Source: Isoetes taiwanensis (taxonomy: Eukaryota > Streptophyta > Lycopodiopsida > Isoetales > Isoetaceae). From it: a stretch of DNA of 64,000 nt. This document shows, piece by piece, positions 1 through 64,000 of the stretch. Positions within the stretch are counted from its first letter, which is position 1, and each line of letters opens with the position of its first letter. Below the pieces are notes generated by a model. The model was not told where the DNA came from and searched no databases. It was given only the letters and a program-made list of their open reading frames with translations. The stretch spans positions 10,466,214-10,530,213 of the forward strand of contig JAJEKV010000050.1 in the NCBI GenBank assembly GCA_021234155.1. The letters run 5' to 3'. The position numbers were made by a program, and so were the translations under genes.

Positions 1-439
1 GAGGAGGATTTTGCGCGTTCGATCGACGCCGGATCTGATCCGCTCTGTTTGATGATCAAAGAAACTGCCGCCGAGATTCGGCGTCGATCTCGCAGATCCG
101 ACGGGTGCTGATCCGCGCCGCTGCCTGATATTCCGCCTGAATGCGCTGGCAATGGCCACACGTCATCAATGCTAAAGGCGATGTCGATGCCTTTCCTCGA
201 CTTTGCCGATGAAATGCGAGCGACGTTAGGAGCCGGATCCTTTCCTGCGCGATTACCCGTGCCGGAGCCTGGATTTGCCGGATGGATCTCAAAGATTTCT
301 GGAAATTTCGTTGCCTGGAGGCAGCCAGCGGCGTTGACGTCGAGTGCCTGAGTTAAAAGCGTCGCGATCCGATTTGGCAAGCCGATGGATCCTGATTTCG
401 GATGTCGATGGAGATTTTTCCTGATCTGACCGTGGTGGT

Positions 440-541
440 GGAAGTTGTGCCAGCCTTTGGATGCACTCTAGACAGATCTCGCCATCTGCCTAGCTTGATC
501 CAATCCAAGACTTACTGTGATACCATTATAATATAAGATTT
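440..541 (+). repeat. Direct repeat tail, copy 1
   Basis: This is about 100 bp with GGTGGTGGAAGTTGTGCC near its start, then CTTGATCCAATCCAAGACTT, and ATTATAATATAAGAT at its end. It recurs with substitutions and small indels at 1494-1604. Confidence 0.75.
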
Positions 542-1493
542 GGGTACTTTACTAGAGATCAAATTGATTGAGCACTACTGATAGTGACTTCTTTATGTAC
601 ATGGCTCATCTAATTCCTCTTTTTGGATAATTTGATATCAGTTTATAGTTTTTTAAGCACATCTAATTTCTCATAGTTCAATCCAGTAATGGTGCCCAAC
701 AAGCAGCAGGGCATATTGGGAATTTGTGTGGTTCTAAACCCTATTCAAAATTTATTGCTTTTCATAAATCTAATATAATAGATCAAGCCTGTCGAAGCCA
801 TGAGGCTTCACCGGCCCCGACATCCTTCTTCTCCCTTTGCCTTTTGCTCTATCCCGTGATTTCTTTTCCTCAAGCCCGGGTGATGTTGATGCTCGACAGA
901 TCGCCGGTTTGACGTTTTGGTTTGATCCGACGGGCGCGCCTTTATTTTGCCTGATGTTTCGCCGCGATTTGCCCGATCGCGCAAGTTTTGATCGATAAAG
1001 TGCCGCCTGATCCCGGATCCTGATCCGCTGATTTTTGTCCGCCCTGCAAGCAAGCAAAGCGCCGATGGATCGCGGTTTGATTCTGCGTTTGAGCGTTGAT
1101 TTTGATTTGCGCCTGGATCTTTTGATGATCTGGCGTTTGCTCGATCGATGATCTCCGGATCCTGATCCGCGGGCACAAAGATCCGTTTATTGATCTGTAA
1201 GTGCTCTGATCCGGATCCTGCCGATCCGCCGCGTTCGCCTGGCGTCGATAAAAGCGCCCGATGCTGACGGATCCGGCCGAATGAAAGCCGGATTTTGACG
1301 GGAAGGAAAGATCCGCAGATTCTTTGGGCGGACGCAAGCGCCTGAGGGCAAGCGATCGAGGTCGCCTGGCAGTTTGCCGATTTTATCTGACGCAAGCCAA
1401 AGCCAGTCGACGCGATCCTGATTCAGCCGCCTGATTTCGCCGATGCCGCGCACTCTTTTCCCCTCTTTCCTTATACCTTCCATAAGACCAATC

Positions 1494-1604
1494 ATGGTGG
1501 TAGGGAAGTTGTGCCGTTCTCTTGGATGCACCTAGATGATCTCAAGCATTCAAATTAGGCTTGATCCAATCCAAGACTTTACTACAACATTATAATATAA
1601 GATA
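1494..1604 (+). repeat. Direct repeat tail, copy 2
   Basis: This is the second copy of the tail at 440-541. It keeps GAAGTTGTGCC, TTGGATGCAC, CTTGATCCAATCCAAGACTT and ATTATAATATAAGAT in the same order and orientation. Confidence 0.75.
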
Positions 1605-2287
1605 GAGGTCTCAACCCATAGTGGTTTATTCAGAAAATAGTTAAACTGTGAGGTAATCAAGGGCGAAGATCAAGTTGACTCGCCCCTTTTATTGTTTTCA
1701 AGCAAGGAATATAATATTTATGCCTCGCAAACAAGTGACTCTCAGAATGCTTTCAGGTAGTTCAAAATGAGATTGTGGGGAGAGGCCTGAGAGGCCTCGA
1801 GAAGATCAAGTGGAGTTCCCATTCCCTTTATTGCTTTGTGGGCCAGGAGGAATATGCAACATTGATGCTGTCCCTACTCTGTGATTGGTGGGAGAGGGCC
1901 GGGCTCCTTTTAAGTGACAAGTTCAACAATTTTAACAAGCTACCGTGTTAAAGAGGGATTACTTGATCTCACGACACAAACGTATGCCCCGATTTGCTAA
2001 GAACGCGTTCTGTGCTTTTCAAGCCGCTAATTTTAATTTGTAAATAATGCCAGATAATATTGAAAATTATTTGTATCAACCGGTGAATGCCAAAACATTT
2101 TCAAATCACATATAACAAGTTTACCATGTTGAGTGCTATATGATACAACTTCCCAATTTATAGTTATATAATATTCTATGTAGTTAGCTTTGTAACTAAC
2201 CTTCAAATCTGCTCAAAGTTTTAAATTACAAAAGCACATCACATGTAGGAGTCAATAGTATTAAATATAATCAGACTATGATTTAAA

Positions 2288-2375
2288 ATCAAGCAGTATA
2301 TATGAGGTAGGATGTGAAGGCAAATAGGAATAAATCAAGCAAGTATATATGAGGTAGGATGTGAAGGCAAATAGG
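2288..2375 (+). repeat. Tandem duplication, about 46-bp period
   Basis: AATCAAGCAGTATATATGAG and the following GTAGGATGTGAAGGCAAATAGG occur twice in a row (from 2288 and from about 2334), almost unchanged. This is a recent local duplication of unknown role. Confidence 0.8.
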
Positions 2376-2545
2376 GCAGGAAATCAATAAACATAAGGAT
2401 GCCAATAAAACTACAACTAAAACCATGATATTGACAAATATAAATTAAAAATTCCTTTACCACTCCCTACAAAAGTATTGGATATTCTAGAAATTCTAAG
2501 AAATCCAACTGAATAGCCACGATGTACACCATGCATATATATATA

Positions 2546-2655
2546 TAATTTAATAAAATTACAATGATAAAAGAAGAAAATTCTTTTCCTTCAGATGGTA
2601 CAATCCATGCTTTAATTTAATAATATTACAATGATGCTAAAAGAAGAAGACTTCC
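2546..2655 (+). repeat. Diverged direct duplication, about 64-bp spacing
   Basis: A TTTAATAAAATTACAATGAT segment followed by AAAAGAAGAA is repeated about 64 bp downstream as TTTAATAATATTACAATGAT followed by GCTAAAAGAAGAAG. Confidence 0.6.
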
Positions 2656-4486
2656 TTTATTTGTGTGTATTATTATGATGGTTGTCACAATGAAAAACTA
2701 TGGATAGAGAAGCAAATCCACAAAATCCAAAGTGAATTTGCATTATTATCATTTATAGGTTACCAACTTCGCTTCAAACAACGCCGGGCAACCGCTAATA
2801 GTGCTAATATTTTGTAATGTTTCTGGTTGTGTGGCATCTACTTTTCAGATATACGCGACATAGACATATTTTTATCCCTCGCCTATGCGCCGCGATGGGT
2901 ACCAATAGTGTATATTACGCTTGTAATCGCTTGGCGCGCCAAGATGGGCATGTAGACTTGCGTTTGAAGGGAGAGGGTTTAATGGCTGAAACAAGTCACC
3001 GCGGCAAAGAATGGAGAGCTTAATGACTTAAGACGCTTTTACTCAAGTCCTCCGTTAATGTGGGCAATATTGACTGCGGGTCGCTAATAGACACCCACAC
3101 CAAGAGAACCTAGCGAAGAACACTTCGATACCGCCTCGTGATGCCACCTCCACACCATCTCTCCCTACACCCAATGCGGTGTTCACCTCTTTCAAACTCC
3201 ACCGAAAAACACGGCTTACAAAGATCTCCGCCCGCTTTCAAAACACCCTCCCCCCGCCACAATCAATGGCATCTTCTCCTCTTCCCCTACTCAACGCATT
3301 CTCACTCTATTTTGATACCCTTCACCAGAACCATACCTAATCGCTGTAATATATTGTGGTGATTCATGAGAGACGGTGGCCGCTTGCCGCTGGCTCCTCT
3401 CTAATGTGAAGGGCTTGGAGAGGAAGACCTTCTGCTCAAGAGAAAGTCGAGAACATTATTTGCCGACAGACCGACACTGCTTGAGGGCTTAATAAGGTCG
3501 ATGACCCCTGCCAAAGACGCAGCTTCAGACTCCTAAAGACCTACCACTGCACACTGCCAGACAAGTCCCGCAGTTGAAAAACCTGCATGCTAGCAGGAAA
3601 AAGATTTAAGAGGGATCCCACAGTAAAAGCTTTTAGAACCTGGGCAGGCGCCGAGCCGCATTGATGGGACCCGCTCCACGCGGAGAAAGTCGGTGAGATC
3701 AATTGCTGGGTAAAAAAAAATGCTTACGTGCCTCTTTACATTTTCGCTTTTATGAACATAAGACAACGGTTTTGCCAATGTCGAAGGTGATCAAGAGTTG
3801 TAATTTGCATACAAGCAAGGCCCTAAGCTTTATATCACTCATACTATGTTTCGAAAGGCAAACACAAGCAGCTAACTTGCTTTTAAAAGAATACATGCCA
3901 TTGGAAGTCGCCGTGATGGCAAGAGTAAAGAGGTTAGACAGAATCATGGCATTGATGACTATTCACACCCAAAGAAAGTTGCCTGTAGATGTATCATTTA
4001 GAAGCTGGCTGGTGGCTTTTGATTCCTAGAATCAGGAACGACTCTCCAAACAAGCCCCGTATATCATCTCGATGCATAAGATACTAAGAAGAAGTCTATG
4101 GCATGTACAGCGATCTTTCCGTGAGTTCAAGTCGGGTTCATATCCTATTCCTACTCTTGAGAGGTTGTGGAAGCAAGAATTTAATCTTGTTAGGACCTCA
4201 AGAGGCACGTATTTTTGTGTACTAGTCAGCTCCACATTAAAGGAAAACCATCAATGGCGCGCATATCGGTAAGTGCACGCCCCTTTCGCCTAATCCTTCT
4301 CATAGCTAACGCATCAGACATTGTCTTATGCGGCCATAGTGGCTATTTAGTCTTGAGTTTGTCCATGTACATAGCAGTCTTTTTAATCTTGTAGTACCTC
4401 AAGACAACAGGTCTCTTCAATTCAGATTCTTCCCCAAGTAGTTTCTTACAAGATAGTTAACGCCTTCCTGGCCAAAGCTTTGCGCC

Positions 4487-4680
4487 TGCGGAGCCTTACC
4501 GCTGCTTCAAGGTACCGACAAGCTTTGCCTATAAGCACAAGATAGCACCGGGCAAATGCATACTGCGGAGCTCCACCGCTGCTTCAAAGTGCTGACAAAC
4601 TTTGCCTATCTTGGCATAGCGGCTACAAAAGCTTAGGCTGCGGGTTAATGGAGCCTTACTATTGCTTCAAGGTCTTGACT
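4487..4680 (+). repeat. Three degenerate copies of a GCGGAGCCTTACCGCTGCTTC unit
   Basis: The motif TGCGGAGC-C-ACCGCTGCTTCAA, followed by a GACAA-CTTTGCCTAT segment, appears at about 4489 and 4563. A weaker third copy (GGAGCCTTACTATTGCTTCAAGG) lies at about 4648. Spacing is 75-85 bp. I do not recognise the element. Confidence 0.55.
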
Positions 4681-6583
4681 AATGTCTTAATTAACGATTG
4701 CAAAATTAAGCGGGGAGTGTTACTGCATCACTCCGTTCAAAAGGTCCCTTAAAAAAACGAGTTTCTAAAATAAGCCTTTTTGATAGTTGTTAAGAATTTC
4801 TAGAGGTTTGCATTTTTTTCATGCCATTTTTGGCCCATTATTAAATGAAAACTTTGTACTTATGGTGAAATCATAAAAATATGAAATTTAGGCATAGACT
4901 TGAAGAGGCTTGAAAGCATTACAAAAACAAGCACGGAATAGAAAGGAAAAAAGTACTATGTTTTTAATAAATTGTTGTACATCAATATTGAAGATTCATT
5001 GTAATAAATAATGATGAATTTTAATATCGATGATCAAAGATCTACATCACCATTATCCTCATTCTTTTAACGCTCTCGCCATCTAGATCCCATACATTCT
5101 ATCTTCTCCTTTGCTGGAGACTTGGGGTTTTATCCCTCCTTGTCTACGGAATGGTGGCTAAAGCTACTTCTTTAAGCTACTGAGGTTTTCAATGCATCAT
5201 TGAAACGGAATGGAGAGAACATCTCACCGAGGATGTTAGTTTAGCATAATCAGGATGAAGACTTGGCTAAAGCTCTTGATGTTAAGCCATTGTTAAAGTA
5301 ATTAGAAGCCGATTCATCTTCCGCAAAGTGCGGCATCCTTATCAATGTCCACGGCTACCTGATTCGGCCCTTCTTAAGTGCACATCACGATAGTAGTACT
5401 AGAGCCAGGAGAAGCATCAGCACCGATCCTGCAGATGGCGAGAACATGTCCGGAGATGGTTGATGAGCTTTGTGGTTTCTGATAGTGATTCTGAAATCAC
5501 AGCATGAGTTAGGTCCTGAATTTAATAACAACTGCTGGAAACTCAAAATTTGTTTAGAGGAACTTTTAATGATGGCTGATGTTAGGTATTTCCAGTACTG
5601 CCCATCAAAGCTCAATAAGCTACATGAAGGTACTCTACCTTGCTAAAGCAGCCTTGGTCCTCCACCGGTGGTTGTTCGTTTTGTACCTAGTAAAACATAT
5701 AAAGAGTGATGTTTACTTAGCAAAACAAGAACACGCCGAAACGGGCGGAAATACTATTAGGAATGCACTCTCGTAATCAAAGAAATAGCGTGATGCAGAT
5801 GAACTTCTACCGGACAAAGTTTCATCCGCATTTGGAGAGACCGAAGTGGTTTTGAAAGGCAGTTCTACCAAGCCGGTGCATTAACCGAGATGGAAGTAAC
5901 TAAGCATGAAATGTTTTGGCGGACAGCCAGTCACAGCAGTTCCATCAATAAAAGCATTAAACTCTACGAAGATTTGAAGGGCTGGTTCGTCGCCTCTAGC
6001 ATCTTTAAGCAAGCCCGTGGAAGATCGATAATAATAGAAATTTGAAATCCACGTGACTAGCGTTCGGAGCTAGATTTAGATTGCAATCACCGCCAGATGA
6101 TTGAATATAAATTGTTTTGATCAAACATCTTTGAATCTCGTAATCGGATGGTTCTAACTCAAGGTTCTTTACTATTCATGACCTCTCTTCGGCATATTTC
6201 TAACCAAATGCATGAAGCCCTCCGGAAGGTCTTTTTGTTCCCTCTTTTGCTGCGAGAAAAAACATGACAACAAGCATGGGGAGATCTAGAATTATTGTGC
6301 AAGGCGAGGAAGTAATGTAGAGGTACTTACCCGACCCTCAAAGATTTGAATTGCATGTGCACAATTAAAGCTCGTCGAAGTGGCTACAGGTGAGTTTCCT
6401 TACACCTTTCCATGTCTCGTTCATTGCTCCATCAAACATGTTTTGACATGTTATGGCGTTCTTTTGAACAGGGCGTTAAAGGAAACAATGAGTAAAGTGA
6501 AACAAGGCAAAGAAAAGAAAAAGCCGATAAAGTCAAATTCGTCTTATTTTAGATTCATTTGGTTAAGCTGGTGATGTTACCTC

Positions 6584-6830
6584 GAGAGCAAAATGCATTG
6601 TGTATTCGAGGATACGCATTTAGCTACTCTACGAAAGAAACGGTAGCCATTACGGAATCACAGTAATGCTTTAGAAGAGGACATGTGTATTCGAATACAC
6701 ATGAAGCTTCCTTTACATGGGCAATGTGTATTCAGGAAACACATTGCTTGTCTCTAGAGAAGCATTGTGTATTCGAGGATACGGTGCCCAAAGTGAAGAA
6801 GGTATGTGTATTACGGAATGCACTATCTAC
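6584..6830. repeat. Cluster of TGTGTATTC/GAATACACA near-palindromes, block 1
   Basis: At least four units of about 40 bp are built on the dyad GTGTATTCGAATACAC: at about 6584, 6675, 6718 and 6760. The unit at 6682-6703 is a perfect 22-bp palindrome. The others have 1-3 bases inserted at the centre (CGAGGATACG, CAGGAAACAC). Related units form block 2 at 8824-9062. The role is unknown. Each could fold as a hairpin or be a dyad binding site. Confidence 0.65.
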
Positions 6831-8823
6831 AGAATGTTTTGGGACTCCTAGCGATCTAAAGAGTAAAGAGTTTGTGGCGGGAGATCTTGCTGGCTGGAAT
6901 TCAGCTGACATTTCTTCTAGGCTAAACTCCTTGTCAACAGCTTTTTTTGGAAGCCTTTCCAAAATCTACGTAATGAGGGCCACGCATTTCCCTCCGGGGC
7001 GGTAATGGTCGTTTTCTTTTTTTGGGCCGTAGAGGTTTTTTTCTTGGTACGTCTCCTTGCCCTTGCTCTTTAACTCCCTAAACCGAGACATTGTGAATGT
7101 ATCAGTCCGCAGGTTCAAATCCTTCAAGCGGATTTCCGCGATCAAATAGTTGGTTTGCTGATACGGAATACATTTGTGCTTACCTTGCCATCTCTAAAGC
7201 TAGCGGAACCGGGTTGTCGTGGGGAATAAAGAGCGCTTTTGTTGGCCTCGTCATTTTGGTGACATTCAATGGCTGCAGCCTCATGGCTCAAGGAAATGGC
7301 GGCTTCTTGATTCCTCCAGGCACTCGCCAAAATTCGGCACTCCACAATGCATCGCCGGATCAGCCGACCAGCTCATCTTTAGTTTGTACTCGTTATCGGC
7401 TATTGTAGGTGTGGCAGCAGCGATTTTTCTTCTTCATCATGCGGACCACGGTGGAAGCGGTAGCGAGGAGGGGGCCGGAGGAATTTTCGGGTTCTTCTTT
7501 CTTTGTAAAGTTGCCTTCTTGCCTTGGAAGCTATGATTCCCTCCCAAGGCGTGAGTGAGTGTAAGGTTAATGACATTTTCTCTTGTCATACTCACGGGGG
7601 TTGTACGCTTTGGTCCACATCAACAAGGACAACTTCTTAGGGCCACATAGGCGTTTGGATTGCTCGCTTATTAAATCTTTCGGGTTCCTCAGGTGGTCGG
7701 CGCCAAATTGCCGAACTGGTGGCCTTTCACCCGACTTCATTTTGGAGAGCTTCATTGGAAGTGGTAGCAAGATAAATGACACCTTGCACAAACTTATGCG
7801 GGTTAATCTCTTCCATTTTTTGTCAACATCAGCACTTATTTGGCGATGGGGTTGGCTGCCGCTTTCCTTCTTCTTCTTACTGGGTTCCTCCGGGGACTTC
7901 TGTGATTTCAAGGCTGGCATTGTTTTCGGCTTCTTTGGTTCTTTAGCGACTATGGTCTCTTGGCGTGCTAAGTTTCTTTGGCAGCGGGGTTCTTCCTCCT
8001 CTTCTTCTCAAAACCTTTATCCCGGTGGCCTCCACTGAAGAACTAGCGGAACTAGGAGAGGTGTGATTGCGATCTTTCTCCATCGATTGCTTTCCGGACT
8101 CAGCGGCAAGGAAAGTCCTGCTTGTCTTTGGAAAAAACACAGTACGAATTAATGAACAGGCCGTTTTAGCCCGGTAGTGTGAAAAAATTTATCTGATCTT
8201 AGGTAGTTTGCCTGCGGCAATTTTAAAAGAATGCAAAGGTCCACAACAATGAAGCCTTGGAGGTCTTGAAGGATAGCCTCCCCAGATTTGACGCCTCCTT
8301 GTCCAGAGCAACCTTCGAGTTATCTTTTATTGTCCCAGGTTGCTCAGAAGCATGGAGTCGGCGTGCAACTGATTACAGCACTTTCTGAGGGCGTACAAAA
8401 GCGTCGATTAATCGTACATATTCCTCTGCCCCACAGTTCTGAACCCTTCGCGTTTGAAAGTTTTAAGTAAATAGCGAGGTTCGTCCCGTGTCGGTGTGCT
8501 TTTTAATGGGTGTGGGCGGCAGGCTTATGAGATTTCTTTGATGCCCTCTTGCTTCCTTCTTCCACTTAGCTGAAGCACGTTAAAACAACCATGTTAAAGG
8601 CGAAATGCAAAAAGAAATTTGTATTCGAATAGCATTGCTAATCTTATGCCCTAAAAGGCGGAAAAAGACAAGAAAACAAGCTAAAATGTTGTCGGTCTAG
8701 AAGTCAATTTAAATTGTACCTAAATTAGACTTAACGAGGTAATTTTAACGCCAAAATGTTATGCGTTGCTAGGCTAAAGGGTCAATGTGATTTTTAGTAA
8801 AAAACAGCGTTCTCAAGGCTTCT
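6831..8823. other. No recognisable gene
   Basis: Opposed open frames at 7097-7408, 7219-7536, 7583-8038 (+) and 7567-7920 (-) overlap each other and resemble no family I know. Single GATACGGAATAC and TATTCGAATAGC elements (about 7159 and 8631) resemble halves of the flanking palindrome units, so this interval probably belongs to the same repeat-derived segment. Confidence 0.45.
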
Positions 8824-9062
8824 GAGCAAAATGTATTCAGGGAATACACTTTGCCCATCCGGTGAAGAGCAAAGTGTATTGTGTATTCGGAATACACTTT
8901 GCCTATCGGGAAGACGAGCAAAGTGTATTAGATACACTTTGCCCTTCAGGCGTCAGAGTAAAATCATATTCCGAATACATAACTTCACCGAAGAGCAAAG
9001 AACGATAGAATCTACCGCTCCGATGAGAGCAAAGTGTGATCAGTCACCTATCTTCGCTGATG
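8824..9062. repeat. Tandem array of six palindromic units, block 2
   Basis: Six units of 34-50 bp start at 8824, 8866, 8916, 8956, 8993 and 9027. Each begins with GAGCAAAG, or GAGTAAAA in the fourth. The first three continue GTGTATTC...GAATACACTTTGCCC, a stem of up to 16 bp, and then a linker like CATCGGTGAA. The last three keep the GAGCAAAG-type start but have lost much of the right arm. The units share the core dyad of block 1 at 6584-6830. This is not a CRISPR: the host is a plant and the linkers are themselves repeated. Confidence 0.75.
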
Positions 9063-11439
9063 GGTAGGTATTTGGAATACTGCGGCCCTCTGAGGCTCGT
9101 CGAAGAAAACAAAAGAAAAGGCGGTACTTCCATCTGCCGCTTCCGTATACCTGTCCAGTGTTTTGGCTATGTGAACTCGAATCCTGACAAAAATGCTCCT
9201 ATCAATCGGGCGGGCTGGCTGACTAAATCTGAAAGCGGAATCACATAGGCCCCGAAACAATTTTCCTTTTTTAAATCTAGGCATTTGTCGGTTATGTTTT
9301 CTATAATGATCACGGAATCACGTCTTGTCAAACGCACGGATAAGTGTGATACGGAATGCTGATCTTGCACACACCACGACCAAATCGCACCTGAGGAATA
9401 CTATTCGAATAGCATTTGTGATCTCGAATAGCGATGAATCAATCGACTTGTGGAGTTAGTAACAAGCCCACAATTTTTGCAGGTTGTTTGGAAATGGTTA
9501 ACCCGGCAAACAGACAAACTTCCACCACCATTTGTTTGCCCAAATTACCTCTACGCCCGGATGGAACACAAGGCGGAGATGCTTCTTCAACACCTACCTC
9601 GACAAGGTCTTTATTGCTTCTAGAAGAAACTGGGAGTCCGGTAACTAGTAATTTGCCACCACCTTTTCCAACCCTCTCGAGTCAATAGGAAACGAGGAAC
9701 GCCCACCACCTTTTTCCAACCCTCACGATTGCGTGGCAATCTTCCACCACCATTTGTTCCATCCCCAGGAGCACTACAATGGCTCGACCACCAGCAAATT
9801 TTTGAACGGACTACCTCAGCGTTTGACGACATCCATCGCCTTCCGCCCACCACGCATTACACCCAGGAATCAGGCTCTAAGCGTTACAGCGACTGCCCGA
9901 GGGTCTCCATCGTTTCTCCACCCGATTTCACTACAAATGAAGGCGACCACCAAATCTACTCCTCTTCACACAAGCGTGGTGACACATGGGTTTCGCGGAA
10001 TTCGATTACGCTACTCTAAAGAGATGTTGATCAGACTCCACGTGAAGGCCTTCTACAACAACTTCATTTGGCACATCATATCTTTGGCCCATCTCCTTCA
10101 TTCAACCGCGCACCTCGCCTTTTTAGGGTCACGACTTCCGCGTGGTTTGTTCTCATCTACAAGCACACACCACACTAAGGCGGAGGAGGTCACCCCAGTA
10201 GAACTCTCTTGAGGAAGATGAAGACACCAACGAAGTCTGGCGGATTACATGTTCTCTGGCAGGTCCACCAAAAAGGATTTAAGGTGGATTATGGTGTGAG
10301 CATGCTCCTCTATAAGAAGAAGAAACCTTATGGGCCCAGGCAAATAGGAAGACTTTTAAGAAGTAAAATCGCTCATTGGGTTGCATCCAACAAATTTAAC
10401 ATGTCACAAATTCACGAGCAATTAGAGACAAGCTACCAGTTCAATGACATTGGCTGACCCGAATGCCTACTTGGCCTATCGTAAAAGGCGGACGCAGCTT
10501 ACCTTCTTGCACTACATTAACCGTCAAAGAAGTTTGCGAAATGCTTTATGGTTGTCCACTTGGGTTTAATTTCTACGAGGAATGTCTAGAATACACAAAG
10601 GCTGGAATAAAATCCAACGTTGATGATCATTAATGGACCAAGAAGAGTTGTAACCATGCATGCCCATGCTTTGTATGTCATGGATGGAGAAATATTTTAG
10701 AGAAACATGTGAGAAGGCACTTCGCGGCCAGCATGTATCATTTGCTGAAATACTTATCACCAAAAGATGTTTTTAATGAGTATAAAGAGACACACTCCAA
10801 CTTGGCCCACATCACCACCACACTTCTGAGATTTTAATGGAAAAGAGTAGATTGGTTTAATTAAGAAATTCGAGGGAACCCTGAGAATGTCACATTTTAC
10901 TCAAGGTGTCACGAAATTAAAGTCAAAGCTGCAAGGCGAAGTCGAAGAAGTAAGCTCATGTTCTTCAAACTCTCACTTGTTTTAAAAAAATGCTTTTGAC
11001 CTTATTTCTTCTCACCGGATGTTATTACCCAGCGAGGGCAACGGACATCGTGAACAACAAAGCGGCCGAGAGAGAAGAAGCTTGCAAACCACGGAAAAAG
11101 CAGGCGTCATTTACGCAATATATGTATTGTGATTGATGGAATGGACCAAAAACTACTCTACACATTTCTTGAACATTCCTAAAGATGTGCGGAGAATGTT
11201 TTGTTAAAAGATCCACCTTGTAGGAGCTATGGTCTTCAAAGGGAAGTCCTAAAGTGCAAAGTATTTTGACGCCAAACTTGCATGGTGGCCAGACCTCTGA
11301 ATTACAATTCTTAACCCGAGATCTGTCTGAGGCAAAACAATTACCACCGGTGCTTTACGCAGCAGGCCAATACTACAAGGGAGAACAAAGGTAAACACTC
11401 TTTGCATCTTGCTAACTTTATGTTAGTGGGCTAGGGATC
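9063..11439. other. No recognisable gene
   Basis: A motif CACCACCTTTTTCCAACCCTC occurs twice, at about 9656 and 9704, with a partial third at about 9745. An open frame of 82 codons at 10209-10457 (+) is lysine-rich and resembles nothing I know. A single dyad element CTATTCGAATAGC lies at about 9401. Confidence 0.45.
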
Positions 11440-11835
11440 TTTAGAAAAGTGGAAGCTCGGTTTTTTTACTTGTAGGCCACACTCATGATCAGTTGACCCG
11501 GATGTTATTGGTTTACGTAAGCCTTAGAAGGAAGAGGCTTTCTCCCTTCCTACATTAGTTGAGATTATTGAAGATTCTTACACTCCCTCCGATTGGTCGA
11601 TCTTCTTAAAGGCTGGCGATTTGAGAGAGTTTGTTGTTTTCTCTCAGCGTTGACGAGGAAGACAAAGGCTGTGAACAAGTTGAATGATCTCACCTTTCAA
11701 CATCACATCAAGTTCTGCTTGAAGGATGGCGAGAGTTTCTTCTGAGGGAAAAGTATACCACAACTAAGGCTGGAATTACAAGAGGATTCAGCTTCCTTAA
11801 ATATATTCGGAGACACTTCGGCCTTCATAGAGCGT
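11440..11835 (+). repeat. Dispersed repeat, copy 1
   Basis: This shares, in order, TTTTTACTTGTAGGCC-ACAC, GAGTTTGTT, AAGTTGAAT and TTTCAACATCA with the segment at 13575-14205. The TTTTTTTACTTGTAG/G string looks like an intron 3' splice site, so an eroded gene or retroelement is possible. All frames are broken by stops. Confidence 0.45.
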
Positions 11836-13574
11836 CTTTGAAGACAACTTCCTCTCAAAAATCTAGGGGAGTCCAAGCTGAAGAAAAGTACCGAAGTCAT
11901 CCTTAAAAAGCCATTGAAAAGTAGATTTCCTCGAACTTTAAGTACTTCTTAGAAGATCGGATGTGGTGGGTAATTTCTTTCAATGAAAATTTATTGTGAA
12001 AAATATGAAGCTCTAAGGCAGTTGCAAGAACCATTCGATGGCTAAGACCTTCCATCAAGCTCGCGAGGTCAAAGCGGTGCTACATTACTTTGCATTAGAA
12101 GAAGATGAGGATCGAGGAGTCATGTACCTCCGGACCAAAGGTAGCGAGGAATGAACCTCAAGGTAATATCCGCGAAGGAGGGAATTTGCAAGGGGTAATG
12201 CTTCAATTGCTCTTCCAAGTGAGGGAGGATGATAAAAGATTCGACCCAGCTACCCGGATGATAGCAAAGTGTGACACCATCAAGGGAGGAAGGGCTTAGT
12301 CACTAAACTCTCAAAGAGATTCATTGGCTTGCAACCACCCGATCGAGGAAAATGCTTTTGAGAGGTGAGGTATATGAGTTAGAGAAATGAGAAGCCAAAG
12401 GAAGGAAGAAAGTCCAAGAAGGTGGGTTGTAGGGATGGAGGCTGATCCTTATTGGCCGTGACTATATTGTGCTATGATTTTTAAATTGAAATCGACAATG
12501 CGATCTCGCCCGAGGAGGATATCAATTTGCTTAAAAGCATGAATTACGAAGAGAGGATGAAGAAGGTGGTGGCAATGCTACCAAAATGCATTTGATAGTA
12601 TGATGAGGAAGATAACTCAAGAAGCACTTCCTCTGAAGTGGCCGATTGAAAAAGTGAAGGAGAATTGATGAGGATGGTATAAAATGAACATGATGGCGTC
12701 TTGGATCCCTCGCTATCCTCCTCACACTTTACACACTCATGAGAGTCTTAGAAAAAGCGCTAAAATTTTGTGCAGAATAGCAGAATTGCTTATCTTCAAA
12801 TTTTGAGAATACTCTACAGTTTAGATTCACGGACTAACTTCAATTTTTGTTAAATATTTTATCCCTCTGAAATTAGGGTTTCTCCACGTAAAATATACTT
12901 CAAGAACATTCTATTTACAGAAAAATAGCGACACTTTTAAGCAGTCAAATTCTTTGAACTGCACAAAAATTAAGTCACTTTTAGGGAAGTCCAAAATAGG
13001 AGATTTCATGCATCTTTTTTTTTTTTTTTTTTTTAACCTCGTTTTACCCCTTTTTTGTAAAAAAGGGAATCTTTTAAGGAATATTCCTTTAAGCTCTCGT
13101 TTCAATAGGTTGCACTCCGGTTTAACTCTGCCGCTTTGTTAATTGCGGATCGAGGATAACTCAAGAGTTACCAGAGTTCATGAGGAGAGGCTCCAAGCGG
13201 AGAGAAAGAAGCTGGCAAAACATAGAAAGAAATCTTTGGAGGCCATAGAATATATATACTGTGGTAGTAGGCTTGACATGGACAAAAGAAGACCTCACTT
13301 CCCATTTTGTAAATGTTCCAAAGTTTAGATGAATCCGATATTTCTTGAGGCTTCATTTTGGTTAGGCGATGATCTTTCATGGTGTTATGCAGTCGCAGCG
13401 AGTATTTTAAACCTATCAAATATACAGCGATCCTAACCTCACGGTGACAATACTAAATAAGATTTTTCTTTGGCTAAGGAAGAGCGCCTCGGTGTTGTAC
13501 TGAGTTAAAGACAATACTACTAGAAAATAAAAACCAAGTTTATTTGCTTATTGCGCCCACATCTTTAGTAGTAG
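11836..13574. other. No recognisable gene; 20-base T run
   Basis: A T run of 20 lies at 13015-13034. Short lysine- and glutamate-rich frames (12105-12299 and 13143-13328) could be remnants of a coiled-coil retroelement protein, but I see no diagnostic motif. Confidence 0.4.
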
Positions 13575-14205
13575 GTATCTTTTGAAAGGTCAAGGTTGGT
13601 TTTTCTTACTTGTAGGCCCACACCCATTATGGATAGACCAAATGTTGGCCAGTTTTAAATGCGGTTCGCGAAGGAAAGCATTTTGTCTACACTCCTTGTG
13701 CGGTGTGACAAGGGGGTTCCACATAGTTATGGCCATTTACAATTCATGTGAGTGACCCAAAGGGTTTATTTTGGACTTGAACCATACATATACTCTTCAC
13801 CAGGGGCTTTTAGATTTCACAGTTCAATATGTAGGTGAAATGGGGTTTAGGAAGATTTCTAAAGAGCATATACAAAGGGGTTTTAAGTGACCCCTTACCG
13901 CATATAATAATTACCCTATGATAGAGTGCACCCGAGGCGTGTGATTGAGCAAGCTTACGAGAAATCCGACTCCGGTTAGCCGAAGTGCTTAGCAAGACTT
14001 TTTGATTTTTCGTGAGTTTGTTTTCGGTCATGGTAATCACGAGGTCTGCTATCCATAAGTTGAATAATTTGACATTTCAACATCATGGCAAATTTTTCAG
14101 GGGCTGAGTAAAGCACAACTTCAAGGGAAGTACTTTGTCTGCCTCTAAACTTGGCGACTGGCTGAGCCTACAATATTTAAATATGTTCACAGAGCTAAGG
14201 TAATG
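13575..14205 (+). repeat. Dispersed repeat, copy 2
   Basis: This is a diverged partner of 11440-11835 with the same order of shared strings (TTTTCTTACTTGTAGGCCCACAC, GAGTTTGTTTTC, AAGTTGAATAATTTGACATT, CAACATCATGG) but extra sequence between them. The two copies are about 2.1 kb apart in the same orientation. Confidence 0.45.
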
Positions 14206-16690
14206 AGAAGGGCTATTAAGTGACCGAAAGTGCGTGGAGCTACGAGAGAACAAGGACAAAAGTCCTTAGATCTCAGCGGCCCGGTATGGAGAGTATAAAG
14301 GAGTCCAGGTTTAAATTGCCCAGTTAGGAGGACAAAAGGTTGGTGGGAGATTTCTTTTCAATAATGGGGATGTAGCTTCGTCCTCATGACATCTCACAGA
14401 GTTGCTTTTGTTGGCACAATTACTCAAGTTCATCCCTTGTTGAGGCGGACCAAAAGGAATTGCAAGGGTTAAGGTGTTACTGCGATCGCGAAGTCAACAA
14501 AGGAACCTGATGGAATGTAATGTACCTCGAGGAGTAGGCGTGCAGCGAAAAGAACCAAGGCCAAACTCGAGGAAAACTTCTTGACGGATTTGTCTAAAGG
14601 GATGCTTATAAATTTTGTACCTTCGGTGATGATGAAAATCTTTTCACGGATTGCAGCGGGTTAAGGACATTGTACTCAAGACAATCTCCCGCCGGTAGTG
14701 AAAGTTCAGCGATGCATACTAAGGATCCTGAGATCAGCTTTTAATTCCGGTATGATCACGTGATAATTCCTTTCAAGAAGAGGGCGAGAGAAATGATGAA
14801 TAAGAATCACATGGACAATCGGACTGAAGCGAAACTCAAGTCTTGGCTTATGATTTTACTCTCAAAGGTTGATAGCAGACTCGATGCGACAGCAGTTAAC
14901 TAAAGTCCTTTTCTGCGAAGATACGCAAAGTTGGAGCCAGAAAGGTTGAGGATGAGAAGGGCAATGATGTTAGGTTAGCTCAACCGACCACTTCAAAGTG
15001 ACAATGAGGAGAGAGTGGCGAGGGGCCAGTGGTGGTAGCCCAGTCACGGAAGGAGTTGGCCAATTATATAGCGACATTCCTAATCTGCTCTTCTCGAAGT
15101 AAAGTAAACTTCTTGTATAATCTAAATGTGGGCACATCGTTACCTCTAGTTTTGGCTAGAGTTTTTTGTACATGTTGTACATGTTTTGTACATGCTAGCA
15201 TAGCTTCTTCCAAAGTTTATCCATGTTTTTCATGTCTTGTATAAGCCAAATGCTATCGGACATGTTAGTTATGTCTTGTATGTTTTTACATTTACTTTAT
15301 CACGCGCCTGCTGCCAATAGTTCTTCTTGAGTAATAACAAATAGAATGCGCCTAGATTTGCCAATCTTGCTTTCATTTCTTGTGAAGATTTTAATGGTTC
15401 TTTAATTTTGCTAGTTTTTCTTGTATTTCCTAGATTTTTCTTAAAGGTGACTCCAATTTCTGACTTGTTTGGGTGTCTACAATTCACAAAAGCAGTAAAA
15501 GTTTTTTTTCTATTACGGACCAAAAAAGAAATTGAGGGGCTGTTTTCAATTGACCCCCCAAAAGTGGCAATTTTTAGGTTTTTTTAGGGAATCTTTGAAA
15601 GATTCCTTTTTGTGGGGGCGCTAGGCGAGAAGGTAAGGCAAAAGAAAAGTACCCATCACTTTACTAAAAATTTAATAAAAACAAATTCAAAACTTTTTTT
15701 ATTTTTTTATCGTGAAATCACATTATTTTATCTGTGGTATGCATTGGACAAATCTGACTTTCTTTTCAATTCTAAGACACTAAAAGTATAGGCGGCGCAG
15801 TTTGGGTTTGGGCCTAGCTAACGCCATTTCGATCTTGGGGTGTTGACCCCCTAGGGTAATTGATCGTGCCCGACGCCTTGGTGCAAAAATCTCGTCCATC
15901 CAATCTAACCGCCAACAAACACTTCCTCTCCCACTGACCTTTTTCCCTTCCCCATGAATATGGCTCGTACCCCCGGTACCCTAAGCTATAGCAACCTTGG
16001 CGTGCCCCAAATGGCTAAACAGAACAGCTTCATGCCCGACCTTGCCAAAGTGGAGCTACTTTTAATTGAGGCTAGATTACCTTCCGTGTAGGGCATAAAT
16101 TCCTTACTGACAAGGAAGACTTAACTAATTCGGTTGATCCCTGCAATTGTAAAGGCCTACGAGAAACAACGTGGGCTAGGCCCTATGACTTGTCCAGCGA
16201 GTGTGTGCAAGGTGTGGAGCGGCTACCTCTTGGTGATCACGTCACCTTCAATGGGGTTGAAGTCGTGGGCGGGCGGTGAAGCTCTCTAGCCCGCCTATAA
16301 CCGGCATGCATCATACGAGAAGGGGAGTAAATCCCCTCACGCCTATACTCCCGAGGCTGGGGAGATGTAATACCCGAGGGAGTAGCCCTTTGGCTATGCA
16401 CGTAGTGCGGTAGGCTGGTGGGGGCTCAAGGAATTATCGGCATGTCACATAGAAATTATGCGGAGGTGGTTGTCTAAGCATCTTTATAAGTTGGGTCTTC
16501 AATTATAATGAATTATCAAAACAAGTAGCAATAGATCAGCAATGTTTTGTTCTCATGTTTGGTTCGTCGATCCGGCCCATCATTGAGCGTGGTTTGACCT
16601 CTATAGAGACATTTCTTTTGTATCGACGAAAATATCTTTACGGTTCTTTTGAGGGCCAAGAGCGGTTATACGCATTAACTCTATTTTGGA
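14206..16690. other. No recognisable gene
   Basis: Three TGTACATG motifs cluster at about 15166-15196. A T- and A-rich stretch lies around 15600-15720. Otherwise this is unremarkable single-copy-looking DNA up to the first tRNA-Asn array. Confidence 0.45.
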
Positions 16691-19600
16691 TTGCCCTTTA
16701 CATTAACCACAAGGTCGGAGGTTCAAGCCTCCTCTATGAGCTCCTATTATTGGAATAAATCCAATAATGCAAAGGAATAGCATCAAGTTATTTGGAGCGT
16801 AATGAAATGCAGGAATAGCATCAAGTTGAGGCGTTAAAGCCGCGTTATAAGATCTTGTTGGTTCGGTTAATATTATGCTTTGGGCAGGTAGCTCACTTGG
16901 TTAGGAAATTAATGAACAAGATAGCTCGGTTAGGCGTCATTACATTAACCACAAGGTGAGGAGGAGTTCAAACCCTACCTCTAGCGAGCTTTACTAGTTT
17001 AAGAAGGAACCATCACATAAGTAGCGGTTGATTTATGTAATTTAAATGGTCGTTACCAAACTCTAGTGAATCTTATTGCTTAGAAGCCATGCACCATCAT
17101 TCACGATAGAAGTTATTTAATTTAATGATATATTAGCACAACATGATCTAAGAAAAGCATTTGGAGATGCTATTCCACGTTTGGATCCTACTAGAAAGAT
17201 ATCCTATCATCAAGATATCAAGGGGTTACTTTCAAGTTCTGAAATTTAAACATTACTCAAGATTTAAAAGCACACCATAACTCATAATGTGTTTTGGCTA
17301 GAGTAGCTCTATTTGGTTCAATTATGTTATGCTTAGAATTTGGAGTAAGCTCGATTAGTTAGAAGCGTGTGGGTACATTAACCTGGTAGGAGGTTCAAGC
17401 CCTCCCTCTAATGAGCTCCTATTATTTAGAGCGCGTCAATAATGCAAAAGAATAGCATCAAGTTCAAGGCGTTAAAACCGTTATAAGTCATACTATATTT
17501 TGAGTTGGTTCAATTATATTAATGCTTTAGTAAGCTCGGTTGGTTAAAATTAGTTTATTAACCACAAGATTAGGAGGATCAAACCCTCCTCTAAGCGAGC
17601 TCTTATTAGTTAGAAGACATCACATAATGCAAAGGGATAGAAGTTGTAATTTAAAGCAGTCATTACCACCAAACCTACCTCTAGTGAGCTCTTCTTACTT
17701 GGAAGCCATACCATCATTCGATAGAAGATATTTAATTTAAAACAATATATTGGCACAACATGATCTAGAAAAACATTTGGAAGTCATATTACATTTTGGA
17801 TCCTACTATTTGAAAGGTATCCTATCATCAAAGGATAGCATCAAAGTTGATTGCATAAGTTCACGAAATTTAAACATTTTTATTGCCTCAAGTTAAAAGC
17901 ACACCATAACTCGCAGTAACTGTTTGGCTAGAGTAGCTCACGCTAGTTCAATTATGTTATGCTTTGGGTGGAGTGGCTTTCGGAGTTGGTTAGAACGTGT
18001 GGCTGAAATTAACCACAAGGCCCGAGGAGGTTCAAGCCCTCCCTCTAGCGAGCTCCTATTATTTGGAATGCATCCAATAGTACAAAAGAATAGCATCAAG
18101 TTCAAGATATTAAAAATACGTTATAAGTCATACTATATTTTAAGCGAGTTGGTTCAATTATGTTATGCCTTGGTTTGGAGTAGCTTTCAGTTGGTTAGGC
18201 GTGTGTTTGGTTAACCACAAAGAACGGAGGTTTAAGCCCTCCCTCTAGCGAGCTTTTACTAGTTAGAAGACATCACATAATGCAGCGGATAGAAGTTATG
18301 TAATTTAAATAATTCGTTGCACCAAACAGTGAGCTCTTATTACTTAGAAGCCATACCATCATTACGATAGAAGTTATTTAATTTAAGTAATATATTGGCT
18401 AGCGTGATCTAGAGAAAAACATTGGAAGTCATATTACATTTTGGATCTACTAGAAGATATCCTATCATCAAAGATAGCATCAAGTTGCATAAGTTCACAG
18501 AAATTTAAACATTTTGTGCACTCAAAGTTTAAAAGCACACCATAACTCATAATGTGTTTTTGGCTGAAATTGCTTAGCTCTGGCACAGTTCAATTATGTT
18601 ATGTAGAACAGGTAGCTTTCAGTTGGTTAAATTGGCTGTTGTTAACCACAAAAGTAGGAGGTTCAAGCCCTCCCTCTAAGCGAGCTCCTATTATTTAGAA
18701 GCATACATCCAATAATGCAAAGAATAGCATCAAGTTCAAAGGCGTTAAAACCGCGTTATAAGTCATACTATATATTTTTGCTTGATTGGTTCAATTATAT
18801 TATGCTTTAGTAGCTCAATGGTTAGAAGCGTGTGGTTGTTAACAAAGTGGGAGGATCAAGCCTCACTCCTAAGCGAGCTCTTATTGGATTAGAACATCAC
18901 ATAATGCAAAGGATAGAAGTTATGTAATTTAAGCCGATCATTGCACCAAACCTACACCCTGAAACAACTTCTTGGAAGCCATACCATCATTACGATTAGA
19001 AGATATTTAATTTTAAACAGTATATTGGCACAGCATGATCTAGAGAAAAATAATTGGAAGTCACTTATTACATTTTGGATCCACTACTATTTGAAAGGTA
19101 TCCACATCATCAAGGATAGCATCAAGTTGCATAAGTTCTGAAATTTAGAAGCATTTTGTGCACTCAAAGTTAAAGCACACCATAACTCATAGTAATGTTT
19201 TGGCTAGAGTAGCTCTGCTAGTTCAATTATGTTATGCTTTGTTTGGAGTACTTTCAGGTTAGTTAGAAGCGTGTGTTTGTTAACCACAAGGCCCGAGAGG
19301 TTGAAACCCTCCCTCTAAGCGAGCTTCTATTATTTGAATGCATCCAATAATGCAAGAATAGCATCAAGTTCAAGATGTTAAAAAGCCGTTATAAGTCATA
19401 CTATGTTTTAGGCGCGGTTGGTTTAATTATGTTATGCAGCAGGCTGGAGTAGCTCAGTTGGTTAGAAGCGTGTGGTATTAACCACAAAGTTTGAGTTTAA
19501 GCCTCCCTCTAGCGAGCTTTTATTAGTTAAAGAGGCATCACATAATGCAAAGGATAGAGAGTTATATAATTTAAACTGATCATTGCACCAAACCCTAACT

Positions 19601-22425
19601 CCTAGCGAGCTCTTATTACTTAGAAGCCATACCATCATTCTGATAGAAGTTGACATTTGAATTTAAACAATATATTGGCACACATAATCTAGAGAAAACA
19701 TTGGAGTCATACTCTGTTTTGAATCCTCTGATTTGAAAAGTATCTATCATCGAAGAATGGCATCCAGCAGTAGCAAGTTATGAAATTGAAACATTTTGTG
19801 CACTCAAGATTTAAAAGCACACCATAACTCATGGTGTGTTTTGGCAAGAGTAGCTCTATTTGGTTCAATTATGTTATGTTTAAATTTGAAGTAGCTTCTA
19901 GGTTGGTTAGGCGTGTAGGTAACCACAAGGTCGGAGGTTCAAGCCCTCCCTCTAGCGAGCTCCTATTATTTGGAATGCATCCAATAATGCAAGGGAATAG
20001 CATCAAGTTATTTGGAGCAGCATCCAATGAAATGCAGGAATAGCATCAAGTTATTTGGAGGCATCCGATAGTACAAGGAATAGCATCAAGTTCAAGGCGT
20101 TAAAAGCCGTTATAAGTCATACTATGTTGTTGGTTAGGTTATGTTTATGCTTTGGCTTGGGTAAGCTCCACTTGGTTTAAAATGTGGTTGGAAGTAAGCT
20201 TAGTTAGTTTGGCGTGTGAACATTAACCACAAGGTCAGTTCAAGCCCAGCCCTCCCTCTACTTGAGCTCTTACTAGTTAAAGACATCACATAATGCAAAG
20301 GATAGAAGTTATGTAATTTAAATAGTGGATTTGCATAAAACCTACCTCTAGTGAGCTCTTATTGCTTAGAAGCCATACCATCATTCACGATAGAAGTTGT
20401 TTAATTTAAACAGTATATTGGCTTTAAGTCTAGAAAAACATTGGAGTCATATTACATTTTGGATCCTACTAGAAGGTATCCTATCATCGAAGGATAGCAT
20501 CAAGTTGCATAAGGATTCACGAAATTTAAACATTTGTGCACTCAAGATTTAAAAGCACACCATAACTCATAATGTGTTTGGCTAGAGTAGCTCTAGGTTC
20601 CGATTATGTTATGCTTTTGAGTAGATGGCTTCGATTGGTTAGGCATTAATTTGTTAACCACAAAGTAGGAGGTTCAAGCCCTCCCTCTAGCTGACTCTAT
20701 TATTTAGAACACATCCAATAATGCAAAGAATGGCATCAAGTTCAAAGGCGTTAAAAGCACATTATAAGTCATACTATGTTTTTCTTGAGTTAGTTCAATT
20801 ATATTATGCTTTAGTAGCTCAATTGGTTAGGCGTGTGGTACATTAACCACAAGGTGGAAGCCCTCCCTCTAGCGAGCTAATATTAGTTAGAAGACATCAC
20901 ATAATGCAAAGGATAGAGTTATGTAATTAAGCGATCATTGCACCAAACCTACCTCCTAATGAGCTCGACCATACCATCATTCGATAGAAGTTATTTAATT
21001 TAAACAATATATTGGCACACATAATCTAGAAAAACATTAGGAAGTCATACTCACATTTTTGGATCCTCTGATTTGAAAAGTATCCTATCATCCAAAGAAT
21101 ATATCAACTTATGTAAAGTTATGAAATTGAAACATTTGCCTCAAGATTTAAACATAACTCATAATATGTTTGGCTAAGAGTATCTGTTGGTTCAATTATG
21201 TTATGTTTGGTTGAAATGCTCAGTTAGTTAAATGGTACATTAACCACAAGGGTTGGGAGTTCAAGCCCTCCCTCTAAGCGAGCTTCTAGTATTTGGAATG
21301 CATCCAATAATGCAAGGGAATAGCATCAAGTTATTTGGGCATCCAACTGAAAATACAGGGAATAGCATCAAGTTCAAGGCGTTAAAGCCGTTATAAGTCA
21401 TACTATGTTGTTGATTAAGTTATGTTATGCTTTGGCTAGGAGTAGCTCACTTGGTTGAAGCGTGTGGGTGGAGTAGCTCAGGTTAGTTGGAAATGCGATG
21501 CATTTTGTTAACCACAAGGTGGAGGTTCAAGCCCTACCTTCTGAGCTCTTACTAGTTAGAAGACATCACATGAAAATGCAAAGGATAGAGGATTATTTAA
21601 TTTAAAATAGTACGTTGCACCAAACCTACCTCTAGTGAGCTCTTGTGCTTAGAGAAGCCATACCATCATTACGATAGAAGTTATTTAATTTAAACAAATT
21701 GGGAGGATTGGGCAGTTCTTGGGGAGGGATGTCGCAATAAAATTAGGGATCAGCGTCAAGTTGCATAAATTCACGAAATTTAAACATTTGGCCACTCAAG
21801 ATTTAAAAGCACACCATATCATAATGTGTCTTGGCTAGAGTAGCTCTTTGGGTTCAGATTATGTTATGCTTTGGCTGGAGTAAGCTCGATTGGTTAGAAG
21901 CGTGTGAACATTAACCAAAGGAGTCGGAGGTTCAAGCCACCTCCCTCTCATGAGCTCTATTATTTAAAGGCATCCAATAATGCAAGAATAGCATCAAGTT
22001 CAGGAATGAACAAAAGCGTTATAAGTCATACTATGTTTTTAGCAGGAGTTGGTTTAAATTATAATTCATCACTTTGGTAGCTCAAATTGGTTAGGAATTG
22101 TGAACATTAACCACAAGTCGGAGGATCAAGCCCTCCCTCTAGCGAGCTCTTATTAGTTAGAAGACATCACATAATGCAAAGGATAGAAGTTATGTTATTA
22201 AACAGTCATTACTTAGAAGCCATACCATCATTACGATAGAAGTCATTTAATTTAAACAATATATTGGCACACATAATCTAGAGAAAAACATTGGAAGTCA
22301 TACTCTGTTTCGGATCCTACGATTTGAAAAGTATCCTATCATCCACATCAGCTTGTGTAAGGATTATGAAATTAAGGCATTTTGTGCACTCAAGTTTAAA
22401 AGCACACCATCTTTATGTTATAATG
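16691..22425 (+). repeat. tRNA-Asn-derived tandem array 1 (degraded)
   Basis: Eighteen tRNA-Asn-like copies lie head to tail, separated by the same spacers as array 4. Approximate positions: fragment 16695-16739; class B 16915-16986, 20187-20264, 21467-21543; class C 17338-17413, 17968-18050, 18606-18682, 19241-19321, 20618-20693, 21874-21952; class D 17523-17597, 18173-18250, 18804-18875, 19443-19514, 20808-20874, 22070-22144; class A 19884-19957, 21210-21280. The first part alternates C and D; the second follows A-B-C-D. Nearly every copy has indels in the D arm or anticodon arm, and most lack an intact GTT loop, so these are pseudogenes. The block ends at CACACCAT followed by the shared right-junction sequence near 22407. 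Confidence 0.85.
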
Positions 22426-22429
22426 TTGG
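22407..22429 (+). repeat. Right-junction motif of array 1
   Basis: ACCATCTTTATGTTATAATG is the degraded form of ATCTTATATTATAATGTTAT. That motif follows the last spacer of arrays 2, 3 and 4 at 36650, 47278 and 60842. Confidence 0.6.
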
Positions 22430-25400
22430 TGAGTAGCGGATGACCCTAAATCCAAAGGGCGAGGATTTAGGGTTGAGGATTTAATGGTTTGGATCTTGCT
22501 CCTCTGTCAACGCAAAATTGTTTTCGGCAGATTGACCCGGATTGATCTTTGGATTGTTTGTAAAGTGAACCAACGTGAGGCTTGGCGAGAATGTATTATT
22601 TCTCTTAGGGTAATGCTCAGTTCCTATAGCTTTGGAGTTCTCTGCCATCTTGGGTTGACATGTTAGAGATATAGACTAAATGGAGATATGATTACATGCA
22701 CCCACCGCCATAGCCATTCTCGCCTAAAATTGTTTGTATGCGTGAGCCATTTGGGCTTGGCGAGATCATGTTATTTCTCTGAGAGTAAATTAGGATTACG
22801 TTCTTGTTTGTGCCAAGTCCCGATTTAATTATCGAAATGAGGGTTCAAACCCCTGGCGATATTGTCATGATTACAGTGGCATCGTGTGAGGGATTACAAT
22901 GGGGAGCTTGATTGGATGCAAAATGGCGAATCAACGGGAATCTAAAGATGCTGCTAAGGTCACTGCGAGGAAGGGCATGCATGCTGAGAGTTTCTAAAAC
23001 AAAGGTCTTGCTATAAGATTAAAGTTCGCTGACATCCTCAAAATTGTCCCTATATAGCTCATGGCCTATAATCAATGAGAACCGATTTGCATTATACGAA
23101 ATGCGAAACAGAAACTGTGGAAGAGACTTGCGAGGCTGTGGGGGCACATTTGGATGGCCTCAGGAAAACAATTTGAATGGCTTTAGGAAGCCTCTCTTCT
23201 TTCCTTCTTTCATATGATGTGGATAAGGCTAATTGCTACAAAAATCTTTGGAAGGTACCCATTGTAATGCTGCACCCCAGTAGTTGCGCAATGTTTCTTT
23301 GCAAAAATAAATGAGCCACAGGTAGATCCTTCCCATCAATATTCGAGGAGAAGTAATGTTGACATTGTTCATTCTTATCGAGGAGAAGAAAGGCATAAAT
23401 AGTTCACGGTTTAGATATGTCCAAGGCATAAAACACAGGGATGTTTGTCGATGCGGTGGCTTATTAGCATTTTATGCGGAGAGGACAAAAGGCTGTCTTG
23501 ATACTAGGAGACTAGATTTTTCAAGCTTTGTTATTGAAGGGGAATGAATTGATCCGTTAGCACCATTGCAAATTTTGCATATCTCCGCGAAAACAAATTC
23601 CAACATATTTGGGTGGGTATCGTAAGAACACCGTTCCACATCATTGGTTGGGAGGCATTGAAATACGCTCATAAACGGCAAATTGTTATTACAAGATTTA
23701 ACATTTGCTCTACGCTTTACCACGATAGTGTTGGAAGTGTGGTAAATTTTGGAACCAAATCATTTGTAGTGTATCCTAGCTTTACATATTTATGATTGGA
23801 TTTATCATCTCTTACGAGGCATATATGATTCATCTAAATCTAGATGGAATTGGACTTGGCATGGCCCGGTCACATTCGCGAGAAGTTTAGCGTCTAAGGC
23901 TAATTGGCGTGGAAAGCCGTCTTTGATTGTCGCAGTTTGACCCTTCGGGCATTTTTGGCATTAATTTTTGGGCAAAATTTGGATAATAACAAATCTTGGA
24001 TGCATTTAGGATCTATGTGAGTAGAGGCCGGTGATCCAAGTCAAGTCTTGAGATGGATTAAAAGATCCAAGGTGAAGATTCGATCTAGGGATGTAAAGGG
24101 CAATAAAAATTCGGGTTCTTGGAATATAGTTTTTTTAACAATGGAATTAAAATATGCATTTCTATGCTTTGTATATAAGAGTAAAAAGAGTTAGGCTTTG
24201 ATTATGATCTTTGAAAAAGAGATCATATATAATGTTTCAATAGGTATGGCAACATGCTAGATGAATTTGGAGTTTGATATAATGGAGTGAATGAAATCAT
24301 TCGATAAGCTAAAGGACTACTGATGGTTTAAAAATTGAATGTGATTAAAATTGAGTGTAATCTTTTTGCTTTTTCTTTAGGCTGAGTAAAAGAGGAAGCA
24401 TTATTCACCAAAATTCCAAATCCTCAATTCCATGTTAGAGTCACGATTATATTCGACATTTGTTGATGTCTGTAGAATTATGTATTACTTTTTGGGTTTA
24501 AGAGCGAGTATGAGTGCCTTGAAACATGTTACTTGCATTATCATTGATGTCTTGCCTCGGATAAGTTAACTTTTCTTTGCTAAGCGTGATGATTGTTGAA
24601 TTTATGCATTCCCTCAATTGAAGAGATTAGCTTTTATGAAGCACACTTTTGTTATTGTTTACTTGGGTTTGTATTTGAGTGATCTTGAATGCCATGTTTG
24701 TGCACATAATATCATCACGATTTATTTCGGGAATCACGAGACTTTGGAATGTTAATCAAAACATTGTTCCTCTCCTGCTGGAAATATACAATCAAAGGAC
24801 ATGTCTATGCTCGTTAATTATTTTATCACATTAACTCTTAGCATTGTTGAGGTATTTTCCTTGGCTTTTCTTTGAAGCATATCTGATCACTTCAATTGTT
24901 GGTATTGATGAAGCATAATTTCGTATAGTTGCTAGCAAAGCTTGGCAAAAGTTCATGGTCTGTACCAAAAGTACTATGTCACGGATACACATGCATATGC
25001 TCCTTTAGGCATTTCGCATTTACTATCAATCACTTTGCAACTCAAATTGGTTTGTCTTATTTATCGCGAGGATCAAATGGTCCATGGCACTTTCAAATTT
25101 GGTCCCATTGCGTGAGAAATCTTATCCAATGCTTTCGCCAAAGCCTTTCTAGCAATCCTCTGAAGATTGCTTTTAGCACTGATATCATCATAAACTAGAT
25201 CGCACCCGGAGCAAACTCTAGATTCAGGTAAAATTATCAAATTGAAACATGCAAAATGAATTAAGTAGCCTTCTGTTTAAGCAAAGCGAGGAAGCGGTTT
25301 AAGAAATCATGTTAGAATGAAGGCCTTTGGTAGCCGGATATCACGGGACAAATGATGCAAGTTTTACCCTTTGCGGGTTTCTTTTGTAGGTTCTTCCATA

Positions 25401-26214
25401 TTTCATCTTGGAAGCCCATTAACGGCCTAAGGCGACAAGCGAGCAAAGCTCAAGCAAGTTAAAGAATGGAAGCCTATGTTTTTAGATTTTGGGAAGAAGA
25501 TTCCCTTTCTATTTGGATGCAACTTTTCATTCAGGTGTGCCTAGAAGTTAAGCAAATATTGATTTTACATCTTTGTATCCTCTGGAGCTTTTATCATTTT
25601 ACATGGGACATGAACTCTGAAATGCCACGATACCGGGGCGTGAACTATTCTTAGGGTTTTCAACTTGGAAAGCATGATGAAATGAAAGAATGCTGCTCAA
25701 TAGTTCTCTATCAAATTGCTTGCAGCTATCGCGTGTAGGGATATGAATATCATGACATTTGGATAATTAAGCATGTCTTTGTCTGAGACTTGGAAGGATG
25801 GTCAATGCGCTTTGCATGTATCCTAAAGCGCATATTGGCACTTGCTTACAGATTTCTATACAAGAATATACATGTATACAGAATATACATGTAGCCCAAT
25901 GTATATAGTACCAGAAAAAAGCGTCTATCTATATTTGCAAGATGTTGCCCGACAATGTCTACTAAATTTGTGTTAGATTTTCTTCATCAATAAGACATCA
26001 GTTTGTATTCTTTGCAATGAAGTGCAAGAAAGGACCTAAATTATTTGCAAGGTGTTATTGACAATAGGTAGTTTGATAAGAAAGTGATGGCCATTTAGAC
26101 TTAGTTTTCTATTTAGACTTGAATCACCTCAATAATTGCCATGTGGTGCATTGGTTTTCTATTGAGGCTTGGATTACTTTGAATTACTTCAAGTATCTAA
26201 CTGCCAACATGGTG

Positions 26215-26332
26215 CATTGGATGTACTCAAGTATACACAATGGATTCCACAACATAAAGACATTTAAAATCACCATTGGATGTATTCAAGTATAGACAAT
26301 GGATTTCACAATGTAAAGACATTTAAAATTAT
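26215..26332 (+). repeat. Two tandem 59-bp units
   Basis: CATTGGATGTACTCAAGTAT and the sequence to TAAAGACATTTAAAAT occur twice without a gap (26215 and 26274), with only a few transitions between them. Confidence 0.85.
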
Positions 26333-26509
26333 CGATAGCCAAGAAGTTGATGGAACCAAATTCTACAATATAACAATGACATAGCAATTCAAGTTCAATC
26401 CTATAAATGTTTAAGACACAACCACCTTATAGCCCAACAACGCACATCTTTTCTATTATAGAAAATTTTAACCTTTGGAGTTTAATTTGAGCAGGGTTCT
26501 ACAGGTTCT

Positions 26510-26568
26510 CAACTTATGCCCGGCTTGAGCTTGCAGATTCCTGAATCTTATATTATAATGTTATTGTG
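26510..26568 (+). repeat. Adjacent left and right array-junction sequences without an array
   Basis: GCAGGGTTCTACAGGTTCTC followed by AACTTATGCCCGGCTTG matches the left flank before 40270 and 49367. Only about 20 bp later comes ATCTTATATTATAATGTTAT, the sequence that follows the last unit of the arrays (60842, 47278). No tRNA-like sequence lies between. This could be an empty site or the remnant of a fully deleted array. Confidence 0.5.
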
Positions 26569-26571
26569 TAA

Positions 26572-26681
26572 GTGTTGGACCCGACCCTAATTTAGGCGGC
26601 CCAGTTGATCTTAGGTTGTGGTCGAGGGTGTAAGGAGGTGTTGGACCGGCCCTAATTTGAAGTGACCCCAGTTGATCTTCG
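26572..26681 (+). repeat. GTGTTGGACC repeat, two copies 66 bp apart
   Basis: GTGTTGGACCCGACCCTAAT with a following CCCAGTTGATCTT occurs at 26572 and 26638. A related GTGTTGGACCCAGCCCTAGA lies after the right end of array 4 at about 60876, so this unit belongs with the array flank. Confidence 0.6.
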
Positions 26682-29064
26682 ATTTGGCCGGTCGAGGTCA
26701 AGCCCTCGATCGAGGGTTTTGCTTCCTCCCCAATTCATTTCAATCCAGCCGTCACGAATAGGAAGGACAATTTATCTCGGATCGATGAGGTGATTTATTC
26801 CCGAGCTAAGCGGCACGCTCTTCAAGCTCCTCAAAGATGATTTAAGTCTGGCGAATAAGCCAGTTGGCGTTTGACTATAGAAGTAGAAATGATCGAAAAA
26901 GTGGATCGCACATCGGCATCCATGGCAACTTGGATCACCGGGCTTCACATTCTTTAGCATTATGGCCGAGGTCGATTACCCTAAAACTTTCTTTTCGTTT
27001 ATGATTTTCGCAATTCCATGCGAGGAAGTGCATGCGACTTCAAGGATGAACTCCTTGCTAGGTCATCCATCTCAAATACATGATTCTGGGTTAAATGGCC
27101 ATGCAAGATGCGCGAGGCCTACACTCTTAGCCGGAGTTAGTAGCATCAAAGCGGGACTGTTGCTCTTGATTTTTTATTATTTGTGAATTTATGCGAAATA
27201 GATGCGAGGGAGATGGGCTGTGGCATTTTTAGAAATATTTTTGTGCTTTGGTGCTTTTGTTGTTCATCATAAAGTTCTTGAGCCAATTCTTCAAGACATG
27301 CAAGGTATGGTTTCTTCGTCCCTTTGTTGTAATTTTGTTTTGAACTTCGGTTACTTTAGAAGATGGGCGTGATCCTAAAGAATAGAAATTCGCTGAAAGA
27401 CAGGCCAGAGCCACTTTTATTATGGCATCTGCCATTGCAAAGAGAAAAGGAAGCTCGATTAATGGCAAGAGTAAAGACCAAATACAATTTTTAAAAGTAT
27501 CTACTTTTGTATTCCTTCATGGCCCTACCTAAAGCGAGCCGTCATTGCATTAAGCGGTTTCAAGAATGTGAATCGCGAGGCCTTTTTAAGAGGTCGCATT
27601 GCTAAAAGCATGTTTCCTTCTTGCACATGAATTTACAAGGTTAGCATTAAAGCTGGATTCTATTTTGCAATGGGCTTCATCGCGATCTTGAATCACGGAT
27701 TATGGCGAGAGAAGGCGTCCTATATTGCAAAGTTTAAGGTGACCCGGTTAACAATGTGTTGAGGCGGCCCGAGATTGATCACGAGAAAGAAGGCCAGGGC
27801 CTAGCTACATCGGATGCCAGGCTCCCCTCAAGCCTCTTATGGGTTAGGCCCAAAATTACGCAATAAACTTCTCCATGATAATATCTAAAACTGCTTTGCT
27901 GCTTTGGAAGCATAAGGCTAATATATTGTTGGAAACATCCATGAGAAAGGGCTTTGGCGACTAGCATTTTAGCCTATCCACGTATAATTAATGCACGCAG
28001 GTGTTGTAAAGTGTCATTGTGGGTTAAAAGAATGTACCATTTGCGGACATTGGTATCGTATTTCTATACGCAATATACCCACATCAGCGACAATTAGCTA
28101 CTACATTCCTCCCTTAAAAGCAGCTACATTTCTTTACGCATTGCTCACGCCCTTTACTCTCCGACTTTGTTTTCTTCTTGGTTTCTCATGTTGCTTTTTC
28201 CTTCTCAATACTTATGCTCTTGTTGTTGTTTTGCGGGATATAAGGCTGTGGATAATGACACATGAATGAGAGCCTTGCTATATACAATACACTAAAACAC
28301 TACACATAACACTAACTCATCATTTCACGACTCCGGTTGCCTTAGTTGGTTCTAGCCCATTTGTTTACTTTGAGTCCTCCTTTAACTTGGAGTCTCTATC
28401 ATGCTTCACCATAGTAATGGCGGCATTTATGGAGACAAAAGGATCAGTAGCTTCCGACCATCATGTCTTGAAAGTAATCCCATAGCAATTCTTCCAATGA
28501 GTGTTTTGGATTGATTTGCAATATTCACAACTTTGGACTTGCTTGAATCTCTTCACATTTTTGCGGGGCTGCTATGAATTTCTACTATAGGTGAATCTCA
28601 CGAGCCTACAGCATTCCGCCATCATGGATTTAGTATCCTAATTCTCTATAAACTATTTTTAAGCGGTGCCATTGGTTCTGTTGTCAATGGAATAATCAAG
28701 CATGGTTCAATCGAATGATTGCCAAGCCCAGCTTCTCTTTGGCTCCTTGCGGGTTATAGGCTTTATCAATTTTAAGTGGTGGCAGATTGTCACAGGTCGA
28801 TTATTACGCACTCAAGGATCTAAGAAGACTCTTCAAATATTTTTGTCTAGATACCAACTCCAATATTAATGTATGTTTAAAACTCACTTTCTTTTCCTTT
28901 TAAAGGTCACGCCCAAGTGATGAGCTACTTGAAATCATATGGAGCAGAGGCTACATTAAATGAGAGAGCATCGCTCGTTCTTTATCTTTTCTATGTTTTG
29001 GAAGTGTTCTTTTTAGTGCTTTTGTTGTAATTGCGAGGAGGATCCTTGAAGCGGCGTTTTAAAC

Positions 29065-29328
29065 CCGGGGTCTCACAGAGCCTCTATATCTAAGGCACAA
29101 CTTACAGCACTACTTGAGGCTGAAAGAATTCAAGATAACTACTTGGAGCATGCTTTCACGATAATGTCTGAAATAAATATCTGGTGCCCAGAAGGTACTC
29201 TACTTGAATATGAACATGGATTAAAATGGAGATTCCAACTTGAATATGAATCAAAGAATAAGGATCCCTTTGAACATGGATTAAGAAATAGGACTTACAT
29301 GTTTTGTTTAATTTTATATTTGTTTTAG
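29065..29328 (+). CDS. Possible eroded coding fragment, unknown
   Basis: A frame without stops runs from about 29065 to a stop at 29328. From about 29075 it reads ASISKAQLTALLEAERIQDN, then an acidic and aromatic stretch with a repeated LEYE element and PFEHGLRNR. There is no convincing ATG; the frame begins within other sequence. The composition looks more protein-like than the rest of the interval, but I recognise no domain, and chance cannot be excluded. Confidence 0.15.
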   Translation, partial: PGSHRASISKAQLTALLEAERIQDNYLEHAFTIMSEINIWCPEGTLLEYEHGLKWRFQLEYESKNKDPFEHGLRNRTYMFCLILYLF

Positions 29329-30255
29329 TGCAAAATATTGGGATAAAGGCACCACTTGATCTGAGATTTGTTTAAATTAGCTTTATGTGTGATTTGTGAT
29401 TTATTGTATTTTGTAATTGTGCTACTTTGTGCCAACTTTATTGAAGATGAGTTGCTTTATAGACAACAAACTACTTGAGTATGTACTATTATTTGTCATG
29501 TATTAGGGAATGGAAAGGGAGCCTCTTTCCAGGTTTAGGAGCCCAAATAGAAACTGGCGGTAGGGAGGTCCTCAAACAGGAAGGAGCAACCCCTTCATTC
29601 CCAACAAAATGGAAGTTAAGGGGAAACGATTTTGGCGGCGTTTTTTTTTCAATGGAGCTGGGCTATGGCAGGGGTTAAGCCCCTCGGGTAACCAAACATG
29701 AAAAGATTAGGCGGATAGCAAGGCTCCGGCTCACGAGCCACGAGGATCTTTTTTAAACTTTGCTTTTCAGAAGCTTCGATCACTTTCTAATCCCACTGCC
29801 ATGAGCCCATTCTGCTCTTCTTTTCAAAGCTTTGAAGGTTTTAGGAAGGGCTACCAAGAGCTCGTTTTTGAGGAAAGGAGAGCCTGTGCTTTTCAAACTC
29901 TACCTTTCATTTTATATATCGATAGGCTGCGTCGCATTGTATAGTTGCGGGATCGGCGGTTATGTAGTTATGAATCAGCGATTCTGAGGGAAAAAGCGGG
30001 GAAGATGAACAGGGAGCGGAGGAGGCGAACACCTTAAAAGCGAGTCCAAATTCTTTGTTAGAATGTTTGGACCAACTTCCATTCAGAGTCGTGGAAAGAT
30101 CTGGGAGTGGCATCATGAGGTTGATCCTCGGACAAAATAGTGACCCCAACTTCCATTTTGTGAATCTTCAAATTATCTAAGATATGTTCATATGGCTAAA
30201 ACATGGGATAACATTCCAAGTCATAAATGGTGACTTGATTTTTATCATTAACATA

Positions 30256-30413
30256 TTTCCAACTTAGCCTAAGCAAACAATGCTTCGAGATTGAACCATA
30301 ATATTGTATCAAATGTAAAGACAGCTTGGTTCTATATTAGAGTGGTTTCCAACTTTTCTAGGTAAACCAAAGCTAGAAAAATTGGACCATAACTTTATCA
30401 AATGTAAAGAGGA
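30256..30413 (+). repeat. Diverged tandem duplication, 90-bp period
   Basis: TTTCCAACTT, then ACCATAA...TATCAAATGTAAAGA, repeats at 30256 and 30346 with moderate divergence. Confidence 0.6.
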
Positions 30414-31885
30414 CATTACACTTTGCTATAGTAATATCATAATAGTAAATGGCACTATAACATTGACATTATTAGCGTTCAGCTTCATAGCAATCCCGCG
30501 AGTTCACATGTTATGAATTAAAAGCATGTTAGGGTATACATAAAAGTATTATTTAATTATTAAAAAATTACTAAAAGGTGCGGGACTGGAGTCTTGGGTA
30601 TACAATGTAATATCCCAATAAAAGGTACATTCTAGAACTTTTATATATATTTTGGTCTCGGTGGCATTATCTTTATCTTAACTTTGAATATTAATCGTCC
30701 TTGACTTTTATTTTGGATATTGTACTAGTTTTAATGAAAATAAAAATGAGAAAGTACCAGTTAAATTACCTAGTGTATGTACTTTTAGGGTTCAAAAAGT
30801 GGTACACCCTAGCATGCTTTACCTATGTTTAGAGCATTAGTGTTTCACCACAACATTTTGATCACGGTGATCTCTATGCATCTGGGGATGAAGATTCAGG
30901 TTAATCATTCTGATGTCCCACCATATGCCAAGCCTCATAAAAAGTGATACATCTTACTATAAGCCCTCACCCCAAAGCACGCAGTTAACACTTTACTCAC
31001 ACTCGGGCTTACTATGAACGAGTTATTTTGTTCTACTCAAAGCTCTCAAAGATAATGATGCAACATTATCTAGCGTGAAGGAGCTAAGTTTCTTTCATCT
31101 TAAATCTTTGGGTCATTTTGTTAAAATAAAAGTTGCAAAATTTGAATTAATGCTACTTGAGACTTTTTGTGGTCAAAACATTTTACACAATCCCAACTTA
31201 TGCCCGAAGGCAGGAGCTAGACACACCCTTACTAATGTCTATGAAATTACATTTGGTTGAGGACCATTAGCTGGCTAGGCAAGAAGGTTCCTTTAAGAAT
31301 AATTCAATGGTAATTGGGTTCTAAAATAGAGGCATAGAAAGCGGATAACTAATTGAACCTTGATAACATTGTTGGCTTATCATTTCACGGGTTTTAGCTT
31401 ATACCCATAATTCCATGCTTTTCATAATGATCTTGGTCTTGGTTTTAGTAACATTATTATGTTTATTATTAGCGGAGTGCACGTGTCGTGAATCAAAACC
31501 TTAAGCGAAGGTTCAAATACCGTAGCTACCGTATTAAGGCGAGTTCATGTTCCAGGACAACAAGATGACTTTGACATGGGTGATAATAACCGGGGATAAT
31601 ATACGCTTTAACAATGGCAACAACAACAATAGTGTATCTCTCCACCTTGATCTTGTTAAAGTGCAAAGGATGCTTTAAGCCAACATGTAGACAAAGGAAG
31701 AGGCCTTCTGTCGGCTATATTTTTATAAAATTATTTGAATTTCAAATTAAGTGTTGGAAATTCTTATTGATTAAGGAAGGAATCTTTGCAGTTCGGACAA
31801 TCCGTTAGGGTGTCTCATTATTCTTTTCAACACATCCTTTACAGTGCAAACGCTATGCGGCAATATTTGGGCTGCTTTATTAGTA

Positions 31886-34800
31886 ACTCATAATGTGTTT
31901 TAGCTAGAGTAGCTCTGTTTGGTTCAATTATGTTGTTATGTTTTAGGTTGAGCTCAGATTGGTTAAGTGTGAGCACATTAACCACAAGGACCAATATATT
32001 AGCACATAATCTAGAGAAAAACATTGGAAGTCATACTCGTTTTTGATCCTCACGATTTGAAAATTATCCTATCATCCACATCAACTTGTGTAAAGTTATG
32101 AAATTATGAAACATTTTTCTGCACTCCAAGTTTAAAAGCACACCATAACTCATAATGTGTTTTGGCTAGAGTAGCTCTCTTTGGTTCAATTATGTTATGT
32201 TTGGTTAAAATTATAGCTCAGGTTGGTTAAATGTGAACATTAACCACAAGGTTAGAGGTTCAAGCCCTCCCTCCCTGGCAAACTCCTATTATTTGGAATG
32301 CATCCAATAATCACGAGGAATAGCATCAAGTTATTTAGGCAGCATCCAATAATGCAAGGAATAGCATCAAGTTCAAGGCGTTAAAGCCGCGTTATAAGAT
32401 GTTGTTGGTTGATTATGTTATGCTTTTGTTTGGAGTAAGCTCCCACTTGGTTAAAAAGCGTGTAGGTGAGTAGCTCGATTGGTTAAATGCATTAACCCGC
32501 AAAGGTCAGTTCAAGCCTACCTCTAGCGAGGCTCTTACTGGTTAGAAGACATCACATGAAATGCAAAGGATAGAAGTTATGTAATTTAAAATGATCGTTG
32601 CACCAAACCTACCTCTGAGCTCTGTGCCGGCCATACCATCATTCTGATAGAAGTTGACTAGGTTTAAAGCAGCATATTCCAGGCTTTAACATGATCTAGA
32701 GAAAAACATTGGGAAGTCATGATACGTTTGGATCCTCTTTAGAAAGATATCCTATCATCAAAGGATAGCATCAAAGTTGCATAAGTTCTGAGGGAATTTA
32801 AACATTTTGTGCTTTCAGATTTAAAAAGCACCATAACTCATAATGTGTTTTTGGCTAGGTAAACTCTTGGTTCAATTATGTTATGTAAGAACAGGAATGC
32901 TTCGATTGGTTAAACGTGTTTATTAACTTTCCACAAGGCGGAGGTTCAAGCCCTCCCTCTAGCAAGCTCCTATTATTTAGAGCATCAATAATGCAAGAAT
33001 AGCATCAAGTTCAAGGCGTTAAAGCACGTTGCAGTGTACCTGTTTTTCTTGATTGGTTCAGGAATTATGTTATGCTTTGGTAAGCTCGGTGGTTAAAGGT
33101 GTGTGGTACATTAACCACAAGATTCAGTCAAGCCCTCCCTCTGGCGAGCTCTTATTAGTTAGGAGCATCACATAATGCAAAGGATAGAAGTTATGTAATT
33201 TAGAGTCATTGCACCGGCTTCTCTAAATGAGCTCTTCTTACTTGGAAGCCAGCATACCATCATTCACGATAGAAGATATTTAATTTAAAACAATATATTG
33301 GCACAACATGATCTAGAGAAAAACATTTGGAAGTCATTCTGGTTTGGATCTCACATTTGAAGGGTATCCTATCATCCAAAGGATAGCCTCGGTTATAAGT
33401 TACAAGATTTAAACGTTTGTGCACTCAAGATTTAAAAGCACACACCATAACTCATAATGTGTTTTTGGCTAGAGTAGTTCTCTTGGTTCATTTATGTTAT
33501 GCTTTGGGTGAATTAGCTCAATTGGTTAGAGGAGATGTGGTACATTAACCCAGGGAGGTTCAAGCCCTCCCTCTAGCGAGCTCCTATTATTTGAAATGCA
33601 TCCAATAATCTGAGAATAGCATCAAGTTCAAGATGTTAAAACTACGTTATAAGTGCTATGTTTTGGCACAATTGGTTCAATTATGTTATGCCTTGGGCAC
33701 GAATGGCTTCAGTTGGTTAGGCGTGTGGTACGGTAACCACAAGAACGGAGGTTTAAGCCCTCCTTCTAGCGAGCTTTATTAGTTAGAAGACATCACATAT
33801 TACAGGGATAGAGGATTATATATAATTTAAGCGGTCGTTTACCAAGAGCCTAACTCTAGCGAGCTCTTGAGAGTATCAGACTGATAGAAGTTATTAAATT
33901 TAAACAATATATTTAAGCTGCAAATCTAGAAAAGTTGGAAGTCATACTCTGATTTTTTGGATCCTACAGGTTTGAAAGTATCCTATCTCGTCAAGAATGG
34001 CATCAACCTTGTGTAAGTTATGGGAATTAAGAGCATTTTGTGCATCAAGATTTAAAAGCACACCCATAATTCATAATGTGTTTTGTAAGAGAGTAGCTCT
34101 GCTTTGGTTCAATTATGTTATGTTTTAAATTTGAAGTAAGCTCAGGAGTTAGTTGAAGTGTGGGTACGGTAACCACAAGATTCAGTTCAAGCTATTACCT
34201 CCCTCTAGCGAGAGCTCCTATTATTTGGAATGCATCCAATAATCACCGAGGAATAGCATCAAGTTATTTGGGCATCCAATAATGCAGGAATAGCATAAGG
34301 TTCAAGGCAGTTAATGCGTTATAAAGTCATACTATGTTGTTGGTTAGGTTATGTTATGCTTTGGGCTGGGTAAGCTCCTTGGTTAAAGTGTGGTTGGAGT
34401 AAGCTTAATTGGTTAGAAGCGTGTGTTTGTTAACCCACTGGGTCGGAGAGGTTCAAAATGACCCTCCCACTCTAGGCGAGCTCTTAGTTAGAAGACATCA
34501 CATAATGCAAAGGATAGAAGTTGTGTAATTTTAAATGGTCGTTGCACCAAACCTACCTCTAGTGAGCTCTTATTGCTTAGAAGCCATACCATCATTCTGA
34601 TAGAAGTTATTTAATTTAAAACAACATGGTAAACTGCCAGTCTAGAAAAACATTGGAAGTCCTTATTCTGTTTTTGGATCCTACTAGAAGGTATCCTATC
34701 ATCCAAAGGATAGCATCAAGTTGCATAAGTTGAGGAATTTAAACATTTTGTGCACTCGAGATTTAAAAGCACACCACCAACTCATAATGTGTTTTGGCTA

Positions 34801-36690
34801 GAGTAGCTCCTCTTGGGTTCAATTATATTGCTCTTTGTTTGGAGATAAACTCCTGTTAGTTAAAGTGAAACAGTACTTCACAAAGTAGGAGGTTCAAGCC
34901 CTCCCTCTAGCTCCTATCATTTAGAACACATCCAATAATGCAAAGAAATAGCATCAAGTTCAAGAGCGTTAAAAAGCCGTTATAAGTCATACTATGTTTT
35001 TTTAGCAGTTGGTTCAATTATATTATGCTTTAGTAGCTCAATTGGTTAGAAGTGTGAGCATTAACCACAAGGTCAAGACCCTCCCTCTAGCGAGCTCTTA
35101 TTGGTTAGAAGACATCACATAATGCAAGGATAGAAGTTATGTAATTTTAAGCGATCATTGCACCAAACCTACCTCTAGGCTGGAAGCCCATACCATCATT
35201 CACGATGAGAGTTGTTGAATTTAAACAATATATTGGCACACATAATCTAGAGAGAAAAACATTGGAAGTCATGCTCTGTTTGGATCCTCTGATTTGAAAA
35301 TTATCACATCATCAAAGAATGGCATCAACTTGTGTAAGTTATGAAATTGAAACATTTTGTGCACTCAAGATTTAAAAGCACACCATAACTCATAATGTGT
35401 TTTGGCTAGAGTAGCTCTGGTTCAATTGTATGTTTGGTTAGTAGCTTCGATTAATGGTTAAATTATTGGTACATTAACCACAAGGAATTCCGGAGGGTTC
35501 AAGCCCTCCCTCTTGAGCTTAGTATTTGGAATGCATCCAATAATGCAAAGGAATAGCATCAAGTTATTTGGAGCATCCAATAATGCAAGGAATAGCATCA
35601 AGTTCAAGGCGTTAAAGCCGTTATAAGTCATACTATGTTGTTGATTGAGTTATGTTATGCTTTGGAAACAGGTAAGCTCCACTTAGTTGCCCAAATGTGG
35701 GTGAGTAGCTCAGTTGGTTAAGCGTCACATTTTATTAACCACAAAATTAGGAGGTTCAAACTCACAGCACCTGAGCTCTTACTAGTTAGAAGACATCACA
35801 TAATGCAAAGGATAGAAGTCATTTAATTTAAGTAGTGGGTTACCAAACCTACCTCTAGTGAGCTCTTGTGCTTAGAAGCCAACCGTCATTCGATAGAAGT
35901 TATTTAATTTACAAACAATATATTGGCTGCTTATGATCTAGAAAAACATTGGAAGTCATATTACATTTTGGATCCTAGAAAGATATCCTATCATCAAAGG
36001 ATAGCATCAAGTTGCATAAGTTCTGAAATTTAAACGTTTATTGCACTCAGTTAAAGCACGCAAAACTCATAATGTGTCTTGGCTAGAGTAAGCTCTGCTT
36101 TGGTTCAATTATGTTATGCTTTGGTGGAGTAGCTCAGTTGGTTGAAGTGTGGCTAGTAACCACAAGGGCGGAGGTTCAAGCCCTCCCTCTAGCGAGCTCC
36201 TATTATTTAGAGCATCCAATAATGCAAAGAATGGCATCGAGTTGAGGCGTTAAAAGCTGGCGTTATAAATTAAATTACTATGTTTTTAGCATGATTGGTT
36301 CAATTATATTTATGCTTTAGTAGCTCAATTGGTTAGAGTGTGTGAGTTTGTTAACCCGCAGTCGAGGAGGATCAAGCCCTCCCTCTAGCGAGCTCTTATT
36401 AATTCAGAAGACATCACATAAATACAAAGGATAAGTTATGTTATTAAGCAGTCATTGCTTAGAAGCCATACCGTCATTCGATAGAAGTCATTTTATTTAA
36501 ACAATATATTGCATGTCTAGAAAAGCATTGGAAGTCATGCACCATTTTGGATCCTACGAATTTGAAAAGTATCTGCTCGTAAAGCGTCGAAACTTTGTGT
36601 AAAGTTGTAAAGAGTGAAGCATTTTTGTGCAGCCGAGAGATTTAAAAGCCGCATTATCGCATGTTATAATGTTATGCGTAATTCACGGAT
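31886..36690 (+). repeat. tRNA-Asn-derived tandem array 2 (degraded)
   Basis: Fifteen copies: a truncated class A form 31944-31990; class A 32203-32280, 34129-34210, 35434-35514; class B 32464-32528, 34393-34478, 35699-35773; class C 32887-32964, 33507-33578, 34836-34911, 36123-36194; class D 33073-33146, 33696-33771, 35027-35092, 36314-36390. The order is mostly A-B-C-D with one extra C-D pair. The T54-to-A change of class D and the CCTACCT acceptor side of class B are still visible. None keeps a fully paired cloverleaf with an intact anticodon loop by my reading. The best preserved is 36123-36194. Confidence 0.85.
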
Positions 36691-39600
36691 TTGGATTGAC
36701 CACAGATCTAGGGCCACAAAATTACACATTTGCATCGAAGAGGTCCAAATTTAGTCTTTTTGACTCTTTTACCATGGTTTATTTCTCTTTCTTCAACTTA
36801 CCTTGCTAAGGCTTATTTACGGCAGAGCAGCGGGCTTTGAGACTTCCAAAACGTCCATGGCGATCTACGAGGCGTTCCTGCTTTTTAGTCTTGCTATGAG
36901 TTTTGCTCTGTGAAATGGACCATTAGTTTAGGGCTTACACAACTGCAGTTCAATTAGAGCCGAGGTGCTATATCTTCAAGGCTAATCTATCAAAGGCAAT
37001 AGTGCATTCTAGTTTTGCCCTAATGATCAGGTATATGGACGGTGGAAAATTGGGATGCCAAAATCGACCTGTGCCTAACTTTCTTGGCTTGGATTTTCTT
37101 AAAGGGCAAAACTGGCGAAATGACTGATCCAGCATTTTCTTATTTGAAGAGCTTTTATATCAGTGATTGTTCCTGGGTTTAAATCGAATTTTGATCCTAA
37201 CAATAGGCCCACGACAGAGATCAGTAAGTGGAAACAAATTTAATAGCTTCTGTAGAGGCTTTTTATACAGCTGCTCTATGATTTCTTACTCTTGCAGTTT
37301 TTACTCTGGCAATTTTCATGTCACAGTGGAGCTCTTTTGAAGTTGCTAGAAGTTAGAGACATACATCAAGTAAGTACAGCATGTTGTTTGTTGTCATATG
37401 CACTGGTTGCATATACACAGGAAAATACAAAGTTACATCTATCCTTTATTTAAAGGAAGTGAGATCATGTCCAAAAGGCCCCAGATGGATTAATGTCATC
37501 ACAAGATATCTAGAAACGTATGGCTCATGCACAACGAAGATGCCACAGAACTGGGCAGATTGCTTAGGCAGAATACCAGCTAAATGAAGCACCACGATTG
37601 CTTCCCGCTTGCAACCTGGCTATTGCTCCATCATGATCCAAGAATATTCCCGCTATTGTACATTACAGCCACAGATTTGTCATTAAAACATCCCATTCAA
37701 TGAGCCCACGATATTTTATTATTTGAACATCCAGTTTGATTATCATACCCTTTATCTGGATTTAACCATTAAGTATTGTGCAGCCATTGAATAAAGCATA
37801 CTCAGACCCGGTGCAGCATTGGAATGAGAAAGATACCAAGTTTGAAGCTGTTTTGAAAAAATACCTGAGTTTAAACAACAATCTCTGGATCCATTCCCAG
37901 ATGGCTGGAAAGGATTTGCCGATTATGTCGGATGGTTGGGAAAAGTTTGCCGAGTATGCAAACTAAACTATCAATGCTGACATATCTCATCACGAGGTGT
38001 TTTAGTTTTCACAATTTTGAAGCACCCAGCGCGCCATCAAGTATCATGTGATGCTACATGCTTAGCCACATCAAGAGTACCATATGATGCTACCGTAATA
38101 CCGTCTGCATGAATTTGCCTAGATGATGGAAAGCGGCTATTAAATCGCTAAAACATGGCGGAACACTATATTATTTTTGCATTTTGCGATTGATTGCACA
38201 AGCACAACAAAGTATCATAGCAGTTTACGCGGGGGTAAAACTATATTAGCGGAGTTTGATTTTTTCTATTTTAGCCTATTCCCGCCTTCATTGGACCGCA
38301 GTGCACGTTGGCTATATTTGTTTAATTTGGTTTGTTAAGCTTGGAAAAGCCATGGCTAGAAACAAGTCATGAAAAACTTTTAAACTTGGATATCAAGATT
38401 TTTGAGAGAAAGGAACAAGTCTTTTGCATGCTTGCCAAGGTATAAACTCACGAACAAAACTGCCTCTTATAACATTTAATTATTGCATGCAGGGCCATAT
38501 TTCTTTGCATTTCGTAAGCAGTCTCACGATCTATATCACGGGAAGAGGCACAAAGGTATCTTTGCCCTCATTGGAATGAAACCATATTTAAAATTAGTCA
38601 TAACCACAGGTATTGAGCCATAACTTAATGTGATGGTGGATAGTTCGTCACACATTGCACAATGGAAAATAATAGAGATTATTGACTCTAAACGATATAA
38701 TTACTCTTGCTTTAATTTAAAGCCTATTTAGGCATCTCTCCAGCGGTATTTCGTTTTGTTGGAATATTGGTGGGATTCTGAAGGTTATCATTGGAAGGCG
38801 GCAAATTCTTGCTCATCTAATGGGATTAATTAGCGGGGAATGGCATAATCAACAAGCTTATAACAATGGTGATTAAGTCATGATTCCATTTCTTGAGTTA
38901 ACACGGTATCTTTGTTGGAGGAGCATTATGTTGACCGGCATCGGTCGGAGAAGTCACGATATGAAAAAAGATTGGTCGCAGAGTTGGATCTTTGGAAATT
39001 CGTTTTCTAACTAAAAGCAAGCTGTAAAAGCGTAATTTGAGAAGCTAAGCACAAAGAAAGAGATTAAGCGGGGAATGAACATAGAAGAGAATGTATCGAG
39101 AAGGTCATATAGATGAATTAGCCATACCTGCTTGTTACGTGCCATATCTGAACAAACGTTGTCATCTGCTTTATCTATTTGTCTTTGTGAGCTTATATAT
39201 GGCATCAAAACGCCATCTACTTCTTTATCTATTTGTCATATTTAATCTTTTGTGAGAGCTTATATGTGCAATAAAAGAATCAATCTTCAATACACTAAAC
39301 AATTACAAAGATTGATTTTTGTAGTAGGGAAAGGTTTTATCACAATTCATAGCTTATATAGAAAGAGTTCCACAATTTGTCTGAGTAACATTTTCCACAG
39401 GGTGGTGGGTTCTAAATATAGTTAGACTTACCTGTTACATGGGCGTTGTATGCTCTACATCTCGTTAGACTTACCGCAGTACATGGGCGTTCTTATATAT
39501 ATTGCTTTAAAAGAAATCGTTGCCATACTCTATGTGCTTTAAAACCATTTAGGCGGCATATAGCTCATAAGGAATCGGTTCACATGCTCTATATGATTGC

Positions 39601-40269
39601 CTACATGATATAATTGCTTACTAACTTATTGAAGCGGCTAACTTTGAAACCTTGATTTAGGCACGGCATGTTTATGGCTCATAAAGGAGTCAGGTTCGGC
39701 TCTATATAATTGCTTACATGATATAATTACCTTTAACTTATTGGCTAACTTTGAAGCTCTTGATTAAAGGCAAATACTAGGTGATAAAATGCCACTCATA
39801 TGGTAGTACCCAAGCAGTAGCAATAATTCCGAGCACATACATATGCTTTAAAGGGTATAGATTGAGACAATTAAGTTGCTCAAAACAGGATGTTTGCTCA
39901 ATGTGGTGAAGCTATTAGACACAGTTAGGGCCGGTCCCACTTATGTTAAACCTGCTGCTCTAGAGGTTTCACAAAATAAGTCATATTTCTCAAAAGTTAA
40001 CATGCTATATTACATGCAACACACATTATTACCCCTCTTGATGTACAACCACGAAGCGTCCACTGACAATTTCCTATAGTTAATCTTGCGATTCAAGGTT
40101 TTGAGGCCTTTTAGGCTACAACTTAAATTTAAGAATATCACTAATGGCAACAAATATGAATTTCTCTATGGTTGCCTAATTATGTGGAGTTTATAAAAAT
40201 GAATCACGAGGTTAGGCAGGGTTTCCACACACGTTCTAGCTTATGCCCGACCTTGGCCCAGGCACCATT
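36691..40269. other. Interval between arrays 2 and 3, no clear gene
   Basis: A 62-codon frame at 37778-37966 ends in DGWEKFAEYAN, and the next frame reads PDGWKGFADY, so a nine-codon DGW element appears duplicated there. It is loosely like the end of a plant B3-domain strand but too short to assign. Local duplications lie at about 39162-39270 (CTTTATCTATTTGTC twice) and 39560-39780 (CTACATGATATAATTGCTTA twice). Confidence 0.4.
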
Positions 40270-40340
40270 ACAAAGTAACTCATAATGTGTTTTGGCTAGG
40301 TAAAAGCTCTGGCGGTTCAATGCTATATTATAATGTTGTA
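40238..40340 (+). repeat. Left-junction sequence plus a short array fragment
   Basis: AGCTTATGCCCGACCTTG and GGCACCATTA are followed by the array spacer AACTCATAATGTGTTTTGGC, a damaged tRNA 5' half, and at once by the right-junction motif TATATTATAATGTTGTATG. This is a minimal array remnant of about 55 bp between both junctions, just before polypurine tract 1. Confidence 0.6.
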
Positions 40341-40451
40341 TGACTGGACGCACCTATCGGACGGTCCCGAGGATTTGAGTTCGACCATCAATTGGAGATG
40401 ATGTGTCAGGTGTCTTCAACTAAAATTTCATCTTGACTATGGCTTCAATAT

Positions 40452-42328
40452 GAAAGGGGGAAAAGGGAAAAGAGAAAAGGAAAAGGAAAAGGAAAGGGAG
40501 AAAGGGAAAAGGGGAAGGGGGAAGGGGAAGGGGAAGGGGAAGGGGAAGGGGGAAGGGAGAAAAGGAAAAATGCACAGAAAGGAAAGGAAAAGGAAGCAGA
40601 GAAAAGGGGAAAGGGGAAAAGGAAAAATTAGGGAAAAGGGAAACTGAAGGGGAAAGGGAAAAGGAAAAGGGGAGGGAAAAGGAAAAAGATGAAAGGGAGA
40701 AAGCGGAAAGGAAAATGGAAATAGGAAGGGAAAAGGAAAAGGAAAAGGGGCCGGGAAAAGGAAGCGATGAAAGGGGAAAAGGAGGGAGAAAGGGAAGCGA
40801 GGAAAAGGGGAAGGGGAAAAAGAAAAAATGATGAAAGGGGAGAAAAGGGAAAAGGGAAAAGGAAAGAGGGGGAAGGGAAAAGGAAAAAGCAGATGAAAGA
40901 GAAAGGGAAAAGGGAAGAGGAAAAGGGGAAAAGGAGAAAGGAAAAAGCGATGAAAGGGAGAAAAGGGAAAAGGAGAGAGGGGGAAGGGAAAAGGAAAAAG
41001 CATTAGAAAGGGAAAAGGAAGAGGGGAAGGGAAAGGAGAAAGATGAAGGGAGAAAGGGGAGAAAAGGGAAAAGGAAGGAGAGGGAAAAGGAGAAAGATGA
41101 AAGGGGAGGAGAAAGGGGAAAAGGAAAAGGGGAAAAAGGAGAAAGGAATAAAAAGAAAAGGTAAGAGGAAAAGAGGAAAGAGAGAGAAGGAGAAAAGGGA
41201 AAATGGAAGATAAAAAGAAAATGAAAAAAAAAGAATAGAAGACAGAGAGGGAAAGGGAGCGGAAAAAAAAAAGCACACATGAGGAAGATTAGAAGTAAAG
41301 GTGAGAAAAAGGAGAAAAAGGTAAAGGAAAATAAGAAAAAGGTTAAAGTCTATGGGAAAAAATAAAAGAGGGAAAAGAGAGGGGAAAAGGGAAAAAGAGA
41401 ACTTGGGAAAAGGAGCGAGAAAAAGAGAAAAAATGAAAGGAAGTGAAAAAAGGGGAAAAAGAAAGGGTGAAAGAAAGAGAGAAAAGGAAAACAAAAAGAG
41501 CATGGAGAGAAAAGAAAGGAAGAGGGGAAAAGGATGGAAAAATGAGGAAAAAAGGTGGAGGTGTTCAGAATGAACAAAGGGAATTAGGGAGCAAGGAATA
41601 GGAAAAGAGGGAAGGAGAGAAAAGAACCCACGAAAAAAGGAAGAGGAAAGGGTGAGGAAATAGAAGAAAGAAGGGAAAAGAGTATGGGGAAAGGGAAAAG
41701 AAAAAAAGAAACAGAGAAAGGAGAAAGGTGGAAAGGGGGAAAGGGGGAAGAAGATGGGGAAAGAAAGAAGGAAAAATTACATAAAAAGGTTAAGAAAAGG
41801 GAATGGAAAAGAGAGGCATATAAAGCCCGAAAGGGGCAAGGAAAGGGAAAATGTAAAGGAAGGGGAAAGAAAGGAAAGGGAAAAAGGGGAGCATTATAGA
41901 AAGCAAAAGAGATTGGGGAAATATGAAAGGGAATGGAAAGTTGAAGGAAAGGGAAGCTGAGGAAAAAGGAGAAGGGAAGCAAAGAGCATGAAAAAAGAGG
42001 AGAGAGAAATGGGAAAGAGAGAGATGGGGAAAAGAACCGTGATCAAGAGGAAGAGGGTGGGGAAAGGAAGAAAGAGGCATGAAAGGTAGCAAAGAGAGCG
42101 AAAAAAAATGCATGAAGCGGGGGAAAGAGAGAAAGGAAAAGGAAGGAAGAGGAAGAGGGGAAAAGGAAAGGGAGAGTAGTGCTGGAAAATGGGAAGAAAT
42201 GAGGGGAAGATAAAAAGGGAAGGGAAAAAGGCATTAAGAAAAAGAAAAAAAAAAGAGGGAAAGAAAGGAAGGCAAAGGGAGGAGAAGCAGAGGTTTAGAA
42301 AAAAAAGGGAGAATAAAAAAGAAAGAAA
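40452..42328 (+). repeat. Polypurine tract 1, about 1.88 kb
   Basis: The + strand is almost entirely G and A (runs like GGGAAAAGGAAAAGG), with rare C or T. In 40.69-41.10 kb a GATGAAAGG marker recurs at 40688, 40766, 40830, 40892, 40949, 41042 and 41096, mostly 55-80 bp apart, which points to tandem growth of a unit of about 60 bp. Long homopurine-homopyrimidine DNA can form intramolecular triplexes. The long minus-strand open frames here (up to 286 codons of Phe, Ser, Pro and Leu) arise because TTT, CCC, TCC and CTT contain no stops. Confidence 0.9.
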
Positions 42329-42349
42329 TTAAAGGTTCCTAATTTATAC

Positions 42350-45300
42350 TTGTGGTAGGTACCATTATAGTTATGTTATGTTTAGGTTGAAGTAGCTCGA
42401 TTGGTTAAATGTGTTTATTAACCAGGACAATATATTGGCACCACATAATCTAGAGAAAGAAGCAGTAGATCATACTCATTTTTCGATCCTCACGATTTGA
42501 AAAGTATCCCATCATCCACATCAACTTGTGTAAAGTTGTAAGAGAATTGAGCATTTTGTGCACTCAAGATTTAAGCACACCATAACTCATAATGTGTTTT
42601 GGCTAGAGTAGCTCTTTCTTGGTTCAATTATGTTATGTTTTAGTTGGAAATGCTTCGATTGGTTAGAAGCGTGTGGTACATTAACAAGGTCAGGAGGTTC
42701 AAGCCCTCCCTCACAGCAAGCTCCTATTATTTGGAATGCATCCCGATAATGCAAGGAATAGCATCAAGTTATTTGGAGCGTCAATAGTAAGGAATAGCAT
42801 CAAGTTCAAGGCGTTAAAATACGTTATAAGTCATACTATGTTGTTGATTCGGTTATGTGTTATGCTTTGGGTACAGGTAAGCTCACTTGGTTAGGCGTGT
42901 GGGTACGGAAGTATTTCGATTGGTTAGAAGCGTCACATTTTAATTATACAAGATTCCGGAGAGTTCAAGCCCTACCTTCTGACTCTTACTAGTTAGAAGA
43001 CATCACATAATACAAAGGATAGAAGTCATTTTAATTTAAATGAGTCGTTGCACCAAACCTACCTCTAAAGTAGGCTCTTATTGCTTAGAAGCCATACCAT
43101 CATTCGATAGAATTATTTAATTTAAACAATATATTGGCTGTACTTGATCTAGAGAAAAACATTTGGAAGTCATATTATTGTTTTGAGATCCTACTAGAAA
43201 GATATCCTATCATACAAAGGATAGCATCAAGAGTTGCATAAGTTAGCAGAAATTGAAACATTTTAAGATAAAAGCACACCATAACTCATAATGTGTTTTG
43301 GCTAAATTAAGCTCTATTTGGTTCAGATTATGTTATGTTTTAGGTTAGGAAGTAGCTCGATTAAGTTTAGAAGCGTGTTTTATTTAAACCACAAGGACAA
43401 TATATTGGCACACATAATCTAGAAAAACATTAGGAAGTCATATACGTTTCCGATCCTACGATTTGAAAAGTATCTATCATCCACATCAACTTGTATAAGT
43501 TATAGAAATTAAGAGCAATTTGTACTTAAGTTTTAAAGCACACCGCAACTCCTGTGTGTTTTTGGCTAGAGTAGCTCTTTGAAGTTCAATTATGTTATGT
43601 TTTAGTTGAAGTAGCTCCCGGTTGAGTTTAAATGTGGTACATTAACCACAAAGGTGGGAGGTTCAAGCCCTCCCTACAGCAAGCTCTATTATTTGGAATG
43701 CATCCAATAATCACGAGGAATAGCATCAAGTTATTTGGAGCATCCAATGAAATGCAAGGGAATAGCATCAAGAACCCAAGGCGTTGAAAATAACGTTATA
43801 AGTCATACTATATTTGTTGATTCGAGTTATGTTATGCTTTAGCTGGAGTAGCTCACTTGGATTAAGCGTGTTTGGAGTAGCTTTCGGTCGGTTAGAAGCG
43901 TCTGAGTACATTGAAAACCACAAGGTCCGGAGTTCAAAGCCTACCTTCTGAGCTCTTACTAGTTAGAAGACATCACATAATGCAAAGGATAGAAGTCATT
44001 TTAATTTAAATGAGTCGTTGCACCAAACCTACCTCTAGTGAGCTCTTATTACTTAGAAGCCATACCATCATTACGATAGAAGTTATTTGAAAATTTAAAG
44101 CAATATATTGGCTGTATGATCTAGAAAAACATTGGAAGTCATATTAAGAGAAAAACATTGGAAGTCATGATACGTTTTGAATCCTACTAGAAAGATATCC
44201 TATCATCAAAGGATAGCATCAAGTTGCATAAAGGATTCTGAAGTTAAACATTTGTGCACTCAAGATTTAAAAAGCACACCATAACTCATAATGTGTCTTG
44301 GCTAGAGTAGCTCTGGCAGTTCAATTATGTTATGCTTTGTTTGGGAAGTAGCTCGGAGTTAGTTTAGAAGCGTGTGGTACATTATACAGTAGGAGGTTAA
44401 GCCCTCCCTCTAAGCGAGCTCTATTTAGAGCATCCAATAATGCAAAGAATAGCATCAAGTTCAAGGCGTTAAAACGCGTTATAAGTCATGCACTATGTTT
44501 TCGCCCAGTTGGTTCAATTATGTTATGCTTTAGTAGCTCAATTGGTTGTTCAGAGTGTGTGGGCATTAACCCACAAGGTGGGGAGGAGGATCCGAAGCCC
44601 CTCCCACTCTAAAATCACCGTAGTTAGAGAAGACATCCACTTAAATACAAAGGATAGAATTTATGTTATTCATGATCATTACTTAGAAGCCATACCATCA
44701 TTTGATAGAAGTCATTTAATTTTAAACAATATGATGGCACATAATCTAAGAGAAAAACATTGGAAGTGTACTCACATTTTCCCGGATCCTACGATTTGAA
44801 AAGTATCCTATCATCCCACATCAACTTGTAGCAGTTATAAAATTAAGAAACATTTTATACCTCAAAGATTTAAAAGCACACCATAACTCGCAATGTGTTT
44901 TGGCTAGAGTAGCTCTGTAGTTCAATTATGTTATGTTTGAGTTGAAGTAGCTCGGAGTTGGTTAGGCGTGTGGTACATTAACCCACCGAGTTAATATATT
45001 AGCACACATAATCTGAGAAAAACATTGGAAGTCATATACGTTTCGATCCTCACGATTTGAAAAGTATCCTATCATCCACATCCAACTTGTGTAAGTTATG
45101 AAATTGAAACATTTTGTGCACTCAAGATTTAAAAGCACACCATAACTCATAATGTGTTTTGGCTAGAGTAGCTCTTTAGTTCAATTATGTTATGTTTTGG
45201 TTAAGGAAGTAGCTCAGTTGGTTAGAAGTGTGGTACATTAACCACAAATTCGGAGGGTTCAAGCCCTCCCTCTAGCAAGCTCCTATTATTTTGAATGCAT

Positions 45301-47300
45301 CCAATAATGCAAGGAATAGCATCAAGTTATTTGGAGCATCCAATAATGCAAGGAATAGCATCAAGTTCAAGGCGTTAAAGCCACGTTATAAGATATTTGT
45401 TGGATTCAGTTATGTTATGCTTTGCATTTGGAGTAGCTCACTTGGTTAGAAGCGTGTGGGTACGGAGTAGCTGGAGTTGGTTAAACGTCTGGTACATTAA
45501 CCACAAGGTGGGAGGGTTCAAGCCCTACCTCTAGCGAGCTCTTACTAGTTAGAAGACATCACATAATGCAAAAGGGATAGAAGTTATGTAATTTAAATGA
45601 GTAGTTGCACCAAACCTACCTCTAGTGAGCTCTTGCTTGAAGCCATACCATCATTCTGATAGAAGTTATTTAATTTAAACAATATATTGACACAACATGA
45701 TCTAGAGAAAAACATTGGAAGTCATATTACATTTTGGATCCTACTAGAAAGATATCCTATCATCAAAGGATAGCATCAAATTTATAAGTTGAAATTTAAA
45801 CATTTATTGCACTCAAAGTTAAAAGCCCCATAACTCATAATGTGTTTGCAAAAAGAAACAAATTAAGCTGGTTCGAAGAGATTATGTTATCGCTTTAGGT
45901 TTAAGATGCTTCAGTTAGTTCGGCGTGTAAATTTATTAACCACAAAACCGGAGGTTCAGCCACTCGCAAAAGCTCCTGTTAGAGGCGCGTCAATGATACA
46001 AAGAATAGCATCAGGTTCAGGCGTTAAAGCCGTTAAGTATACCATGTTTTCACCTTGATTAGGTTCAGATTATCACTGGCTCAATTGGTTAGAGTGTTAA
46101 TGGGCATTAACCACAAGGTGAGGATCAAACCCTCCCTCGCTGGAAAGCAATGGATTAGAAGACATCCACACATATTAAAGGATCAGTTAAATTTAAGCAG
46201 TCCGGTACGCAAACCACCTCGCGAAACTATTACTTTAAACCGCTCATTATATTTTTTATAATCCAGAAAACATTGGAGATCATGCGGTTTTGGATCCATC
46301 CAGCAAGTTATAAGAATTAAACGTTGTGCACTCAATATTTAAGCCACCACAATGTGTTTTGGCTAAATTATTTCTGGCTGGTTGATTATATTTATGTTTC
46401 GGTTAAAATGCTTCGGTTAGTTCGTAATTTATTAACCACAAAGATTGAGTTCAAGCCCTCCCTCGCAAACTATTGTTTGGAATAAAATGAAAATGCAGGA
46501 ATAGCATCAAGTTATTTGGGCATAATAATTAAAGGAATAGCATCAAGTTCGACGGTCGTTAATTGGTTCGGTTATGTTATGCTTTTAATTTAAGGTAAAT
46601 AGTTCGGCCCGATATGGTAAAGATATCGGTTGGTTAAATCATTTTGTTAACAAAGGTCGGAGTTCAAGCCGCTGAGCTGGTTGAACATCACATAATCGAG
46701 GATAAGTTATATAAAGATTTAAATAGTCGTTGCGCAAACCCTCGAGTGAACTCTTATTACATCATTCGGTTATTTAATTTAAAGCAATATATTGCTTGAT
46801 CTGGAGTCATAATTACATTTTGGATCCTGAAAGATATCTATCATCAAAGGATAACATCAAGTTCAAAGTTCGAAATTCGGCATTTATTTTCAAGATTCGC
46901 TTCCTAATATTGATTTTGGCTAAGAATTATTTGGTTCGAATTATGTTATGCTTTGTTGGAATTAGCTTCGATTAAGTTCGTGTGTTTATTAACCACAAGG
47001 CGGTTAAAACCTATTAATTACGAGCGCGTCGATAAATACAAAGAAGAATAGCATCAAAGTTCAAAGGCGTTCATGCGTTATAAAGTCATACTATGTTTTC
47101 GCGGTTGGTTCGAATTATGTTAATGCTTTTATTTCAGTTGGTTCGGTGTGTTTATTAACACAAAGATTACGGAGGATCAGAAAGCCCTCCCGAAGCCGAA
47201 TATTGGTTAGAAGACATAGTACAAAGGATAAGTTAATGCAATTTAAGCGGGTCGTGCGCAAACCACATAAAGCAAACCGCCATCTTATATTATAATGTTA
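42350..47300 (+). repeat. tRNA-Asn-derived tandem array 3 (degraded)
   Basis: Seventeen copies: truncated class A forms 42385-42428, 43343-43397, 44941-44990; class A 42642-42718, 43604-43681, 45199-45278, 46400-46469; class B 42901-42981, 43870-43950, 45459-45536, 46615-46674; class C 44340-44416, 45899-45970, 46954-47012; class D 44527-44615, 46075-46144, 47124-47198. The last third (45.85-47.2 kb) is the most eroded, with units shortened to about 250 bp. Some units show a truncated-A, A, B order not seen in the uniform part of array 4. All appear to be pseudogenes. Confidence 0.85.
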
Positions 47301-47518
47301 TCGCGGTAATTCACGGATTGGATCAAGCCTAGATTGGGTCGGGGATCATCCGCAAATTGCGTAAAGTAGGATTTCGCTGGCTTCCTGCAGATCATCTTAT
47401 AATGTTATCGTAGTTCTGGATTGGATCAAAGCCAATTGGAATAGTCGAGGATCATCAGGTGCATCAAAGAAGTGAAGTTTCTCGCTGAAAGTCATTGACC
47501 ATGTTAGCCGATCTTATG
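47278..47518 (+). repeat. Right-junction sequence, two copies
   Basis: CATCTTATATTATAATGTTA at 47281 and ATCATCTTATAATGTTATCG at 47391 are each followed by GGATTGGATCAA-GCC and GGATCATC. The flank that follows arrays is therefore duplicated here, directly before polypurine tract 2. Confidence 0.6.
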
Positions 47519-49240
47519 GGGAAGAGATGAAAGAAAAAAGGGGAGGAAAAGGGGAAAAGGGAGGAAAGAGAGCGATGGAAGGGAACCAAAACCGCAGGGG
47601 AAAAGGGAGAAAGAAGGGAAAAGTTGGGATAAAGAAGAGAAATGGATGGGGAAGGGAAAGGGAAAAATCAAAAGGGGAGGGAGGAGCGGGCGGCGCGAGA
47701 GAAAGAGACGCGAGGGGAAAAGGGGAAAGAGTCAGGGGGAGAAAGGGGAGAAAGAGTGGGGAAAAGGATCAAAAGAATGGGAAAGGAAGGGAAAAAGAGC
47801 AGTAATGGGAAAGGGAGAAAGGGAAAAGAGCATGGGAAAAGGAGAAAGAGGGGTGGGGAAAGAAGGGAGGGGAAAATTATGGCATGGAAAAGAGGGAAAA
47901 GAGGAAGGGAGGGAGAAAGGGGACACCGAGGAAAAATAAAAGAGTGAAAGGTTGGGGAAAATGAGGAGAAAGGTGAGGGAAGCGGAAGGGAAGGGAAAAG
48001 GCGTAAGAAAAAAGGGGAGTGAAGCGGAAAGAAAAAGGAGAATAAAGTGGAAATCGGAACACGGAAAAATGGCGTGGACAAAGGGAAGAGAATGGGGAAA
48101 GGGAAGGGGGAAAAGCCACGAGGAATAAAAAGGAAGGAAGAGGTGGAAAGAAAGGGGAAAAAGGGAGTGAGAAAAAAGACAATGGAAAAAAGGGGAAGAG
48201 GAGAAAGTTAAGGAAAATAGGAAAAGCGGGCTGAGGAGAAAAGGAAGAAAAATGCCGGGAAGAACATGAGGAAAAAGAAAGAGGAAGGAGAAAGAGGGTG
48301 GAAGGGAGAAGGTGGGCAAAATATAAAGATCAAGAGTGGGGATCAGGGAAAGGAGGGAAAGCGGAAAGGAAGTCATCATGAAAGGGAAAAGGGAAAAAAG
48401 GCCGAGAAAGAAAAAGAGGGGAAAGGGTGGAAAAGGAGGAAAAGGAGGGAGGGAGAAAGGAGAGCGGGAGGAAGGGTGAGACAGTAGTTAGAAAAAGAAG
48501 AGGGAAGAGGAGGAAGAGGAGAAAGCGAGGAAAGGACCTGGGGACAAAGGAAGAGGAGAAAAGGAGTGAGGGAAGGTGAAAAATCAATTAGAGGGAGAGG
48601 AGGGAAAAGTGGAAAGAAAAAGGAGGAGAGATTAGGGGAAATGAGAGAAAAATGGGCCACATAAAAGAGATTAGAAAAGGGGATGGAAGGGCATAGGGAA
48701 GAGAGAAAGAAAAGAAGGAAGAAAAGGGAAAAGACCGCGGGGAAAGCGAAGGGTGGTGAAGAATGAAAGGGGAAGGGAAGGAGAGAAGTGAGGAGGCCGA
48801 GGAGAAGGAAGACAAGGAAAATGGGCATGAGGGGAGAAAATGGGGAGAGGGGGTGGAAAAGAGAGTGGAAAAGAGGCGGATGGGAGGAGAAAGGGCATAT
48901 GAAAGGTGGGAAAAAGAAGGCAGAAAAAGGGGCATGGGGAAAAGGAAGGGAAAGTGGAAGTAAAAAAGGAAGAAAAGGAAATAAAGAGGCGGAGAATGAT
49001 GAAAAGGGGAAGGGGAAAATCCAGAGTCGGAAAAAGGGGAAGGGGAGAAAGGGAAGAGTGGGGAAAGGGGGGAAGGAAAAAGGCGGAAAGGGGAGGAGTG
49101 GAAGGGTTGGAAAAAGGGGGAAGGGAGAAGATGTAGCAGGAAACATAAGAAAAAGGGGAAAAGGAAGCGAGGGAAAGTGTGGAAAATGAGAGAGAAAAAG
49201 GAAAATCACGGAATAAAGGAAATAAAGGGGAAAGGGAGAT
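47519..49240 (+). repeat. Polypurine tract 2, about 1.72 kb
   Basis: This is a G/A-only + strand like tract 1 but less regular and with more isolated pyrimidines. It lies between array 3 and array 4, so array 3 is framed by polypurine DNA on both sides. Overlapping open frames on both strands (up to 277 codons) are composition artefacts. Confidence 0.9.
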
Positions 49241-49347
49241 TCGGATGCACAAAAGCCTCTTAAAGCTCGGCAATCACGGGATTAGTTTCTATTATATTAG
49301 ATTTATGAAGGGTCACGGTGAGATGGGTTTGTCCACATAGATTCCCA

Positions 49348-49377
49348 GCTTATGCCGACAGCGGGCACCATTATAGT
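49348..49377 (+). repeat. Left-junction sequence of array 4
   Basis: AGCTTATGCCGACAGCGGGC followed by ACCATTATAG is homologous to the left flank at 40238-40271. The array spacer begins right after it. Confidence 0.55.
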
Positions 49378-52300
49378 CATTATATGTTGGCACACACTTA
49401 ATCAGAGAAAAGGCTTGTTGGAAGTCACACTCTTGTTTTTGGATCTCACGATTTGAAAGTATCCTATCATCCACATCAACTTGGTATAGGATTATGAAAT
49501 TGGAAACATTTTGTGCACTCAATGTTTAAAAGCGCACCATAACTCATAATGTGTTTGGCTAGAGTAGCTCTGGCCCGAGACAATTATGTTATGTTTAGGT
49601 TGGAAGTAGCTCGGTTGGATTTAAGCGTGTAGGCACATTAACCACAAGGTCGGAGAGTTCAAGCCCTCCCTCTAGCAAGCTCTAATATTTGGAGATACAT
49701 CAATAATGCAGCGGCAGCATCAATATCCACGAGGAATAGCATCAGAGTTCAAGGCGTTAAAAGCCGTTATAAGTCATACTATGTTGTTGGTTGAGTTATG
49801 TTATGCTTTGTTTGGAGTAGCTCGCACTTGGTTAAGTGTGTTTGGAGTAGCTCGGTTAGTTTAAATGATAAGGCATTAGCCACAAGGTCGAGGTTCAAGC
49901 TACCTCTAAGCGAGCTCTTACTGGTTAAGAGACATCACATAATGCAAAGGATAGAGTTATGTAATTTAAATAATTCGTTGCACCAAACCTACCTCTGATG
50001 TTTTATTGCTTGAAGCCATACCGGCATTCGGTAGTACAATTTAATTTAAACCAATATATTGGCTGGCAGTCGAGAAAAACATTGGGAAGTCATAATGCAT
50101 TTTGGATTCTCACTAGAAGATGTCCTATCATCCAAAGGATAGCATCAAGTTGCATAAGTTAAATTTAAACATTTTGTGCACTCAAGATTTAAAGCACACC
50201 ATAACTCGCATAATGTGTTTGGCTAGAGTGGCGCTCTTTGGTTCAATTATGTTATGTTTTGGTTGAAGTAGCTTTCAGTTAGTTTAAGAGCGTGTAATTT
50301 GTTAACCACAAGGTGGGAGGTTCCAGCCCTCCTCTAGCAATCCTATTATTTGGAATGCATCCAATAATGCAAGGAATAGCATCAAGTTATTTGGGGCAGC
50401 ATCAATGATGCAAGGAATAGCATCAAGTTCAAGGCGTTAAAAGCCGTTATAAGTCATGTACTATGTTGATTAGGTTAGCATGTTATGCTTTGGGTGGAGT
50501 AGCTCACTTGGTTGGTGTGTTTGGAGTAGCTCGATCGGTTAGGCGTCACGAGAACATTAACCACAAGGTGGGAGGTTCAGCCCTGCAGCTACAGTCTTAC
50601 TAGTTAAGAAGACATCACATAATTACAGAAAGGATAGAAGTCATTTTAGTTTAAGTAGTGGTTGCACAAACCTACCTCCTAATTGAGCTCTTATTACTTA
50701 GAAGCCATACCATCATTACGATAGAAGTTATTTAATTTAAGCAATATATTGGCACAAGCAGTCTAGAGAAAACATTGGAAGTCATATTAGAGAGAAAAAC
50801 ATTGGAGTCATATTACGTTTTGAATCCTACTGAGATATCCTCATCCAAAGGGATGGCATCAAGTTGCATAAGTTCACGAGAATTTAAACATTTTGTGCAC
50901 TCAAGATTTAAAAGCACACCATAACTCATAGTATTGTCTTGGCTGGAGTAGCTCTATTTGGTTCAATTATGTTATGCTTTGGGTACGGAGTAGCTGGAGT
51001 TAGTTTAAATGTGTTTACATTAACCAGGAGGAGTTCAAGCCCTCCCTCTAGCGAGCTCCTATTATTTAAAACATCCAATAATCTGAGAATAGCATCAAGT
51101 TCAAGGCGTTAAAAGCCGTTATAAGTCATACTATGTTTTTCGCAGTTGGGACTTCAATTATATTTATGCTTTAGTAGCTCAATTGGTTAGAGTGTGTGGG
51201 CACACATTAACCACAAGATTCGGGAGGATCAAGCTCCCATAAGCAATCTTATTAGTTAGAGGCATCACATAATGCAAAGGATAGAAGTTATGTTATTAAT
51301 GATCATTACTTAGAAGCCATACCATCAAATTCAGATAGAGAGTCAATTCAAAGTTTAAACAATATCATTCCCAGCTTTGCAAAATCTAGAGAAAACATTG
51401 TTAGAATCATACTCTCACGTTTTGGATCTCGATTTGAAAATTATCCTATCATCCATCTAACTTGTATAGGATTATGAAATTAAAACATTGGATTTTAAAA
51501 GCACCATAACTCGCAATGTGTTTTGGCTAGAGCTTCTAGCTTCTTTGGTTAATTATGTTATGTTTGGGAGTTGAGTAACAGGTTGATTTAAAACGTGTAG
51601 ACATTCACCAAGGACAATATATTGGCACACATAATCTAGAGAAAAACATTGGAGGTCATACTCTGTTTCGATCCTCGATTTATTAATCCTATCATCACAT
51701 CAACTTGTGCCGGGTATGAAATTGAAACATTTTGTGCACTCAAAGTTAAAAGCACCAAAGCTCTGTAATGTGTTTGGTATTCTAGTTCAATTATATTTAT
51801 TTGGTTAAATGGCTGGGTTGGTTAGAAGTGTGGTAAAACTAAGCAAAGTCGGAGGGAGTTTCGGCCTCCCTCTATGGCTCCTATTATTTTAGGATGCATC
51901 CAATAATGCAAGGAATAGCATCAAGTTATTTGACATCCAATAATCTGAGGAATAGCATCAAGTTCAAGGCGTTAAAGCCGTTATAAGATGTTGTTAGTTC
52001 AGTTATATTTATGCTTTACAGAATTTAAGCTCATGGACAGAAGCGTGTGGGCTAGCTCAGTTGGATTCCAGAAAATGCATTTATTAACCAATTGGAGGGT
52101 TCAAAGCCCTACCTCTGAAATACTGGATTAAAGAAGACATCACCGTAAAGAATAGAGAGCCCTGTTTTGGCCAATTCGTTGCACCAAAACTACCTCAGTG
52201 AGCTCCTTGCTTAAAATGCCATGCTTCACCCAGGTAGTTATTTAAATTTAAAGCAGTATATTGACCTGCTTATGATCTAGAAAAACATTGGAAGTCATAT

Positions 52301-53722
52301 TACATTTTGGGATCCCCTCTTAGAAAGATATATCATCAGAGGATGGCATCAATTTTATAAGTTCGAAATTTAATTTTGTGCACTCAAGATTTGGCACAAC
52401 AAATATTAGGCTAGAGTAGCTCTCTTTAGTTCAATTAAACATATAAGCTTTGGGTAGCTCAGTTGGTTGGAAGTGTGAGTTTACATTAACCACAAAATTT
52501 GGAGGAGTTCAAGCCCTCCCTCTAGCAAGCTCCTATTATTTAGAAGCATCCAATAAATACAAAAAGGCCATCAGAACAAGGCGTTAAAACCGTTGATTAT
52601 TATATGTTTTTAGTTGGTTTCAATTATGTTATGCTTTAGTAGCTCGATTGGTTAGAGTGTGTGTTTATTGGCAACCACAAGGTCAGGAGGATCAAGCCCT
52701 CCCTCTAAGCGTCTTGTGGTTGAAAGCATCTATTTGGGATAGAAGTTATGTAATTTAAGCAGGTCATTGCCAAACCTACCTCTAGCGAGAGCTCTTATTG
52801 CTTACAAGCCATGCCATCATTATATATTGGCACACATAATCCTAGAGAAAACATTGGAGATATACTACATTTTTTGGATCCTCGCCCACATCATCCACAT
52901 CAACATTATGAAGTTACCAAATTTGTTGTTTGTGCACTCAATATTTAAAAGCACACCATAACTCATAATGTGTGTTTTGGCTAGAGTGGCTTCTATTTGG
53001 TTCAATTATGTTATGTTTGGTTGAAGTAGCTCAGGTTGGTTAAAGCATTAGTAGGTACATTAATACAAGATTGGGGAGGTTCAGCCCTCCCCTCTAAGCA
53101 AGCTCTAATATTTAGGAATACATCCAATAAAGTACAAAGGAATAGCATCAGAGAAGAGTTATTTGGAGCACTTAATAGTACAGGAATAGCATCAAGTTCA
53201 AGGCGTTAAAGCGTTATAAGATGGTGTTGGATTCGGTTATGTTATGCTTTGTTTTAAGATGGCTCGCGTTTAAGAAGCGTGTGGCTGGAGTATGCTCAGT
53301 TGGTTAAATCACGACATTAACCACAAAGGTGGGAGAGTTCAAAGCCTACCTACTAGCGAGCTCTTACTAGTTAAAGAAGACATCACATAATGCAAAAGGA
53401 TAGAAGTTATATAATTTAAATAGTCGTTACTACAAGCCTACCTCTAGTGAGCTCTTATGCTTAGAAGCCATACCATCATTCGATAGAAGTTATTTAATTT
53501 AAACAATATATTAGCCTGACAGTCTAGAGAAAAACTTGTTGGAAGTCATGAAATTACATTTTGGATCCTACTAGAAAGATATCCTATCATCCAAAGGATA
53601 GCATCAAGTTGCATAAGTTACGAAATTTAAACATTTTGTGCACTCAAGATTTAAAAGCACACCATAACTCATAATGTGTTTTGGCTAGAGTAGCTCTGCT
53701 GGTTCAATTATGTTATGCTTTG

Positions 53723-53798
53723 GCTGGAGTAGCTCGATTGGTTAGAAGTGTGGTACGTTAACCACAAAGGCGGAGAGGTTCAAGCCCTCCCTCTAGCG
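53723..53798 (+). pseudogene. tRNA-Asn pseudogene, class C
   Basis: This 76-nt copy has a good acceptor stem and B box, but the anticodon arm reads GTGTGGTACGTTAACCAC with a disturbed loop, and there are extra bases in the variable region and T stem. It is the last degraded-looking copy before the uniform block. Confidence 0.6.
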
Positions 53799-53912
53799 AG
53801 CTCCTATTATTTAGAACGCATCCAATAATGCAAAGAATAGCATCAAGTTCAAGACGTTAAAGCACGTTATAAGTCATACTATGTTTTTGCGCAGTTGGTT
53901 CAATTATGTTAT

Positions 53913-53986
53913 GCTTTAGTAGCTCAATTGGTTAGAGTGTGTGGCTGTTAACCACAAGGTCGGAGGATCAAGCCCTCCCTCTAGCG
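53913..53986 (+). tRNA. tRNA-Asn(GTT)-like, class D, probably defective
   Basis: It is 74 nt with an intact GTT anticodon loop. The 5' acceptor strand GCTTTAG leaves two mismatches against CTCTAGC, and the T loop starts ATC instead of TTC (T54 to A), which breaks the B box. One D-stem change (GAGT) gives a wobble. Confidence 0.5.
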
Positions 53987-54275
53987 AGCTCTTATTAGTT
54001 AGAAGACATCACATAATGCAAAGGATAGAAGTTATGTAATTTAAACAGTCATTGCACCAAACCTACCTCTAGCGAGCTCTTATTACTTAGAAGCCATACC
54101 ATCATTATATATTGGCACACATAATCTAGAGAAAAACATTGGAAGTCATACTCTGTTTTGGATCCTACGATTTGAAAAGTATCCTATCATCCACATCAAC
54201 TTGTGTAAGTTATGAAATTGAAACATTTTGTGCACTCAAGATTTAAAAGCACACCATAACTCATAATGTGTTTTG

Positions 54276-54301
54276 GCTAGAGTAGCTCTGCTGGTTCAAT
54301 T
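54276..54301 (+). repeat. tRNA 5'-half relic (extra A box)
   Basis: GCTAGAGTAGCTCTGCTGG matches tRNA-Asn nucleotides 1-20 and is followed by TTCAATTATGTTATG, the common 5' flank of all copies. It lies 39 bp before the full class A copy, so two A-box-like sequences precede one B box. The same relic precedes the class A and C copies throughout the uniform block (54946 before the copy at 54985, for example). Confidence 0.7.
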
Positions 54302-54314
54302 ATGTTATGTTTCG

Positions 54315-54331
54315 GTTGAAGTAGCTCAGTT

Positions 54332-54364
<33 letters not shown>

Positions 54365-54388
54365 GAGGTTCAAGCCCTCCCTCTAGCA
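54315..54388 (+). tRNA. tRNA-Asn-GTT: tRNA-Asn(GTT), class A
   Basis: It is 74 nt with A box TAGCTCAGTTGG, loop CTGTTAA and B box GGTTCAAGCCC intact. The 5' acceptor strand GTTGAAG pairs with CTCTAGC with one A-C mismatch and two G-U pairs. The discriminator is A, not G, which is unusual for plant tRNA-Asn. No run of four T follows for over 500 nt, so a transcript would read into the next (class B) copy. Confidence 0.7.
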
Positions 54389-54541
54389 AGCTCCTATTAT
54401 TTGGAATGCATCCAATAATGCAAGGAATAGCATCAAGTTATTTGGAACGCATCCAATAATGCAAGGAATAGCATCAAGTTCAAGACGTTAAAGCACGTTA
54501 TAAGTCATACTATGTTGTTGGTTCAGTTATGTTATGCTTTG

Positions 54542-54646
54542 GCTGGAGTAGCTCACTTGGTTAGAGCGTGTGGCTGGAGTAGCTCAGTTGGTTAGAGCGT
54601 CTGGCTGTTAACCACAAGGTCGGAGGTTCAAGCCCTACCTCTAGCG
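54542..54646 (+). tRNA. tRNA-Asn-GTT: tRNA-Asn(GTT), class B with duplicated 5' half
   Basis: The 74-nt tRNA occupies 54573-54646. Directly before it, 54542-54572 repeats nucleotides 1-31 (acceptor strand, D arm and anticodon-stem strand), so the 5' half is in tandem with a 31-bp period. The body has a C28-C42 mismatch (GTCTGG) and a T-stem mismatch at 50-64 (CCTAC). Both A and B boxes are intact. Confidence 0.75.
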
Positions 54647-54984
54647 AGCTCTTACTAGTTAGAAGACATCACATAATGCAAAGGATAGAAGTTATGTAAT
54701 TTAAATAGTCGTTGCACCAAACCTACCTCTAGTGAGCTCTTATTACTTAGAAGCCATACCATCATTACGATAGAAGTTATTTAATTTAAACAATATATTG
54801 GCACAACATGATCTAGAGAAAAACGGATCCTACTAGAAAGATATCCTATCATCCAAAGGATAGCATCAAGTTGCATAAGTTACGAAATTTAAACATTTTG
54901 TGCACTCAAGATTTAAAAGCACACCATAACTCATAATGTGTTTTGGCTAGAGTAGCTCTGCTGGTTCAATTATGTTATGCTTTG

Positions 54985-55058
54985 GCTGGAGTAGCTCAGT
55001 TGGTTAGAGCGTGTGGCTGTTAACCACAAGGCCGGAGGTTCAAGCCCTCCCTCTAGCG
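54985..55058 (+). tRNA. tRNA-Asn-GTT: tRNA-Asn(GTT), class C, canonical
   Basis: This is a complete 74-nt cloverleaf: acceptor GCTGGAG/CTCTAGC (one G-U), D stem GCTC/GAGC, anticodon stem TGTGG/CCACA with loop CTGTTAA (anticodon GTT), variable loop AGGCC, T stem GGAGG/CCTCC with loop TTCAAGC, and discriminator G. CCA is not encoded, as expected in eukaryotes. It inserts asparagine in cytosolic translation and would be made by RNA polymerase III from its internal A and B boxes. The first T run (five T at 55144-55148) is 86 nt downstream. Copies at 58940 and 60279 are identical. Confidence 0.93.
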
Positions 55059-55172
55059 AGCTCATATTATTTAGAACACATCCAATAATGCAAAGAATAG
55101 CATCAAGTTCAAGACGTTAAAGCACGTTATAAGTCATACTATGTTTTTGCGCAGTTGGTTCAATTATGTTAT

Positions 55173-55189
55173 GCTTTAGTAGCTCAATT

Positions 55190-55222
<33 letters not shown>

Positions 55223-55246
55223 GAGGATCAAGCCCTCCCTCTAGCG
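55173..55246 (+). tRNA. tRNA-Asn(GTT)-like, class D, probably defective
   Basis: The D and anticodon arms are fully paired with a GTT loop. The class D damage is present: 5' acceptor GCTTTAG and T54 changed to A (GGATCAAGCCC). The first T run is about 196 nt downstream. Confidence 0.5.
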
Positions 55247-55608
55247 AGCTCTTATTAGTTAGAAGACATCACATAATGCAAAGGATAGAAGTTATGTAAT
55301 TTAAACAGTCATTGCACCAAACCTACCTCTAGCGAGCTCTTATTACTTAGAAGCCATACCATCATTACGATAGAAGTTATTTAATTTAAACAATATATTG
55401 GCACACATAATCTAGAGAAAAACATTGGAAGTCATACTCTGTTTTGGATCCTACGATTTGAAAAGTATCCTATCATCCAAAGAATAGCATCAACTTGTGT
55501 AAGTTATGAAATTGAAACATTTTGTGCACTCAAGATTTAAAAGCACACCATAACTCATAATGTGTTTTGGCTAGAGTAGCTCTGCTGGTTCAATTATGTT
55601 ATGTTTTG

Positions 55609-55625
55609 GTTGAAGTAGCTCAGTT

Positions 55626-55658
<33 letters not shown>

Positions 55659-55682
55659 GAGGTTCAAGCCCTCCCTCTAGCG
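55609..55682 (+). tRNA. tRNA-Asn-GTT: tRNA-Asn(GTT), class A with G discriminator
   Basis: This has the class A body with acceptor strand GTTGAAG, but the 3' end is CTCTAGCG, so it has the normal discriminator G, unlike the other class A copies in the uniform block. All arms except the A5-C68 acceptor pair are consistent. Confidence 0.72.
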
Positions 55683-55835
55683 AGCTCCTATTATTTGGAA
55701 TGCATCCAATAATGCAAGGAATAGCATCAAGTTATTTGGAACGCATCCAATAATGCAAGGAATAGCATCAAGTTCAAGACGTTAAAGCACGTTATAAGTC
55801 ATACTATGTTGTTGGTTCAGTTATGTTATGCTTTG

Positions 55836-55883
55836 GCTGGAGTAGCTCACTTGGTTAGAGCGTGTGGCTGGAGTAGCTCAGTT

Positions 55884-55916
<33 letters not shown>

Positions 55917-55940
55917 GAGGTTCAAGCCCTACCTCTAGCG
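55836..55940 (+). tRNA. tRNA-Asn-GTT: tRNA-Asn(GTT), class B with duplicated 5' half
   Basis: The full tRNA lies at 55867-55940, with the extra 5' half at 55836-55866. Here the anticodon stem is perfect (GTGTGG), unlike the class B copies at 54573 and 59845. The class B T-stem mismatch (CCTAC) remains. Confidence 0.78.
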
Positions 55941-56271
55941 AGCTCTTACTAGTTAGAAGACATCACATAATGCAAAGGATAGAAGTTATGTAATTTAAAT
56001 AGTCGTTGCACCAAACCTACCTCTAGTGAGCTCTTATTACTTAGAAGCCATACCATCATTACGATAGAAGTTATTTAATTTAAACAATATATTGGCACAA
56101 CATGATCTAGAGAAAAACATTGGAAGTCATACCTATCATCCAAAGGATAGCATCAAGTTGCATAAGTTACGAAATTTAAACATTTTGTGCACTCAAGATT
56201 TAAAAGCACACCATAACTCATAATGTGTTTTGGCTAGAGTAGCTCTGCTGGTTCAATTATGTTATGCTTTG

Positions 56272-56345
56272 GCTGGAGTAGCTCATTTGGTTAGAGCGTG
56301 TGGCTGTTAACCACAAGGCCGGAGGTTCAAGCCCTCCCTCTAGCG
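56272..56345 (+). tRNA. tRNA-Asn-GTT: tRNA-Asn(GTT), class C, near-canonical
   Basis: It is identical to the copy at 54985 except for one change in the D loop (TAGCTCATTTGG), which alters a usually conserved A-box position. All stems pair. Confidence 0.85.
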
Positions 56346-56459
56346 AGCTCCTATTATTTAGAACGCATCCAATAATGCAAAGAATAGCATCAAGTTCAAG
56401 ACGTTAAAGCACGTTATAAGTCATACTATGTTTTTGCGCAGTTGGTTCAATTATATTAT

Positions 56460-56533
56460 GCTTTAGTAGCTCAGTTGGTTAGAGCGTGTGGTTGTTAACC
56501 ACAAGGTCGGAGGATCAAGCCCTCCCTCTAGCG
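56460..56533 (+). tRNA. tRNA-Asn(GTT)-like, class D, probably defective
   Basis: It has the class D acceptor GCTTTAG and T54-to-A, plus C32 to T in the anticodon loop (TTGTTAA). The A box reads TAGCTCAGTTGG. Confidence 0.5.
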
Positions 56534-56887
56534 AGCTCTTATTAGTTAGAAGACATCACATAATGCAAAGGATAGAAGTTATGTAATTTAAACAGTCATT
56601 GCACCAAACCTACCTCTAGCGAGCTCTTATTACTTAGAAGCCATACCATCATTACGATAGAAGTTATTTAATTTAAACAATATATTGGCACACATAATCT
56701 AGAGAAAAACATTGGAAGTCATACTCTGTTTTGGATCCTACGATTTGAAAAGTATCCTATCATCCACATCAACTTGTGTAAGTTATGAAATTGAAACATT
56801 TTGTGCACTCAAGATTTAAAAGCACACCATAACTCATAATGTGTTTTGGCTAGAGTAGCTCTGCTGGTTCAATTATGTTATGTTTCG

Positions 56888-56904
56888 GTTGAAGTAGCTC
56901 AGTT

Positions 56905-56937
<33 letters not shown>

Positions 56938-56961
56938 GAGGTTCAAGCCCTCCCTCTAGCA
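56888..56961 (+). tRNA. tRNA-Asn-GTT: tRNA-Asn(GTT), class A
   Basis: It has the same sequence as the class A copy at 54315, including the A discriminator (TAGCAAGCT) and the acceptor A5-C68 mismatch. Confidence 0.7.
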
Positions 56962-57116
56962 AGCTCCTATTATTTGGAATGCATCCAATAATGCAAGGAA
57001 TAGCATCAAGTTATTTGGAATGCATCCAATAATGCAAGGAATAGAATCAAGTTCAAGGCGTTAAAAGCATCGTTATAAGTCATACTATGTTGTTGGTTCA
57101 GTTATGTTATGCTTTG

Positions 57117-57220
57117 GCTGGAGTAGCTCACTTGGTTAGGCGTGTGGTTGGAGTAGCTCGTTCGATTAGAGCGTCTGGCTGTTAACCACAAGGTTGGAGG
57201 TTCAAGCCCTACCTCTAGCG
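57117..57220 (+). pseudogene. tRNA-Asn class B pseudogene
   Basis: The duplicated 5' half begins at 57117 and the body runs 57147-57220. The acceptor starts GTTGGAG and the D loop reads TAGCTCGTTCGATTA, losing the A box. The anticodon stem has the C28 mismatch and the variable loop is AGGTT. The B box is intact. Confidence 0.6.
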
Positions 57221-57571
57221 AGCTCTTACTAGTTAGAAGACATCACATAATGCAAAGGATAGAAGTTATGTAATTTAAATAGTCGTTGCACCAAACCTAC
57301 CTCTAGTGAGCTCTTATTACTTAGAAGCCATACCATCATTCTGATAGAAGTTATTTAATTTAAACAATATATTGGCACAACATGATCTAGAGAAAAACAT
57401 TGGAAGTCATATTCTCCCTACTAGAAAGATATCCTATCATCCAAAGGATAGCATCAAGTTGCATAAGTTCTGAAATTTAAACATTTTGTGCACTCAAGAT
57501 TTAAAAGCACACCATAACTCATAATGTGTTTTGGCTAGAGTAGCTCTTTGGTTCAATTATGTTATGCTTTG

Positions 57572-57646
57572 GCTGGAGTAGCTCATTTGGTTAGGCGTGT
57601 GGTACTGTTAACCACAAGGGCGGAGGTTCAAGCCCTCCCTCTAGCG
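57572..57646 (+). pseudogene. tRNA-Asn class C pseudogene with indels
   Basis: The D stem has lost a base (TTAGGCGTG for TTAGAGCGTG) and two extra bases precede the anticodon loop (GTGTGGTACTGTTAACC). The acceptor, T arm and discriminator are normal. Confidence 0.6.
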
Positions 57647-57759
57647 AGCTCCTATTATTTAGAACATCCAATAATGCAAAGAATAGCATCAAGTTCAAGG
57701 CGTTAAAAGCACGTTATAAGTCATACTATGTTTTTTGTTGATTGGTTCAATTATATTAT

Positions 57760-57813
57760 GCTTTAGTAGCTCAATTGGTTAGAACCACAAGGTTCAAGTT
57801 AACCACAAGTTAG
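57760..57813 (+). pseudogene. Broken class D copy
   Basis: It starts as class D (GCTTTAGTAGCTCAATTGG) but then jumps to ACCACAAGGTTCAAG and a second ACCACAAG. The T arm and acceptor 3' strand are missing. The spacer after it is also duplicated: TCACATAATGCAAAGGATAG occurs near 57815, and a second copy of that spacer near 57907. Confidence 0.7.
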
Positions 57814-58235
57814 TCACATAATGCAAAGGATAGAAGTTATGTAATTTAAATGGGTCATTGCACCCCTACCTCTAGCGAGCTCTTATTACTTAGAAGACAT
57901 CATCATAATAATGCAAAGGATAGAAGTTATGTAATTTAAAAGATCATTGCACCAAACCTACCTCTAGCGAGCTCTTATTACTTAGAAGCCATACCATCAT
58001 TACGATAGAAGTTATTTAATTTAAACAATATATTGGCACACATAATCTAGAGAAAAACATTGGAAGTCATACTCTGTTTTGGATCCTACGATTTGAAAAG
58101 TATCCTATCATCCACATCAACTTGTGTAAGTTATGAAATTGAAACATTTTGTGCACTCAAGATTTAAAAGCACACCATAACTCATAATGTGTTTTGGCTA
58201 GAGTAGCTCTGCTGGTTCAATTATGTTATGTTTCG

Positions 58236-58252
58236 GATGAAGTAGCTCAGTT

Positions 58253-58285
<33 letters not shown>

Positions 58286-58309
58286 GAGGTTCAAGCCCTC
58301 CCTCTAGCA
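58236..58309 (+). tRNA. tRNA-Asn-GTT: tRNA-Asn(GTT), class A variant
   Basis: This is a class A body with one more acceptor change (GATGAAG at the 5' end), giving an additional mismatch, and an A discriminator. The internal promoter boxes and GTT loop are intact. Confidence 0.62.
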
Positions 58310-58462
58310 AGCTCCTATTATTTGGAATGCATCCAATAATGCAAGGAATAGCATCAAGTTATTTGGAACGCATCCAATAATGCAAGGAATAGCATCAAGT
58401 TCAAGACGTTAAAGCACGTTATAAGTCATACTATGTTGTTGGTTCAGTTATGTTATGCTTTG

Positions 58463-58579
58463 GCTGGAGTAGCTCACTTGGTTAGAGCGTGTGGCTGGAG
58501 TAGCTCAGTTGGTTAGAGCTCACACATAATGCCCGGTGCAGTAACCACAAGGTCGGAGGTTCAAGCCCTACCTCTAGCG
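58463..58579 (+). pseudogene. Class B copy with replaced anticodon arm
   Basis: The duplicated half (58463) and the acceptor and D arm of the body (from 58494) are normal. After TTAGAGC the sequence becomes TCACACATAATGCCCGGTGC followed by AGTAACCACAAGG, so the 5' strand of the anticodon stem and the loop are lost while the T arm and acceptor end remain. The inserted CACATAATGC resembles the spacer string CACATAATGC, so a spacer fragment may have been copied in. Confidence 0.75.
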
Positions 58580-58939
58580 AGCTCTTACTAGTTAGAAGAC
58601 ATCACATAATGCAAAGGATAGAAGTTATGTAATTTAAATAGTCGTTGCACCAAACCTACCTCTAGTGAGCTCTTATTACTTAGAAGCCATACCATCATTA
58701 CGATAGAAGTTATTTAATTTAAACAATATATTGGCACAACATGATCTAGAGAAAAACATTGGAAGTCATATTCTGTTTTGGATCCTACTAGAAAGATATC
58801 CTATCATCCAAAGGATAGCATCAAGTTGCATAAGTTACGAAATTTAAACATTTTGTGCACTCAAGATTTAAAAGCACACCATAACTCATAATGTGTTTTG
58901 GCTAGAGTAGCTCTGCTGGTTCAATTATGTTATGCTTTG

Positions 58940-59013
58940 GCTGGAGTAGCTCAGTTGGTTAGAGCGTGTGGCTGTTAACCACAAGGCCGGAGGTTCAAGC
59001 CCTCCCTCTAGCG
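58940..59013 (+). tRNA. tRNA-Asn-GTT: tRNA-Asn(GTT), class C, canonical
   Basis: It is identical over 74 nt to the canonical copy at 54985, about 3.96 kb upstream (three repeat units). The 5' half relic lies 39 bp upstream and the common 5' flank TTATGTTATGCTTTG directly precedes it. Confidence 0.93.
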
Positions 59014-59134
59014 AGCTCCTATTATTTAGAACGCATCCAATAATGCAAAGAATAGCATCAAGTTCAAGACGTTAAAGTTAAAGCACGTTATAAGTCATAC
59101 TATGTTTTTGGCACAGTTGGTTCAATTATGTTAT

Positions 59135-59208
59135 GCTTTAGTAGCTCATTTGGTTAGAGTGTGTGGCTGTTAACCACAAGGTTGGAGGATCAAGCCCTCC
59201 CTCTAGCG
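59135..59208 (+). tRNA. tRNA-Asn(GTT)-like, class D, probably defective
   Basis: It has the class D changes (GCTTTAG acceptor, T54 to A), plus a D-loop change (CTCATTTGG), a D-stem G-U (GAGT) and variable loop AGGTT. The anticodon is GTT. Confidence 0.48.
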
Positions 59209-59551
59209 AGCTCTTATTAGTTAGAAGACATCACATAATGCAAAGGATAGAAGTTATGTAATTTAAACAGTCATTGCACCAAACCTACCTCTAGCGAGCT
59301 CTTATTACCATACCATCATTACATACCATTTCATTTAAACAATATATTGGCACACATAATCTAGAGAAAAACATTGGAAGTCATACTCTGTTTTGGATCC
59401 TACGATTTGAAAAGTATCCTATCATCCACATCAACTTGTGTAAGTTATGAAATTGAAACATTTTGTGCACTCAAGATTTAAAAGCACACCATAACTCATA
59501 ATGTGTTTTGGCTAGAGTAGCTCTATTTGGTTCAATTATGTTATGTTTTGG

Positions 59552-59625
59552 GTTGAAGTAGCTCAGTTGGTTAAAGCGTGTGGCTGTTAACCACAAGGTC
59601 GGAGGTTCAAGCCCTCCCTCTAGCA
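59552..59625 (+). tRNA. tRNA-Asn-GTT: tRNA-Asn(GTT), class A
   Basis: Class A with an A discriminator. The D stem carries one change (TTAAAGCG for TTAGAGCG), which weakens the D arm. It is otherwise identical to 54315. Confidence 0.62.
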
Positions 59626-59813
59626 AGCTCCTATTATTTGGAATGCATCCAATAATGCAAGGAATAGCATCAAGTTATTTGGAACGCATCCAATAATGCA
59701 AGGAATAGCATCAAGTTCAAGACGTTAAAGCACGTTATAAGTCATACTATGTTGTTGGTTCGAATGTTAAAGCACGTTATAAGATGTTGTTGGTTCAGTT
59801 ATGTTATGCTTTG

Positions 59814-59918
59814 GCTGGAGTAGCTCACTTGGTTAGAGCGTGTGGCTGGAGTAGCTCAGTTGGTTAGAGCGTCTGGCTGTTAACCACAAGGTCGGAGGTT
59901 CAAGCCCTACCTCTAGCG
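59814..59918 (+). tRNA. tRNA-Asn-GTT: tRNA-Asn(GTT), class B with duplicated 5' half
   Basis: The body 59845-59918 is identical to the class B copy at 54573, including GTCTGG (C28 mismatch) and CCTAC (T-stem mismatch). The extra 5' half starts at 59814. The spacer before it holds a small extra duplication of GTTAAAGCACGTTATAAG. Confidence 0.75.
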
Positions 59919-60278
59919 AGCTCTTACTAGTTAGAAGACATCACATAATGCAAAGGATAGAAGTTATGTAATTTAAATAGTCGTTGCACCAAACCTACCT
60001 CTAGTGAGCTCTTATTACTTAGAAGCCATACCATCATTACGATAGAAGTTATTTAATTTAAACAATATATTGGCACAACATGATCTAGAGAAAAACATTG
60101 GAAGTCATATTCTGTTTTGGATCCTACTAGAAAGATATCCTATCATCCAAAGGATAGCATCAAGTTGCATAAGTTACGAAATTTAAACATTTTGTGCACT
60201 CAAGATTTAAAAGCACACCATAACTCATAATGTGTTTTGGCTAGAGTAGCTCTGCTGGTTCAATTATGTTATGCTTTG

Positions 60279-60352
60279 GCTGGAGTAGCTCAGTTGGTTA
60301 GAGCGTGTGGCTGTTAACCACAAGGCCGGAGGTTCAAGCCCTCCCTCTAGCG
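60279..60352 (+). tRNA. tRNA-Asn-GTT: tRNA-Asn(GTT), class C, canonical
   Basis: This is the last canonical copy, identical to those at 54985 and 58940. Downstream the spacer reads GTTTTCTTGTG, so a T4 occurs about 85 nt after the tRNA end. Confidence 0.93.
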
Positions 60353-60466
60353 AGCTCCTATTATTTAGAACGCATCCAATAATGCAAAGAATAGCATCAA
60401 GTTCAAGACGTTAAAGCACGTTATAAGTCATACTATGTTTTCTTGTGATTGGTTCAATTATATTAT

Positions 60467-60541
60467 GCTTTAGTAGCTCAATTGGTTAAAAGCGTGTGGT
60501 TGTTAACCACAAGGTCCCCTCTTCAAGCCCTCCCTCTAGCG
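60467..60541 (+). pseudogene. Terminal class D-like pseudogene
   Basis: The last copy of the array is damaged. The acceptor is GCTTTAG, the D stem has an inserted base (TTAAAAGCG), and the T stem 5' strand is replaced (AAGGTCCCCTCTTCAAGCCC). Its 3' flank switches to the class A/C type (GAGCTCCTATTATTTAGAAT) and then to a shortened class D spacer. Confidence 0.65.
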
Positions 60542-60841
60542 AGCTCCTATTATTTAGAATGCATCACATTAGTTAGAAGGATAGAAGTTATGTAATTTAA
60601 ACAGTCATTGCACCAAACCTACCTCTAGTGAGCTCTTATTACTTGGAAGCCATACCATCATTACGATAGAAGATATTTAATTTAAACAATATATTGGCAC
60701 AACATGATCTAGAGAAAAACATTGGAAGTCATATTCTGTTTTGGATCCTACTATTTGAAAGGTATCCTATCATCCAAAGGATAGCATCAAGTTGCATAAG
60801 TTACGAAATTTAAACATTTTGTGCACTCAAGATTTAAAAGG

Positions 60842-60868
60842 ACACCATCTTATATTATAATGTTATTT
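60842..60868 (+). repeat. Right-junction sequence of array 4
   Basis: The last spacer (CAAGATTTAAAAGGACACC) runs directly into ATCTTATATTATAATGTTAT and then GTGTTGGACCCAGCCC. The same order follows the adjacent junctions at 26.5 kb. Confidence 0.65.
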
Positions 60869-63800
60869 TGACGTAGTGTTGGACCCAGCCCTAGATCCAA
60901 TTGACCCAAATTTTAGTTAAAAAAGTTAAACGGTTCAGATCTAAGAAACTCACCACTTTTTTTACCCTAAAACACAAAGTAAGTGGTTCATGGCCGGATT
61001 TGTCTCGGCTCCTATTATTTGACCTGCATCCAATAAAGTGCCCATTGAATAGATGTCTATCCCGGGAACCATGGACAAAGCAAAGGAAAGCATCAATTTC
61101 AAGACGCTATGCAGAAAAAAAAACTTGAGCATGGGAATTGTAATAAGTTTTGGTTGTAATTTTATGCTTTCGAAGCTAATTTTTGAAGTCTCCGAGAGTT
61201 GTGTGGCAAGAAGAGGTAAATGTATGATTTTGAGGTTTCTCTAAATTCTAAAATCGTACTAAATCCTAAAATCATGAATATGATTGGGTTTGTTATGTAA
61301 TTTAAATAAGGATCACCAAACCATTCTAGTGATGCTCCAATTTTAGAAGCCATATCTCAAGTCCCGAAGTTTATTCTAAAGGCTTCATTTCGGCAAAACC
61401 TATCTAAATAATTTGGGTTTTGTGTATTGGGGTTTTTTGTGCCCAACCTCCTTGGGAAACATGGGATTAAAGTTAAATATATGAAGCCCACATGACATAA
61501 TTGTTTTGGCTAGGTATCGCTGATTTTAAAGCTTTGCTCATCTATTATTCTTCTTTTGTTATATAAATACCACAAGGCTGACATCAAGCATCCTCCTCTA
61601 GCAAAGGTCTTTATGCAGAACGGCATATATAATGACTAAAACATGCACACAAAATGTGGAAGCATGGAAAGATCAAGTTTTTTTAGCACCTGTTTAATGT
61701 AAATCATTTCATGCAAAAGTCGAACATTTTATATGTATTATATAGTATGGAGAGCAAGATCATCCTAGATTTGCAGCCCTCCTTGCAAAACATGAATGGG
61801 CAAGGTAAATCTAGATGGGTCCAAAGAAAGGAGTACTTGGTGAGTCGGTTATTGGAACAAATGCTTTACGCCTAGCTTAATGTGGTTATACACTATGTTT
61901 GCGCATCCATTGGGTAGTTCTTTAGGTGAAAAGGACTCAATAGTATTGGACAATTTCTGAATTTCAAAATGGCTAAGTTCAAAGGGCTTTTGCATGAGCG
62001 TATCCTTTTGCAATTCGCATTGGCATGCAAAGTCCGAAATTGCCAATCACTTTGCATGCATTTACAAGCGCAAAACAAAATAACTCATAATCTCTTTTGG
62101 CTAGAAACAAGGCATTTCATTCCTTTATGCAAGACAAACAACCTCGAATTCCACTATGCAGTGAGTTCCACAAGGCTGCCATTTGATCCTTCATGTAGTT
62201 TCTAGAATTGCCGCATTTCTATTAGATGAACCCGGGAATAGATCTAGCTATTGCTTCAATTTTGCCATGTAAGGATGTGGAATATTTATCGTTGTGGAGG
62301 TGAATGTCGCCTTTTGAGTTCTTTTCGTTCCAAACCCATGCTTAAGCGACTTTCACTTGCTAGCCTAGATACTCGATGTATTGCTTTAGAGGTTGTCATA
62401 TACAATTTCCCCATTTGAGATGCAAGTGATACTAGCAATACCAATGATACATAATGCAAAGGGATATATGCGGATCAATTTTAAATGGGTACTTGGTAGC
62501 TTAGAAACATTACATATAGTGATCTCTTTGGTATGACATGTCATTACTTTATTATATTCATATAATGGGCTTAAGATATTGCTTAACATATAAGCTCATT
62601 TTGTTGAGATCATACACATCTTTATATCATATTGTATAAACATGGGTTCCGATAAATCTTCAACATTTCTAAAGAATTTTAAAAAATTTGTGCAACCATG
62701 TTATCAACCAATTTTGCACAATTGTGATAAATTTGTACCTCGATTGCCTATTGTCCAAACCTATTGTCCAAATGTATGCAAATGTAAACAATTTTATCCA
62801 AAATTGTCATAAATTTGTACCTCGCCATACCTATTGTCCAAATGTATGCAATGCCAACATTACACTATTAACTCAACAGGGTCTTAAATTGGGGTGCCCT
62901 TGAGCCTTTATGGTGTCGTTGTGTTTTGAATCCTCGTAGGGGCGGAACAACATAGTTATTCTAATGTTTATTCGATAAAAAAAATACAAAAATTGCGTGA
63001 TGGATTTGGGGACATTTTCTAAAGGAGTTGCTAAGATGGCTTATCTTTACAAGGCGGGTTCTCGATATATGTCGTATTAGTGGGAATTCATACGGTTTAT
63101 CCCAAAGAAGCTTAATTCTCTCAATATATTGGATGGAGCTAGAGAAAAATGGTATTCCAAATCCTATACTTGCCAAGTTTTTTATAAAAATCCAAAGATA
63201 GTTGGATGTACCCGCTTTAACCAAAATTTAAACTTTTTGTAGACGAAGATGTTTTTAGCAATTTGGAAACACATTTGAGTTTTGGATCTAAAGCACACAA
63301 TTGAGGAGGCGATGCCCTTCATGGTGATGTCTCGGAGTAGTCTCGGGATATATGGTGCGATGAACCCGGCACCTTTGAACTATGGTTGGAAGATGTTTCA
63401 ACTTTGATAGGGCAAAAGATTAACATGTTAAAATTTATTGGGAGGTCAAACGCTCATATATGGCGAAGATTTGTGAGAGGCAAGATGCATGCATCTAGAC
63501 TATAAAGATGTTTGGATGCGATATAAACATTCAAGAGTCAATTAGGTTTCTTGAGGGTTAGTAGCTCAAATTTATTCAGAGAAAAAGTAAACTTAAATCC
63601 ATTGTTTTACCCGATTCCATTTTGTCGGTGTTTCAAGACATACATATCTTACTTGCTATTAATGCAAAGCTAAACCCGATCACATAAAACTTACTTAGAA
63701 GCCATTAGCACATGATTCTCTTCATAAGAGGTAAGAGCCATAGGCCATTTTCTTTTGACAAACGTGAATGCTATGACACCACAATCAAATTTTAAGAGTT

Positions 63801-64000
63801 CATAATAGATAATAGATTCACATGAGACACTAACATTGAATAGTAAAAATCAACGCATTGAGATCAACCATTTGAGTTTTGCAAAGTTATATGGTTCAAT
63901 TATGTTTCACCATTTGTTATACATGAATCGAGCAAAGATTAATCCCATAGTTAATTGAAATGGAGAAGAATGAGCTCCTTCTCTTTAGAAGCGCATTGCC
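60869..64000 (+). repeat. Fossil tRNA-Asn array units mixed with unique sequence
   Basis: Strings of the array spacer recur in the right orientation but with heavy divergence: CTCCTATTATTTGACCTGCA (about 61010), GTTATGTAATTTAAATAAGG and TTTTAGAAGCCATA (61293-61355), TTGTTTTGGCTAGG and TACCACAAGG (about 61500-61577), TATACACTATGTTTGCGCA (about 61887), ATAACTCATAATCTCTTTTG (62080), ATACATAATGCAAAGGGATA (about 62449), CAATATATTGGATGGAGCTAG followed by GAGAAAAATGG (63122), and TACTTAGAAGCCAT (about 63690). No copy keeps a cloverleaf. An 80-bp tandem duplication lies within (62709). No gene is supported. Confidence 0.55.
62709..62850 (+). repeat. Tandem duplication, 80-bp period
   Basis: CAATTTT...TTGTGATAAATTTGTACCTC, with CCTATTGTCCAAATGTATGCAA, occurs at 62709 and again at 62789 with small differences. 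Confidence 0.8.

Follow-up and report, generated by a model that had tools for sequence, protein, structure and literature searches.

A tandem array of tRNA-Asn(GTT) copies with a four-slot higher-order repeat in Isoetes taiwanensis

Tandem tRNA genes in other organisms

The Pro and Ser-Tyr-Tyr clusters on chromosome 1 of Arabidopsis (PMC11700998, PMC12308677), invoked as plant precedents by the first-pass annotation of the locus described here, are tandem tRNA genes as in our case but concern other isotypes and, in the text examined, lack a four-slot nested repeat. In most tissues the Ser-Tyr-Tyr cluster is silent, and it carries CG/CHG methylation that was measured there, whereas here methylation is inferred. 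Clusters of Pro, Tyr-Ser and Ile genes are named in a survey of 69 angiosperm genomes, which gives tRNA gene numbers of ~150–1,500 and reports a maize tRNA-Ile cluster of 28 genes (PMC11700998). A second survey, of 50 plants, records tandem tRNA genes of identical sequence for iMet and each of the 20 amino acids, and hence for Asn (PMC12652284, section 3.5); for the bryophyte "Cpu" it lists clusters comprising 26, 18 and 14 identical genes, together with units of two or three genes that recur as many as 37 times. The maize and Cpu cases resemble ours as long tandem plant tRNA clusters, some with several isotypes per unit, but no Asn satellite or higher-order repeat appears in the text examined, and the name Isoetes does not occur in the text of the second survey, supplements aside.

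Outside plants, Entamoeba histolytica carries its tRNA genes in tandem units of one to a few genes, with many of the isotypes in arrays of their own and Asn-GTT among them, as in the Asn(GTT)-Lys(CTT) arrays NK1 and NK2 (PMC2652664). In the text examined, almost all its tRNA genes lie in arrays and the spacers contain short tandem repeats, whereas Isoetes also has dispersed genes with T runs, and its Asn array is largely decayed-looking and forms a higher-order repeat. The human 1q23.3 tRNA tandem repeat (9–43 copies) likewise holds tRNA sequence within a large tandem repeat, but its 7.3-kb unit is much longer, GC-rich and binds CTCF (PMC4041453). The initial view that tRNA-Asn has no described equivalent was thus too broad for tandem copies, which are on record (PMC2652664 and, in the section cited, PMC12652284), but can be kept for the higher-order repeat, none having been found for tRNA-Asn in the open-licence PMC papers searched, supplements aside.

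Organisation of the tRNA-Asn array

The window analysed is a stretch of 64,000 nucleotides, and all array features given below lie on its forward strand. The best-resolved part of the array (53722..60860) consists of tRNA-Asn(GTT) genes and degraded copies, head to tail in the slot order C-D-A-B. It comprises 11 half-units of 581–727 nt, alternately A-B and C-D, or about 5.5 higher-order units of 1.28–1.37 kb. ARAGORN makes 18 tRNA calls across the window, of which 16 are Asn(GTT) and two "Thr"; all the Asn calls and one "Thr" fall within 53,912–60,352 and the second "Thr" is at 36,122. Of the 20 tRNA matches that pass the Rfam gathering score, 19 lie in the main array. The class A slots begin at 54,985, 56,272, 57,572, 58,940 and 60,279 (spacings 1287, 1300, 1368 and 1339) and class C copies at 54,315, 55,609, 56,888, 58,236 and 59,552 (spacings 1294, 1279, 1348 and 1316). 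Since the spacings of both classes run from 1279 to 1368, the 1.28–1.37 kb period of the first-pass annotation is right. Its C-D-A-B order holds as well. Its extent of 53360–60850 does enclose a tandem array, but the limits do not stand, as the same unit continues leftward through 49.4–53.7 kb and occupies three other islands. The four ARAGORN calls at 54315–55247 amount to a cluster under the plant rule of at least three tDNAs within 1 kb (PMC11700998), applied here to ARAGORN calls in place of tRNAscan-SE with its high-confidence filter.

Each class has its own sequence and structural marks, as had been proposed. Fully paired class A copies of tRNA-Asn(GTT) lie at 54985..55058, 56272–56345, 58940–59013 and 60279–60352, with Rfam scores of 71.8 bits for three of them and 69.7 for the copy at 56272. 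GGCC precedes the T stem in four of the five class A slots, while the slot at 57572–57646, which ARAGORN calls Thr (probably a miscall), has GGGC. In class B the 5' end is eroded (GCTTTAG) and the T arm contains GGATC; its copy at 55173..55246 has acceptor pairs 4-70 and 5-69 broken, and further copies are found at 53913, 56460, 59135, 60467 (degraded) and 57760 (mostly deleted). The 5' end GNTGAAG marks all five copies of class C (55609..55682, with acceptor pair 5-69 broken, and 54315, 56888, 58236 and 59552). Class D (55867..55940, with T-stem pair 51-65 broken; also 54573, 57147, 59845 and, with an insertion, 58463–58579) is recognised by a 31-nt duplicate of the tRNA 5' half upstream and by the T-stem strand CCTAC.

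Two kinds of spacer separate these copies. The short spacer measures 114 nt in its class A form (55059..55172) and 184 nt in its class C form (e.g., 55683–55866, from a tandem-repeat scan of the window), the latter because a 41-nt block is doubled. The long spacer of ~360 nt (55247..55608) carries eroded tRNA remnants, one matching the tRNA 3' end and downstream flank (28 of 31 nt identical) and the other the tRNA 5' half (19 of 22 nt); the best local score is 47 and the second, with the first match masked, 29, against 24 for the best of 500 shuffles.

In alpha-satellite higher-order repeats, a unit resembles those one period away more closely than it resembles its neighbours. The same holds here: across all 11 half-units identity averages 95.8 % within class (25 pairs, range 89.4–99.9 %) and 93.0 % between classes (30 pairs, 89.7–96.1 %), with overlapping ranges, and when half-units h0, h6 and h10, judged error-laden, are left aside, it is 96.0–99.9 % within (13 pairs) and 92.7–96.1 % between classes (15 pairs). 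Pilon polishing across paralogues may have inflated these identities. The proposed higher-order repeat with four slots and homologous spacers is supported; the likeness to alpha satellite extends to the higher-order arrangement but is otherwise loose, since the half-units differ by only ~4–7 % and other arrays order the blocks differently.

The repeat unit also fills four more stretches of the window, all error-laden, and parts of other contigs. The leftward continuation (49382..53721) has an indel:substitution ratio of 0.82 in tRNA and 1.22 in spacer, and further islands lie at 42427..47129, 31884..36649 (including the "Thr" at 36122) and 16739..22410; in the last of these, as in the main array, the class C and class A forms of the short spacer largely take turns, although the alternation breaks once. 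The first-pass annotation had considered that the unit might be absent elsewhere in the genome. However, among the matches listed, which leave out the query's own neighbourhood, it occurs on at least six contigs, namely C343, C710, C136, C1027, C1028 and elsewhere on C1057. C343 (bases 1–40,000 of 133,181 analysed; other arrays were covered in part) contains the same blocks, often in the order t-s-t-L-t-L, while C710 and C1057:10.36–10.37 Mb carry them as runs of t-s. A joint between long spacer and a repeat end (CTTATATTATAATGTTAT..., 60843..60866) recurs at the same spacer point in two places on C343 and, with one base different, in one place on C710; joints resembling it by eye lie near 22.4, 36.65 and 47.3 kb of the window. 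Because window, C343 and C710 share this joint, we suggest that the interruption was copied together with the array. The idea that the inter-island sequences are copies of one another was dropped, the only matches at E 1e-8 being within pieces, as was that of telomere proximity, the final 2,965 bases of C1057 containing neither TTTAGGG nor CCCTAAA.

Gene features, methylation signature and sequence errors

Working tRNA genes are expected to pair fully and to have a T run shortly downstream for Pol III termination, features that the window copies do not combine. Full cloverleaf pairing is seen in four of 17 ungapped window copies, all class A, versus nine of nine dispersed Asn genes, and a T4 run within 25 nt of the 3' end in 0/17 (the nearest is 85 nt away) versus 9/9; A and B box patterns are present in 12 and 13 of the 17. 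These pairing, T4 and stem counts take in ungapped 74-mers with up to 14 mismatches and miss noisy gapped copies; C343 contributes 7 to them and C136b 0. Such a T4 run accompanies 2 of 60 ARAGORN calls in polished Asn arrays elsewhere and 30 of 33 sampled dispersed genes of seven isotypes. The 86 array copies show 86 distinct base changes, and 41 of these disrupt a stem pair where chance predicts 37.8 (SD 3.1), with class A as the reference, arrays pooled and gapped copies ignored; as this is about the chance rate, there is no sign of selection on single copies. What had been described as tRNA-Asn genes are thus tandem tRNA-Asn copies, most of which, judged by pairing, T4 and stem breaks, are probably not working genes. 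Four working gene types, one per class, can be discounted, B, C and D being ruled out by broken pairing. At C1057:10.357–10.386 Mb, full pairing is seen in 13 of 23 copies and T4 within 25 nt in five of the 23 ungapped ones, two of the five being called tRNA-Asn by ARAGORN; given these five, some copies there may be transcribed.

The dispersed set consists of nine loci, perhaps seven independent ones since L002/L003 and L004/L005 are near-identical pairs by eye. Ten single Asn loci had been collected, of which nine match the tRNA alone and one, on C996 (L009), also matches 58 nt of long spacer; the latter was dropped because its locus sequence is incomplete. Further single-looking Asn matches lie outside the sample (C1026, C1035, C1095, C479 and others). 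The single genes on C1061 and C1033 (L006, L008) share 99 % identity with class A across 74 nt, and each is followed by T4 within 25 nt.

Substitutions in the polished arrays carry a context bias. Transitions per site amount to 0.137 at CG, 0.117 at CHG, 0.031 at CHH and 0.010 at A/T in 34 polished long spacers (at least 250 nt), and to 0.071, 0.083, 0.020 and 0.017, respectively, in 63 polished tRNA bodies (matches of at least 68 nt); these rates treat the consensus as ancestral, and errors may persist in some of the "polished" copies. This excess at CG and CHG suggests that the array is cytosine-methylated at both. The Ser-Tyr-Tyr genes of Arabidopsis, although methylated, are transcribed in root tips (PMC12308677), an observation that counts against reading the array as a silenced satellite.

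The published assembly was built from ONT R9.4.1 reads with miniasm, racon and Pilon (PMC8566536). With tRNA matches <55 nt and spacer matches <90 nt excluded, the indel:substitution ratio is 0.57–1.22 in the four window stretches, C343 and part of C136, and 0.10–0.50 in polished arrays; the islands between 16.7 and 53.7 kb show 51–81 indels per kb at ratios of 0.79–1.22. Errors in the noisy arrays are concentrated at CHG sites. Even at A/T inside CWG the error in the noisy window islands is 0.415 versus 0.120 at other A/T (95 % CI of the ratio 2.85–4.16), and the figures are 0.368 versus 0.058 for C343, 0.357 versus 0.090 for C136b and 0.056 versus 0.052 for polished arrays. A weaker rise at GWC triplets (0.27, 0.21 and 0.19; polished 0.084) means that the effect is not confined to CHG, a point against blaming consensus error for the islands. 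Judged by these patterns as a whole, the sequence of the four window islands, of C343 and of part of C136 appears to reflect nanopore consensus error. Ordinary mutational decay of the four left-hand islands was rejected on the indel:substitution ratio and because the A/T of CWG, a base that cytosine methylation cannot itself change, is nevertheless error-rich. The "tRNA-Thr" calls at 57,572 and 36,122 are probably miscalled Asn copies and not a true isotype, since inspection by eye shows repeated changes of the type GTGGCTGTTAACC to GTGGTAC(T)NTTAACC, and CHG sites are where errors fall. A paper on plant base-callers expects that methylation differences will likely lower accuracy (PMC9749173), the term "CHG" having no occurrence in the text examined. 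In practice, unpolished nanopore sequence of tRNA arrays mimics decayed tRNA genes and false isotypes.

Other tRNA arrays and the possible origin of the Asn array

The assembly contains tandem arrays of ten unit types (Asn, Ile, Arg+Thr, iMet, Ala+Ser, Ala+Trp, Gly+Ser, Lys, Asp and Phe), Pro genes being only loosely grouped. Separate tandem arrays for many isotypes, at 1–5 tRNA genes per unit, are a feature shared with Entamoeba. T4 within 25 nt accompanies 15/15 iMet, 7/7 Asp and 9/9 Gly/Ser calls in small samples hand-picked from match lists, and T runs are also found at dispersed loci of seven isotypes. By eye, three loci counted as "dispersed" (L055, L061 and L071) carry array-type sequence. 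When one array type was compared with one dispersed type per isotype over the acceptor and T stems, the array types of iMet, Ala, Gly, Lys, Asp and Asn each differed by one or two paired double changes; differences of this kind indicate that array-type genes were once under selection for pairing. The chances seem to us about even that Isoetes possesses a second, array-borne tRNA gene set, with many isotypes in their own satellites (1–4 tRNA genes per unit), for the most part different in sequence from the dispersed genes and in several cases kept sound by paired double changes. The window's Asn array would then be a decaying member, and Isoetes would provide the earliest report of a genome-wide tRNA-array system of this kind from any vascular plant, as judged from the open-licence PMC papers searched, supplements aside.

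As to the Asn array itself, we think it likely that it is a nuclear satellite derived from tRNA-Asn(GTT), amplified with its flanks, homogenised, mostly decayed, probably silenced and not a main source of tRNA-Asn. The founder would have been a tRNA-Asn(GTT) gene of the G7:C67 type, amplified head to tail together with its flanks. Partial deletions and unequal exchange could then have produced two blocks, tRNA plus short spacer (~190 nt) and tRNA plus long spacer (~436 nt), which may have been joined into a half-unit of ~640 nt. Two half-units would have given the four-slot repeat of ~1.3 kb in the main array, later copied and homogenised. Most window copies would in time have lost acceptor or T-stem pairs and a nearby T run, and the presumed CG/CHG methylation would leave the array probably silenced and heterochromatin-like. 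The order of these events is inferred.

It is unlikely that the array works, with class A as a tissue- or condition-dependent source of tRNA-Asn and the remaining slots as by-products of homogenisation: the four fully paired GTT copies of class A, the T runs kept in the iMet, Asp and Gly/Ser arrays and the past selection for pairing seen in array-type genes all speak for it, but the window copies lack a T4 run closer than 85 nt, stems break at about the chance rate, and the nine dispersed Asn loci with T runs are there. More doubtful still is an assembly product, in which reads of a simpler array were collapsed or duplicated and the classes are polishing chimeras. The nanopore assembly route and the indel-rich islands at 16.7–53.7 kb, with their errors at CHG, would suit this explanation; however, the 31-nt and 41-nt duplications recur unit after unit, and the arrays on C710, C136 (188 kb), C1027, C1028 and C1057 share the blocks with few indels. 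A SINE-like element, i.e., tRNA-derived retroposons lying close together by chance, could account for tRNA-related sequence with internal promoter boxes, yet is very improbable given copies that stand head to tail between homologous spacers, matches that, among those listed, mostly fall in arrays, and nine of ten single Asn loci without spacer.

Ten array unit types in one lycophyte assembly offer a system in which to follow the conversion of tRNA genes into satellites and the ways in which arrays evade or cease to be under selection, and to ask whether silenced arrays serve as a gene reserve. Such arrays may also bear on the 8,975 tRNA genes annotated in the related I. sinensis, a number to be set beside the ~150–1,500 of the angiosperm survey; the species is a tetraploid, and pseudogenes may be included (PMC10541799). 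Among window ORFs of at least 120 aa, 16 of 23 are readings of purine tracts.

Order and building blocks of the tRNA-Asn array

Between positions 53,912 and 60,352 of the window, the tRNA genes called by ARAGORN are 16 Asn(GTT) and one "Thr"; Rfam detects two more, weaker tRNA matches in the stretch. The Asn copies follow each other in repeated C-D-A-B order across the main array (53,722–60,860), and class A-to-A or C-to-C starts lie 1,279–1,368 nt apart, in keeping with the class order and the 1.28–1.37 kb period proposed in the first-pass annotation. When 53,722–60,860 was divided into eleven half-units (A-B or C-D), mean pairwise identity was 95.8 % for the same class (25 pairs) versus 93.0 % for different classes (30 pairs). 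Once three half-units thought to be full of errors are left out, identity is 96.0–99.9 % within (13 pairs) and 92.7–96.1 % between classes (15 pairs). Since identity is higher within than between classes, a higher-order repeat is present in the assembly, albeit one of low contrast, and the identities could have been inflated by polishing across similar copies. Of the proposed tRNA-Asn satellite, the array and its nested repeat stand, but most copies do not look like healthy genes.

Each half-unit consists of a tRNA (t), a short spacer (s), a second tRNA and a long spacer (L). A 41-nt block is doubled in the class C short spacer, as is a 31-nt tRNA 5' half in class D. The classes also carry marker bases: C48 in class A, one in the T arm of class B and one in the T stem of class D. 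Within the long spacer, 28 positions of a 31-nt piece agree with a tRNA 3' end and the flank that follows it (score 47; the highest among 500 shuffles was 24). With this match masked, a 22-nt piece agrees with a tRNA 5' half at 19 of its positions (score 29). These matches suggest that eroded tRNA monomers lie inside the long spacer. Elsewhere the blocks are ordered differently: they often run t-s-t-L-t-L on contig C343 and form runs of t-s on C710 and, near 10.36–10.37 Mb, on C1057, the contig of the window.

Extent of the unit and array ends

Further stretches of this unit lie at 16.7–22.4, 31.9–36.6, 42.4–47.1 and 49.4–53.7 kb of the window. Between array islands, at 40,420–42,330 and 47,500–49,280, lie tracts rich in purines, with A+G reaching about 90 % per kb. 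A search of the assembly (1,658,258,908 bases, 1,110 contigs) with 1,441 bases of the array aligned to at least 131 stretches, most of them on C1057, C343, C710 and C136, a lower bound with the neighbourhood of the query excluded. A 41-base tRNA-Asn pattern (up to 3 mismatches) matches 105 places, some of them single genes.

The main array terminates at the joint CACCAT/CTTATATTATAATGTTAT, which recurs at the identical spacer point twice in the sampled part of C343 and once, with one base different, on C710; by eye, the window islands finish in like manner near 22.4, 36.65 and 47.3 kb. The repeat end alone is also present elsewhere, including sampled stretches of other tRNA arrays. An element would have inserted into an array and later been copied along with array blocks. 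The repeat end ATCTTATATTATAATGTTAT was seen at array joints at window position 60843 and in sampled loci L012, L013, L015, L029, L036, L037 and L041, some of them in other tRNA arrays; these ends perhaps represent one transposable-element family.

Gene integrity, probable base-calling error and probable methylation

Among the 17 ungapped window copies, only four, all class A, are fully paired and none has a T run 3' of the gene (T4) within 25 nt, the nearest being 85 nt off; all nine dispersed Asn loci have both features. Of the 86 distinct changes counted in 86 array copies, 41 disrupt a stem pair, where chance gives 37.8 (SD 3.1). However, A and B box patterns are found in 12 and 13 of the 17 window copies, and at C1057:10.357–10.386 Mb full pairing is seen in 13 of 23 Asn copies and T4 within 25 nt in five, two of which are ARAGORN Asn calls. 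The boxes in the window and the pairing and T4 at this other site run counter to a non-working reading.

The published Isoetes taiwanensis assembly (1658.30 Mb, 204 scaffolds and 909 contigs), the presumed source of the window, was made from ONT R9.4.1 reads via miniasm, racon and Pilon (PMC8566536). The four left-hand window islands carry 51–81 indels per kb, with an indel:substitution ratio of 0.79–1.22. In noisy sequence elsewhere this ratio is 0.57–0.77 (C343), 0.75–0.93 (C136, 203–210 kb) and 0.47–0.98 (C1057 near 10.409 Mb); it is 0.50–0.67 in the main array and 0.10–0.50 in arrays on C710, C136 (188 kb), C1057 (10.357–10.386 Mb), C1027, C1028 and C362. Errors per site in the noisy parts reach 0.34–0.44 at CHG versus 0.09–0.15 at CHH, CG sites being less raised (0.23–0.26). 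Error at A/T inside CWG is raised in noisy parts but not in polished, few-indel arrays. The rise at GWC triplets is smaller, and sequence context alone therefore has some part in the errors. We conclude that the "decay" of the noisy islands is mostly base-calling error, of which methylation would be a likely cause.

In polished copies, transition rates in long spacers are 0.137 at CG, 0.117 at CHG, 0.031 at CHH and 0.010 at A/T, and tRNA bodies follow the same trend (0.071, 0.083, 0.020 and 0.017). This CG/CHG excess is compatible with past cytosine methylation. The window array would be better described as a tRNA-Asn satellite, decayed for the most part and probably methylated, in a tRNA-array-rich genome.

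tRNA arrays in other organisms and elsewhere in the assembly

That plant tRNA genes can be clustered is confirmed by descriptions of the Arabidopsis Pro and Ser-Tyr-Tyr clusters and a maize Ile cluster (PMC11700998); the Ser-Tyr-Tyr cluster is CG/CHG methylated, silent in most tissues and expressed in root tips (PMC12308677). Clusters of 2–110 genes are reported from a survey of 50 plants, the text of which does not mention Isoetes; it has identical tandem tRNA genes for iMet and each of the 20 amino acids, and one bryophyte with large arrays (PMC12652284). The I. sinensis annotation lists 8,975 tRNA genes (PMC10541799). Entamoeba resembles the window in having Asn-GTT genes, there with Lys-CTT, among its tandem tRNA arrays (PMC2652664). 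The earlier view that no equivalent for tRNA-Asn is described hence needs narrowing: tandem Asn genes are known (PMC2652664, PMC12652284), but searches of open-licence papers yielded none on a tRNA-Asn higher-order repeat or on tRNA arrays in Isoetes.

A tRNA family search of the assembly gave 99,872 first-look candidates, 63 of which were scored. Tandem arrays of other isotypes occur on C1101, C1018, C1079, C534, C971, C1021, C66, C921, C926, C232, C1106, C38, C986, C1042 and C1078, and in several of them each unit carries at least two tRNA types. In sampled stretches, ARAGORN finds arrays of Ile(TAT) on C1101 and C1018; on C1079 it finds one of Arg(TCT) and Thr that repeats about every 920 nt. 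Other sampled units combine Ala with Ser(GCT), Ala with Trp, Gly with Ser(AGA), or two Lys types. In L035 and L037, two C1079 loci, every other slot is Arg(TCT) and the slots between are Thr(AGT) or Thr(CGT), another four-slot repeat with a unit of about 920 nt. Pattern searches returned 186 places for Ala, 167 for Gly, 154 for Lys, 89 for Asp, 75 for Phe, 74 for iMet and 33 for Pro. The complete lists place 62 of the iMet matches on C534, C971 and C1021, 77 of the Asp matches on C1042 and C1103, and 56 of the Phe matches on C1078; for Pro the grouping is loose, with 13 of the 33 places at C908:24.15–24.48 Mb.

In small samples, hand-chosen from the lists, T4 within 25 nt follows 15/15 iMet, 7/7 Asp, 9/9 Gly/Ser, 11/17 Ala/Trp, 9/14 Ala/Ser, 3/6 Lys, 5/26 Ile, 1/4 Phe, 1/57 Arg/Thr and 2/60 Asn array copies, and 30/33 dispersed genes. 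Comparison of one array and one dispersed type per isotype, over acceptor and T stems only, gave paired double changes for iMet (1), Gly (2), Lys (1), Asp (1), Asn (1) and Ala (2, plus one broken pair); the Phe sequences compared were identical. From the T4 counts and paired double changes, the arrays therefore vary in health: some look usable, while the Asn array of the window mostly does not. In loci L042 and L043, Ala(TGC)-like copies have a common 3' flank and are possibly part of a transposable element.
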